A stretch of DNA of 43,766 nt from an uncultured Lachnospiraceae bacterium (GTDB lineage Bacteria > Bacillota > Clostridia > Lachnospirales > Lachnospiraceae): NCBI GenBank assembly GCA_947630485.1, contig CANRHU010000024.1, positions 1 to 43,766 of the forward strand. The letters are read 5' to 3'. The number at the start of each line of letters is the position of its first letter. Positions within the stretch are counted from its first letter, which is position 1. The notes below the pieces were generated by a model. The model saw only the letters and a program-made list of their open reading frames with translations, was not told the DNA's origin and did not search any database. The position numbers and the translations under genes are program-made. Positions 1 to 43,766 of the stretch are shown one piece after another.

Positions 1-171
1 AATATTGACAAAAAATTTCCGCTAACCACAAGGGTTTGCGGGTGATTTCGTCTATATTAAACTTCGGAACTCAGGAGGCATTCCGCTCTGGTAGATCAAG
101 GCATACACGGATAATCTCTTCTGCCGGCGCAGCTGTTGTATTCTCATGGTGGTCGCTTCTTGTATCTTCAT
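1..171 (-). pseudogene. decayed XRE-family helix-turn-helix regulator (partial, runs off left edge)
   Basis: On the minus strand a well-placed start (ATG at 171, preceded by an AAGGAAG/GAAGGG-type ribosome binding site) opens a 39-codon frame that stops with TAG at 52-54. The peptide begins MKIQEATTMRIQQLRRQKRL and continues SVYALIYQSGMPPEFRSLI, which fits the first half of an XRE helix-turn-helix domain as found in small Lachnospiraceae regulators. Past the stop the same frame reads TKSPANP, and one frame over LAEIFCQY, which fit the usual GKSxNPG and TIKKICDGL segments. I therefore read it as a gene broken by a nonsense codon and a frameshift. The rest lies outside the window. The family match is from memory of the motif, not a search. 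Confidence 0.5.
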
Positions 172-416
172 ATGCCCTTCTTCCTTTCTTATTAGACAGT
201 GTAACTTAAAAAGCGGACGGCATAGGGCGAAATAGTAACCCCAACTGACAAATTCTCTTCTTTATTTATATTGTGGGACGATAAAAGACATTTCAGAAGT
301 GCAGATATCTGTCAGAAGCCGCCAAATTTTGCAGAAAATTCTCGCTGTGTCCTCTTGCCTATTGTCAAAGGCTATGATAGAATGAGAGACAATGAATAAA
401 TGTGAGGAGATGCAAG
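172..416. other. non-coding stretch upstream of the Wzz-like gene
   Basis: No coding region is visible. The left part is the leader of the minus-strand regulator remnant; the right part carries the plus-strand promoter described separately. No repeat or strong hairpin was seen. Confidence 0.5.
355..383 (+). promoter_or_regulatory. sigma-A-like promoter of the Wzz-like gene
   Basis: TTGCCT (355-360), a 17-base spacer and TAGAAT (378-383), placing the start of transcription near 390. This is downstream of any longer upstream frame and fits translation from ATG 417. Confidence 0.5.
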
Positions 417-1790
417 ATGGAATCAAATAATACATATGAGCAGGAGATCGATTTAAAGGACCTGATGTTTGCCGTGCTTTACAGATGGCGGCCGATTATC
501 GCGGCAGCTCTCATATTGGCGGTACTTTTGGGGGGATATCGGGCAGTCAGCGCTTACAGAAGTCAGAATGATGCGGATGTGATAGCGAAGGCCCAGAAGG
601 ATTATGAGGATGAACTTGTCCTGTATCAGAAGAACCTGGAGAACAGTGAGCGGGAGATCGATAATCTTGTAGAGAGCATCGAAGAGCAGCAGAAATATCT
701 GGAAGAATCTACATTGATGAATATGAGCCCCTACGATGTCTGGGAGGCGGAAACCGTTCTTTTTGTCAAGACGGACTATCAGATTATGCCGGACAAGGTT
801 TACCAGAACCTGAACTATACAGATACGATTCTTGCGACTTATCGGACGGCGCTGACAAATCTGGAATTCCTGGCTTCGGTAGCCGATCAGATTGGAATGG
901 ATGAACGCTATCTGGAGGAACTGGTCACCGTGACGGCGGTAGGCAACCTTCTGACCCTTCAGGTTCGCGGTGAGAATGCGGCCAGGGTGGAAGGGATTAT
1001 GCAGGCGCTGCTGGATGGTGTGGAGGATACGAAACGTCAGATCCGTTCGACCATTGGAGAGCATACGGTAAGCGAGGTCAGCAGCAGCCAGGGTTCGAAG
1101 GTGGATCTGGTGCTTCTGGATACCCAGAAGACGCAGAGCGACCGCCTGAAAACGTTGAATGACAGTCTGACGTCCAAGCGGGAAGCGTACGAAAAGCTGG
1201 AAGAGCCGGAGGCTCCTTCAACTTCATCGGCGGCTGCTGTTAAGAGCGGCCTCAAATATGCGGTTCTGGGCGGCGTCCTGGGTGCGTTTGTCGTTGTGTT
1301 TGTTGTCTGTGTGGTATTCCTTATGAGCGATAAGCTCTATTCGGCCAAGGAACTCAAGAACCGTTACCGTGTTAAGATTTTGGGGAGTCTGCCGGCAGAC
1401 GGTGCAAAAAAGGAGTTTGTAATTGACGCATGGTTAAGAAAGATGGAGGGACGTGCAGACGGCAAAAACACGGATGCGGAATATGGCCTGATTGCGGCTA
1501 ACGTCAGCAATTATGCGGAGGATGTGAAGGATATTCTGGTAATTGGAACCGCAGACGGGCAAAAGATTTCCGCGATTGCGGACGGATTAAAGAGCCGCCT
1601 CGCAGGCGTGAAGGTGACCGTAGGAGGCGATGTGCTGAGGGATGAACAGGCCCTGCGGAAGCTTCCGGAATGCGGAGGCGTCGTGCTGGTGGAGCAGTGC
1701 AGCCGTTCCACTTACAGCGATGTGGCGCTGGAGATTGAAAAGGCGAGGGATCTGCAGAAGACCCTCGTAGGATGTGTCGTATTTGAATAA
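417..1790 (+). CDS. Wzz-like chain-length determinant / polysaccharide export membrane protein
   Basis: A 457-residue protein with the layout of a Wzz/CapA-type polysaccharide co-polymerase: a short cytoplasmic start (EIDLKDLMFAVLYRWR), a first membrane segment at about residues 27-45, a long extracytoplasmic, coiled-coil-rich part, and a second membrane segment at about 279-303. The last roughly 150 residues are cytoplasmic and resemble the fold of a tyrosine-kinase partner domain (DILVIGTADGQKISAI, GGVVLVEQ) but have no Walker A lysine motif, so this tail is probably not catalytic. The start is ATG 417 because GAGGAG (404-409) sits seven bases before it; a GTG 15 bases upstream in frame would lie inside that site. 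No glycosyltransferase or kinase gene is next to it, so the polymer it serves cannot be told from this window. The following gene is convergent. Confidence 0.75.
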   Translation: MESNNTYEQEIDLKDLMFAVLYRWRPIIAAALILAVLLGGYRAVSAYRSQNDADVIAKAQKDYEDELVLYQKNLENSEREIDNLVESIEEQQKYLEESTLMNMSPYDVWEAETVLFVKTDYQIMPDKVYQNLNYTDTILATYRTALTNLEFLASVADQIGMDERYLEELVTVTAVGNLLTLQVRGENAARVEGIMQALLDGVEDTKRQIRSTIGEHTVSEVSSSQGSKVDLVLLDTQKTQSDRLKTLNDSLTSKREAYEKLEEPEAPSTSSAAAVKSGLKYAVLGGVLGAFVVVFVVCVVFLMSDKLYSAKELKNRYRVKILGSLPADGAKKEFVIDAWLRKMEGRADGKNTDAEYGLIAANVSNYAEDVKDILVIGTADGQKISAIADGLKSRLAGVKVTVGGDVLRDEQALRKLPECGGVVLVEQCSRSTYSDVALEIEKARDLQKTLVGCVVFE

Positions 1791-1799
1791 GATTCTGAC

Positions 1800-1829
1800 G
1801 GGGCGTGCCAGCTTAGCTGAGCACGCCCC
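1800..1829. terminator. shared hairpin between convergent genes
   Basis: GGGGCGTGC (1800-1808) and GCACGCCCC (1821-1829) form a 9-bp perfect stem. It lies ten bases after the Wzz-like gene and overlaps the last codons and stop of the opposing membrane-protein gene. There is no T-run on either side, so termination strength is uncertain. Confidence 0.45.
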
Positions 1830-2172
1830 CGATGATTCCGCTGCCTATGCAGAATCCGGCAGCGACAGCCAGTTCGCCGGGACCGGCCGTCAGCCCTTTG
1901 TTGAGCAGGAAGGATACGGCCAGGAGGACGGCAAGATACAAAAGGCCTGCGAACATACCGCAGAAGAAACGGCCGCGGCGCATGCCTTTGCCGGCCAGGA
2001 AACCCGCCAGAGCGCAGGAAAGCGCGTAGACGGCATTGACGGCCAGTTTGACCTGACTTTCCTGCAGGCGGAATTTGTACAGTCCGAAGGATATGACCGC
2101 CAGCAGGAGCGCGGACAGGAGATAGGAGAACAGAAGCGAGCGAAGAAATACCTTTGGCGCTGAGTTTTCCAT
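1813..2172 (-). CDS. small four-helix membrane protein, TIGR04086 type
   Basis: A 119-residue, very hydrophobic protein with four predicted membrane segments, at roughly residues 12-34, 41-62, 72-90 and 98-118, separated by short charged loops (GKGMRRGRF in the middle). The size, topology and position next to the SCIFF peptide gene and near yajC/secDF fit the small Firmicutes membrane family TIGR04086, whose function is unknown. Its start is backed by AAAAGGAGACATCCC immediately before ATG 2172. It is the only minus-strand gene in the first 28 kb apart from the regulator remnant. An overlapping plus-strand frame at 1774-2163 has poor composition and no ribosome binding site and is not taken as a gene. 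A link to secretion of the SCIFF product is only inferred from context. Confidence 0.7.
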   Translation of the reverse strand: MENSAPKVFLRSLLFSYLLSALLLAVISFGLYKFRLQESQVKLAVNAVYALSCALAGFLAGKGMRRGRFFCGMFAGLLYLAVLLAVSFLLNKGLTAGPGELAVAAGFCIGSGIIGGVLS

Positions 2173-2254
2173 GGGATGTCTCCTTTTTTGCTGCTTGTTG
2201 GTTCAGTATATTCCTGGGCGGTGAGAATAGTACAAGAAAAAGAAATTTAAAGCC

Positions 2255-2283
2255 TTGCAACAATGGAATTCTTATGATATACT
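2255..2283 (+). promoter_or_regulatory. promoter of scfA
   Basis: TTGCAA (2255-2260), 17-base spacer, TATACT (2278-2283); transcription would start near 2290 and give a leader of about 100 bases before scfA. The leader contains TGCCGT and ACGGCA arms that can pair. Confidence 0.65.
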
Positions 2284-2393
2284 AGGACTGCTTGACTAAA
2301 AAGACGATAGGTGTGCCGTACTTTTGAAACGTGCGGTGATGGCCGCGCGGCGAACCCGCAGGACACGGCATGATCTAATGAGGAGGATATGAC

Positions 2394-2540
2394 ATGAAGA
2401 AGGTTAAGACATTGAGCGGCAACACATTAAAAGAATCCATGAAGAACGGCGGCTGCGGCGAGTGCCAGACATCCTGCCAGTCCGCGTGCAAAACTTCCTG
2501 CACAGTAGGCAACCAGAGCTGCGAGAACGCGAACCGGTAA
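2394..2540 (+). CDS. scfA: SCIFF six-cysteine ranthipeptide precursor
   Basis: A 48-residue peptide starting MKKVKTLSGNTLKESMKNGG, with six cysteines at residues 21, 24, 28, 32, 36 and 43 (pattern GGCGECQTSCQSACKTSC, then TVGNQSC). This is the hallmark of the 'six cysteines in forty-five' family, a ribosomally made peptide nearly universal in clostridia, in which the partner radical SAM enzyme links cysteine sulfurs to neighbouring residues (thioether bonds; for this family to the gamma carbon, hence ranthipeptide). The start has a strong AGGAGGA ribosome binding site eight bases upstream. The partner enzyme gene follows 157 bases downstream, beyond a terminator-like hairpin. The biological role of the mature peptide is not established. 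No leader-cleaving protease or dedicated exporter is visible nearby. Confidence 0.93.
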   Translation: MKKVKTLSGNTLKESMKNGGCGECQTSCQSACKTSCTVGNQSCENANR

Positions 2541-2636
2541 TGAACGGACGGCCGCCAGCGCAGATTTTCGTTTATCGACGGAGAAGAGTCGGCGGGACGG
2601 CTGTATTTACAAAATGAATAGACAATGAGCGAGGAA

Positions 2637-2672
2637 CCCCCTACGGTCCTTATGATTGTAGGGGTATTTCGT
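2637..2672 (+). terminator. terminator/attenuator between scfA and scfB
   Basis: CCCCTAC (2637-2643) pairs with GTAGGGG (2658-2664), followed by the T-rich TATTTCGTTTG. Placed between the peptide gene and its maturase, it would let much more scfA than scfB message be made. Confidence 0.6.
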
Positions 2673-2697
2673 TTGTTATGACGTTAGGAGATATCGA

Positions 2698-4140
2698 GTG
2701 ATTCATCAATACAAGAACAACGGATACAACATTGTCATGGATATCAACAGCGGTGCGGTTCATGTGGTAGACGACGTGGTCTATGACGCGGTTGCGTTGC
2801 TGGCGGCGGAGATGCCGGAGATCGATACGGCTGGCGGCGCGGTCTCTGCGGAGGGCGCAAAGGGCGGCCGGGAGATTCCCGCGGAACTCCGTGAACGCGT
2901 TCGGATTTGCCTGGCAGAGGAATACGGTTACGGTGCGCGGGACATTGCGGACGCCATGAGCGATATTCAGGAGCTCATCGACAATGAGGAGCTGTTCACG
3001 AAGGACATTTATCGCGACTATGTGATCGATTTTAAGAAGCGCAAGACGGTTGTGAAGGCTCTGTGCCTGCATATCGCCCATGACTGCAATCTGGCCTGCA
3101 GATACTGCTTCGCCGAAGAGGGCGAATACCATGGCAGGCGGGCGCTGATGAGCTTCGAGGTTGGAAAGAAGGCGCTGGATTTTCTGATTGCAAATTCCGG
3201 GAACCGGAAGCATCTGGAGGTGGACTTCTTCGGCGGTGAACCCCTGATGAACTGGGACGTGGTGAAGCGTTTGGTGGAGTACGGACGGTCCCAGGAAGCG
3301 GAGCATAACAAGCAGTTCCGCTTCACGCTGACTACCAACGGCGTCCTCCTGAATGACGAGATCATGGAGTTCTGCAACCGGGAGATGTCCAATGTTGTTT
3401 TAAGTCTGGATGGGCGCAAGGAAGTCAATGACCGGATGCGGCCGTTTCGGAAGGGCGCGGGCAGCTACGACCTCATTGTCCCGAAGTTTCAGAAGTTTGC
3501 GGAGAGCCGCGGGCAGATGAATTATTATGTACGCGGAACATTTACCAGGTATAATCTGGATTTCGCCAGCGATGTGCTGCATTTCGCGGATCTGGGCTTT
3601 AAGCAGATGTCGGTGGAACCGGTGGTGGCTTCGCCGGACGAGCCCTACGCGATCCGTAAGGAAGATCTTCCGCAGATACTGGCCGAGTATGACCGGCTGG
3701 CAGTCCAGTATATTAAGAGGAAGAAAGAGGGCCGCGGGTTTAACTTCTTCCATTTCATGATCGATCTGAACCAGGGCCCCTGCGTGGCCAAGCGGCTTTC
3801 GGGGTGCGGTTCGGGGACGGAGTATCTGGCAGTAACGCCGTGGGGGGATCTGTATCCCTGCCATCAGTTCGTGGGCCAGGAGCAGTTCCTTTTGGGAAAT
3901 GTGGACGAGGGCCTCACAAATACGGAGCTTCGGGATGAGTTTAAGCTGGTAAATGTCTACGCCAAGGACAAGTGCCGGGACTGCTTCGCCCGGTTCTATT
4001 GCAGCGGCGGCTGCGCGGCCAATGCCTGGAACTATGACGGCTCGATCACGGGGGCATACGAGATCGGCTGCGAGATGCAGAAGAAGCGGATTGAGTGCGC
4101 GATCATGATCAAGGCGGCGCTTGCGGAGGACGAAGGGTAG
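2698..4140 (+). CDS. scfB: radical SAM/SPASM maturase of the SCIFF peptide
   Basis: A 480-residue enzyme that installs thioether links in the ScfA peptide. The N-terminal about 100 residues are the peptide-binding (RRE-like) region. The radical SAM [4Fe-4S] motif is DCNLACRYC with cysteines at 130, 134 and 137, followed by FFGGEPL (about residues 181-187). The C-terminal SPASM domain binds extra iron-sulfur clusters: cysteines at 362, 370, 388 (YPCHQF), 426, 429, 435, 439 (CRDCFARFYCSGGC) and 458. Translation starts at GTG 2698, with TAGGAG seven bases before. It lies directly after scfA and 112 bases before secDF, a common clostridial arrangement. All key cysteines are present, so it should be active. 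Confidence 0.93.
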   Translation: MIHQYKNNGYNIVMDINSGAVHVVDDVVYDAVALLAAEMPEIDTAGGAVSAEGAKGGREIPAELRERVRICLAEEYGYGARDIADAMSDIQELIDNEELFTKDIYRDYVIDFKKRKTVVKALCLHIAHDCNLACRYCFAEEGEYHGRRALMSFEVGKKALDFLIANSGNRKHLEVDFFGGEPLMNWDVVKRLVEYGRSQEAEHNKQFRFTLTTNGVLLNDEIMEFCNREMSNVVLSLDGRKEVNDRMRPFRKGAGSYDLIVPKFQKFAESRGQMNYYVRGTFTRYNLDFASDVLHFADLGFKQMSVEPVVASPDEPYAIRKEDLPQILAEYDRLAVQYIKRKKEGRGFNFFHFMIDLNQGPCVAKRLSGCGSGTEYLAVTPWGDLYPCHQFVGQEQFLLGNVDEGLTNTELRDEFKLVNVYAKDKCRDCFARFYCSGGCAANAWNYDGSITGAYEIGCEMQKKRIECAIMIKAALAEDEG

Positions 4141-4252
4141 CAGGCAGCTGATGGCTGCGCAAAGTATGTCAGTGTGAGACCGAAGAGCCGGGGCGCGGCA
4201 GCAGAGCCTGGCACAGAACGAGTGTATTATAGTAGCAAAGGAGATAAAAGCA

Positions 4253-6424
4253 ATGAAAAGTGGAAAAGGAAAAGGCCTGTTGTGCCTGATCGTCGTGCTG
4301 GCCTGCGTGGCTGTGTTCGGTTGGTTTGGGTATGACACGGCGGACGACATCAAGCTGGGGCTGGATCTGGCAGGCGGCGTGAGCATTACCTACCGGACGG
4401 TCATCGACAATCCGTCCGACACGGATATGTCCGACACCATTTACAAGCTGCAGCAGAGGGTTCAGAACTACAGCACCGAGGCTGAGGTGTATCAGGAAGG
4501 CAGCAACCGGATCAATATCGACATCCCCGGTGTGTCGGATGCCAATACAATTCTGGAAGAGCTGGGCAAGCCCGGTTCCTTAAGCTTTATGGATCCCGAC
4601 GGCAATGTGATTCTGACCGGCGACCAGGTGGTCCGTGCCGAGGCCGGTATTATGAGGGATCAGACCACAGGGCTTGACAATTATATCGTCAGTTTGGGCT
4701 TTAATGAGGAAGGGACGAAGGCGTTCTCGGACGCGACCGCCGCGCATATCGGCGAACCCATCTATATTATTTATGATGATCAGATCGTTTCCGCGCCTAC
4801 CGTACAGACGGCGATCACCGGCGGCGAGTGCTATATCGAGAATATGGAGAATTATGAGACAGCGCAGAACCTGGCCGCCACAATCCGTATCGGCTCTTTG
4901 TCTCTGGAACTGGAAGAACTGCGTTCTCAGGTAGTCGGCGCGAGACTGGGCCAGGACGCGATCCGTACGAGTCTTTTGGCGGCGCTGATTGGTTTCATCA
5001 TTATCGCGATCTTCATGATCGTGGTCTATCGGGTGCCCGGCGTGGCTTCTGTGATCGCCCTGGCTCTGTATGCCGGTCTGGAGATGATCCTGCTGTCCGC
5101 GTTTGAAGTGACGCTGACGCTGCCCGGCATTGCCGGTATCATCCTTTCCATCGGTATGGCGGTGGACGCCAACGTCATTATTTTCACGCGTATCATGGAA
5201 GAGATCGGCGTGGGCAAGACGGTGCGTTCCGCGATCAAGACCGGTTTCAGCAAGGCGCTGTCGGCGATCGTGGACGGCAACGTGACGACGCTGATCGCGG
5301 CGGCGGTACTGTTCCTGCGCGGCTCCGGTACGGTGAAGGGCTTTGCGACTACACTGGCTATCGGTATCATTTTGTCCATGTTTACAGCCTTGTTCGTGAC
5401 CAGAACGGCTCTGTATGCCCTGTATGACCTGGGTCTGCAGAATGTGAAGCTGTACGGTGTGAAGAAGGATAAGACACCGGTCAATTTTGTCGGGAAGAAG
5501 AATGTGTTCTTTACAATCTCCATCGCGGCGATTTTGCTGGGCTGGGTCGTCATGGCAGGCGGCGCGGTGACCGGACGCGGAGCTCTCAATTGGGGCATGG
5601 ATTTCAAGGGCGGTACTTCGACGAACGTGCCGTTCACGACGGATATGACGCTTGAGGAAATTGACAGCCAGGTGATCCCGGTGATCCGGGAGGCAACCGG
5701 TGTGACCGATGTGCAGCAGCAGAAGGTGGCCGGCACGACCGAGGTGATCTTCCGGACACAGACTTTGACGGTAGAGCAGAGACAGGCCATGGAAGACGCT
5801 CTGGTGGAGAAGTTCGGTGTGGATCAGGAGACCATTACCACGGAGAATATCTCCGGCGCGATCAGCGATGAGATGAAGCAGGACGCGATTGTAGCCGTGA
5901 TTGTGGCGACGATCCTGATGCTTCTCTACATCTGGTTCCGGTTTAAGGATATCAATTTCGCGACCAGCGCGGTGGCGGCACTGGTACACGACGTGTTAGT
6001 GGTGCTGACCTTCTACGCGGTGGCCCGGTGGTCCGTGGGCTCCACATTTATCGCCTGCATGCTGACCATTGTCGGTTACTCCATCAACGCGACTATTGTT
6101 ATCTTCGACCGGATTCGTGAGCATCTGCAGACGAAGACTTCCAAGCAGAGCCTGGAGGAGCTGGTGAATATCAGTATCACACAGACATTTACCAGAAGCA
6201 TCTATACCTCGCTGACCACATTCATCATGGTATTCGTGCTGTTCATCCTGGGCGTCAGCTCCATTCGTGAGTTTGCGCTTCCGCTGATGGCGGGTATCGT
6301 CTGCGGTACGTATTCGTCCGTCTGCGTCACCGGCGCGCTGTGGCTGGTTCTGACCCATAAAACGAAGGCGATGAAAGCGGCGAAGGCCGCGAAGGAGAAG
6401 GCGGAGAAGAAAGCTTCCAGGTAA
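4253..6424 (+). CDS. secDF: fused protein translocase subunit SecDF
   Basis: A 723-residue SecD-SecF fusion with 12 membrane segments. SecDF uses the proton-motive force to help pull proteins out of the SecYEG channel. The SecD half begins with one helix (GLLCLIVVLACVAVFGW), then the family motif LGLDLAGGVSITY, a periplasmic-side domain to about residue 235, and five helices including GMAVDANVIIFTR. The SecF half starts near residue 420 and has NWGMDFKGGTSTNV and later VGYSINATIVIFDRIRE. It ends in a Lys/Ala-rich cytoplasmic tail. Start ATG 4253 has AAAGGAG upstream. tgt and yajC follow on the same strand, so a secretion-related transcription unit is likely. Many bacteria split SecD and SecF; here the reading frame is continuous with no stop between the halves. 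Confidence 0.95.
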   Translation: MKSGKGKGLLCLIVVLACVAVFGWFGYDTADDIKLGLDLAGGVSITYRTVIDNPSDTDMSDTIYKLQQRVQNYSTEAEVYQEGSNRINIDIPGVSDANTILEELGKPGSLSFMDPDGNVILTGDQVVRAEAGIMRDQTTGLDNYIVSLGFNEEGTKAFSDATAAHIGEPIYIIYDDQIVSAPTVQTAITGGECYIENMENYETAQNLAATIRIGSLSLELEELRSQVVGARLGQDAIRTSLLAALIGFIIIAIFMIVVYRVPGVASVIALALYAGLEMILLSAFEVTLTLPGIAGIILSIGMAVDANVIIFTRIMEEIGVGKTVRSAIKTGFSKALSAIVDGNVTTLIAAAVLFLRGSGTVKGFATTLAIGIILSMFTALFVTRTALYALYDLGLQNVKLYGVKKDKTPVNFVGKKNVFFTISIAAILLGWVVMAGGAVTGRGALNWGMDFKGGTSTNVPFTTDMTLEEIDSQVIPVIREATGVTDVQQQKVAGTTEVIFRTQTLTVEQRQAMEDALVEKFGVDQETITTENISGAISDEMKQDAIVAVIVATILMLLYIWFRFKDINFATSAVAALVHDVLVVLTFYAVARWSVGSTFIACMLTIVGYSINATIVIFDRIREHLQTKTSKQSLEELVNISITQTFTRSIYTSLTTFIMVFVLFILGVSSIREFALPLMAGIVCGTYSSVCVTGALWLVLTHKTKAMKAAKAAKEKAEKKASR

Positions 6425-6457
6425 GGTGCTTTAAGCTTTGCAGAAAGCAGACAATCT

Positions 6458-7594
6458 ATGAGATATCAGTTGATAACGAGGGACGGACGTGCCAAACGGG
6501 CGGAGGTAACCACCGTCCACGGCACGATCCAGACTCCGGTGTTCATGAATGTGGGAACCGTAGGGGCCATCAAGGGCGCCGTATCCACCGACGATCTGCG
6601 ACAGCTGGGCACCCAGGTGGAGCTGTCCAACACTTACCATCTTCATGTGCGGACTGGCGACAAGCTGATCCGGCAGTTCGGCGGTCTGCATAAGTTCATG
6701 AATTGGGATCGGCCGATTCTGACGGATTCGGGCGGATTCCAGGTGTTCTCCCTGGCAGGAATGCGCAGGATCAAGGAGGAGGGAGTGTATTTTAACTCCC
6801 ACATTGACGGGCACAAGATTTTCATGGGACCGGAGGAGAGCATGCAGATTCAGTCGAATCTGGGCTCGACGATTGCCATGGCGCTGGACGAATGTCCGCC
6901 CCATCCGGCAACCAGGCAGTATATGCAGGATTCGGTGGATCGCACGACCAGGTGGCTTAAGCGATGCAAGGACGAGATGGCCAGGCTTAACAGTCTGCCG
7001 GATACTTTAAATAAGGAGCAGCTTCTCTTCGGCATCAATCAGGGCGGAACCTTCGAGGACATCCGCATCGCCCATGCGCAGGCCATTTCGGAACTGAATC
7101 TGGATGGTTACGCCATCGGCGGACTGGCGGTAGGGGAGAGTCATGAGGAGATGTACCGGATCCTGGATGAGACGGTGCCGTATCTGCCGCTTGAGAAGCC
7201 TACTTATCTGATGGGCGTAGGAACGCCGGCCAATATTCTTGAGGCGGTGGAGCGGGGCGTGGATTTTTTCGACTGTGTTTATCCGACCCGCAACGGACGC
7301 CACGGCCACGTTTATACGAACCATGGAAAGCTGAATATGCATAACCAGCAGTATGAGCTGGATGACCGCCCGATCGAGGAGGGCTGCGGCTGTCCGGCCT
7401 GCCGTTCTTACAGCCGTGCCTACATCCGGCACCTGTTTAAGGCGAAAGAAATGTTGGGAATGCGCTTATGTGTGTTGCATAATTTGTATTTTTATAATAC
7501 AATGATGAAAGAGATCCGGGACGCCATCGAGGCCCACCGCTACAGCGAGTATAAAGCGGCCAAGCTGGCAGGTATGAGTGAAGGAGGAAATTAA
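6458..7594 (+). CDS. tgt: queuine/preQ1 tRNA-ribosyltransferase
   Basis: A 378-residue tRNA-guanine transglycosylase that swaps guanine 34 of GUN-anticodon tRNAs for the queuosine precursor preQ1. Visible signatures are the substrate-binding DSGGFQVFS with Asp90, the nucleophile Asp272 in DFFDCVYPTRNGR, the GGLAVGE loop, and the zinc site Cys310, Cys312, Cys315 and His341. Length is normal. tRNA-His(GUG), one of its substrates, is also encoded in this window. The gene lies 33 bases after secDF, and its last codons contain the ribosome binding site of yajC, so the three are probably co-transcribed. Confidence 0.95.
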   Translation: MRYQLITRDGRAKRAEVTTVHGTIQTPVFMNVGTVGAIKGAVSTDDLRQLGTQVELSNTYHLHVRTGDKLIRQFGGLHKFMNWDRPILTDSGGFQVFSLAGMRRIKEEGVYFNSHIDGHKIFMGPEESMQIQSNLGSTIAMALDECPPHPATRQYMQDSVDRTTRWLKRCKDEMARLNSLPDTLNKEQLLFGINQGGTFEDIRIAHAQAISELNLDGYAIGGLAVGESHEEMYRILDETVPYLPLEKPTYLMGVGTPANILEAVERGVDFFDCVYPTRNGRHGHVYTNHGKLNMHNQQYELDDRPIEEGCGCPACRSYSRAYIRHLFKAKEMLGMRLCVLHNLYFYNTMMKEIRDAIEAHRYSEYKAAKLAGMSEGGN

Positions 7595-7595
7595 T

Positions 7596-7895
7596 ATGTT
7601 GACAGCGACAGCATCCGGCGGAGCCGGTGGATTGGGATTCTGGCTGATTTATGCGGCGTTTCTGATCGGTATGATGTATTTCATCGCCATCCGCCCGCAG
7701 CAGAAGGAAAAAAAGAAGATGGCCGAACTTTTAGCCAGTGTGGCCGTGGGCGACAATGTGCTTACCAGCAGCGGCTTCTACGGCGTGATCATTGATATGA
7801 CTGACGACACGGTGATCATCGAGTTCGGCAGCAACAAGAACTGCCGCATCCCGATGCAGAAGAGCGCGATCGTGCAGGTGGAGAAGCCGGAGTAA
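7596..7895 (+). CDS. yajC: preprotein translocase accessory protein YajC
   Basis: A 99-residue single-pass membrane protein that associates with SecDF. It has a membrane helix (FWLIYAAFLIGMMYFIAI), the family motif RPQQKEKKKM and a small cytoplasmic domain (VGDNVLTSSGFYGVI). ATG 7596 is chosen over an in-frame GTG at 7578 because AAGGAGG lies just upstream of 7596 and the GTG would include it. One base separates it from tgt. A terminator follows at 7919. Confidence 0.93.
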   Translation: MLTATASGGAGGLGFWLIYAAFLIGMMYFIAIRPQQKEKKKMAELLASVAVGDNVLTSSGFYGVIIDMTDDTVIIEFGSNKNCRIPMQKSAIVQVEKPE

Positions 7896-7918
7896 ATTGA
7901 GGAAATAACGCGAATCGT

Positions 7919-7958
7919 AACCGGGAAGTCTGAGCATGGATTTCCCGGTTCTTTATTT
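7919..7958 (+). terminator. terminator after yajC
   Basis: AACCGGGAA (7919-7927) and TTCCCGGTT (7942-7950) form a 9-bp perfect stem followed by CTTTATTT. It closes the secDF-tgt-yajC unit. Confidence 0.75.
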
Positions 7959-7972
7959 CCATGCGGAAAGAG

Positions 7973-7987
7973 ATAACTTGTGGTTAT
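7973..7987. promoter_or_regulatory. ATAAC-N5-GTTAT dyad upstream of leuB
   Basis: A perfect inverted repeat ATAAC TTGTG GTTAT centred about 50 bases before the leuB -35 box. It fits the T-N11-A pattern bound by LysR-type regulators. Which regulator uses it is unknown. Confidence 0.4.
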
Positions 7988-8030
7988 GAAATGAATTCCA
8001 AATATGTTTAGAATTTTTAACATGCGGATA

Positions 8031-8059
8031 TTGAAATCTGCGGATAAATAAGATATTAT
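8031..8059 (+). promoter_or_regulatory. promoter of leuB-ilvD-(ilvB)
   Basis: TTGAAA (8031-8036), 17-base spacer, TATTAT (8054-8059), so transcription starts near 8066. This rules out the in-frame ATG at 8058 as a leuB start. The roughly 50-base leader holds a GGCGG...CCGCC stem. Confidence 0.7.
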
Positions 8060-8117
8060 GGTAGGAAACGGCGGAGAGACAGTGTTTTCCGCCTGCATGA
8101 GTAGAGAGGATAACAAA

Positions 8118-9224
8118 ATGAACCTGAATATTGTCACGATTCCGGGCGACGGAATCGGCCCGGAGATCGTCCGTGAGGCGTGCAAAGTGCTTGATCAGGT
8201 GGGAAAAGTCTACGGCCACACCATGAACTATACAGAGATCCTGATGGGCGGCTGCTCCATCGACAAATACGGAGTGCCCCTGACCGATGAGGCGCTGGCG
8301 ACCGCCAAAGCGGCTGACGCGGTGCTTCTGGGCGCGGTCGGAGGCAACGTGGGCAATTCCCGCTGGTACGATGTGGCCCCGAATCTGCGGCCCGAGGCTG
8401 GTCTTCTTGCGATACGCAAGGGGCTGAACCTGTTTGCCAATATCCGTCCGGCGTATTTATATAAGGAACTTTCCGACGCCTGCCCGCTGAAAAAGGAGAT
8501 CATCGGCGACGGATTCGATATGGTCATCATGCGTGAACTGACAGGCGGGCTCTATTTCGGCGACCGGTATACGAAGGAGATCGACGGCGTTACGACCGCT
8601 GTTGATACATTGACTTACAATGAAAATGAGATCCGCCGCATTGCTGTTAAAGCCTTCGACATCGCGATGAAGCGCCGCAAGAGCGTGATCAGCGTGGATA
8701 AAGCCAATGTGCTGGATTCTTCCAGACTCTGGCGCAAGGTGGTCGAGGAAGTGGCGAAGGATTATCCGGAAGTCAAGCTGACCCATATGCTGGTAGATAA
8801 CTGCGCCATGCAGCTTGTTATGAATCCCGGCCAGTTTGATGTGATTCTGACTGAGAATATGTTCGGCGACATTCTCTCCGACGAGGCCAGCATGATCACC
8901 GGCTCCATCGGCATGTTGTCCTCCGCCAGCTTAAACGAGACCAAATTCGGTATGTACGAGCCCAGCCATGGCTCCGCCCCCGATATCGCCGGCCTTGGAG
9001 TCGCCAACCCGATCGCTACGATTTTGTCTGCCGCGATGATGCTGCGCTATTCCTTTGATCTTGACGCGGAGGCCGCCGCCATCGAGGCTGCCGTCCAGCA
9101 GGTCCTTACCGAGGGATACCGCACCGGAGATATTTACTCCGACGGCTGCACAAAGGTCGGCACCGTCCGGATGGGCGACCTGATCGCGGAGCGCATTATC
9201 GCAGACATATATAATGAAGGATGA
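8118..9224 (+). CDS. leuB: 3-isopropylmalate dehydrogenase
   Basis: A 368-residue NAD-dependent dehydrogenase that oxidises and decarboxylates 3-isopropylmalate in leucine synthesis. Family signatures are [12 protein letters not shown] at the N-terminus, the substrate-binding REL(T)GG region ([13 protein letters not shown]), the DNCAMQLV and [12 protein letters not shown] metal/substrate motifs, and [12 protein letters not shown] for NAD binding; these match LeuB rather than isocitrate dehydrogenase. ATG 8118 is used because the promoter -10 covers the earlier ATG and AGAGGATAAC precedes 8118. Its stop overlaps an ATGA shared with an upstream frame of ilvD. leuA, leuC and leuD are not in the window. 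Confidence 0.95.
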
Positions 9225-9244
9225 AGGAACAAGGAGGAATCAAA

Positions 9245-10903
9245 ATGAGAAGCGACAACGCAAAATCCGGTCTTCAGCAGGCCCCTGCCCGCTCCCTTTA
9301 CCGGGCATTAGGTCTTACCGAGGAAGAGCTTTCCCGCCCCTTAGTCGGCGTGGTCAGTTCTTATAATGAGATCGTTCCCGGCCACATGCACCTCGACAAG
9401 CTGGTTGAGGCCGTCAAGCAGGGCGTCGCCATGGCAGGCGGCACTCCCATTGTATTTCCGGCTATCGCCGTCTGCGACGGCATCGCTATGGGACACGTCG
9501 GGATGAAATATTCGCTGGTTACCCGTGATCTGATCGCTGATTCTACCGAGTGCATGGCCCTGGCCCATCAGTTTGACGCTCTGGTCATGATTCCCAACTG
9601 CGACAAGAACGTACCTGGCCTTCTGATGGCCGCGGCGCGTCTTAATATCCCCACCGTCTTCGTCAGCGGCGGCCCCATGCTGGCCGGCCATGTGAAGGGG
9701 CAGAAGCGCAGCCTTTCCAGCATGTTCGAGGCTGTAGGCGCCTGCGCTGCCGGAACCATGACGGAAGATGATGTGGAAGATTTTGCCAACCATGTCTGCC
9801 CCACCTGCGGTTCCTGCTCAGGTATGTATACCGCCAACAGCATGAACTGTTTAACCGAGGTTTTGGGCATGGGCCTTCGCGGCAACGGCACGATTCCGGC
9901 CGTTTATTCCGAGCGCATCCGTTTGGCGAAACATGCCGGCATGGCTGTCATGGAGATGCTTAAGAAAAATATCTGTCCCCGTGACATCATGACCGAGGCC
10001 GCGTTTCGCAATGCCCTGACCATGGATATGGCTCTGGGCTGCAGCACCAACAGTATGCTGCATCTGCCTGCTATCGCCCATGAGGCCGGCGTGGAGCTGA
10101 ACGTGGATATCGCCAATGAGATCAGCGCGAAGACGCCGAACCTGTGCCATCTGGCGCCGGCAGGTCCTACCTATATGGAAGACCTGAACGAGGCAGGCGG
10201 CATTTACGCCGTCATGAAGGAGATCAGCAAGCTGGGCCTCCTGGATCTGAACTGCATGACCGTTACCGGCAAGACCGTGGGCGAGAATATCGCCGACGCT
10301 GTCAATAAAGATACCAACGTCATCCGCACGGTGGAGAATCCTTACTCCAAGACAGGCGGCATCGCCGTGCTGAGGGGTAATCTGGCTCCTGATTCCTGCG
10401 TGGTGAAGCGCTCTGCCGTGGTTCCCGAGATGCTGAAGCACGAGGGGCCGGCAAGGGTATTTGACTGCGAGGAAGACGCGATTGCGGCGATCAAGGGCGG
10501 CAGGATTGTGGCCGGCGACGTGGTGGTCATCCGCTACGAGGGACCGAAGGGCGGCCCGGGTATGCGTGAGATGCTGAATCCCACCTCCGCGATTGCGGGT
10601 ATGGGTCTTGGCTCCTCCGTGGCCCTGATCACTGACGGACGGTTCTCCGGCGCTTCCCGCGGCGCTTCGATCGGCCATGTGTGCCCGGAGGCGGCGGCAG
10701 GCGGCCCTATCGGACTTGTGGAGGAAGGCGATATCATTTCCATCGATATCGACGCCAACACGATCAATGTATTGGTCAGCGATGAGGAACTGGCGAGACG
10801 CCGCGCGAACTGGACGCCGAAGACGAAGGAAGTGGACGGATATCTGCGGAGATACCGCAACCTGGTGACGTCCGCAGACAAGGGCGCGGTGCTGGCGGAC
10901 TGA
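9245..10903 (+). CDS. ilvD: dihydroxy-acid dehydratase
   Basis: A 552-residue iron-sulfur dehydratase making 2-oxoisovalerate and 2-oxo-3-methylvalerate for valine and isoleucine. Cluster ligands are visible in [11 protein letters not shown] and [18 protein letters not shown]; the C-terminal motif [17 protein letters not shown] is typical. ATG 9245 is preferred to an in-frame ATG at 9221 that overlaps the leuB stop, because AAGGAGG is seven to eight bases before 9245. Length is standard (about 550-560). It is 20 bases after leuB and clearly in the same operon. Confidence 0.96.
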
Positions 10904-11151
10904 CAGCCGCAGACCGGAACAAAGCAGCGGATAACGTTCGCTGGCATCCCATGTTAAACCGTGCGCATTCCCCGGAGGGAGCATGTCCGGAGGGCATGGT
11001 TATAATGTAGATGGAACGCAGATAGAAATGAATGATGAATCTTCGCGCGCAATGACCCGGATATAAGATTCCGGCCCCGAACAGCGGACACAGCTTTGGA
11101 AAACGGAGCGCTGCGTGCGGCATGTGTTACGGCAAGGAGAACGAGTTTTAT
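10904..11151. other. non-coding gap between ilvD and ilvB
   Basis: About 250 bases with no coding signal. A perfect TATAAT stands at 11001-11006 but no recognisable -35 box lies 16-18 bases before it, so ilvB may be partly transcribed from here or only from the leuB promoter. No T-box antiterminator motif (GGTGGNACCGCG) was found. Confidence 0.35.
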
Positions 11152-12831
11152 ATGCAGAAATTAAACGGATCAGAAATTGTAATCGAATGTTTGAAGGAAC
11201 AGGGCGTGGATACCGTCTTCGGCTATCCGGGAGGGGCGATCTTAAATATTTATGACGCCCTTTATAAGCATCAGGATGAGATTACCCATATCCTGACCTC
11301 TCATGAGCAGGGCGCGGCCCATGCGGCAGACGGCTACGCCAGGGCTACCGGCAAGGTGGGCGTCTGCCTGGCCACATCCGGCCCAGGCGCGACCAACCTG
11401 GTCACCGGTATCGCCACGGCGTACATGGACTCCATCCCGGTGGTCGCTATCACCTGCAACGTGGGCGTCAGCCTTCTTGGCAAGGACAGCTTCCAGGAGA
11501 TCGATATTGCCGGCGTGACCATGCCCATTACCAAATATAATTTCATTGTCAAGGACGTGACGAAGCTGGCTTCCGTTATGCGGCGTGCCTTCAAGATCGC
11601 CAAGTCCGGCCGTCCCGGTCCGGTGCTGGTGGATATCACCAAGGATGTGACCGCTGCCATGTGCGATTATGAGTATCAGGCCCCCGAGGAGGTTGGGCGC
11701 CAGACGGATACGATCACCGAGGAGGATTTGGAGCAGGCCATCCTGATGATCAAGGATTCTCAGAAGCCATTCGTCTTTGTGGGCGGCGGGGCCAATCTGT
11801 CCGACGCTGCCGAGGAGGTTCGGGCGTTTGCCCACAAGATTCAGGCCCCGGTGGCTGACAGCCTTATGGGTAAGGGCGCGTTTGACGGCACCGACGAGCT
11901 GTACACCGGCATGGCCGGTATGCACGGCACGAAGACCTCCAATTTCGGAATCACGGAGTGCGACCTGCTGATCGTCGTGGGCGCGCGTTTCAGCGACCGC
12001 GTCATCGGCAACGCTTCCAAATTCGCCCAGAACGCGAAGATCCTCCAGCTGGATATCGATCCGGCAGAGATCAATAAGAATATCCGCGTGGACGCCAGCA
12101 TTATCGGCGATGTGAAGATTATCCTGCGCAGGCTCAACGCCCGCCTGGATCCCCAGAACCACGATGAGTGGCTGGCCCACATCGACCGTCTCAAATATAT
12201 GTATCCGCTGCGGTATAACAAGGAGCTCCTGACCGGCCCCGGCGTCATTGAGGACATTTATGATGTGACGAATGGCGACGCTATCATCGTTACTGAGGTC
12301 GGCCAGCATCAGATGTGGGCGGCTCAGTATTACAAATACAAAAACCCACACACGCTCCTGACAAGCGGCGGTCTGGGCACCATGGGCTATGGCCTTGGCG
12401 CGGCCATCGGCGCCAAGATGGGGCGGAAGGACAAGATCGTCATCAACGTGGCCGGCGACGGCTGTTTCCGTATGAACATGAACGAGATCGCCACGGCCAC
12501 ACGCTATAATATTCCGGTTATTGAAGTTGTCGTCAACAACCATGTGCTGGGCATGGTCCGCCAGTGGCAGACGCTGTACTATGGCAAGCGCTATTCGCAT
12601 ACAGTGTTAAATGACCAGGTGGACTTTGTGAAGGTGGCGGAAGCCATGGGTGCGAAGGGATACCGGGTCACAAAGAAGGAGGAGTTTAAGGACGTGCTGA
12701 AGGAAGCTATCGCCTTAAACATTCCGGTTCTCATCGACTGCCAGATCCACTGTGACGACAAGGTATTTCCTATGGTATCGCCAGGTGCGCCGATTTCTGA
12801 CGCATTTGATGATTCAGATCTAAAACTATAA
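11152..12831 (+). CDS. ilvB: acetolactate synthase, large (catalytic) subunit
   Basis: A 559-residue thiamine-diphosphate enzyme condensing pyruvate (with pyruvate or 2-oxobutyrate) in the first shared step of branched-chain amino acid synthesis. Motifs: FGYPGGAILNIYDAL, the catalytic glutamate in SHEQGAAHAADGYARA, the FAD-region GMHGT, and the ThDP motif GDGCFRMNMNEIATATRYNIP. These mark it as anabolic AHAS rather than catabolic AlsS. ATG 11152 begins MQKLNGSEIV, the normal AHAS start; AAGGAG lies somewhat far (12 bases) upstream, and an in-frame ATG at 11122 would add 10 unconserved residues. No regulatory subunit ilvN or ilvH follows; a palindromic element does. Confidence 0.94.
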   Translation: MQKLNGSEIVIECLKEQGVDTVFGYPGGAILNIYDALYKHQDEITHILTSHEQGAAHAADGYARATGKVGVCLATSGPGATNLVTGIATAYMDSIPVVAITCNVGVSLLGKDSFQEIDIAGVTMPITKYNFIVKDVTKLASVMRRAFKIAKSGRPGPVLVDITKDVTAAMCDYEYQAPEEVGRQTDTITEEDLEQAILMIKDSQKPFVFVGGGANLSDAAEEVRAFAHKIQAPVADSLMGKGAFDGTDELYTGMAGMHGTKTSNFGITECDLLIVVGARFSDRVIGNASKFAQNAKILQLDIDPAEINKNIRVDASIIGDVKIILRRLNARLDPQNHDEWLAHIDRLKYMYPLRYNKELLTGPGVIEDIYDVTNGDAIIVTEVGQHQMWAAQYYKYKNPHTLLTSGGLGTMGYGLGAAIGAKMGRKDKIVINVAGDGCFRMNMNEIATATRYNIPVIEVVVNNHVLGMVRQWQTLYYGKRYSHTVLNDQVDFVKVAEAMGAKGYRVTKKEEFKDVLKEAIALNIPVLIDCQIHCDDKVFPMVSPGAPISDAFDDSDLKL

Positions 12832-12835
12832 ATTT

Positions 12836-12986
12836 GTTACTGTTTTGCCGTGCATTCGTAATTTGGCTTCGCCAAATTACTCATGTCGGGCGTTCCGCCC
12901 TATAGAATATTCCGTCTGTGCAGCGCTTAGTGAGCAAGCTCCCACGCGCCGCGCAGCCAGAATATTCTGCACGGCAAAACGGTAAC
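12836..12986. repeat. multi-armed palindromic element between ilvB and serC
   Basis: The outer arms GTTACTGTTTTGCCGTGCA (12836-12854) and TGCACGGCAAAACGGTAAC (12968-12986) pair over 19 bases with one G-U. Inside are a perfect 10-bp hairpin with a TTC loop (12858-12880), a 5-bp hairpin GGGCG-TTC-CGCCC (12888-12900), and AGAATATTC/GAATATTCT arms (12904-12912, 12960-12968) enclosing a GC-rich fourth stem. The whole could fold as a cloverleaf. It looks like a REP/MITE-type intergenic repeat or a structured RNA rather than a plain terminator. Confidence 0.7.
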
Positions 12987-13015
12987 GCATATCAGAGGAG
13001 AGCGGGGAAAAGACT

Positions 13016-14101
13016 ATGAGCAGAGTTTACAATTTCTCAGCAGGTCCGGCAGTTCTGCCGGAAGAAGTATTGAAAGAAGCAGCAGAGGAAATGCTGGACT
13101 ACAAGGGCACGGGCATGTCCGTGATGGAGATGTCCCATCGCTCTAAGGCATTTGAGACTATTATTAACGAGGCGGAGGCGGACCTTCGGGAACTTATGAA
13201 TATCCCCGATAACTATAAGGTCCTGTTTCTGCAGGGCGGCGCCCATCTGCAGTTTTCGATGGTGCCGATGAATCTGATGAAGAACGGCGTAGCCGACTAT
13301 ATCATCACCGGACAGTGGGCCAAGAAGGCGTGGAAGGAAGCCCAGAAATACGGCAAAGCCAACGCGATCGCGTCCAGCGAAGACAAGACGTTCAGCTATA
13401 TTCCGGACTGTTCTGACCTTCCGATCGACGATGACGCGGACTATGTCTACATCTGCGAGAACAACACGATCTACGGAACCAAATTTAAGACCCTTCCCAA
13501 CACCAAGGGCAAGACTCTGGTGGCGGATGTTTCCTCCTGTTTCCTGTCTGAGCCGGTGGATGTGACCAAATACGGCGTCATCTACGGCGGTGTCCAGAAG
13601 AATATCGGCCCGGCCGGCGTGGTTATCGTGATTATCCGCGAGGATCTGATCACCGAGGATGTGCTTCCGGGCACGCCCACCATGTGCCAGTACAAGACCC
13701 ATGCCGACGCGAAGTCCCTTTACAATACACCGCCCTGCTACGGCATCTATATCTGCGGCAAGGTGTTCAAGTGGCTGAAGGCTAAAGGCGGTCTGACGGC
13801 CATGAAGGAGATCAATGAGAAGAAGGCGAAGATCCTTTACGACTATCTGGATCAGAGCAAACTGTTCAAGGGAACCGTTGTGAAGGAAGACCGGTCCCTG
13901 ATGAATGTGCCCTTTGTCACCGGCGACGCGGAGTTGGACGCGCAGTTCGTGAAGGAAGCGACAGCGGCAGGCTTTGTGAACCTGAAGGGTCACCGCACTG
14001 TGGGCGGTATGCGCGCCAGCATTTACAACGCGATGCCCATCGAAGGCGTGGAGAAGCTGGTGGAATTTATGAAGAAGTTTGAGGAGGCGCATCTGGCATG
14101 A
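13016..14101 (+). CDS. serC: phosphoserine aminotransferase
   Basis: A 361-residue PLP enzyme that makes 3-phosphoserine from 3-phosphohydroxypyruvate and glutamate. It starts with the family motif VYNFSAGPAVLPEEVL, has GTGMSVMEMSHRSKAF, LFLQGGAHLQF, and the PLP lysine Lys195 in GGVQKNIGPAG. AGAGGAGAGCGGGG precedes ATG 13016. The stop overlaps the serA start (ATGA), indicating translational coupling. It is known to act also in pyridoxal phosphate synthesis in some bacteria. Confidence 0.96.
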   Translation: MSRVYNFSAGPAVLPEEVLKEAAEEMLDYKGTGMSVMEMSHRSKAFETIINEAEADLRELMNIPDNYKVLFLQGGAHLQFSMVPMNLMKNGVADYIITGQWAKKAWKEAQKYGKANAIASSEDKTFSYIPDCSDLPIDDDADYVYICENNTIYGTKFKTLPNTKGKTLVADVSSCFLSEPVDVTKYGVIYGGVQKNIGPAGVVIVIIREDLITEDVLPGTPTMCQYKTHADAKSLYNTPPCYGIYICGKVFKWLKAKGGLTAMKEINEKKAKILYDYLDQSKLFKGTVVKEDRSLMNVPFVTGDAELDAQFVKEATAAGFVNLKGHRTVGGMRASIYNAMPIEGVEKLVEFMKKFEEAHLA

Positions 14102-15261
14102 GAAAGATTCATTGCTTAAACGCGATTTCGAAATACGGCACCGGTCTGCTGACGGCAGACTATGAGCTGACCGACAATATGGCGGAGGCCGATGGCGTTC
14201 TGGTCCGCAGCGCCGCCATGCACGATATGGAATTCGGAAATGACCTGCTGGCTATCGCACGTGCCGGCGCCGGCGTCAACAATATCCCGCTGGATCGCTG
14301 CGCGGAAAACGGCATCGTGGTGTTCAATACTCCCGGCGCCAACGCCAACGGTGTGAAGGAGCTGGTGATCGCAGGACTTCTGCTGGCGGCCCGCGACGTG
14401 GTGGGCGGCATCGAGTGGTGCAGGGCCAACAGCGAGGACGAGAACATCGCCAAGTCGGTGGAAAAGAGCAAGAAGGCGTTTGCCGGCACCGAGATTATGG
14501 GCAAGAAGCTGGGCGTCATCGGCCTGGGCGCGATCGGCGCGCAGGTGGCCAACTCGGCGGTCGCCCTGGGAATGGATGTCTACGGATATGATCCGTTTAT
14601 CTCCGTCAACGCGGCCTGGGGCCTGTCCCGTGCGGTAAAGCATATCACTTCGGTGGATACGATCTATGCGGAGTGCGACTACATTACCGTGCATGTGCCG
14701 CTTCTGGACGACACGAAGAAAATGATCAACGCGGACGCCATCGCTAAGATGAAGGACGGCGTCGTGGTGCTGAATTTCGCCAGGGATCTGCTGGTGGACG
14801 ACGAGGCCATGGCGGCGGCTCTGGAGAGCGGCAAGGTACACCGGTATGTGACGGATTTCCCGAATCCCAAGTCCGTTCATATGAAAAATGTGATCGCGAT
14901 TCCGCATCTGGGCGCTTCTACCGAGGAGTCGGAGGACAACTGTGCGGTGATGGCGGTAAAGGAACTGATGGATTATCTGGAGAACGGCAATATTAAGAAT
15001 TCCGTCAACTACCCCAACTGCGATATGGGCGTCTGCAAAGAGGCGGGCCGTCTGGCAGTGCACCACCTGAATATCCCGAACATGATCGGCCAGTTCACCG
15101 GCCTGGTGGCGGCCAGCGGCGTGAATATCTCGGATATGACCAACAAGAGCCGGGATAAATACGCGTATACGCTCCTGGATCTGTCCAGCCCCATCGACGC
15201 GGAGACCGTGGAGAAGATGAGGACGATCAAGGGCGTGCTGCGGGTGCGCGTGGTGAAATAA
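14098..15261 (+). CDS. serA: D-3-phosphoglycerate dehydrogenase with ACT domain
   Basis: A 387-residue NAD-dependent dehydrogenase for the first step of serine synthesis. The Rossmann motif is LGVIGLGAIGAQVANSA (about residues 139-155), followed by YDPF; the catalytic-site region includes NFARDLLVDDEAM and HLGASTEESEDNC. The last about 70 residues (IGQFTGLVAASGVNISDMTN...VRVVK) form an ACT domain, usually the serine-sensing part. It overlaps serC by four bases. serB is absent from the window. The next gene is a DUF1015 protein, a frequent neighbour of serC-serA in clostridia. Confidence 0.94.
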   Translation: MRKIHCLNAISKYGTGLLTADYELTDNMAEADGVLVRSAAMHDMEFGNDLLAIARAGAGVNNIPLDRCAENGIVVFNTPGANANGVKELVIAGLLLAARDVVGGIEWCRANSEDENIAKSVEKSKKAFAGTEIMGKKLGVIGLGAIGAQVANSAVALGMDVYGYDPFISVNAAWGLSRAVKHITSVDTIYAECDYITVHVPLLDDTKKMINADAIAKMKDGVVVLNFARDLLVDDEAMAAALESGKVHRYVTDFPNPKSVHMKNVIAIPHLGASTEESEDNCAVMAVKELMDYLENGNIKNSVNYPNCDMGVCKEAGRLAVHHLNIPNMIGQFTGLVAASGVNISDMTNKSRDKYAYTLLDLSSPIDAETVEKMRTIKGVLRVRVVK

Positions 15262-15271
15262 AAGCCGTAAA

Positions 15272-15302
15272 GGGGTCGGGCCGAAAAGTCTGGCCCCATT
15301 TT
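15272..15302 (+). terminator. terminator-like hairpin after serA
   Basis: GGGGTCGGGC (15272-15281) pairs with GTCTGGCCCC (15288-15297) using three G-U pairs, loop CGAAAA, followed by ATTTTA. The stem is moderately strong and the T-run short, so read-through to the next gene is likely. Confidence 0.5.
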
Positions 15303-15386
15303 ACATCCGTATGAAGGAGAAAACGCCGGCAGAGGGTTCTTCGTGTTTCCATGCGGACAGGGCGCCAATGAAGGAGGAATTATAAA

Positions 15387-16736
15387 ATGGCGGACGTACG
15401 ACCTTTTGTATGCGTGAGACCGGCCGCGGCTGTGGCAAGCCAGGTGGCGGCGCTGCCTTATGATGTGTATAACAGGAAAGAAGCCTGCGAGGCGGTGAAA
15501 GGACATCCGCTTTCATTTTTGAATATCGACCGGGCGGAGACCCAGTTTGCGGACGACGTGGATACCTACGATCCGCGGGTGTACGCAATGGCGAAGGAGA
15601 TGCTGGAGTCGGAGATCGCAGACGGAACATTTGTAACGGATGAGGGGGAGAATTATTATCTCTACCGTCTGACGATGGACGGGCGGAGCCAGACAGGGAT
15701 CGTAGCCTGCTGTTCGATTGATGATTATGTAAATGGTGTGATCAAGAAGCACGAAAACACGCGGGAGGAGAAGGAACTGGACCGGATCCGGCATGTGGAC
15801 ATTACGGGGGCGCATACGGGGCCGATCTTTCTGGCGTACCGGAGAAATGAGACGCTTAAGCGGATCATGGCGGACGTGATGGCGGAAGAGCCGCTTTATG
15901 ATTTTGTCTCAGAAGACGGGATCGGGCATACGGTCTGGAAGATCAGCAGCCGTGATACGGTCGGGGAGATCCGGGCGGCCTTCGGAAAAGTCCCGAACAC
16001 TTATATCGCTGACGGACATCACCGTGCGGCATCGGCGGTGAAGGTGGGCCTGAAGCGGCGTGCGGAGAATCCGGGATATACGGGTCAGGAGGCGTTTAAT
16101 TATTTCCTGGCGGTGCTGTTTCCGGAGGATCAGCTGATGATTATGCCCTATAACCGGGTGGTGAAAGACCTGAACGGAATGACGGAGGAGGAATTTCTGG
16201 CGGCCGTCTCGGAGAATTTCCGGGTAGAATTGGCTGGCGGGGCGGATAGATGCACGTCTGGCAGCGAGACCGATGACATGGAAGACGTTGCGTCCGGCAG
16301 CGAGACCGGCAGCAGAACCGACGTCGGAAAGGACAGAGGGAGCGACGCAGCTTACGCTCCTGCGGCAAAAGGCACCTTCGGCATGTATCTGGGCGGCAGG
16401 TGGTATAAGCTCGCGGCAAAGCCGGAGGTCACCTCAGCGGTAAGCGGCGACCCGGTGAAGAGCCTGGATGTGTCGGTGCTGCAGGATTATCTGCTGGGGC
16501 CGGTGCTCGGCATCGGAGATCCGCGGCTGGATGAGCGGATCGATTTCATCGGAGGAATCCGGGGTCTGGGCGAACTGGAACGGAGAGTTTCCGAAGATAT
16601 GACGGTGGCATTTTCCATGTATCCCACGTCGATCGGGGAGCTGTTCGCGGTGGCGGACGCGGCGCTTTTGATGCCGCCGAAGTCCACCTGGTTTGAGCCG
16701 AAGCTGCGCAGCGGGATATTTATTCACAGGATCTAA
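15387..16736 (+). CDS. DUF1015 family protein
   Basis: A 449-residue protein of the DUF1015 family (function unestablished). Characteristic stretches are DVRPFVCVRPAAAVASQVA, LPYDVYNRKEACE, HPLSFLNIDRAE, and YIADGHHRAASAV in the middle, which looks like a conserved active or nucleotide-binding loop. Some family members are related to ParB-like phosphotransferases that act on serine, which would suit its position after serC and serA, but that is an inference. Unusually, residues about 285-330 are a hydrophilic Ser/Gly/Asp/Glu/Thr-rich insert (SGSETDDMEDVASGSETG) that looks unstructured and is not part of the usual core. AAGGAGG lies just before ATG 15387. Confidence 0.85.
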   Translation: MADVRPFVCVRPAAAVASQVAALPYDVYNRKEACEAVKGHPLSFLNIDRAETQFADDVDTYDPRVYAMAKEMLESEIADGTFVTDEGENYYLYRLTMDGRSQTGIVACCSIDDYVNGVIKKHENTREEKELDRIRHVDITGAHTGPIFLAYRRNETLKRIMADVMAEEPLYDFVSEDGIGHTVWKISSRDTVGEIRAAFGKVPNTYIADGHHRAASAVKVGLKRRAENPGYTGQEAFNYFLAVLFPEDQLMIMPYNRVVKDLNGMTEEEFLAAVSENFRVELAGGADRCTSGSETDDMEDVASGSETGSRTDVGKDRGSDAAYAPAAKGTFGMYLGGRWYKLAAKPEVTSAVSGDPVKSLDVSVLQDYLLGPVLGIGDPRLDERIDFIGGIRGLGELERRVSEDMTVAFSMYPTSIGELFAVADAALLMPPKSTWFEPKLRSGIFIHRI

Positions 16737-16799
16737 AGGATTTTCTTTCGGGAAGCGAAGCAGTCCGATTATCATTTGGATCTATAAAAATAGTTTCGG

Positions 16800-16828
16800 G
16801 CGGCCGATTTGGCCGCTCAAGCTTTTTT
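16800..16828 (+). terminator. terminator after the DUF1015 gene
   Basis: GCGGCC (16800-16805), loop GATTT, GGCCGC (16811-16816), then TCAAGC and six T (16823-16828). Confidence 0.65.
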
Positions 16829-16926
16829 ATGAAATATCGGTCAATCCCTGTCTTGTCAGGCGGCGGTACTTATGCTATATTTGATATGGCCGGCGTTTCC
16901 TGCGGACGCACAGGGACGCGGGCCGC

Positions 16927-16978
16927 GAAAGAGATTCGCAAAAGAGCTTTATAAAAGAGTTTCATAAAAGAGCTTTAT
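16927..16978 (+). repeat. four tandem 13-base repeats upstream of aspS
   Basis: Two identical copies AAAAGAGCTTTAT (16940-16952, 16966-16978), one variant AAAAGAGTTTCAT (16953-16965) between them, and a degenerate copy GAAAGAGATTCGC (16927-16939) before. They lie 48 bases before aspS. No T-box motif was seen in the leader. Confidence 0.7.
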
Positions 16979-17026
16979 TACAGTGAGCGGTTCCTCAGAA
17001 GGACGCCGCGTCGGGAGGATTCATCA

Positions 17027-18805
17027 ATGCAGTCAAGAACACATACTTGCGGAGAACTGAGAAAGAATAATGCTGGAGAACGGGTCACAATCGCAGGCTG
17101 GATGGAGAATGTGAGGGAAGTCGGAAGCAATCTGGCGTTTATGGTTGTACGTGATTTCTATGGTACGACCCAGGTAGTCATAGAAGACGAAAAGATGATG
17201 GCTGTGGTCAAGCCGCTCAATAAAGAATCGACGATCTCTGTGACCGGCGTGGTCAGGGAGAGAAGCAGTGTCAATCCAAAGATTCCTACGGGAGAGATCG
17301 AGATTGTGCCTGAGAAGATTCAGGTGCTGGGGGCCTGCCGCCATGGGGAGCTGCCCTTTGAGATCAACCGCTCCAGGGACGCGGACGAGACCTTCCGCCT
17401 GAAATACCGCTATTTGGATCTGCGCAATCCGGAGGTCAAGAAGAATATCGTGCTGCGGTGCAACGTGGTATCGGCTCTTCGGAATGCTATGACCGAGCGG
17501 GGATTTCTGGAGATCACCACCCCGATTCTCACCGCTTCCTCACCGGAAGGGGCGAGGGATTATCTGGTGCCTGCCAGAAAGCATCCCGGCAAGTTCTATG
17601 CGCTTCCCCAGGCTCCGCAGCAGTTCAAGCAGCTTCTGATGACCGCGGGATTTGACCGCTATTTCCAGATCGCCCCCTGTTTCAGGGATGAGGACGCCAG
17701 AGGGGATCGTTCCCCGGGAGAATTCTATCAGCTGGATATGGAGATGGCTTTCGCGACCAAGGAGGACGTGTTCCAGGTGCTGGAGGAGGTGCTCCCGCCG
17801 ATTTTTGCGAAGTACGGCAAATATAACAGCGCATCTTCGGCGCCGTTTCAGAGGATTCCGTACCTTCAGGCTATGGAGGAGTTCGGCACGGACAAGCCGG
17901 ATCTGCGCATCGACCTGCGGGTGACGGATATGACCGAAGAACTCGCGGGATGCGGCTTCGCGCCCTTCGCGGGGAACATCGTGAAGGCGGTTCCTGTGTC
18001 CGGTTGTACGCTTACCAGAAAGGCCATCGACAAGATCTGCGCGGATATCGAGGTGCAGGCCGGAAGCAAGGCTTACTGGTTCAAATGTGATGAGAAAGGC
18101 ACGATTGCAGGCGGAATCGCCAAGTTTGTCAACGGTGATCCGGCTGTGGCGGCCGCTGTGACCGACAAGCTGCATCTCGCGCCCAATACCCTTGTGGTGC
18201 TCGGCGCCGGAAAGAAGGAAACAGCCCAGAAGACCGCGGGTGTGGCGGTGAAGATGCTGGGCGCAGCCTGCGAGGGCCATATGAGAAAGGAGACGTACGA
18301 ATTCTGCTGGATCATCGATTTCCCCATGTACGAGATTGGGGAGGAGTCCGGAGAGCTGGAATTCTGTCATAATCCATTTTCCATGCCGTCAGGCGGAATG
18401 GAGATCCTGCTGGCGGCGGAGCGGGGCGAGGTGGATCCCCTCACCATCATGGCGGATCAGTACGACCTGGTGTGCAACGGCGTGGAGCTGTCCTCCGGAG
18501 CCGTGCGGAACCACGATCCGGAGATCATGGTAAAGGCCTTTGAGATAGTACGTCTCGGGGAAGAGGAAGTGAAGGCCAAGTTCCCGGCCATGTACAACGC
18601 CTTTACCTACGGAGCGCCGCCGCACGCGGGGATCGCTCCCGGCGTTGACCGCATGGTCATGCTGCTGGCGGGCGAAGAGTCCATTCGCGAGATCATTGCC
18701 TTCCCGATGAACAAGAACGCCCAGGATATTATGATGGGCGCGCCCTCTGAGGTGGAGCAGAAGCAGCTGGACGAGCTGCATATTGCGGTGACAGCAGAAG
18801 AATGA
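17027..18805 (+). CDS. aspS: aspartyl-tRNA synthetase, bacterial type
   Basis: A 592-residue class II synthetase that charges tRNA-Asp. In order: N-terminal OB-fold anticodon-binding domain (GERVTIAGWMENVREVG), class II motif 2 (FQIAPCFRDEDARGDRSPGE split around residues 216-235), the bacterial GAD insertion (about 285-420), and motif 3 (GIAPGVDRMVMLLAGEESIR). The size and GAD domain mark the bacterial rather than archaeal form. No gatCAB gene is nearby, so whether it also charges tRNA-Asn cannot be decided. The start ATG 17027 has TCGGGAGGA upstream. It is flanked by terminators on both sides. Confidence 0.97.
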   Translation: MQSRTHTCGELRKNNAGERVTIAGWMENVREVGSNLAFMVVRDFYGTTQVVIEDEKMMAVVKPLNKESTISVTGVVRERSSVNPKIPTGEIEIVPEKIQVLGACRHGELPFEINRSRDADETFRLKYRYLDLRNPEVKKNIVLRCNVVSALRNAMTERGFLEITTPILTASSPEGARDYLVPARKHPGKFYALPQAPQQFKQLLMTAGFDRYFQIAPCFRDEDARGDRSPGEFYQLDMEMAFATKEDVFQVLEEVLPPIFAKYGKYNSASSAPFQRIPYLQAMEEFGTDKPDLRIDLRVTDMTEELAGCGFAPFAGNIVKAVPVSGCTLTRKAIDKICADIEVQAGSKAYWFKCDEKGTIAGGIAKFVNGDPAVAAAVTDKLHLAPNTLVVLGAGKKETAQKTAGVAVKMLGAACEGHMRKETYEFCWIIDFPMYEIGEESGELEFCHNPFSMPSGGMEILLAAERGEVDPLTIMADQYDLVCNGVELSSGAVRNHDPEIMVKAFEIVRLGEEEVKAKFPAMYNAFTYGAPPHAGIAPGVDRMVMLLAGEESIREIIAFPMNKNAQDIMMGAPSEVEQKQLDELHIAVTAEE

Positions 18806-18867
18806 CGGAAGCGGCCGGCCTTCCCGTGGCTGGCCGGGGCCGGGTAGTATCGAATAGGAACATAAAT

Positions 18868-18937
18868 AAACCTCCTTCGGCATAAGCATTAGGTAGACGT
18901 GACAGGCCTGCCTGAAGCGGCGCGAAGGAGGTTTTTC
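18868..18937 (+). terminator. terminator-like stem that contains the next gene's ribosome binding site
   Basis: AAACCTCCTTCG (18868-18879) is the exact reverse complement of CGAAGGAGGTTT (18923-18934); the stem is followed by TTCT. The right arm is also the AAGGAGG ribosome binding site for ATG 18939, so the structure can end aspS transcription and hide the start of the next gene. Confidence 0.65.
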
Positions 18938-18938
18938 T

Positions 18939-20141
18939 ATGGAGTCCGGTAAGAGGCCGAGTTTTGTACATCTGGTGATCGCTCTTGAGTCAGTGGTTTT
19001 GCTGGCTTTTCTTTTGATGCTGACGCCTCTCGGCAGCAGACTGACGCTGAATGAGAATGTGGAATCGGCGGCGGAAAAAGAGACGGAGAAGCAGGAGGAA
19101 TCGGGCGGAGATGCTGACGGAGAGAAAAGTTCTGAGGAAAAGGATTATATCAAATGGGTTGATTTTGACATCCCCGCCGAGGTGCTTAAGAAGGCGTTCC
19201 GCTGCGATATCGACACTTATCTGGCAGATGTCCATCTGAACTGGATCGAAATCCTGGCATATCTGGGCGCTTGCTATGGAGGCGATTTTTCACGCTATAC
19301 GGAATCCGACTTAAATGCGGTGACAGAGCGGCTGCGGGCTGGGGAGAAGATGGCGGATATCGCGGCAGAGATGGAATACTATCCGTATTATCTGGAGGCG
19401 TACACGGCCGTTCTGGGCGGCATGGTCGGGGAGTATGAGGTGGAGATCCCCGGTTCGGAAGCGCCGGATTTCGCGTTGCCAAAGGATGAAAAAGGCAATC
19501 CGATTCCCACAAATGACAATGTCTGGGTCACCAAATACGGTCTTAAGGCATTTTCTCCGATTGCGAAGAATTATCCGTATAGCGACTATGACGATTTCGG
19601 CGCGTCCCGGGACTACGGTTTTCAGCGTGTCCATCTGGGACACGATCTGATGGGGCAGGTTGGAACGCCTGTGATCGCGGTGGAATCCGGCCGCGTGGAG
19701 GCCATAGGCTGGAACCGCTACGGCGGCTGGCGCCTTGGCATCCGCAGCCTTGACGGGCGGCGCTATTATTATTACGCCCATCTGAGGAAAAATTATCCGT
19801 ATCATAAATCCCTGAAAGAGGGAAGTATCGTCCAGGCAGGGGATGTGATCGGATATCTGGGCCGCACCGGGTACAGCGACACGGAGAACACGAACAATCT
19901 CGAAGACCCGCATCTTCATTTCGGTATTCAGCTGATCTTCGACGAGTCCCAGAAGGACAGCGATCATGAAATCTGGATCGACTGTTATGAACTCATCCGT
20001 TTTCTCTCGATCAACCGTGCCAAGACGGTGAAGGACGAATCTACCAAGGAATACTACCGCGTCTATCAGATGAAGGATCCGGCGATTCCAGGCGGCGCAG
20101 CTGCGCAGCAGATACCGGAAACCGCGAACGCCTCGCCGTAA
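18939..20141 (+). CDS. membrane-anchored M23-family peptidase
   Basis: A 400-residue protein with an N-terminal membrane anchor (about residues 9-30, LVIALESVVLLAFLLMLTPL), an acidic Glu/Lys linker (about 38-70), a helical middle part, and a C-terminal LytM/M23 zinc peptidase domain. Zinc and catalytic residues are in place: His232 and Asp236 (HLGHD), His281 (YYAHL) and His325/His327 (PHLHFGI). It should sit outside the membrane and cut peptidoglycan cross-bridges or take part in spore or septal remodelling. The domain lacks obvious substitutions seen in inactive LytM proteins. It is monocistronic, with its ribosome binding site inside an aspS terminator-like stem, an arrangement that suggests conditional translation. 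Confidence 0.88.
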   Translation: MESGKRPSFVHLVIALESVVLLAFLLMLTPLGSRLTLNENVESAAEKETEKQEESGGDADGEKSSEEKDYIKWVDFDIPAEVLKKAFRCDIDTYLADVHLNWIEILAYLGACYGGDFSRYTESDLNAVTERLRAGEKMADIAAEMEYYPYYLEAYTAVLGGMVGEYEVEIPGSEAPDFALPKDEKGNPIPTNDNVWVTKYGLKAFSPIAKNYPYSDYDDFGASRDYGFQRVHLGHDLMGQVGTPVIAVESGRVEAIGWNRYGGWRLGIRSLDGRRYYYYAHLRKNYPYHKSLKEGSIVQAGDVIGYLGRTGYSDTENTNNLEDPHLHFGIQLIFDESQKDSDHEIWIDCYELIRFLSINRAKTVKDESTKEYYRVYQMKDPAIPGGAAAQQIPETANASP

Positions 20142-20234
20142 ACAGGCGGCTTTTCGTGCCGGCAGAGTTCCGCAATGCGGCCTGCGGCGGCTGGGAGACG
20201 GCTGCGGGGCTCCCATGTATACATTCGCGCAAGC

Positions 20235-20282
20235 TTTTCATTTTCCTCTGACTATGCTATACTAAAAGAGATTTTATCTCTT
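20235..20282 (+). promoter_or_regulatory. promoter of fbp with dyad at the start site
   Basis: TTTTCA (20235-20240), 17-base spacer, TATACT (20258-20263). A perfect inverted repeat AAGAGAT-TTT-ATCTCTT (20266-20282) covers the expected start of transcription and could be an operator or a leader hairpin. Confidence 0.5.
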
Positions 20283-20319
20283 GGTTTCCGTTTACGCATA
20301 TATGGGGGTGATCTGCAGC

Positions 20320-22257
20320 ATGCGCGATTTAGCATATCTGAAACTCCTGGCCCGCGAGTATCCGACGATCCGCGCCGCGGCCAGCGAAATCATCAATCTG
20401 ACTGCCATCGGCGGCCTGCCGAAGGGAACAGAATATTTTTTCAGCGACCTGCACGGCGAGCACGAGGCGTTTATCCATCTTCTGCGGTCTTCTTCCGGTA
20501 TCATTCGCGAGAAGATCAAGGAAACCTTTGGCTATGTGATTCCGGAGGAGGATCAGGACGAGCTTGCCAATTTGATCTATTATCCAAAAAAGGAGCTGGC
20601 CCGCAGGGAGCGCGAGGGAAAAGCCGGCGACGACTGGAAGCGGATTACGATCTATCGCCTGGTGCAGATCAGCAAGGAGGTTTCCTCCAAATACACCCGT
20701 TCCAAGGTGCGCAAGAGTATGCCCGCCGATTTCGCCTATATCATCGACGAGCTTCTTCACGTGGATTACAATGATGAGAATAAGAAGGTCTATTACAGCG
20801 AGATCGTCCGTTCCATCATTGACAACGATATTGCCGGCCCGTTCATCTGCGCTCTGTGCGAGCTGATCCAAAAGCTGACGATCGACCGCCTTCATATCAT
20901 CGGCGATATCTTTGACCGGGGGCCCAGGGCCGATTTGATCATGGAGGAGCTGATGCATTTCCATGATGTGGATATTCAGTGGGGCAATCATGACATCTCC
21001 TGGATGGGCGCCGCTACGGGCAATCTGGCCTGTATCTGCAATGTGCTTCGCATCGCCATCAGCTACAATGGTTTTGATGTGCTGGAGGACGGCTACGGCA
21101 TCAATCTGCGTCCGCTGTCCATGTTTGCGGCCGCCATCTACCATGACGACCCCTGCAGGCGTTTTTCGCCGCATATTCTGGACGAGAATATCTATGACGC
21201 CGTAGATCCCGGGCTGGCCGCCAAGATGCACAAGGCGATCGCCGTTATACAGTTCAAGGTGGAGGGCCAGATTATTAAGCGTCACCCGGAATATCATATG
21301 GATAACCGGTGCCTTCTGGAAAAGATTGATTTTGAAAACGGAACCGTGACGGTGGATGGGACGGTTTATCCGATGCTGGACATGCGTTTCCCGACCATTG
21401 ATCCGGCAGATCCATTGGCGTTGTCGAAGGAGGAGGAGGAACTTCTGCGCACGCTGGCGCTCTCGTTTCAGCACAGCGCGCTGCTGCACAGGCATGTGAA
21501 GTTTCTCTATACGCATGGGTCCATGTACAAGTGCTATAACAATAATCTCCTTTATCATGGTTGCATCCCCATGCGGGAGGACGGCAGCTTTGAGGAGATG
21601 ACCTTCGCCGGTCAGATATACTCCGGAAAGGCCATGATGGACGCGTTGGACAGGATTGTGCAGAATGCGTATTTCTATCCGGAGAATCATCCGGGCAAGG
21701 AATCGGCCCGGGATTTCATGTGGTATCTGTGGTGCGGCGCCAAATCGCCGGTTTACGGCAAGGACAAGATGACAACATTTGAAAATTATTTCGTGGAGGA
21801 TAAATCGACTCACAAGGAAACCTTCAATGTCTACTATCAGCTGAGCGTGAAGGAGGAGTATTGTGACAGGATTCTTGAGGAATTCGGACTTCCTACGCAA
21901 GGAGGGCATATCATCAACGGGCACGTGCCTGTGAAGATTAAAGACGGAGAGACGCCGATCAAAGCAGGCGGAAAGCTCTATATCATTGACGGCGGACTGT
22001 CCAAGGCTTATCAGAGCAAGACCGGTATCGCGGGATATACGCTGATTTATAATTCCCGTCATCTGGCGCTGGCGGAGCACAGACCCTTCCGCCCCGGCGA
22101 GAAATACACGCCGAAGGTGACGATCGTAGAGAAGATGAAGAGCCGCGTTATGGTCAGAGATACGGATCTGGGCGTGGATTTGCAGGAGAGGATCGGCGAT
22201 CTGAAGGAGCTTCTGGCCGCATACCGGGAAGGCACAATTAAGGAGAACATCCGATAG
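20320..22257 (+). CDS. fbp: fructose-1,6-bisphosphatase, class III
   Basis: A 645-residue Firmicutes-type FBPase that removes phosphate from fructose 1,6-bisphosphate in gluconeogenesis. It belongs to the calcineurin-like metallophosphoesterase fold: FFSDLHGEHEAF, IIGDIFDRGPRAD and QWGNHDISWMGA supply metal ligands, and INGHVPVK is the late histidine motif. ATG 20320 (MRDLAYLKLLAREYP) is chosen because GGGGTGATC lies eight bases upstream; an ATG at 20302 would overlap that site. Length fits the class (about 640-670). It stands alone with its own promoter. Confidence 0.95.
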   Translation: MRDLAYLKLLAREYPTIRAAASEIINLTAIGGLPKGTEYFFSDLHGEHEAFIHLLRSSSGIIREKIKETFGYVIPEEDQDELANLIYYPKKELARREREGKAGDDWKRITIYRLVQISKEVSSKYTRSKVRKSMPADFAYIIDELLHVDYNDENKKVYYSEIVRSIIDNDIAGPFICALCELIQKLTIDRLHIIGDIFDRGPRADLIMEELMHFHDVDIQWGNHDISWMGAATGNLACICNVLRIAISYNGFDVLEDGYGINLRPLSMFAAAIYHDDPCRRFSPHILDENIYDAVDPGLAAKMHKAIAVIQFKVEGQIIKRHPEYHMDNRCLLEKIDFENGTVTVDGTVYPMLDMRFPTIDPADPLALSKEEEELLRTLALSFQHSALLHRHVKFLYTHGSMYKCYNNNLLYHGCIPMREDGSFEEMTFAGQIYSGKAMMDALDRIVQNAYFYPENHPGKESARDFMWYLWCGAKSPVYGKDKMTTFENYFVEDKSTHKETFNVYYQLSVKEEYCDRILEEFGLPTQGGHIINGHVPVKIKDGETPIKAGGKLYIIDGGLSKAYQSKTGIAGYTLIYNSRHLALAEHRPFRPGEKYTPKVTIVEKMKSRVMVRDTDLGVDLQERIGDLKELLAAYREGTIKENIR

Positions 22258-22263
22258 TTCGGC

Positions 22264-22292
22264 TTTACGCATAGGAAAAAGTGTGTTAAAAT
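22264..22292 (+). promoter_or_regulatory. promoter of the DUF1700 gene
   Basis: TTTACG (22264-22269), 17-base spacer, TAAAAT (22287-22292), start near 22299, leader about 28 bases with AAAGGAG. Confidence 0.45.
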
Positions 22293-22326
22293 ATAGACAA
22301 CCTTATTACGGATAAAGGAGATTCGG

Positions 22327-22851
22327 ATGAATAAAGAAGAATTTCTTCAGACGCTGCGCCGCGACCTGTCGGGAGATGTGCCGCGGGACGTGCTGGAAGA
22401 AAATGTGCAGTATTATCGTGAATATATTGACGGGGAAGTGCGGAAGGGCCGTTTGGAGGAAGAAGTTGTTGAGGAACTGGGGACGCCCCGCCTGATTGCC
22501 AAGAACATTGAGGATACGACGGAGCTGGATCAGGAGGAGGCCGATGGCAGGCGTTACACCGATTACGGTTATGGGGATACGTATTCGTCGGACGACGGAA
22601 GTTCCTATGGGGGACAGGGCGGAAGCTATCGTGACGGCGGTATGGGCGGCTCCGAAGGCCGCGGTTCCTTCCATCTGTTTGATCTGAGCAAATGGTACGG
22701 CAAGCTGATGGTGGCTGTGATTGTGTTTGTCGTGGTTTATGTGGTGTTCGCCATTATCGGAGGAATTTTCACGCTGCTGGCGCCGTTTTTGGGACCGATC
22801 CTTATCATTTGGCTGATTATCAGCCTGTTCCGGGGTTCCAGACGACAATGA
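22327..22851 (+). CDS. DUF1700 / HAAS-domain membrane protein
   Basis: A 174-residue protein. The first about 65 residues form the HAAS helical domain typical of DUF1700 (MNKEEFLQTLRRDL, YYREYIDGEVRKG, VVEELGTPRLIA). A Gly/Ser/Tyr/Asp-rich linker (about 72-115) leads to two adjacent hydrophobic stretches at the C-terminus (VAVIVFVVVYVVFAIIGGIF and LLAPFLGPILIIWLIISLF). DUF1700 proteins usually pair with PadR-type regulators; none is next to it here. It is followed by a strong terminator, so it appears monocistronic. Function unknown; a membrane stress-sensing role is only a family-level guess. Confidence 0.8.
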   Translation: MNKEEFLQTLRRDLSGDVPRDVLEENVQYYREYIDGEVRKGRLEEEVVEELGTPRLIAKNIEDTTELDQEEADGRRYTDYGYGDTYSSDDGSSYGGQGGSYRDGGMGGSEGRGSFHLFDLSKWYGKLMVAVIVFVVVYVVFAIIGGIFTLLAPFLGPILIIWLIISLFRGSRRQ

Positions 22852-22884
22852 CGGCAGGTTTCTGTGAATTCGGATTTTGAAAGA

Positions 22885-22926
22885 AAAAAGCGCCAAAACA
22901 AATTTTTAATAGTTTTGGCGCTTTTT
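22885..22926. terminator. strong bidirectional terminator
   Basis: AAAAAGCGCCAAAAC (22885-22899) and GTTTTGGCGCTTTTT (22912-22926) form a perfect 15-bp stem with A- and T-runs at the ends. Confidence 0.9.
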
Positions 22927-22929
22927 GTG

Positions 22930-22958
22930 TTGACAAATTAACAAAAAAGAAATATACT
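22930..22958 (+). promoter_or_regulatory. strong promoter of the NlpC/P60 gene
   Basis: TTGACA (22930-22935), 17-base spacer, TATACT (22953-22958), in an AT-rich setting. The leader has a perfect dyad ACAAATTTGT (22973-22982) and ACTCCT (22959-22964) complementary to the ribosome binding site AGGAGT (22994-22999). Confidence 0.75.
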
Positions 22959-23005
22959 ACTCCTAGAAATTAACAAATTTGTAATAGTTTCGAAGGAGTT
23001 TAGCA

Positions 23006-23716
23006 ATGAATTTTAAAAAATGGAAATGGTTTACAGGATTAGCCCTGTGCGCCGTGATGGCGGCTGCGGGACCGCATAGTGCGGACCGGGCCGAGGCGGC
23101 CGGGTACATAGAAGGCGTCAGCGTGGAAACCAGCGCTTCTTATAAGATCAAGATTGACGCGCAGGCCGTAGCTGTTTATGAGGAACCGAGCATAACGGCG
23201 GCGGAGACGGCGAAGGTGTTCCAAGGCGGGGTTTATGATGTGCAGACCTGCGGAGACGGCTGGGTGAAGCTTGCGGAGGAACAAGGAGACGGCTATCTGC
23301 GGCTTGCGGATGGGGCGATTCTGGTGGAGACGATGCAGGAGAGAGTGAATGAGGAAGCGGTTCTGCGGGAGAACATCGTAGCATATGCGCTGCAGTTTGT
23401 CGGCAACCGTTATGTTGCGGGAGGGACTGACCCGCATACGGGTGCGGATTGTTCCGGGTTTACCGCTTATGTATTTCGGCAGACGGCGGGGATTTGTCTG
23501 TCGCACAGTTCCCGGGTACAGGCGGGAGAAGGAACCGCGGTGCAGACGCCGAAACCGGGAGATCTGATTTTCTATAACAGGGGCGGGTCGATCGGCCATG
23601 TGGCAATTTACATTGGCGGCGGACAGATTGTCCATGCGTCAACGGAGAAGACCGGCATTAAGATATCGAAGTGGGATTATAAAACGCCGGCGAAGATCGT
23701 GGATGTACTGTCATAG
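23006..23716 (+). CDS. secreted NlpC/P60 cell-wall hydrolase with SH3-like domain
   Basis: A 236-residue exported enzyme. It has a signal peptide (KKWKWFTGLALCAVMAAAG, cut probably near the AEA at residues 29-31), an SH3-like region (about 48-105, VAVYEEPSITAAETAKVF), and an NlpC/P60 domain with the catalytic triad Cys149 (GADCSGF), His198 (IGHVAIYIG) and His210 (IVHAS). Such enzymes cut the gamma-D-glutamyl-diamino acid bond in peptidoglycan stem peptides. GAAGGAG precedes ATG 23006. It has its own strong promoter and is not in an operon. The opening of its transcript is shared with the following small gene. Confidence 0.93.
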   Translation: MNFKKWKWFTGLALCAVMAAAGPHSADRAEAAGYIEGVSVETSASYKIKIDAQAVAVYEEPSITAAETAKVFQGGVYDVQTCGDGWVKLAEEQGDGYLRLADGAILVETMQERVNEEAVLRENIVAYALQFVGNRYVAGGTDPHTGADCSGFTAYVFRQTAGICLSHSSRVQAGEGTAVQTPKPGDLIFYNRGGSIGHVAIYIGGGQIVHASTEKTGIKISKWDYKTPAKIVDVLS

Positions 23717-23837
23717 ACTGCAGGGATATCGGGGAGGGGCGGCGTAAAGATTTCCAACCGGGCTTACCGGACGCCCCTGTGTATCGCAAATGTCTTAGGC
23801 GACTGATACAGAAAACAGTTGGTTGTAAAAAATGTCT

Positions 23838-23866
23838 GTATAAAGACGGTAAAATGAGCCATACTA
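23838..23866 (+). promoter_or_regulatory. candidate sigma-G (forespore) promoter of the 52-aa protein gene
   Basis: GTATA (23838-23842), 17 bases, CATACTA (23860-23866). This fits the Bacillus/Clostridium sigma-G consensus (gHATR, 17-18, CATNHTA). A TAAAAT at 23850 has no sigma-A -35 partner. CTCCTG (23867-23872) can pair with CAGGAG of the ribosome binding site (23894-23899). Confidence 0.5.
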
Positions 23867-23909
23867 CTCCTGTAACAAATAACTCTTTTCTTTCAGGAGG
23901 TATTAGACA

Positions 23910-24068
23910 ATGGCAAAGAACAGCTACGATATGGACGAGTCCAGAAACAGCCAGAACAGCAATCAGAACAACAGCCAGAACAGCGGCAATCAGAACAACA
24001 ATCAGAATAACAGCCAGAACGGTACAAGCAAGAACAGCAGCAAGAACTGCGGCGGAAACAACCGCTGA
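23910..24068 (+). CDS. 52-residue Asn/Gln/Ser-rich small protein, possibly a forespore protein
   Basis: Starts MAKNSYDMDESRNSQNSNQN and continues with repeated QNNSQNSG/NQNNNQNNSQ units, ending NSSKNCGGNNR. More than half of the residues are Asn, Gln or Ser; there is no hydrophobic core, signal peptide or membrane helix, and a single Cys near the end. The start has the excellent ribosome binding site CAGGAGG, and a terminator follows 16 bases after the stop, so it is a complete one-gene unit and very likely translated. The composition recalls small gamma-type acid-soluble spore proteins of Bacillus (Gln/Asn-rich), and the promoter looks sigma-G-like, but I know no named family for it. Confidence 0.72.
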   Translation: MAKNSYDMDESRNSQNSNQNNSQNSGNQNNNQNNSQNGTSKNSSKNCGGNNR

Positions 24069-24083
24069 GACTGGAGACACAGG

Positions 24084-24114
24084 CCGCCCTGCCATTACGG
24101 TGGGGCGGTTTTTT
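24084..24114 (+). terminator. terminator after the 52-aa protein gene
   Basis: CCGCCC (24084-24089) and GGGCGG (24103-24108) followed directly by six T. Confidence 0.8.
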
Positions 24115-24224
24115 GTCCGCAAAGGATAACCGGCGGCTTCCATTCTGCATGGCTTCGGCCCGGGACACGCATCATCGGCTGTCCGCATATACTGGGAATA
24201 AAAGGGGACAGGTGAGGGACGAAC

Positions 24225-24533
24225 ATGCGTTATCCGATTATAAGCATGCGGGAACTGGAATACTGGATCACAATCGGACGGCAGATGTATCTGGTGGACC
24301 TGCGCGGCCGGGACGCCTATGAGAAAGGTCATCTGCAGGGCGCGGTGAACATTCCTTTCGATGAACTGGAGGAGCGGCTTGGGGAGCTGCCGGCCGGGAT
24401 GCCGATCGTTTTTTACTGTGTGCGGGGAAGCCAGAGTATGCTGGCCTGCAACCATCTGTGCGACAGGGGATACCAGGTGATTAACGCCGCAGGCGGGCTG
24501 AACGCCTACCGGGGACGGCATTTGGAGGTGTAA
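24225..24533 (+). CDS. single-domain rhodanese-like sulfurtransferase
   Basis: A 102-residue rhodanese domain protein of the GlpE/PspE size class. Asp25 and Arg27 are in LVDLRGRDAYEKGHLQGAVNIP, and the active-site loop is CVRGSQS with the persulfide-carrying Cys65 in FYCVRGSQSM. The C-terminal AGGLNAYRG is also typical. It probably moves sulfur in the cytoplasm; the donor and acceptor are unknown. A weak GAGGGACG ribosome binding site precedes ATG 24225. No operon partner is close by. Confidence 0.88.
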   Translation: MRYPIISMRELEYWITIGRQMYLVDLRGRDAYEKGHLQGAVNIPFDELEERLGELPAGMPIVFYCVRGSQSMLACNHLCDRGYQVINAAGGLNAYRGRHLEV

Positions 24534-24581
24534 AAAACAGACATTCTTTTACGAAATCTGACTAAGCGGATGAATCTTAAG

Positions 24582-24616
24582 TTGACAGAATCGGCGGGCG
24601 GCTATAAAATATAGCC
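24582..24616 (+). promoter_or_regulatory. promoter with overlapping dyad upstream of yfcE
   Basis: TTGACA (24582-24587), 17-base spacer, TAAAAT (24605-24610). A perfect 17-base palindrome GGCTATA-AAA-TATAGCC (24600-24616) covers the -10 box and would suit a repressor site. Confidence 0.65.
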
Positions 24617-24663
24617 ATCTGAGATGAGGCTTCTTTTGAAATAACATCGCGTGAGGTAGGCAT

Positions 24664-25209
24664 ATGAGATACATGTTTGCATCCGATATCCACGGCTCTG
24701 CTTATTACTGCGGGAAGATGCTGGAGGCGTTCGGAAAGTCCGGCGCGGAGCGGCTGATTCTGCTGGGGGATCTGTTGTATCATGGCCCCCGCAACGAGCT
24801 TCCGAGGGAATATGAGCCGAAGCGGGTATTTGCTATGCTGAACGACTGCAGGGATAAGATTTACGCGGTTCGGGGAAACTGCGATTCCGAGGTGGATCAG
24901 ATGGTGCTTGCGTTCCCGATGCTGGCGGACTATGCGGTGCTGGCGCTGAACGGCAAAACGATCTATGCGACACACGGCCACATTCTGAACGAAGAGCATC
25001 TGCCGCCCATGCAGCCTGGGGATGCGCTGGCCTTCGGACATATTCACCTGCCGGCAGCGCGGAAGATGGGCGACAAATATCTTCTGAATCCCGGTTCCGT
25101 ATCCCTGCCGAAGGAGGGAAATCCGCCAAGCTACGCGATATTGGATGGAGATCAGTTCACAATTCGGGATTTTGACGGCGGCGTCCTGGGACAGATCCGG
25201 CTGGTATGA
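24664..25209 (+). CDS. yfcE: YfcE-type phosphodiesterase
   Basis: A 181-residue metallophosphoesterase of the YfcE/MJ0936 family. Metal-binding motifs in order: SDIHG (Asp8, His10), LLGDLLYHGPRN, VRGNCD, ATHGH and FGHIH, all intact. The insertion HGPRNELPREYEPKRV is typical of the YfcE branch. E. coli YfcE cleaves artificial phosphodiesters; its natural substrate is uncertain. The ribosome binding site before ATG 24664 is weak (GTGAGGTAGGC). It has its own promoter. A second, shorter phosphoesterase of the same superfamily is encoded 2 kb downstream. Confidence 0.88.
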   Translation: MRYMFASDIHGSAYYCGKMLEAFGKSGAERLILLGDLLYHGPRNELPREYEPKRVFAMLNDCRDKIYAVRGNCDSEVDQMVLAFPMLADYAVLALNGKTIYATHGHILNEEHLPPMQPGDALAFGHIHLPAARKMGDKYLLNPGSVSLPKEGNPPSYAILDGDQFTIRDFDGGVLGQIRLV

Positions 25210-25329
25210 CCGGACGGTCTGGATGCGGATTTTCTCGAGGCACAGGGCCGGCACGGGCGTCTGGCGGCAGAAGACGGAATGGGAGAAAAGCAGTGAAGAG
25301 ACGGAAAGATGGAATGGAGGGAAACAGCG

Positions 25330-26505
25330 GTGAAGAGACTGTATGAAATTATCACGCCCTGCCATTTCGGGTTGGAGGCGGTTCTGAAGCGGGAGATCAT
25401 TGATCTGGGCTACGAACCGACGCTGGTGGAGGACGGGCGCATCACTTTTACGGGCGATGAGGAGGCGGTCTGCCGCGCGAATATTTTTCTGCGGACGGCA
25501 GAGCGTGTGCTGGTGAAGGCCGGAAGCTTTCGGGCGGAGACGTTCGATGAACTGTTTGAGAATACGAAGGCCGTCGCGTGGGAGGAATTCCTTCCGCCTG
25601 ATGGGAGGTTCTGGGTAGCTAAGGCTTCTTCTATCAAGAGCAAGTTATTCAGTCCGTCGGATATCCAGAGGATCATGAAGAAAGCCATGGTGGAGCGGAT
25701 GAAGACGGCGTACGGAGTCAGTATTCTTCCGGAAACCGGGCAGAGTTATCCGCTGCGTGTTTTCCTGCATAAAGATCAGGTGACAATCGGAATCGATACT
25801 ACGGGGGATTCCCTGCATAAAAGAGGATATCGGACGGAGGCCGGCAAGGCGCCGATTTCCGAGACTTTGGCTGCGGCACTGATCCTTCTGACGCGCTGGA
25901 GGAGCGAACGGCCGCTCGTCGATCCCTTCTGCGGAAGCGGTACATTTCCCATTGAGGCGGCCATGATGGCCGCGAGCATCGCGCCGGGGAAGAATCGGAC
26001 GTTTTTGGCCCAGGCCTGGGATAATCTGACACCGCGAAGGTTCTGGGAGGACGCCTTTGAGGAGGCCGCGGAGCTGGAGGATTTGTCGGTGGAGGCCGAT
26101 ATCCAGGGCTATGACATCGACGGAGAGGTTATGAAGGTGGCCAGAGCCAACGCGGTTCGGGCCGGCGTGGGGAAGCTCATCCATCTGCAGCAGCGACCAC
26201 TGAGCGCGCTCAGCCATCCGAAGAAATATGGTTTTCTGATCACGAATCCGCCTTATGGCGAACGGATTGAGGAAAAGAAGAATCTGCCGGGACTCTATAA
26301 GGAACTGGGAGAGAAGATCCGCCAGCTGGACAGCTGGTCTGCCTATGTGATCACCGCTTACGAAGACGCGGAGCGATATATCGGCCGGGAGGCGGATAAG
26401 AACCGGAAGATTTATAACGGGATGATCAAGACGTATTTTTATCAGTATCTGGGTCCAAAGCCAAAGACCTTTGGCGGCAGTTTAGGAGGAAATACCGTTT
26501 TATGA
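25330..26505 (+). CDS. THUMP-domain RNA methyltransferase (RlmL/YpsC family)
   Basis: A 391-residue class I SAM-dependent methyltransferase. Residues about 1-160 are an N-terminal ferredoxin-like plus THUMP RNA-binding part (LYEIITPCHFGLEAVLKREI); the catalytic part has DPFCGSGTFPIEAAMMA, the SAM-binding QGYDIDGEVMKVARAN and the NPPYGERIEE motif for methylating an exocyclic nitrogen of guanosine. The family methylates G2445 of 23S rRNA in E. coli (RlmL N-terminal half); Firmicutes members are called YpsC. GTG 25330 is preferred because GGAGGG is nine to ten bases before it; an ATG at 25309 has only GACGGAAAG upstream. Its last bases overlap the rdgB start (ATGA), so the two are coupled. Confidence 0.88.
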   Translation: MKRLYEIITPCHFGLEAVLKREIIDLGYEPTLVEDGRITFTGDEEAVCRANIFLRTAERVLVKAGSFRAETFDELFENTKAVAWEEFLPPDGRFWVAKASSIKSKLFSPSDIQRIMKKAMVERMKTAYGVSILPETGQSYPLRVFLHKDQVTIGIDTTGDSLHKRGYRTEAGKAPISETLAAALILLTRWRSERPLVDPFCGSGTFPIEAAMMAASIAPGKNRTFLAQAWDNLTPRRFWEDAFEEAAELEDLSVEADIQGYDIDGEVMKVARANAVRAGVGKLIHLQQRPLSALSHPKKYGFLITNPPYGERIEEKKNLPGLYKELGEKIRQLDSWSAYVITAYEDAERYIGREADKNRKIYNGMIKTYFYQYLGPKPKTFGGSLGGNTVL

Positions 26506-27218
26506 GTCAGCACAGAATTATCGTAGCGACGGGGAACGCCGGGAAAATGAAGGAGTTTCGCATGATTCTGGCAAACCTTGGCCTGGAAGTTTTTTCGATG
26601 AAGGATGCGGGAGTGACAGCGGATATCGTGGAAGACGGAACCACGTTCGCGGAGAATGCGGAGATCAAGGCGCGTTCGGTCTGGGAACAGACCGGCGATA
26701 TTGTGCTTGCGGATGATTCCGGCCTGGTCGTGGACTATCTGGGAGGAGAGCCGGGCATTTATTCGGCCCGCTATCTGGGAGAGGACACCTCCTACGAAGT
26801 GAAGAACCAGGTTATCATCGATCGGCTTGCCGGCGCGAAGGAAGAGGAACGGACGGCGCGCTTTGTCTGTGCGATTGCGGCGGTGCTGCCTGACGGGCGC
26901 GTGCTGCACACGGAAGGAGTTGTGGAGGGAATTATCGCCCATCGACCGGCAGGAAACGGCGGTTTCGGTTACGACCCGATTTTCTATCTTCCGGAGTACG
27001 GCGTGACGTCGGCGGAGCTTCCGGCAGAGGAGAAGAATGCCGTCAGTCACCGCGGAAAGGCGCTGCGCGCCATGGAACGCCTTCTGGGAAGCGTGCTTGG
27101 CATGGATTTTACGGAGACGAGCGGCTGCGGGCCGTGTGCGGAAACCGGGGAACCGGGCGGCAAGGTGCGGGTTTCGGCAGAAGCGGGGGCTGCGGAAACT
27201 GCGGGAAGAGGCAGATAA
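26502..27218 (+). CDS. rdgB: XTP/dITP diphosphatase (RdgB/HAM1 family)
   Basis: A 238-residue house-cleaning nucleotidase that hydrolyses inosine and xanthosine triphosphates. Family motifs: IVATGNAGKMKEF at the start, TFAENAEIKA, LADDSGLVVDYLGGEPGIYSAR (in two parts around residue 67), NGGFGYDPIF and SHRGKAL. The core ends near residue 200; the last about 36 residues (from SGCGPCAETGEP to GRGR) are an extra Gly/Ala/Glu-rich tail not usual for the family. It overlaps the upstream methyltransferase gene by four bases and is followed 13 bases later by a metallophosphoesterase, a frequent clostridial pair. Confidence 0.94.
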   Translation: MSQHRIIVATGNAGKMKEFRMILANLGLEVFSMKDAGVTADIVEDGTTFAENAEIKARSVWEQTGDIVLADDSGLVVDYLGGEPGIYSARYLGEDTSYEVKNQVIIDRLAGAKEEERTARFVCAIAAVLPDGRVLHTEGVVEGIIAHRPAGNGGFGYDPIFYLPEYGVTSAELPAEEKNAVSHRGKALRAMERLLGSVLGMDFTETSGCGPCAETGEPGGKVRVSAEAGAAETAGRGR

Positions 27219-27231
27219 GGGAGGAACGGCA

Positions 27232-27717
27232 ATGAAGATACTGGTTGTCAGTGATACCCACCGCAGGGACGACAATCTGAGACTGGTTATTGAGAGGTAC
27301 AAGCCTATCGACATGCTGATCCATCTGGGAGACGCGGAGGGCAGCGAGATGTTCATCGCGGATTGGGTGAATCCCGGCTGCCGGATGGAGATGGTGCTGG
27401 GAAACAATGACTTCTTCTCGCTTCTGGACAAAGAGCGAGAGATTGTTCTCGGAAATCACAGGGTTTTGCTGACGCATGGGCACTATTATGGCGTTTCCAT
27501 CGGTCCGGAGGGACTCGCGGATGAGGCCAGGAGCCGCGGCTGCGACGTCGCGATGTTCGGTCATACCCATAAGCCTTATCACAATGTGCTGGGCGGCGTG
27601 CTGCTTTTAAATCCGGGCAGTCTGTCTTACCCGCGCCAGGAGGGGCGTCTGCCGGCTTTTATGCTTGTATATGTGGATGATCAGGGAGAACTGACCTATA
27701 AGCAGATGTTCCTATAG
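27232..27717 (+). CDS. MJ0936/YsnB-type metallophosphoesterase
   Basis: A 161-residue protein with intact metal motifs SDTHRRDDN, HLGDAEGSE, VLGNNDFF, LTHGH and FGHTHKP, ending with LLNPGSLSYPR. It belongs to the small YfcE-like phosphoesterases often found next to rdgB in Firmicutes (YsnB in Bacillus). ATG 27232 has GGGAGGAAC upstream; a longer upstream frame overlapping rdgB has no conserved content. Substrate unknown; a nucleotide-related role is suggested only by the rdgB neighbour. Confidence 0.88.
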   Translation: MKILVVSDTHRRDDNLRLVIERYKPIDMLIHLGDAEGSEMFIADWVNPGCRMEMVLGNNDFFSLLDKEREIVLGNHRVLLTHGHYYGVSIGPEGLADEARSRGCDVAMFGHTHKPYHNVLGGVLLLNPGSLSYPRQEGRLPAFMLVYVDDQGELTYKQMFL

Positions 27718-27752
27718 AGGACTGGACTGCGGGAAAATCATGAAAAAAACGA

Positions 27753-27781
27753 TTGACAATGAATATCCTTTCGTATATAAT
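27753..27781 (+). promoter_or_regulatory. consensus promoter of the tRNA cluster
   Basis: TTGACA (27753-27758), exactly 17 bases, TATAAT (27776-27781): a perfect sigma-A consensus, as expected for stable RNA genes. Confidence 0.9.
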
Positions 27782-27841
27782 AATTTGTGCGTCGTAAAAG
27801 GCGTAGGGCAGGGGGCAGATTTTCGGTGCCTTAGCACATAC

Positions 27842-27916
27842 CGGGGTGTGGCTCAGTTTGGCTAGAGCGCCTGGTTTGGGACCAGGAAGTCGCAGGTTCA
27901 AATCCTGTCACCCCGA
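27842..27916 (+). tRNA. tRNA-Pro (anticodon UGG)
   Basis: Cloverleaf complete: acceptor CGGGGTG/CACCCCG, D-arm GCTC/GAGC, anticodon stem CCTGG/CCAGG with loop TTTGGGA, T-arm GCAGG-TTCAAAT-CCTGT, discriminator A. CCA is not encoded. Confidence 0.97.
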
Positions 27917-27926
27917 TGTAATTTCT

Positions 27927-27997
27927 GCAGGTGTGGTTCAATGGTAGAACACTAGCCTTCCAAGCTGGATACGTGGGTTCGATTCCCATCACCTGCT
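27927..27997 (+). tRNA. tRNA-Gly (anticodon UCC)
   Basis: Acceptor GCAGGTG/CACCTGC, D-arm GTTC/GAAC, anticodon stem CTAGC/GCTGG with loop CTTCCAA, T-loop TTCGATT, discriminator T. CCA is not encoded. Ten bases after tRNA-Pro. Confidence 0.97.
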
Positions 27998-28005
27998 CTT
28001 TTCCT

Positions 28006-28079
<74 letters not shown>

Positions 28080-28094
28080 TTTGTAATTTAATAT

Positions 28095-28169
28095 GGTGGG
28101 TATAGCGCAGCTGGTTAGCGCGCCAGATTGTGGCTCTGGAGGCCAAGGGTTCGAATCCCTTTATCCACC
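28095..28169 (+). tRNA. tRNA-His (anticodon GUG)
   Basis: Acceptor GTGGGTA/TATCCAC with the extra G at position -1 (28095) facing discriminator C, D-arm GCGC/GCGC, anticodon stem CCAGA/TCTGG with loop TTGTGGC, T-loop TTCGAAT. CCA is not encoded. Confidence 0.97.
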
Positions 28170-28178
28170 CTCGATAAG

Positions 28179-28206
28179 ATGGAAGCCGTGAGGCTTTCAT
28201 TTTTTT
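28179..28206 (+). terminator. terminator of the tRNA cluster
   Basis: ATGGAAGCC (28179-28187), loop GTGA, GGCTTTCAT (28192-28200) with one G-U pair, followed by a run of T. Confidence 0.85.
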
Positions 28207-28265
28207 GTTACGTCAGTATGCAAAAACGCGCCAGCGACGCTTTGTTTGTATTTCCATGCGAACAA

Positions 28266-28282
28266 GCGCGCCAGTGGCGCGC
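28266..28282. repeat. GCGCGCCA-G-TGGCGCGC palindrome after the ROK gene
   Basis: A perfect 17-base dyad directly beyond the ROK stop codon. It lies at the edge of a longer segment (28205-28282) that resembles 15294-15355. Confidence 0.6.
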
Positions 28283-29416
28283 CTATACGGAATCGATAAA
28301 AGCGCTTATATAGTAAAGCGCCGCCCCCAGGGCCGGAGTATACGGTCCGGAGTGCCCTACGCGCAGCTGGTCCTCGGTCAGCGGCCATGGCGTCAGCGCA
28401 TTGATCATATCCAGCAAAAGCTGGATATCTTCTTTTGTGATATACGATACAAGGTAGCCGGCCAGGATGAAGACGCCGTCCAGGGTCACGCTCAGATTGC
28501 GGATTACGAAAGCCAGCTTGCTCAGATAATCCGACCAGATCCGCCTGAGTTCCGGCGCGTTGGTCTCCCGCATGACCCTGAAAAAGGAGGCGATATCCAT
28601 ACCGGATTCCTTTTCCAGCCGTTCCGCGGAACAGTAAGTTTCCAGACAGCCCCGTTTGCCGCAGTAGCATAAAGGCCCGTCCGGATGCATGCAGGTGTGT
28701 TCGATGAGACCGCTCCGCATATGATCGCCCCACTGGACGACGCGGTTGGTGATCACGACGCTGCCCAGGTTCTGATTCAGCAGAAAGAGGACGCCGTTGC
28801 GGATGTCCGGCAGATTCCATAAGGCCAGATTGCCCGCCGCCTTGGAATCGTGCTCCATTCTGCAGGGGAACGGCACGTAAGGTTTGATGTCGTCCAGTGT
28901 CATCTGGGAGTTGTGCATCAATACGCCGTAGTTTACACTGTGTCCGTCGCGGGAAACAATGCCCTGGACGGCGATGGACACGCCGAGAATCTTCTTCTCG
29001 TCGATGGCATGGCTGCTGATAAACTGCTGCAGATGTTCCCCGACGCTTTTGTAATAATCCGCGGCGTGCTCATAGGGAATCGGATAGGTGTCCTTATAGA
29101 TCATATGTCCGTACAGATCCGCGGCCACATAGTGAAGCCGGTCGCTCAAAATTCCGATGCCAATGGCGATGCGCGCTACCGGATCGATCTGGATTCTATT
29201 TGCCCGCCGCCCGCCGGTTGATTCGAAAAAGCCGTCAAATTTGATCAGACCTTCTTCGTTCAGAGCAGCCAGATTGTAGCTGACTGTCGAAAGTCCCATC
29301 TCAAGAAGCTGGACCAGCTGAAATTTGGAAGTGGTGCCTTCCTGGTAGATCATTCGGTATACCCGGTTGCGGTTGATTTTCTTGATGTTTGAGGCGGTAA
29401 CGCGGCCTTCGTTCAT
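28283..29416 (-). CDS. ROK-family transcriptional repressor
   Basis: A 377-residue regulator. Residues about 8-75 form a winged helix-turn-helix (NRVYRMIYQEGTTSKFQLVQ, GLSTVSYNLAALNEEGLI); the rest is a ROK sugar-kinase-like domain. The zinc signature CYCGKRGCLETYCS is intact, whereas the phosphate-binding DxGxT of true kinases is replaced (IGIGILSDRLHYV) and the usual NDANAA reads EHDSKAAG, so it should bind a ligand without phosphorylating it. GGAGAGA precedes the start. It diverges from the nine-gene operon at 29774 and is probably its repressor. The ligand is unknown, probably a sugar-like molecule. Confidence 0.9.
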   Translation of the reverse strand: MNEGRVTASNIKKINRNRVYRMIYQEGTTSKFQLVQLLEMGLSTVSYNLAALNEEGLIKFDGFFESTGGRRANRIQIDPVARIAIGIGILSDRLHYVAADLYGHMIYKDTYPIPYEHAADYYKSVGEHLQQFISSHAIDEKKILGVSIAVQGIVSRDGHSVNYGVLMHNSQMTLDDIKPYVPFPCRMEHDSKAAGNLALWNLPDIRNGVLFLLNQNLGSVVITNRVVQWGDHMRSGLIEHTCMHPDGPLCYCGKRGCLETYCSAERLEKESGMDIASFFRVMRETNAPELRRIWSDYLSKLAFVIRNLSVTLDGVFILAGYLVSYITKEDIQLLLDMINALTPWPLTEDQLRVGHSGPYTPALGAALYYISAFIDSV

Positions 29417-29442
29417 ATTTTCTCTCCAATCAAAACGCTTTT

Positions 29443-29456
29443 ACTTAAATGTAAGT
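29443..29456. promoter_or_regulatory. operator-like dyad at the ROK promoter
   Basis: ACTTA-AATG-TAAGT, a perfect dyad lying just downstream of the ROK -10 box (between promoter and start codon). It shares half-sites with the dyad at the operon promoter. Confidence 0.55.
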
Positions 29457-29465
29457 CTTTTCCCT

Positions 29466-29494
29466 ATTCTAAATGAGTTAGCGGACGATTGCAA
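29466..29494 (-). promoter_or_regulatory. promoter of the ROK gene
   Basis: On the minus strand: TTGCAA (29494-29489), 17-base spacer, TAGAAT (29471-29466). Transcription would start around 29459, right at the dyad. Confidence 0.6.
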
Positions 29495-29665
29495 GTACAA
29501 ATTGAAAAATGATGGCGAAAACCGGAAAAATATGCCGATAATGCACAAGAATCAGGCAAATGGGAACCTTGAAAATGGAATACAAAACGATGAAAATAAA
29601 GAAAATTCAAAAAACTTTGGATAATATGCATAAAAATGACGTGATATGTTTGATAATAATTCCTA

Positions 29666-29694
29666 TTGAAAAAATAACAAATATCCCTTACTAT
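29666..29694 (+). promoter_or_regulatory. promoter of the nine-gene catabolic operon
   Basis: TTGAAA (29666-29671), 17-base spacer, TACTAT (29689-29694). The start of transcription falls near 29701, inside the large dyad. Confidence 0.6.
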
Positions 29695-29696
29695 TA

Positions 29697-29729
29697 ACTT
29701 ATGCTTAGTTCATAACTGTAAGTATAAGT
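29697..29729. promoter_or_regulatory. operator-like dyad at the operon promoter
   Basis: ACTTATGCTTA (29697-29707) and TAAGTATAAGT (29719-29729) are inverted repeats matching at 10 of 11 positions, 11 bases apart, and cover the start of transcription. Confidence 0.6.
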
Positions 29730-29773
29730 GGCAGAAGGCGCTGCAGCGATAAGCGCAGATGGGAGTGAGTCAG

Positions 29774-30853
29774 GTGAAAGGAACTTATTTTTTAGGAAAC
29801 GGAGAGTTTGAGGTTCGTGATATGGAATTTGCGCCGCTTGAGGCCGGCGAGGTGCTTGTGCGCGTGGCCGCCTGCGGAATCTGTGGGACGGATGTACATA
29901 TTTTTCATGGGGACAAGGGTTCCGCTGAGGTGGTTCCGCCGGTGGTGCTTGGTCATGAATTGTCCGGCGTGGTGGAACAGGTCGGTCCGGACGTGGATAT
30001 GGTCTCCGTCTCTGACCATGTGGTTGTGGACCCGAACATTTATTGCGGGATCTGCCGGCCGTGCCAGATGGGCAAAAAGCAGCTGTGCGAGCATCTGAGC
30101 GCGATCGGAGTTACGAGGAACGGAGGTTTCGCGGAATATTGCGTCGTACCGCAGGCGCAGTGTTTTAAGGTGGACAGAGAGATTCCTTTTGAACAGGCGG
30201 CGATGGCAGAACCGCTTGCCTGCTGTATCCATGGAATTGACCGGGCGGGAATTCGTCCGGGGAGCGCCGTCTGTGTGGTAGGCGGAGGCGCAATCGGACT
30301 GATGATGGTTCAGTTAGCCAAGCTGGCCGGCGCGGCATCGGTGGTTCTAAGCGAACCGATTGAATTTCGCCGCCGTGTTGCCCTGGAGGTAGGGGCGGAT
30401 GCGGTGATCAATCCGGTTGAAGAGAATTTGGCTGAACGCTATATGGAGATCACAGGCCTGGCGGGAGCGGATGTGGTGATTGAGTGCGTCGGCAATACGA
30501 CAGCGGTCAGGCAGGCCTTCGAAGCGGCCGGGAGAGGCGCGATGGTTCTGTTGTTCAGCGTGCCGAAGCCGGATACCTTCCATCAGCTGTCTCTGGACGA
30601 GGTATATCACAAGGAGCTGAACATTGCCGGTTCCCTGATTGATCCGGACACCTTTTTGAGGGCGGTCGCCCTGCTGAACGAGGGCCGGATTAAGCTGGCG
30701 CCGATTATTACCCACGCGTTCCCGACAGCAAGACTGAAAGAGGCGATTCTGATGCAGATGAGCGATGAATCCATCAAGGTCGTCGCCATGCCGGAGCTTG
30801 CGGATGTATGGTGCGGCCTGCAGGAGGAAGAGCGGAATCGGGTTCTTGTATAA
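29774..30853 (+). CDS. zinc-dependent medium-chain dehydrogenase (polyol/sugar alcohol type)
   Basis: A 359-residue MDR-family dehydrogenase. It has the catalytic zinc motif GICGTDVHIF and GHELSG, the structural zinc cysteines in YCGICRPCQMGKKQLC, the family motif MAEPLACCIHGI, and the NAD-binding CVVGGGAIGLMMVQ. This pattern fits sorbitol/threonine-type dehydrogenases that oxidise a secondary alcohol to a ketone, but the substrate cannot be named. GTG 29774 is preferred, with GGGAGTG eight bases upstream; an ATG at 29759 would include that site. It is the first gene of the operon, so it probably acts directly on the imported compound. Confidence 0.88.
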   Translation: MKGTYFLGNGEFEVRDMEFAPLEAGEVLVRVAACGICGTDVHIFHGDKGSAEVVPPVVLGHELSGVVEQVGPDVDMVSVSDHVVVDPNIYCGICRPCQMGKKQLCEHLSAIGVTRNGGFAEYCVVPQAQCFKVDREIPFEQAAMAEPLACCIHGIDRAGIRPGSAVCVVGGGAIGLMMVQLAKLAGAASVVLSEPIEFRRRVALEVGADAVINPVEENLAERYMEITGLAGADVVIECVGNTTAVRQAFEAAGRGAMVLLFSVPKPDTFHQLSLDEVYHKELNIAGSLIDPDTFLRAVALLNEGRIKLAPIITHAFPTARLKEAILMQMSDESIKVVAMPELADVWCGLQEEERNRVLV

Positions 30854-30933
30854 AGCGGCAGGCAAGGCAAAAAGCGCCGGGAAACGCATAAGGCGGAAGC
30901 CTGGCGGCCGCAGGATGTGAAAGGGGGAGGAAG

Positions 30934-31908
30934 ATGACGAAAGCTAAGAAAAAAGACGCTTCGCTGAAAGCGCCTCTAAAAACCAGACTCAGACAGGATT
31001 TAAAGTACATCCGACGCCATCCCGCGATGTATCTGATGGTCGTTCCGGGACTGACGGTTCTGCTGATTCACAAATTCATTCCTTATTATGGAATTCTGAT
31101 CGCTTTTAAGGATTATAACATTTTTGCAGGAAAGAACCCGCTGGACGCGATCGGGGCCAGCGAGTGGGTGGGAACCTATTGGTTTGAGAAACTGTTCAGC
31201 GGCAGAGATTTCATGAAGGTACTGAAGAATACGCTGATTATCAATTTTTCTAAAATTTTGTGGATATTCCCTATCCCCATTCTCTGCGCGATCATGCTCA
31301 ATGAGATCGAGCGCAAGACGTATAAAAGACTGGTCCAGACGGTCATCTATGTACCGCACTTCTTTTCCTGGGTGATCGTGTACGGCATTTTCCTGTCGCT
31401 GCTGGCTACGTCGGGCGTTGTGAATGAATTGCTGATCGCTTTGGGATTCAATAAAATCAATTTCTTTACCAACACGGAGGTATTCCGGGGAATCCTGGTT
31501 TTCACGGAGGGCTGGAAATCCATCGGACACACGGCGATCGTCTATCTGGCGGCGATCACGGGGCTGGATATGGAGCTGTTCGACGCGGCGAGAGTTGACG
31601 GCGCGGGGAGGCTTAAGCAGATCTGGCATATCACGCTTCCGGGAATTCTGCCGTCGATTGTGCTGATGCTGATCCTGAAGGTCGGACATATTCTGGACCA
31701 TGGGTTTGAGCAGGTGCTTTTGTTCTACAACTCTACGGTCTATGAGGTGGCTGATATTATCCAGACCTACGTGTACCGTCAAGGTATCGGACGCATGGAA
31801 TTCTCGTATTCCGCCGCGCTTGGCCTGTTTAACTCGGTGGTGGCTTTTATACTGATTGTCGGAGCCAACGCGATCAGCAAGAAGACCCTGCACCGAAGCA
31901 TTTGGTAG
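30934..31908 (+). CDS. ABC transporter permease, LplB/YteP type
   Basis: A 324-residue inner-membrane permease with six helices and the coupling EAA motif DAARVDGAGRLKQIWHITLPG (start near residue 214). The N-terminal DLKYIRRHPAMYLMVVPG and PYYGILIAFKDYNIF are characteristic of the LplB branch of carbohydrate importers, which bring in oligosaccharides or substituted sugars. AAAGGGGGAGG precedes the start. It pairs with the next permease and the lipoprotein; no ATPase gene is in the operon, so a shared MsmX-like ATPase elsewhere is expected. Confidence 0.93.
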   Translation: MTKAKKKDASLKAPLKTRLRQDLKYIRRHPAMYLMVVPGLTVLLIHKFIPYYGILIAFKDYNIFAGKNPLDAIGASEWVGTYWFEKLFSGRDFMKVLKNTLIINFSKILWIFPIPILCAIMLNEIERKTYKRLVQTVIYVPHFFSWVIVYGIFLSLLATSGVVNELLIALGFNKINFFTNTEVFRGILVFTEGWKSIGHTAIVYLAAITGLDMELFDAARVDGAGRLKQIWHITLPGILPSIVLMLILKVGHILDHGFEQVLLFYNSTVYEVADIIQTYVYRQGIGRMEFSYSAALGLFNSVVAFILIVGANAISKKTLHRSIW

Positions 31909-31950
31909 AAGTCCGGAAAGAAGCAGTGAATTGTTGAAAGGGTGGGGAGA

Positions 31951-32850
31951 ATGAAAAACCATAGCCGGCGATCCTCCGGACCGCCAAGAGGAAAACAGGA
32001 TAAACTTGTAACCGCGTGTTCGTATCTGATTATGACTGTGATGGGACTGCTTTGTCTGCTGCCTTGTCTGCACGTCGTATCAAAGGCGTTCAGCAGCAAC
32101 ACCGCGGTCACGCTGGGAGAGGTGTATTTCTGGCCGAACGGATGGCAGACGGACGCGCTGAAATATGTGCTGCTCCAGACAGATTATCTGAACGCGCTGA
32201 AAAACAGCGTGATTGTGACGATAATCGGCGTTGTGTGCAGTATGGTGATCACGGTTCTGTTTGCGTATCCGCTGTCCGAACCCCAATTTCGGGGGCGCCG
32301 TCTGCTGACGCTTCTGTGCATGGTCGCGATGGTTTTTTCAGGCGGCATGGTTCCTACTTATATGGTGTTTCGCAGCCTTGGATTTCTGAATACGTATAAG
32401 GCGCTCATCATACCGCATCTGTTAAGTATATTTAATCTGCTGATTGTGAGGAACTCCTTCGAAGGACTTCCGGACGGCGTGAAGGAATCCGCCCGGATCG
32501 ACGGGGCGGGGGACTTCCAGGTGCTTACCACGATTGTCTGCCCTATGTCAAAGCCGGTTTTGGCGACGGTGAGCATGCTCTACGCGGTCAATTACTGGAA
32601 CAGCTATTTTGACGCGGCGCTGTACATTACCAATGATAAGCTCAAGACGATACAGGTGTATCTGAAAAATGTGACGGCTGATATCAACGCGGTGTCAGAG
32701 GCGCTGAAAAGCATGACGGGAAAAACGATTCACACGGACGGAATGATTGCGTGTGCGGTAACGCTGACGGTGATACCGATCATTATGGTATATCCGTTTG
32801 TACAGAGGTATATGGTTCAGGGAATTACGATCGGCTCGGAGAAGGGATGA
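31951..32850 (+). CDS. ABC transporter permease, LplC/YtcP type
   Basis: A 299-residue partner permease with six helices. Typical stretches: FSGGMVPTYMVFRSLGF, LIVRNSFEGLPDGVKESARI (coupling loop) and AVNYWNSYFDAALYI. ATG 31951 is chosen; GGGTGGGGA lies just upstream and a GTG at 31942 would overlap it. The basic Arg-rich start (KNHSRRSSGPPRG) is cytoplasmic. It follows the first permease by 42 bases. Confidence 0.92.
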   Translation: MKNHSRRSSGPPRGKQDKLVTACSYLIMTVMGLLCLLPCLHVVSKAFSSNTAVTLGEVYFWPNGWQTDALKYVLLQTDYLNALKNSVIVTIIGVVCSMVITVLFAYPLSEPQFRGRRLLTLLCMVAMVFSGGMVPTYMVFRSLGFLNTYKALIIPHLLSIFNLLIVRNSFEGLPDGVKESARIDGAGDFQVLTTIVCPMSKPVLATVSMLYAVNYWNSYFDAALYITNDKLKTIQVYLKNVTADINAVSEALKSMTGKTIHTDGMIACAVTLTVIPIIMVYPFVQRYMVQGITIGSEKG

Positions 32851-32941
32851 GCCGGAAAGGGAATGGTCATAAGGGCGTCGGCCCTGTGATAGAGAAAAAG
32901 ACGCAGCAAAACCAGGTAGTGAAAAAGGAGGAGAATTCGTA

Positions 32942-34612
32942 ATGAAGAGAAGAATGGTAGCGGTATTTTTGACGACAGCTCTGATTCTGTCATCGCTGAC
33001 AGGCTGCGGCGGCGGAAACAGCGGAAAACAGCAGGAGGCGGCGACGACAGCGGCGGCTGCTGCGGAGACCACGACGGCTGCGGCGGCAGAGACAACGGCG
33101 GCTGAGGAGACAGAGACGACGCAGGCTCTCCCGGAAGTGCCGGAACTGAAAGGGCCGGGAAACGTCACTCTGCAGATTCTTCGGCAGGCCACAAGCGTGG
33201 ATCTGAACGCCAGACCGGAGGCCGCGGCGATTTCGGAGGTAACGGGTTATGAGACGTATTACACGTCGCTGAATGACGATGAGTCAACGACCTCCCTGAT
33301 GCTTCAGGTTTCTTCGGGAACCGATGTGGATATGGTGGCACTGACACCGTTCCAGTTTAATACGCTTAAGAAAAACGGAGCGCTGACACCGCTTAACGAC
33401 CTTCTTCAGGTGTACGGCCAGGAGATTTTAAGCGGCGTATCGGAGGATTCCTGGCGCGCGGTCACGGATGCAGACGGTATGATCTACGGCGTGCCGATGC
33501 GTTATCCCTACGCGGACAATATGACCCGGTTTATTCTGTGCCGGATGGATCTGATGGAAGCGGCCGGAATTACGGAGGTTCCGACTACGTTGGACGAGTT
33601 CTATAATGATCTGGTCACCTTGAAGGAGTATTACGGATATGATTATATCCTGACCGGTCCCGGCAAGGCGAATGCAGGTTCCGGCGGCGACGCAAGCCTT
33701 GGTTCGTTTACCGTTCCGATCGCGATTGCTTCCGCATTCGGTCTTTGGAGCACATGGATGGTAGACGACGACGGAAATGTAATTTACATCACCGAGACAG
33801 ATGGATTCGCGGAAATGATGGAGTTCATGAAAAAGCTGATGGATGAAGGTCTTCTGGATCCGGATTGGGCGACGAATACTTCCACAACGCTGGGCGAAAA
33901 GTTCAGTTCCGGCCAGGCGATCATGATGGCGTCCTCGGTAGGAACCATTTCCTCCGCCGTTACGGCGCTTCCTGAGGCAGACCCGAATGTAATCTGGAAC
34001 GGAAGCGAGGATGACAATATCGGATATATCTTTGCCCTGAAGGGCGCGGACGGACAGTCCTGCTACGCCAGGATCAATACCATTTCCGGAATCACCAGCG
34101 TCCTGCGTACTTCGGACAATGCGGCGGACTGCGTGAACTTCCTGAATGAGAAGGTGAAGAATCAGCGCTATATCGTGATCGGTACAGAGGGCGAAACCTA
34201 TGAGATCGACGAAGACGGACTTCCCGTTCCGATCCAGCCGGCATTCGACGAGAACAGACTTAGAGGAGACAAGTTCCAGGATTGTATGAATGAAGAAGAG
34301 TACGCGTGGGAGTGGCAGGCACGTGCTAGGAAGAATCTGAACAACTGGCTTCCGTTAAAGGCGGCGAAGGCAGAAGCTGAGAAGAACCCGGGAGTGCTGA
34401 TCGACGACCCGTTCTCTCTGATGCCGCTAATGGACAATTACGCGGACCACAACGATACGCTGTACAGCGCGCTGAATGATTTCTGCGAGCAGATTATGTA
34501 CGGAAGCAAGACCCTGGACAATCTGGATGAGTTTACCGCCGACTGGCAGTTCAATGAAGGCGAAGCCGTCCGGGAAGAGCTGCAGGAGTATTATGACGCG
34601 AACTTCAAATAA
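32942..34612 (+). CDS. lipoprotein solute-binding protein, LplA type
   Basis: A 556-residue extracellular binding protein. The lipobox SLTGCGGG puts the lipid-modified Cys at residue 23. A long Ala/Thr/Glu linker follows (about 32-60, TTAAAAETTAAEETETTQA), encoded by imperfect GCG/ACG repeats. The mature domain is of the large (over 500 residues) LplA-like group, with DVDMVALTPFQFNTLKKNGA and NVIWNGSEDDNIGYIFALKG. These large proteins bind oligosaccharides or decorated sugars. AAAGGAGGAG precedes the start. Being the only exported protein in the operon, it determines what enters. Confidence 0.9.
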   Translation: MKRRMVAVFLTTALILSSLTGCGGGNSGKQQEAATTAAAAAETTTAAAAETTAAEETETTQALPEVPELKGPGNVTLQILRQATSVDLNARPEAAAISEVTGYETYYTSLNDDESTTSLMLQVSSGTDVDMVALTPFQFNTLKKNGALTPLNDLLQVYGQEILSGVSEDSWRAVTDADGMIYGVPMRYPYADNMTRFILCRMDLMEAAGITEVPTTLDEFYNDLVTLKEYYGYDYILTGPGKANAGSGGDASLGSFTVPIAIASAFGLWSTWMVDDDGNVIYITETDGFAEMMEFMKKLMDEGLLDPDWATNTSTTLGEKFSSGQAIMMASSVGTISSAVTALPEADPNVIWNGSEDDNIGYIFALKGADGQSCYARINTISGITSVLRTSDNAADCVNFLNEKVKNQRYIVIGTEGETYEIDEDGLPVPIQPAFDENRLRGDKFQDCMNEEEYAWEWQARARKNLNNWLPLKAAKAEAEKNPGVLIDDPFSLMPLMDNYADHNDTLYSALNDFCEQIMYGSKTLDNLDEFTADWQFNEGEAVREELQEYYDANFK

Positions 34613-34634
34613 TACATAGGGGGGAGAATCAGAC

Positions 34635-36530
34635 ATGAAAGACAGTCAGGAGTGTATGGGTTCGGAATTGCTTCTGGAAGTGACTTTTGATCAGATTCTG
34701 GCCCATACCGTTTCCTCCCGAGTCGGAAATGACGGACTTCTCCACGGCGATGCGGATACGATGCTGTCGGAAAGCTATGACGGCACACCAGCTTTATACT
34801 TCAACAACAGAGCGGGCATTTTGCCCGCTCATGAGTATGTAGATTTCGGCAATATCCCGACAGACGGCGATGATTTCTCCATCCAGCTTTGGATAAGGAC
34901 AAGCCGGGACGGCTGCAATGGGTGGAGCGCGAGGGCGACATGGGTGGAGCCGGAAGGTGTCATCGATGTCAGCAGCTTTGACGAAAAGCAGCGGACGCAT
35001 GGGGGCGTGCTGCTGGCAAACGCCCCCTTTGGCGATCCCGGCCATCGTGGAATCGTACTTGCGTGCATGCAGCAGTATCTGTCCTTCATGACCAGCGTAA
35101 ATACGGGAGAAGGACATGAACCGGTTCAGGTAAGCGGAATGAAGAAGGCTGCGGACGACCGCTGGCATCAGATTACGGTCGTCTGCGCCCGAAGCGGGAC
35201 GGAGAAAATCTATCTGGACGCGTCTCTGGAAGAGGAAGCGGATCTCTCGGCTTTCGCGGGGCTTTCCCTGGACGGAGGAAATTTTATCCTGGGGGCCGAC
35301 GCGGACGGAATGCTGGGACTTGGAGAAGCGGCGGTAGGCGAACTGAGGATTTACCGAGGGCTGCTGAATCCGGAGCAGATCGACGGACGTTATTACGCAT
35401 CGGCGGTGCTGGGACTGGTCCATGAATTTGAGAAGACCGATTTCAGCCGGGATGAACGTTTCGGTATGGAAGCGGTGCAGGCGCTTCGTTTCGAAGCGGA
35501 AGACGTGCGCCGGAAGGCGCTGCTTCTCCGCGGCAGGGCGGACGGCGGCGGATGCCTGCAGGAGGCGAAGAACCTTTACGAGGCTTTCCGAAGCCGCTAC
35601 GAGAGCTTTCTGCAGGGAGAAAACAGGCCGGTGTTCCGATTCATGCTTTTCTCCGACGCCCATGTGGAAGGAGAGGGAGGAGAGCGCCAGCAGGCGCTGA
35701 AATCCGCGATGGAATGGGCCGGCGAGCTGGGGATGGACGCTTATGTGGACGCGGGAGATTATTCCAACTTCGGAGAAGATGAGGAGAGGGACGCGTATTG
35801 GAATGTGGTAACGGCGCTTCGGGGAACAATGAAGCCGTTGGTGTCTTTGGGCAACCACGAGACCTATAAACGTCCCGGAAAAGAGATTAAGGCGTATCAT
35901 CTGCGGAAGCTTAAGGAAGCGGGGATGATACCGGAAGATCACGATGAGTTTTATTTTGAATATGAGATAGAGGGATATCATTTTCTGATTTTGTCCCAGT
36001 ATAACGACCGGTATGAGATTCCGGGAAGACATGGAAAATGGGTGACAAACGGCTGTACGGAGATCGATGAGAAGCAGTTTGACTGGGTTGAGGAGCGCCT
36101 GGGGCGGTATTGCGGAAAGGGGAAGCCGGTTTTTCTGGTGATTCATAACGCGGTCAGGGAGGTGCTGAATGAACAGTCACAGGGAGATTACCCGGAATGG
36201 CAGGTGATTCAGAACGGCGACAGATTCTATGAGATGTGGAGCCGTTTCCCGGATATCGTGCTGATCACCGGTCATGTGCATCACGGTCTGGGAGACTGCT
36301 GCGGCGTCTGCCGGACGGCGGCGGGATATCATGTGATCGATGTCCCGGCTTTCTGCGGCAGTCCGAAGGGATACGGTCATTCGAAATTTACGCGAATGCT
36401 GCCCAAGCACGGCGGATATTTTGTCAGCGTCTATCCGAAGGGAATCTACCTGCGGGCGGTGGATTTCGTATCCCGCGAGTGGCTGACGGCTTATGATCAG
36501 ACGATTCGGATACCCGCAGGCGGAGAGTGA
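34635..36530 (+). CDS. LamG-like domain fused to a metallophosphoesterase
   Basis: A 631-residue two-part protein without a signal peptide. Residues about 10-255 look like a concanavalin/LamG jelly-roll (ALYFNNRAGILPAHEYVDFG, FSIQLWIRTSRD, DRWHQITVVCARSGTEKIYL, GELRIYRGLLNPEQI). After a helical linker, residues about 333-600 form a calcineurin-like phosphoesterase with all metal motifs: SDAH (Asp341, His343), AGDYSN (Asp375), GNHE (Asn407, His408), IHN (His504) and GHVHHG (His547, His549). It should hydrolyse a phosphomonoester or diester, with the jelly-roll perhaps holding a glycan. LamG domains are usually outside the cell, so a cytoplasmic fusion is uncommon. It follows the binding protein by 22 bases. 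Confidence 0.82.
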   Translation: MKDSQECMGSELLLEVTFDQILAHTVSSRVGNDGLLHGDADTMLSESYDGTPALYFNNRAGILPAHEYVDFGNIPTDGDDFSIQLWIRTSRDGCNGWSARATWVEPEGVIDVSSFDEKQRTHGGVLLANAPFGDPGHRGIVLACMQQYLSFMTSVNTGEGHEPVQVSGMKKAADDRWHQITVVCARSGTEKIYLDASLEEEADLSAFAGLSLDGGNFILGADADGMLGLGEAAVGELRIYRGLLNPEQIDGRYYASAVLGLVHEFEKTDFSRDERFGMEAVQALRFEAEDVRRKALLLRGRADGGGCLQEAKNLYEAFRSRYESFLQGENRPVFRFMLFSDAHVEGEGGERQQALKSAMEWAGELGMDAYVDAGDYSNFGEDEERDAYWNVVTALRGTMKPLVSLGNHETYKRPGKEIKAYHLRKLKEAGMIPEDHDEFYFEYEIEGYHFLILSQYNDRYEIPGRHGKWVTNGCTEIDEKQFDWVEERLGRYCGKGKPVFLVIHNAVREVLNEQSQGDYPEWQVIQNGDRFYEMWSRFPDIVLITGHVHHGLGDCCGVCRTAAGYHVIDVPAFCGSPKGYGHSKFTRMLPKHGGYFVSVYPKGIYLRAVDFVSREWLTAYDQTIRIPAGGE

Positions 36531-36543
36531 GAGGAAATACGGA

Positions 36544-37116
36544 ATGGAAATTTATGTGGTCAGACATGGACAGAGCGAGGCGATGGTAAACGGAGCCCAC
36601 GCGGGCTGGGGACCGACGCCGCTCAGCCCGCTGGGGATGGAACAGGCAGAGACCGCGGGAAGACAGCTTGACGGGATTCCGTTTGATAAAGTGTACGTAA
36701 GCGATCTGCTGAGGACAAGACAGACGGCGGAGCGCGTCTTCCCTGGACATGCGTACATCCTTGAGCCGCGCGTCCGGGAATTCAGTTCCGGCGAGTTGGT
36801 GGGAAGGCGTGTCGCGGAGTGTAAGGCAGAGATGGGAGAGCCCTATATCCGGGCGCTTCGGGAGAACGACTATACTGCCTATGGCGGGGAAAATGAGGAT
36901 ATGGTGGCGTCGCGCGTCCAAAGCTTCCTGGGAGATCTGGAAAAGGACGAGGCGGACGGGTGCAGGCGGGTCGCCGTCGTCTGTCATGAAGGAGCGATAC
37001 GCCATATACTGTATGAAGTTCTGCAGTGCCGGTTCTCTAAACAGAGAATCCGGACGGACTGCTGCTGTATCGTCAGGCTGGAGTGCCTCAATGGGAACTG
37101 GAAACTGCATTTCTGA
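36544..37116 (+). CDS. histidine phosphatase family protein (phosphoglycerate-mutase-like)
   Basis: A 190-residue phosphatase with the catalytic RHGQSE (His8 is the phosphate acceptor), SDLLRTRQTAERV, and the second histidine in VVCHEGAIRHIL. This is the broad-specificity PhoE/CobC branch rather than true phosphoglycerate mutase. ATG 36544 has GAGAGGAAA upstream; earlier in-frame codons overlap the previous gene without conserved content. It sits 13 bases after the LamG-phosphoesterase, giving two phosphatases in a row, which hints at successive dephosphorylation of the substrate. A Cys-rich stretch TDCCCIVR lies near the C-terminus. Confidence 0.88.
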   Translation: MEIYVVRHGQSEAMVNGAHAGWGPTPLSPLGMEQAETAGRQLDGIPFDKVYVSDLLRTRQTAERVFPGHAYILEPRVREFSSGELVGRRVAECKAEMGEPYIRALRENDYTAYGGENEDMVASRVQSFLGDLEKDEADGCRRVAVVCHEGAIRHILYEVLQCRFSKQRIRTDCCCIVRLECLNGNWKLHF

Positions 37117-37127
37117 GGAGGAGAAGG

Positions 37128-38459
37128 ATGAAATACGATGTAATTGTTGTAGGCGGAGGACCGGGCGGAATTCCGGCCGCCATAGCGGCAAGACGGATGG
37201 GGATGCGGACTCTTTTGGTGGAACGGAGCGCGGTGCTGGGCGGTCTTGCCATCTCGGGTCTGCCGATTCTTGGATTTATCGACCATTCCGGCAGGCGCGT
37301 GCTTGGAGGAATTGCCGAAGAGTTAATGATGCGCCTGAAAAAGGTAGGCGCTTTCCGTGAACATGTCAGATGTCCGGTTCACAACAGCCTGGCCCTGTAT
37401 AATCACAATTGGATGCGGATCGAATGCTTCGAGCTGTGCCGGGAGGAAGGCGTGGAGCTGGCCCTGTATTCGGACCTGATGTCCGTTAAAGTGGATAACG
37501 GAAAGGTGCGCGGCATTACGGTTCTTTGCCGGGGTGAGGTCCGGGAATATGAAACGCAGATTCTGATTGATGCGACGGGAGACGGCGTGGCGGCCTATAT
37601 GGCCGGGGCGCGGTATCAGAAAAGCAACAGTCTGCAGCCGGGCTCCCTGACCTTCACGATGGGACATGTGGATATCCCCGCTGTTCTGGCATACATGAAG
37701 GCCCATCCGGAGACCATTGAGGTTACCAAAGATTACGATGTGCATCAGAACCTGTCGCAGTTTGACAAGGGCTGGGGTTTTACGTTTATCGGATTTTCTG
37801 AATTTATCCGCAAGGCGCAGGAGTGCGGGGAATACACGATTCCAAGGGATCGGATCGTCTTTTCGACGCTCCCGGATGAGGGGGAGGTCATGGTCAATGT
37901 CACGAGGGTTACGGATGTGGACACCTCTGTGGCGGACGATGTGATCCGGGCGGAAACGGAAAGCCACCGCCAGGTGAAAGAGCTGGTGCTTTTCCTCAGA
38001 AAGTACTGCCCCGGTTTTGAGAAATCCTATCTGTCCAGCCTGTCTTATGGCTTCGGTGCCCGGGAAAGCAGGAGAATCGAGGGAATTAAGACGCTGACTG
38101 TCGATGCGTTAAAGAATCTGGATGTTCCGGAGGATACGATTGTCCTCGCGGGATATAACATGGATATACATCCCACGAATACGGAGCAGCATTTCATGCA
38201 GCCGGTAGAAAAGGCGATTGGAATTCCTTACGGCTGTCTGGTCAGCAGCAGCGTGGGAAGTCTTATGATGGCCGGAAGGGATATTTCCGTCGATGAACAT
38301 ATCTTTGGCCTGACCCGGATTATGGGCACGTGTATGGGCGCCGGGGAAGCCGCGGGAACAGCGGCGGGCATGGCGGTCCGGGACGGTATCGAACCGGCAG
38401 AGGTCGATGTGCAAAAGCTGCGGAACATACTTCGTGAAAACGGCTGTATTCTGGAATAA
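37128..38459 (+). CDS. FAD-dependent oxidoreductase (FAD_oxidored family)
   Basis: A 443-residue flavoprotein. The FAD-binding dinucleotide motif is VIVVGGGPGGIPAAIAARRM (residues 5-24), followed by LVERSAVLGGLAISGLPI; the second FAD contact is ILIDATGDGVAAYMAGA; the C-terminal FAD segment is GTCMGAGEAAGTAAGMAV. This matches the pfam12831-type FAD-dependent oxidoreductases frequently seen in sugar-catabolic clusters of Firmicutes and Bacteroidetes, whose substrates are mostly unknown. No signal peptide, so cytoplasmic. GAGGAGAAGG precedes ATG 37128. Confidence 0.88.
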   Translation: MKYDVIVVGGGPGGIPAAIAARRMGMRTLLVERSAVLGGLAISGLPILGFIDHSGRRVLGGIAEELMMRLKKVGAFREHVRCPVHNSLALYNHNWMRIECFELCREEGVELALYSDLMSVKVDNGKVRGITVLCRGEVREYETQILIDATGDGVAAYMAGARYQKSNSLQPGSLTFTMGHVDIPAVLAYMKAHPETIEVTKDYDVHQNLSQFDKGWGFTFIGFSEFIRKAQECGEYTIPRDRIVFSTLPDEGEVMVNVTRVTDVDTSVADDVIRAETESHRQVKELVLFLRKYCPGFEKSYLSSLSYGFGARESRRIEGIKTLTVDALKNLDVPEDTIVLAGYNMDIHPTNTEQHFMQPVEKAIGIPYGCLVSSSVGSLMMAGRDISVDEHIFGLTRIMGTCMGAGEAAGTAAGMAVRDGIEPAEVDVQKLRNILRENGCILE

Positions 38460-38474
38460 GGTTGAGGAGGAAAA

Positions 38475-39227
38475 ATGGTACATTCATTCTTGCTGATCGG
38501 CCAGTCCAATATGGCTGGAAGAGGACATGCGGACGAGGTGGAGCCGATCGTCAATGATCGGATCAAGGTGCTGCGCAATGGGCGCTGGCAGCCCATGTAT
38601 GTTCCGGTCAATCCGGACAGACGCACGTCGGGCGTGTGCCTAGCGGAGAGCTTCGCGGACGCCTATACGAAGGATCATGACGCGGAAGTCGGACTGATAC
38701 CCTGCGCGGACGGGGGGACGGCGCTGTGCCAGTGGATGCCGGGAGAGCTTTTGTTTGACCATGCCCTTATGCAGTGCCGGCTGGCGATGAGGACATCTGA
38801 GCTTGCGGGAATTCTGTGGCATCAGGGCGAAGGAGACTGCCGCGAGGGCAGGTATCTTGTCTATGAGGAAAAGTGCCGGAAAATGTTTACGGTGCTGCGT
38901 GAGGAACTGGGGCTTCCCGATGTGCCGATTCTGGTGGGCGGCCTGGGAGACTTTCTGGTCGAATTTACAAAGAAGGAAATATCCGTGAATTATATGAAGG
39001 TCAACGCGGCCCTGCAGAATGTGGCCGCGACGCTGCCAAGATGCGGCTTTGTGTCCGCCGAAGGCCTGACAGCCAATCCGGAGATCATTCATTTTAACGC
39101 GGTGTCTCTGCGGGAATTCGGTCTGCGCTATTATGAAAAGTTCCGCGAACTGGAGGACAGAAACCGCGTTTATCAGGAGAAGGAAGACAAAACCGCACAG
39201 GAGGTTACGGGACTGGAGGCGCTGTGA
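38475..39227 (+). CDS. SASA-type carbohydrate esterase (sialate O-acetylesterase-like)
   Basis: A 250-residue SGNH-fold esterase. The nucleophile block is GQSNMAGRG with Ser11; further blocks are IPCADGGTALCQW, ILWHQGEGDCREG and the C-terminal IIHFNAVSLREFGLRYYE with the candidate catalytic His. This fits the DUF303/SASA family, which removes acetyl groups from sugars such as sialic acid or xylose. Unlike most members it has no signal peptide, so the acylated substrate would be handled after import. The normal Asp before the His (D-x-x-H) is not obvious: the sequence reads NPEIIHFN. Its stop overlaps the sulfatase start (TGATG). Confidence 0.83.
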   Translation: MVHSFLLIGQSNMAGRGHADEVEPIVNDRIKVLRNGRWQPMYVPVNPDRRTSGVCLAESFADAYTKDHDAEVGLIPCADGGTALCQWMPGELLFDHALMQCRLAMRTSELAGILWHQGEGDCREGRYLVYEEKCRKMFTVLREELGLPDVPILVGGLGDFLVEFTKKEISVNYMKVNAALQNVAATLPRCGFVSAEGLTANPEIIHFNAVSLREFGLRYYEKFRELEDRNRVYQEKEDKTAQEVTGLEAL

Positions 39228-40645
39228 TGAAACATATCCTGATCCTGTTTACGGACCAGCAGCGCTATGACACGATAGGCGCGCTCGGCAATCCGGCGAT
39301 GCAGACTCCCCACCTGGACGCCCTGCTTAAGGAATCAACGGTTTTCCGCCGCTGCGTCACGCCGTCGCCGGTCTGCGTCCCCGCGAGATTTTCCATGCTG
39401 ACCGGACAATATCCGGCGCGCACCGGCAACAACAACAATAACAATCAGACGGTTTATCAGGGAGAGGGCGTTTATTCCCGCCTGACTGCCGGAGGATATC
39501 AGAGCTGCTGCGTCGGAAAGATGCACCACGTGTTTGATAAATACGGCCCGATTGGCTTTGAGAAGCGTTGGACGCAGGAGGAGATGGCGGCCGCGGAGGA
39601 TGATTATACAAGGTATATCCGGGCAAGGTATCCGCATGTGTTTGATTATCACGGTATGCGCAGCGAGATGTATTATGTGCCGCAGATATCGCCGCTTTCG
39701 CCGGCCGATCATCCGACCCAGTGGGTGGGGGACCGCAGTGTGGAATATATTGAACGCTGTGATCCGTCGCGGCCTATGCTTTTAATGTCCTCCTTTATCC
39801 ATCCGCATCCTCCATTCAGTCCTCCGGCACCGTGGCAGAAGCTGTATCGGGAGGAGCCGCCGGAGCCGTTTGCTCCGGAAGAGGAAGAGCTGAGTGATTA
39901 TTGGGAGTTGATCGGAGACCGCTGCTCCTGCAAGCGCCTGATGATGAGCCCGCAGGATGTGCTGCGGATGAAAAATTTCTATTATGCCTGCGTGTCCTTT
40001 GTGGATTATCAGGTGGGGCGTATAATCGCCGCCCTGAAGAAAAAGGGGATTTATGAAGATACGCTGATTCTCTTTGCGAGCGACCACGGGGATATGATGG
40101 GTGATTATCACGCCACGGGAAAGCGGACGATGGTGGACGCCGCCTGTCACATTCCGTTTCTCATCCGCTATCCGGGACGGGGTCACGAGTTGTGCGACGA
40201 CGTCTGTTCTCTGGTGGATGTGGCCCCTACGCTTTTGGGGTATGCGGGAATTGCGTATGATCCGGCAGAATTCGACGGAATTGACCTGTTCGGCGCGCGA
40301 AGCCCCCGGTACGTCTACTCTCAGTATGGAAGCGGGGACAGAGGGGTTTATATGGTGACGGATGGGGAATGCAAGCTGATTCAGAATATGCGGTCAGGCC
40401 GGTACTTTTTCTTTGAAACGATACCGGAGAGGCAAAATACATATTCGGAGAACAATCAAAAAGCGCAGGAGCTTAGAAAGGCGCTGGACGGATACCGCAG
40501 TTCAGACGCGGCTCCGGATCCGTCCGGAGGAACCCGGGAGGCGGTAATCAGGCATCCTCACTATATGGGCCGGGTGGATCACCGGCTGCTGCATGACGAG
40601 GAGGCAGCGGCCATTCCCGAAGGATATCATATCGATCTTTCATAA
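39227..40645 (+). CDS. cytoplasmic Cys-type sulfatase (S1 family)
   Basis: A 472-residue type I sulfatase. Calcium ligands are in FTDQQR (Asp10) and SDHGDMMGDYH (Asp286, His287); the residue to be turned into formylglycine is Cys50 in PSPVCVPARFSMLTG, the C-x-P-x-R form. In anaerobes this needs an anSME radical SAM maturase, which is not in the window. There is no signal peptide, so desulfation takes place inside the cell. A run of six Asn follows the active site (ARTGNNNNNNQTVY, about residues 66-71). It is the last gene of the operon and its ATG overlaps the esterase stop. Phosphonate hydrolase activity of related enzymes cannot be excluded. Confidence 0.9.
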   Translation: MKHILILFTDQQRYDTIGALGNPAMQTPHLDALLKESTVFRRCVTPSPVCVPARFSMLTGQYPARTGNNNNNNQTVYQGEGVYSRLTAGGYQSCCVGKMHHVFDKYGPIGFEKRWTQEEMAAAEDDYTRYIRARYPHVFDYHGMRSEMYYVPQISPLSPADHPTQWVGDRSVEYIERCDPSRPMLLMSSFIHPHPPFSPPAPWQKLYREEPPEPFAPEEEELSDYWELIGDRCSCKRLMMSPQDVLRMKNFYYACVSFVDYQVGRIIAALKKKGIYEDTLILFASDHGDMMGDYHATGKRTMVDAACHIPFLIRYPGRGHELCDDVCSLVDVAPTLLGYAGIAYDPAEFDGIDLFGARSPRYVYSQYGSGDRGVYMVTDGECKLIQNMRSGRYFFFETIPERQNTYSENNQKAQELRKALDGYRSSDAAPDPSGGTREAVIRHPHYMGRVDHRLLHDEEAAAIPEGYHIDLS

Positions 40646-40651
40646 TATACT

Positions 40652-40706
40652 GCCGGCAGGGACTTTGAGGAATTCCATATATTCTTCTTGCCTGCCGGCG
40701 CTTTTT
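40652..40706 (+). terminator. terminator of the catabolic operon
   Basis: GCCGGCAGG (40652-40660) and CCTGCCGGC (40691-40699) form a 9-bp perfect stem with a 30-base loop, followed by GCTTTTTG. Confidence 0.75.
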
Positions 40707-40736
40707 GTGCTAATATAATTATGCTTTTGATATTGT

Positions 40737-40778
40737 TGGGCCATCGCCAAGCGGTAAGGCACAGGACTTTGACTCCTG
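40737..40778 (+). tRNA. tRNA-Gln (UUG) fragment at an integration junction
   Basis: The 5' part of tRNA-Gln is intact: acceptor 5' strand TGGGCCA, D-arm GCC/GGC with AAGCGGTAA, anticodon stem CAGGA/TCCTG with loop CTTTGAC. After position 40778 the sequence changes to TTTGTGGCTTCCGACCGC and has no T-arm and no TGGCCCA to close the acceptor. An integrase gene follows 170 bases on, so this is the probable left end of an integrated element. Confidence 0.75.
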
Positions 40779-40947
40779 TTTGTGGCTTCCGACCGCTTTA
40801 AGTATGCGAAAGCAGATAGTCAAAAAATCCTTGTGAAATCGTTATATTTCGTTTTCTTCTTACTTTTACACCATCTTGTATTATTCCCGAAAAGGTATTA
40901 AAATAAGATTAAAGTGTGCGAAAAAGTGTGCGAAAGGTGGTGCGAGT
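40779..40947. promoter_or_regulatory. element left end and integrase promoter
   Basis: AT-rich, no gene. The integrase promoter is TTGTAT (40876-40881), 17 bases, TAAAAT (40899-40904). Just after it stands an exact tandem repeat of AAGTGTGCGAAA (40912-40923, 40924-40935), directly upstream of the ribosome binding site AAAGGTGG. Confidence 0.55.
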
Positions 40948-42150
40948 ATGTTAGATCATACGGAATTCGGTTTTGACAGAGACAAAGGCCGACACAGGTG
41001 TTACTGTTCTGTACCATCCGTGAGAATGGCGAACGGAAAGGCATGGAGGCCTTCTGCGTATGGGAAGACGAAGCGGGAAGCGCGTGAGAAGCTAGAGGCA
41101 AAGATCATAGCGAAGGAGAAAAGTCTTCAGGTTCCAGAGAGCAAAGATATTCTGAAAAACGCAATCCGAAGCTATAACTTGCGGACGGCTGTTGATAAAG
41201 GGAATACGGCATCAACCATAGAATATCTGAACCGTGTCCTGAGAAAACAGATCGAGCCTTATGAACTAGCTAATATGAATGTTCAAGAAGTTGAGCATGA
41301 GGACGTGCTTAATTATATTATGGAACTGAATGAAGATGGCGTCAGCAAGGCAATGCAGAAGAAGGCATATAATGTACTAACAGGCTTCTTTGCGGATTAC
41401 TATAGGAAAAGCCCGGCTCTTAACCCGGCTTATGGGATTAAATTTGCCAGCGGCGTTAAGAAGGTAGAGATATCCCAGATCATGAACGATGAAGAAATCG
41501 AGCGGTATTTTGAGGCGTGCGAGAAGGCATTGGAAGAATATCTGCCAGATGGCTCCAAGAATCCAGCGTATGAACCGAATGCAGATTTGCTAGAGGTACT
41601 TATACTAACCTATATGCGGAGTGGAGAAGCACTCGCGTTGACCTATGAAGATTGGCTTCCGAATGACAGCAGTTTCATCATATATAAGACAATTAGCAGA
41701 GATATAGATGGAAAGACGATCGTTGAAAAGCATACGAAGACCAGCGCTTCCAGAAGAACACTGAAATGTAGTGATTTGATTGTATCCATTATCTCGGCGA
41801 GACAGGCACAGGCTGATATAATAGAAGAGGAATGGAAACCAGCGTCTTATATCTGGCATGGAGAGAATGATCTATACAAGCCATTAAGCAGGACTGCATT
41901 AAAATTATTGCATAGGCGTATCTTGGATTCTGCCGGAATAGAAAAACACATTCGGGTACATGATCTCCGCCATACGGGAATCAGTTACTTTTTACGACAT
42001 GGAAGCCCGCTTGCGGAAGTCAGTAAACGGGCTGGACATAGCAGACAAAGTATAACTGCCGATATTTACAGTCATGTGCTTGATGAAACATTATCCAAGC
42101 AGAGCGAAAGAGAGTCAGAAATTGCCGGGAAGCTGATCACCTTGTTTTGA
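40948..42150 (+). CDS. int: tyrosine recombinase (integrase)
   Basis: A 400-residue phage/ICE-type integrase. The N-terminal part contains an AP2-like arm-binding region (FDRDKGRHRCYCSVPSVRM) and a SAM-like core-binding domain (about 80-180). The catalytic domain has Arg224 (YMRSGEAL), His338 and Arg341 (HDLRHTG), His364 (GHSRQS) and the nucleophile Tyr374 (DIYSHVLDETL), all intact. ATG 40948 is chosen because the promoter start and AAAGGTGG both lie after the longer upstream frame's TTG at 40876. Codon use is more AT-rich than in the chromosomal genes to the left. It lies beside a truncated tRNA-Gln, its likely target. Confidence 0.92.
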   Translation: MLDHTEFGFDRDKGRHRCYCSVPSVRMANGKAWRPSAYGKTKREAREKLEAKIIAKEKSLQVPESKDILKNAIRSYNLRTAVDKGNTASTIEYLNRVLRKQIEPYELANMNVQEVEHEDVLNYIMELNEDGVSKAMQKKAYNVLTGFFADYYRKSPALNPAYGIKFASGVKKVEISQIMNDEEIERYFEACEKALEEYLPDGSKNPAYEPNADLLEVLILTYMRSGEALALTYEDWLPNDSSFIIYKTISRDIDGKTIVEKHTKTSASRRTLKCSDLIVSIISARQAQADIIEEEWKPASYIWHGENDLYKPLSRTALKLLHRRILDSAGIEKHIRVHDLRHTGISYFLRHGSPLAEVSKRAGHSRQSITADIYSHVLDETLSKQSERESEIAGKLITLF

Positions 42151-42175
42151 TTATATTTGTGTGTGGATTGAGGAG

Positions 42176-42229
42176 GAACCAGTCAAATAACGGTTCCCCG
42201 CGAAGCGGGAACTGTTATCTGACTGGTTC
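42176..42229. repeat. large hairpin 1 between int and mob
   Basis: The left arm (42176-42201, begins GAACCAGTCA, ends CCCCGC) and right arm (42205-42229, begins GCGGGAAC, ends TGACTGGTTC) pair over about 25 bases with one mismatch, one G-U and one bulge, with loop GAA. No T-run follows. It may be a terminator of int or part of an origin of transfer. Confidence 0.7.
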
Positions 42230-42267
42230 TGTTTTGGATGATGGAGGAAGACGCAGAAGCCTCGCAG

Positions 42268-42305
42268 AGCCAGTTCCATTTTCGATGAAAATGGTATAAC
42301 TGGCT
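42268..42305. repeat. large hairpin 2 between int and mob
   Basis: AGCCAGTT-CCATTTTC, loop GAT, GAAAATGG-TAT-AACTGGCT: two consecutive 8-bp stems with a TAT bulge. It ends 60 bases before the relaxase start. Confidence 0.7.
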
Positions 42306-42365
42306 ACACCATTTCTGCCCGAATTGGTTTTCACTTCTTGCATATTCATTTACAGAGGTGATTTT

Positions 42366-43124
42366 ATGCATGTTGAGAAATACACAAAGAATGCGGTAGG
42401 CCATCTGCTTTTGCATTACGGCCGGTGGGTCGCTCATTTCGGCAATAAGGATATCGACCACTTGCGGTCTGATTTCAATTATAACCTTGCGCCGGCAAGA
42501 GGAATGGGCGACTTTGACTATTACCAGAAAAGATTATCGGAGGTTAAATGTCAAAACCGCGCTGACGTAAAGACCCTATGTGATTGGATCGTTACTTTAC
42601 CAAAAGAGAACTTTTCAGAGGAACAGGAACGGAGATTCTTTCAGACAGCATATGATTTCATGGCAAAGAGGTATGGTGAGAAGAATGTCGTTTCCGCATG
42701 GGTTCATAAAGATGAAGGTGGTCAGCCTCACCTGCATTTTGCTTTTATTCCCGTTTGCATTGACCGTAAGAAGGGCATAGAAAAGGTGTCGGCAAAGGAA
42801 GTGCTTACCCGGACCGATCTGCAGAACATTCACCCGGAAATGGCGGCCTGCATGGAGCGGGTGTTCGGGCGTGACATCGGCATTCTGAACGGTGAGACCG
42901 CCGGAGGAAATAAGACGGTCATGGAGTTAAAGGCCAAGGAGTTGAAGCAGGAAGTGGCTTCATTAAAGGAATTGAAGGAGCAGTCTATTGTAGAAGTGGC
43001 TCAATCAATAAGAAAACAACCTAAATTAATCGAAGCCATCACAAGAGCAATCCGCATTGCGCTTGGCAAGGAGAAGCCACCCATCATTCGTGATCGGGAG
43101 CATATACGTGAACAGAGCCGCTAA
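42366..43124 (+). CDS. short MobV/Pre-type relaxase
   Basis: A 252-residue plasmid mobilization/recombination protein. Residues 1-200 resemble the MobV relaxase domain: an early HVEKYTKNAVGHLLLHYGR, a conserved DFNYNLAP, a long helical segment and the metal-binding HLH (His122, His124) in GGQPHLHFAFIPV. The last 50 residues are a helical tail (MELKAKELKQEVASLKELKE). Usual family members are 400 or more residues, so this is a short form, common in small mobilizable elements of gut Firmicutes. AGAGGTGATTTT precedes ATG 42366. It would nick at an oriT, perhaps the hairpins just upstream, and use a helper element for transfer. Confidence 0.85.
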   Translation: MHVEKYTKNAVGHLLLHYGRWVAHFGNKDIDHLRSDFNYNLAPARGMGDFDYYQKRLSEVKCQNRADVKTLCDWIVTLPKENFSEEQERRFFQTAYDFMAKRYGEKNVVSAWVHKDEGGQPHLHFAFIPVCIDRKKGIEKVSAKEVLTRTDLQNIHPEMAACMERVFGRDIGILNGETAGGNKTVMELKAKELKQEVASLKELKEQSIVEVAQSIRKQPKLIEAITRAIRIALGKEKPPIIRDREHIREQSR

Positions 43125-43144
43125 TACAATACAAGGAGATTACT

Positions 43145-43606
43145 ATGAAAGAGGAACTTATTACTGTAACCAGAGAGGAATTAGAAGAATATATCTTGCA
43201 GGAAGCACTAAAAACCCGCTGGATACTTCTTCACATTGAAGTGGAGGAACTGATTTCCGTTCCTTCCGTCAGAGAATCTAAGCTGTTCCGAGAGAATGTA
43301 CTGTTGGATAAGAAGGAGTGGGAACGATTTCTCCAACAGATCGAGTATGTCCGTACTGATTTTGAACATCTTCGGAATGTTATTAGGGTGATGGAGCCGG
43401 TTTATCGGGCCTATCATGGACAATACGAAATGGAGCAACAGGAGAATGGTCAAAAGCCCATACCATCTGACTTTGACTTTGACAACTATATTAAGGTGAC
43501 AAGCACTTCCTACGACGCAGACGAATTTGAACGAATGGCGGAGCGGTTCGAGGATAAGTTCACCAAAGGCGAAATTGATGAAGAAGTGGAGACATCTTTC
43601 AGATAA
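43145..43606 (+). CDS. hypothetical protein of the mobile element
   Basis: A 153-residue acidic, mostly helical protein that I do not recognise. It begins MKEELITVTREELEEYILQE, has a central helical part (WERFLQQIEYVRTDFEHLRN), and ends with an acidic segment rich in Asp, Glu and Phe (PSDFDFDNYIKVTSTSYDAD). No membrane segment, signal peptide, Cys cluster or helix-turn-helix is visible. It starts 20 bases after mob with ACAAGGAGAT upstream, so it is translated from the same message and may be an accessory to mobilization or replication. A terminator follows. Confidence 0.7.
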   Translation: MKEELITVTREELEEYILQEALKTRWILLHIEVEELISVPSVRESKLFRENVLLDKKEWERFLQQIEYVRTDFEHLRNVIRVMEPVYRAYHGQYEMEQQENGQKPIPSDFDFDNYIKVTSTSYDADEFERMAERFEDKFTKGEIDEEVETSFR

Positions 43607-43643
43607 CTCCCTTTGGACTAGACATCTGTTAGGGTACAACAAT

Positions 43644-43679
43644 AGAGACAATCCAGATCATCTGGACTGTCTCTTTTTT
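43644..43679 (+). terminator. terminator of the int-mob-hypothetical segment
   Basis: AGAGACA-A-TCCAGA, loop TCA, TCTGGA-C-TGTCTCT, followed by a T-run: 13 pairs with one mismatch. Confidence 0.85.
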
Positions 43680-43680
43680 C

Positions 43681-43766
43681 TTGACTGCGCTACAAATCGT
43701 TAAGGAAAGAATCGAAGATGGTGCAAACGAAAAAGCAATCCTGGCATTTCCCGCAACTGCTCTTTC
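43681..43766 (+). CDS. possible partial reading frame at the right edge
   Basis: From TTG 43681 the frame stays open to the window end and reads LTALQIVKERIEDGANEKAI, then LAFPATAL, which looks protein-like. There is no ribosome binding site, and the frame starts directly after the terminator's T-run, so it may be a decayed or 5'-truncated gene, or chance. Confidence 0.2.
   Translation, partial: MTALQIVKERIEDGANEKAILAFPATAL

Follow-up and report, generated by a model that had tools for sequence, protein, structure and literature searches.

Among the systems closest to the locus considered here, the ycjMNOPQRSTU cluster of Escherichia coli combines, by annotation, a CUT1 binding protein, two permeases, a zinc dehydrogenase, and a nearby repressor gene with a Gfo/Idh/MocA dehydrogenase, a TIM-barrel epimerase, and a phosphorylase. 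Sulfated-glycan loci are known from Bacteroides; one study (PMC10154612) describes the sulfatases reviewed from this genus as mostly periplasmic and encoded alongside SusC/D and glycoside hydrolases. The 43,766-nucleotide stretch analyzed here (contig CANRHU010000024.1 of an uncultured Lachnospiraceae bacterium; hereafter, the window) shares with the former its importer genes, zinc dehydrogenase, and neighboring repressor, and with the latter an S1 sulfatase. No paper with this gene set or a matching pathway was found in the open-access literature searched, as a first-pass annotation of the DNA had supposed. New here are the operator-like palindromes between the ROK gene and the operon and the recurrence of a LamG/PF12831/ABC module. 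From the sequence, we think it rather probable that the locus is an inducible catabolic operon that imports, strips, and oxidizes a small anionic carbohydrate or polyol, with a swappable sulfatase and esterase. On our best reading, a glycoside hydrolase for the pathway is either absent or supplied in trans.

A ROK gene on the minus strand is followed by nine plus-strand genes between 29774 and 40645, and all ten ORFs are open. The set and order are those of the first-pass annotation, with families assigned by Pfam:

28283..29416, minus strand: ROK-family repressor with CxCGxxGCxE motif (PF00480, 67.1 bits; CYCGKRGCLE)
29443..29456, no strand: operator-like palindrome O1, ACTTAAATGTAAGT, on the ROK side (pattern search)
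29666..29694, plus strand: sigma-70-like promoter TTGAAA-17-TACTAT (consensus match alone, 9/12)
29697..29729, no strand: operator-like palindrome O2, directly 3' of the -10 box (same position in G001 and G014)
29774..30853, plus strand: zinc-dependent dehydrogenase, MDR family (PF08240, PF00107; zinc-site cysteines)
30934..31908, plus strand: ABC permease, LplB-like (PF00528)
31951..32850 (alternative start 31942), plus strand: ABC permease, LplC-like (PF00528)
32942..34612, plus strand: substrate-binding lipoprotein, lipobox LTGC (PF01547, PF13416; hydropathy)
34635..36530, plus strand: LamG plus calcineurin-like metallophosphoesterase (PF13385; metal motifs)
36544..37116, plus strand: histidine phosphatase, branch 1 (PF00300, 133.5 bits; RHGQ and CHEG motifs)
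37128..38459, plus strand: FAD-dependent oxidoreductase (PF12831, 312 bits)
38475..39227, plus strand: SASA/SGNH carbohydrate esterase (PF03629, 161 bits; GQSN block)
39227..40645 (alternative start 39224), plus strand: S1 sulfatase, Cys type, CVPAR (PF00884, 153.5 bits)
40652..40706 (approximate), plus strand: intrinsic terminator (fold -27.5 kcal/mol, z -4.35)

The likely start of the dehydrogenase is the GTG at 29774, and its orthologs begin MKGTYF; revised likely starts were assigned to the histidine phosphatase (36544), the FAD oxidoreductase (37128), and the sulfatase (39227 or 39224). Six of the eight junctions then fall under 50 nt (gaps of 11–42 nt, or overlapping), the remaining two measuring 80 and 91 nt, which agrees with the short spacing first described; of the two overlaps described with it, however, only that between esterase and sulfatase (1 or 4 nt) persists with the revised starts. 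The terminator has a 9-bp outer stem and a T run, and 1 of 200 shuffles folds as well; it was not listed in the general terminator scan of the window because its loop is longer than the scan permits. That scan gave no terminator-like site on the plus strand inside the operon gaps, and the nine genes are a predicted operon closed, as first proposed, by a single terminator. A hydropathy profile of the 40 N-terminal residues gives the lipoprotein, in addition to its lipobox, a hydrophobic start that the six enzymes are without, in keeping with the earlier reading that none of them shows a signal peptide; the dehydrogenase maximum (2.02 at residue 27) lies within the zinc-site region. The operon contains no glycoside hydrolase, which had been remarked before, and no kinase or lyase, and thus encodes only part of a route into central metabolism.

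The regulator carries both the ROK domain and the CxCGxxGCxE motif, a weak HTH match (residues 15–59, E 5e-4), and no match to H-x11-CxC, a second ROK pattern; as NagC it was rejected (97.6 bits against an NCBIfam equivalog cut-off of 650). Its orthologs are 84% identical in G001 and G014 and 58% in G019. The proposal of ROK control gains support from the candidate operators: ACTT-N6-AAGT occurs in seven of eight ROK/operon intergenic regions of the genus (0–9 of 500 shuffles of each), two of which (G001 and G014) are nearly identical, the site being absent in G022. These regions come from eight of the ten ROK genes found; those of G006 and G013, which have no dehydrogenase opposite them in the stretch examined, were omitted, and the G003 contig starts within the FAD gene, out of view of any ROK gene. 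The O1 pattern with at most one mismatch is matched once in the window, where 0.33 matches are expected and 25 of 100 shuffles contain at least one; by chance, this pattern alone would have about 1.6 matches in the genome. With at most three mismatches, the sole genome match to the O2 pattern is the site at 29697..29729, against 0.06 expected. The longer pattern ACTTA(2-14)TAAGT has no site in the ROK promoter of L074, one of the related loci treated below.

A comparison of neighborhoods across relatives had been suggested as a check. One other genus genome (G019) has a near-complete orthologous operon, with the order of the common genes kept and, besides the ROK protein, identities of 76% for the dehydrogenase, 85 and 80% for the permeases, 67% for the lipoprotein, 63% for the LamG enzyme, 68% for the histidine phosphatase, and 89% for the FAD oxidoreductase. 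It holds orthologs of the first seven operon genes without esterase and sulfatase, and its genome gave no sulfatase match at E 1e-60 and no esterase match at E 1e-30; these two genes therefore seem to have been added to a core of redox and phosphate enzymes. Taken at first as pathway enzymes, they now appear accessory, the sulfatase also having relatives in other loci.

The gene set is not unique to this locus. Five LamG-phosphoesterase loci occur in 4 of the 26 genus genomes and one more in another genus (G076). All six contain a PF12831-type oxidoreductase (by Pfam in the window, L073, and L074; by BLAST similarity in L047, L075, and L061) and one or more ABC permeases; four have an SGNH-fold esterase, three a sulfatase, and two PF01261 TIM-barrel genes. 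FAD subfamily and transporter vary among the six, a variation suggestive of a functional link over and above common ancestry. In a seventh, distant locus (L070, Oscillospiraceae), the LamG homolog is larger, begins with a signal-like segment, and has none of these partners nearby; the oxidoreductase and the LamG-phosphoesterase thus share a locus in six of the seven examined. A scan of genome contigs with the LamG alignment returned three loci but is incomplete, having missed those of G022 and G006 that the search of the genus genomes found; in the family-wide draw, each genus was represented by roughly one genome, and the gene-holders G019, G022, and G006 were not among its matches. L054, L058, L059, L060, and L064 contributed nothing to these counts. 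The window set is a mosaic of a recurring module.

The sulfatase combines PF00884 with C-x-P-x-R, here CVPAR, which places it in the S1 Cys type; choline sulfatase and the PRK13759 arylsulfatase were rejected (180 and 240 bits against NCBIfam cut-offs of 433 and 481). The genome also has a gene for an anaerobic sulfatase maturase (TIGR03942, 381 bits against a cut-off of 349 that is likewise passed in 2 of 14 control genomes). The closest solved structure is 7oz8 (175.5 bits; again the best match with the family profile, at 201.7 bits), which is BT1918, an S1_46 sulfatase that PMC10154620 and PMC10154612 describe as acting on 3-O-sulfo-GlcNAc and requiring the N-acetyl group; the apparent S1_46 likeness is one of overall similarity, and low. 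A TIM-barrel gene and a BadF-type gene stand beside three of the six other sulfatase orthologs, at 54–68% identity (G022, G016, and G006:C1), these calls resting on Pfam in L017 and L022 and, in L020, on BLAST for the TIM-barrel and on reading for the BadF-type gene. Weak matches in G071 and G138 (34–36%) were excluded from the orthologs. The BadF-type ATPase family includes GlcNAc kinases.

The esterase pairs PF03629 with the GQSN block of SASA esterases, and its closest structure is 1zmb. DxxH is the usual motif of the catalytic D in this family; the window esterase has E at this position, the G011 ortholog and 1zmb D. That ortholog adjoins a GH2 and a GH5-like gene. The window genome has a separate sulfatase/ABC locus carrying a GH2 gene, so a pathway served by this operon need not be without a glycoside hydrolase. 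The operon might accordingly scavenge host glycans, taking up a sulfated, O-acetylated HexNAc fragment of mucin or glycosaminoglycan released by glycoside hydrolases of other loci. BT1918, the BadF-type neighbors, and both GH2 contexts speak for this reading, which we regard as possible, if doubtful, given the low similarity to BT1918, the absence of nag-type genes from the operon, and the fact that such a substrate has no need of phosphatases and two oxidoreductases.

The importer, with PF00528 twice and a PF01547 lipoprotein, all sugar-type families, is of the CUT1/LplABC carbohydrate type first assigned. IolM and L-threonine dehydrogenase belong to the same zinc MDR family as the dehydrogenase and give its best NCBIfam scores, far below the curated cut-offs (235 and 243 bits against 450 and 458), and neither identity was adopted. 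The FAD oxidoreductase is 89–91% identical to its G019 ortholog; we know of no assigned role for the PF12831 oxidoreductase or the LamG-phosphoesterase families. By analogy with ycj, these two oxidoreductases could act on a ring hydroxyl, the keto intermediate allowing the bond to be cleaved or epimerized without a glycoside hydrolase. Zinc dehydrogenase and CUT1 permeases occur together in ycjNOPQRS (by annotation), the PF01261 genes of two LamG loci are consistent with the idea, and no glycoside hydrolase was found in the related LamG loci by selected Pfam scans and reading of ORF starts. The dehydrogenase, however, matches YcjQ weakly (32% over 154 residues only), YcjR and YcjS are unmatched among the window proteins at E 1e-3, and PF12831 is a family other than GMC with almost no literature, its accession appearing in a single paper of the library searched; we consider this explanation unlikely.

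A bolder form of the pathway, distinctly unlikely in our estimate, has a sulfated, acylated, phosphodiester-linked glycoside opened inside the cell without a glycoside hydrolase. The LamG-phosphoesterase would be a new sugar phosphodiesterase family, with the histidine phosphatase helping to take off phosphate, while PF12831 would oxidize a hydroxyl of the ring, leaving the zinc dehydrogenase to finish redox cleavage or epimerization. If this were true, a pathway of this kind would give PF12831 a defined role.

It might also be asked whether the genes share a substrate at all, or were added loosely to a polyol repressor/dehydrogenase pair. Such a divergent pair stands without other operon genes nearby in G010 (L052) and G009 (L053), and relatives of the sulfatase and SASA genes occur in other settings. 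The gene order conserved in G019 and the recurrence of the LamG/FAD/ABC set, mostly with esterase or sulfatase and with differing transporters and FAD subfamilies, make loose assembly quite improbable.

The window LamG protein has no PF00149 match at E 0.001, and a homolog at 28–30% identity does (41.5 bits). It has the motifs SDxH, GDY, GNHE, IHN, and GHVH, which we take to be those of a calcineurin-like metal site, and the metal residues are common to all five aligned sequences; from motifs and homologs, we would call it a phosphoesterase. Against solved structures, the jelly-roll part of the LamG profile weakly hits lectin-like domains of 9b6m (named PG1 heavy chain) and of tetanus toxin entries (E 0.0021–0.0057), a similarity of common fold with no sign of a toxin. 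Alpha-ribazole phosphatase was rejected for the histidine phosphatase (81.6 bits against an NCBIfam cut-off of 163). The latter occurs in 5 of the 26 genus genomes, only where this dehydrogenase is present (6 of 26, at least 71% identity; Fisher p 9.1e-5, relatives not being independent), and in G001 lies on a different contig from the ROK locus. The G019 operon and the neighborhood of the G001 histidine phosphatase each contain a metallo-beta-lactamase domain, for which a link to pneumococcal phosphocholine esterase was considered; the link was dropped because the best matches of the G019 domain are ComEC-type and CbpE is weak (E 0.009). Despite weak LamG matches to Rv0805 (profile, E 1.7e-4) and a purple acid phosphatase (E 6.8e-5), it is very improbable that the two phosphatases have a role in signaling or in scavenging phosphate (cyclic nucleotide or purple-acid-phosphatase-like), since two genomes place the pair within a sugar-type operon next to a ROK gene and, in the genus, the histidine phosphatase keeps to genomes with the dehydrogenase.

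We return to the import, strip, and oxidize operon, whose substrate and order of reactions are inferred. The ROK protein would repress its own gene and the operon at O1/O2 until a sugar-like ligand is present, and a small anionic derivative of a carbohydrate or polyol would enter through the lipoprotein and the pair of permeases, served by a shared ATPase encoded elsewhere. Once in the cytoplasm, the derivative may lose sulfate to the sulfatase and acyl groups to the SASA esterase; the LamG-phosphoesterase would open a phosphodiester and the histidine phosphatase then remove the remaining phosphate, after which the FAD enzyme and zinc dehydrogenase could oxidize or isomerize what is left of the molecule for use in central metabolism. 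The core would consist of regulator, dehydrogenase, FAD enzyme, and phosphatase, with sulfatase and esterase as swappable add-ons. A recurring gene set of uncultured gut Lachnospiraceae is hereby named, together with operator-like sites, a smaller orthologous operon, and a few substrates open to test. Once solved, the operon would give a flavoprotein family its functions and reveal which decorated molecule these bacteria take from the gut contents.

Set against ycj, the window operon is without the Gfo/Idh/MocA dehydrogenase, epimerase, and phosphorylase and has instead an FAD enzyme, phosphatases, a sulfatase, and an esterase; its dehydrogenase and permeases are only distantly similar. With the Bacteroides loci, it shares an S1 sulfatase whose closest solved relative, BT1918, acts on small sulfated sugars, but here the enzyme is Cys-type, with no signal peptide seen and no SusC/D or glycoside hydrolase partners. 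Four other Lachnospiraceae LamG-phosphoesterase loci (L073, L074, L075, and L061), no description of which was found in the literature searched, differ in their non-orthologous transporters, other FAD enzymes, and, in two, a TIM-barrel gene, and resemble the window in combining FAD oxidoreductase, ABC import, and LamG enzyme, with an esterase in three and a sulfatase in two.

The window is an entire contig of 43,766 bases from a draft genome totalling 3.26 Mb, and nine plus-strand genes spanning 29774 to 40645 diverge in it from a ROK gene.

Features of the locus and its right flank (Pfam families in brackets)
28283-29416, minus strand: ROK gene, opposing the nine operon genes
29443-29456: O1, palindrome ACTTAAATGTAAGT, before the ROK gene
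29666-29694, plus strand: sigma-70-like promoter match (consensus scan)
29697-29729: O2, 33-bp palindrome directly 3' of the promoter match
Gene 1, plus strand: zinc dehydrogenase (ADH_N/ADH_zinc_N)
Genes 2 and 3, plus strand: permeases (both BPD_transp_1)
Gene 4, plus strand: lipoprotein (SBP_bac_1)
Gene 5, plus strand: LamG enzyme (Laminin_G_3, with metallophosphoesterase motifs in a further region)
Gene 6, plus strand: histidine phosphatase (His_Phos_1)
Gene 7, plus strand: FAD enzyme (FAD_oxidored, PF12831)
Gene 8, plus strand: esterase (SASA)
Gene 9, plus strand: sulfatase (Sulfatase)
40876-42150: tyrosine integrase, named by reading
42324-43124: Mob/Pre-like relaxase, named by reading

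All catalytic or metal motifs searched for in the operon enzymes are present, bar one oddity: the esterase reads E-I-I-H, with D at that position in the G011 orthologue and in the solved structure 1zmb. None of the NCBIfam matches listed for the ten proteins exceeds its curated cut-off (the list shows 25 of the 42 families hit by the FAD protein), and the lipoprotein and esterase have no NCBIfam match.

The first-pass annotation described gaps mostly under 50 bases and a single terminator, and both descriptions hold: six of the eight junctions are shorter than 50 nt (the remaining two measure 80 and 91 nt), a terminator lies 3' of the sulfatase gene, and the call of plus-strand terminator-like sites places none inside the gaps between operon genes. 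Its proposal of ROK control is backed by the operator-like palindromes, whose positions are kept in G001 and G014, and by the motif ACTT-N6-AAGT, which is present in seven of the eight ROK/operon intergenic regions compared in the genus, with centre bases varying between regulator groups, and in 0 to 9 of 500 shuffles of single intergenic regions. With up to three mismatches, the O2 pattern matches only O2 itself in the genome (0.06 expected by chance). The O1 pattern, TACTTANNNNTAAGT, has one genome match against about 1.6 expected by chance (uniform bases), and a looser form is found in 25 of 100 window shuffles; the uniqueness of O1 alone therefore carries little weight. Taken as a whole, the sequence offers good evidence for local, autoregulated repression through putative operators. 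Four clustered tRNA genes (Pro, Gly, Arg, and His; 27842-28170) lie immediately upstream of the ROK gene.

With the window genome counted in throughout, the dehydrogenase is found in 19 of the 26 genus genomes at E 1e-80 (6 at 71% or more), ROK in 10 at E 1e-60 (4 at 58% or more), the histidine phosphatase in 5 at E 1e-30, the LamG enzyme in 4 at E 1e-10, and the SASA esterase in 2 at E 1e-30. The FAD enzyme occurs in 6 at E 1e-40, with only G019 close (90%) and the others at 31-32%. The sulfatase is found in 8 of 145 relatives (E 1e-60), and the LamG enzyme in 2 of 299 genomes across the family (E 1e-40). The set is therefore rare and patchy.

The gene-neighbourhood search that the first-pass annotation suggested recovered an orthologous set in G019, an uncultured Lachnospiraceae bacterium whose isolate name, Lapin-023, suggests a rabbit source. 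There the window's order is kept, at 58 to 89% identity, from ROK and the dehydrogenase through the two permeases, the lipoprotein, and the LamG enzyme to the histidine phosphatase and the FAD enzyme; the esterase and sulfatase are missing. The G019 operon also carries an inserted protein of 1,680 residues (L047, 8857-13899). Its start is signal-like, and it combines leucine-rich repeats of the BspA type with a metallo-beta-lactamase domain resembling ComEC and a choline-binding repeat; related domains adjoin ROK in G014 and G001 (L050, L019) and the histidine phosphatase in G001 (L076).

The dehydrogenase (75-76%) and histidine phosphatase (59-64%; on a separate contig in G001) recur in three genomes, G001, G014, and G003, with ROK orthologues at 84% in G001 and G014, but these genomes have two different PF12831-type enzymes and a non-orthologous transporter. 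Among these genes, G001 has a sulfatase 67% identical to the window's, and G014 and G003 have one from a different family (27-29%) on the opposite strand. Further LamG-phosphoesterase loci, two in G022 and one each in G006 and G076 (another genus), contain PF12831-type enzymes unlike the window's and different transporters, with GDSL/SGNH esterases in three of the four and sulfatases in two. Since the sulfatase of one such locus (L074) shares 70% identity with the one adjoining the histidine phosphatase of G014, the two groups are tied together. One further LamG homologue, from a genome of the Oscillospiraceae, starts with a signal-like segment and stands without any of the partner genes nearby.

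Gene content alone is observed directly, and we infer every chemical step from enzyme families. The lipoprotein and permeases would import the substrate, the sulfatase would desulfate it (requiring a maturase, and the genome encodes one), and the esterase would deacylate it; the LamG enzyme and histidine phosphatase would remove a phosphodiester and then a phosphomonoester, and the FAD enzyme and zinc dehydrogenase would carry out redox processing. A radical SAM protein at 2698-4140 also matches the sulfatase-maturase family at 113.9 bits, below cut-off, and resembles a SCIFF-type peptide maturase. We tentatively favour a phosphodiester substrate because the histidine phosphatase has a phosphodiesterase-like metalloenzyme as its partner both in the window and in G019, and a metallo-beta-lactamase protein in that role in G001. 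A sulfated HexNAc derivative is, with low confidence, the first candidate, since the structure nearest to the sulfatase is 7oz8, that is, BT1918, a 3-O-sulfo-GlcNAc enzyme (PMC10154620), and three of the six other sulfatase orthologues adjoin a TIM-barrel gene and a BadF-type gene. Elsewhere in the window genome, L080 (3766-13767) combines three sulfatase genes and a GH2 gene with permeases and a binding protein. Near the LamG-phosphoesterase locus of G076, a glycerol-3-phosphate-dehydrogenase-like gene (PF01210/PF07479; L061, 1241-2293), flanked by two DeoR-like regulators (by reading), might hint at a glycerophospho substrate.

To the right, 40736-43766 (44% G+C) begins with the 5' half of a tRNA-Gln-like sequence, followed by the integrase and relaxase genes; ARAGORN lists no tRNA there. 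An integrated mobilisable element thus seems to abut the operon terminator, with its far end beyond the contig. The operon region, at 54% G+C, instead resembles the sequence to its left, which has 55%.

As the first-pass annotation had supposed, no described pathway with this gene combination was found in the open-access literature searched, where PF12831 is named in one paper. All ten genes can be assigned to known families or superfamilies, and their arrangement, a repressor with a CUT1 importer and intracellular enzymes, is of a known kind.
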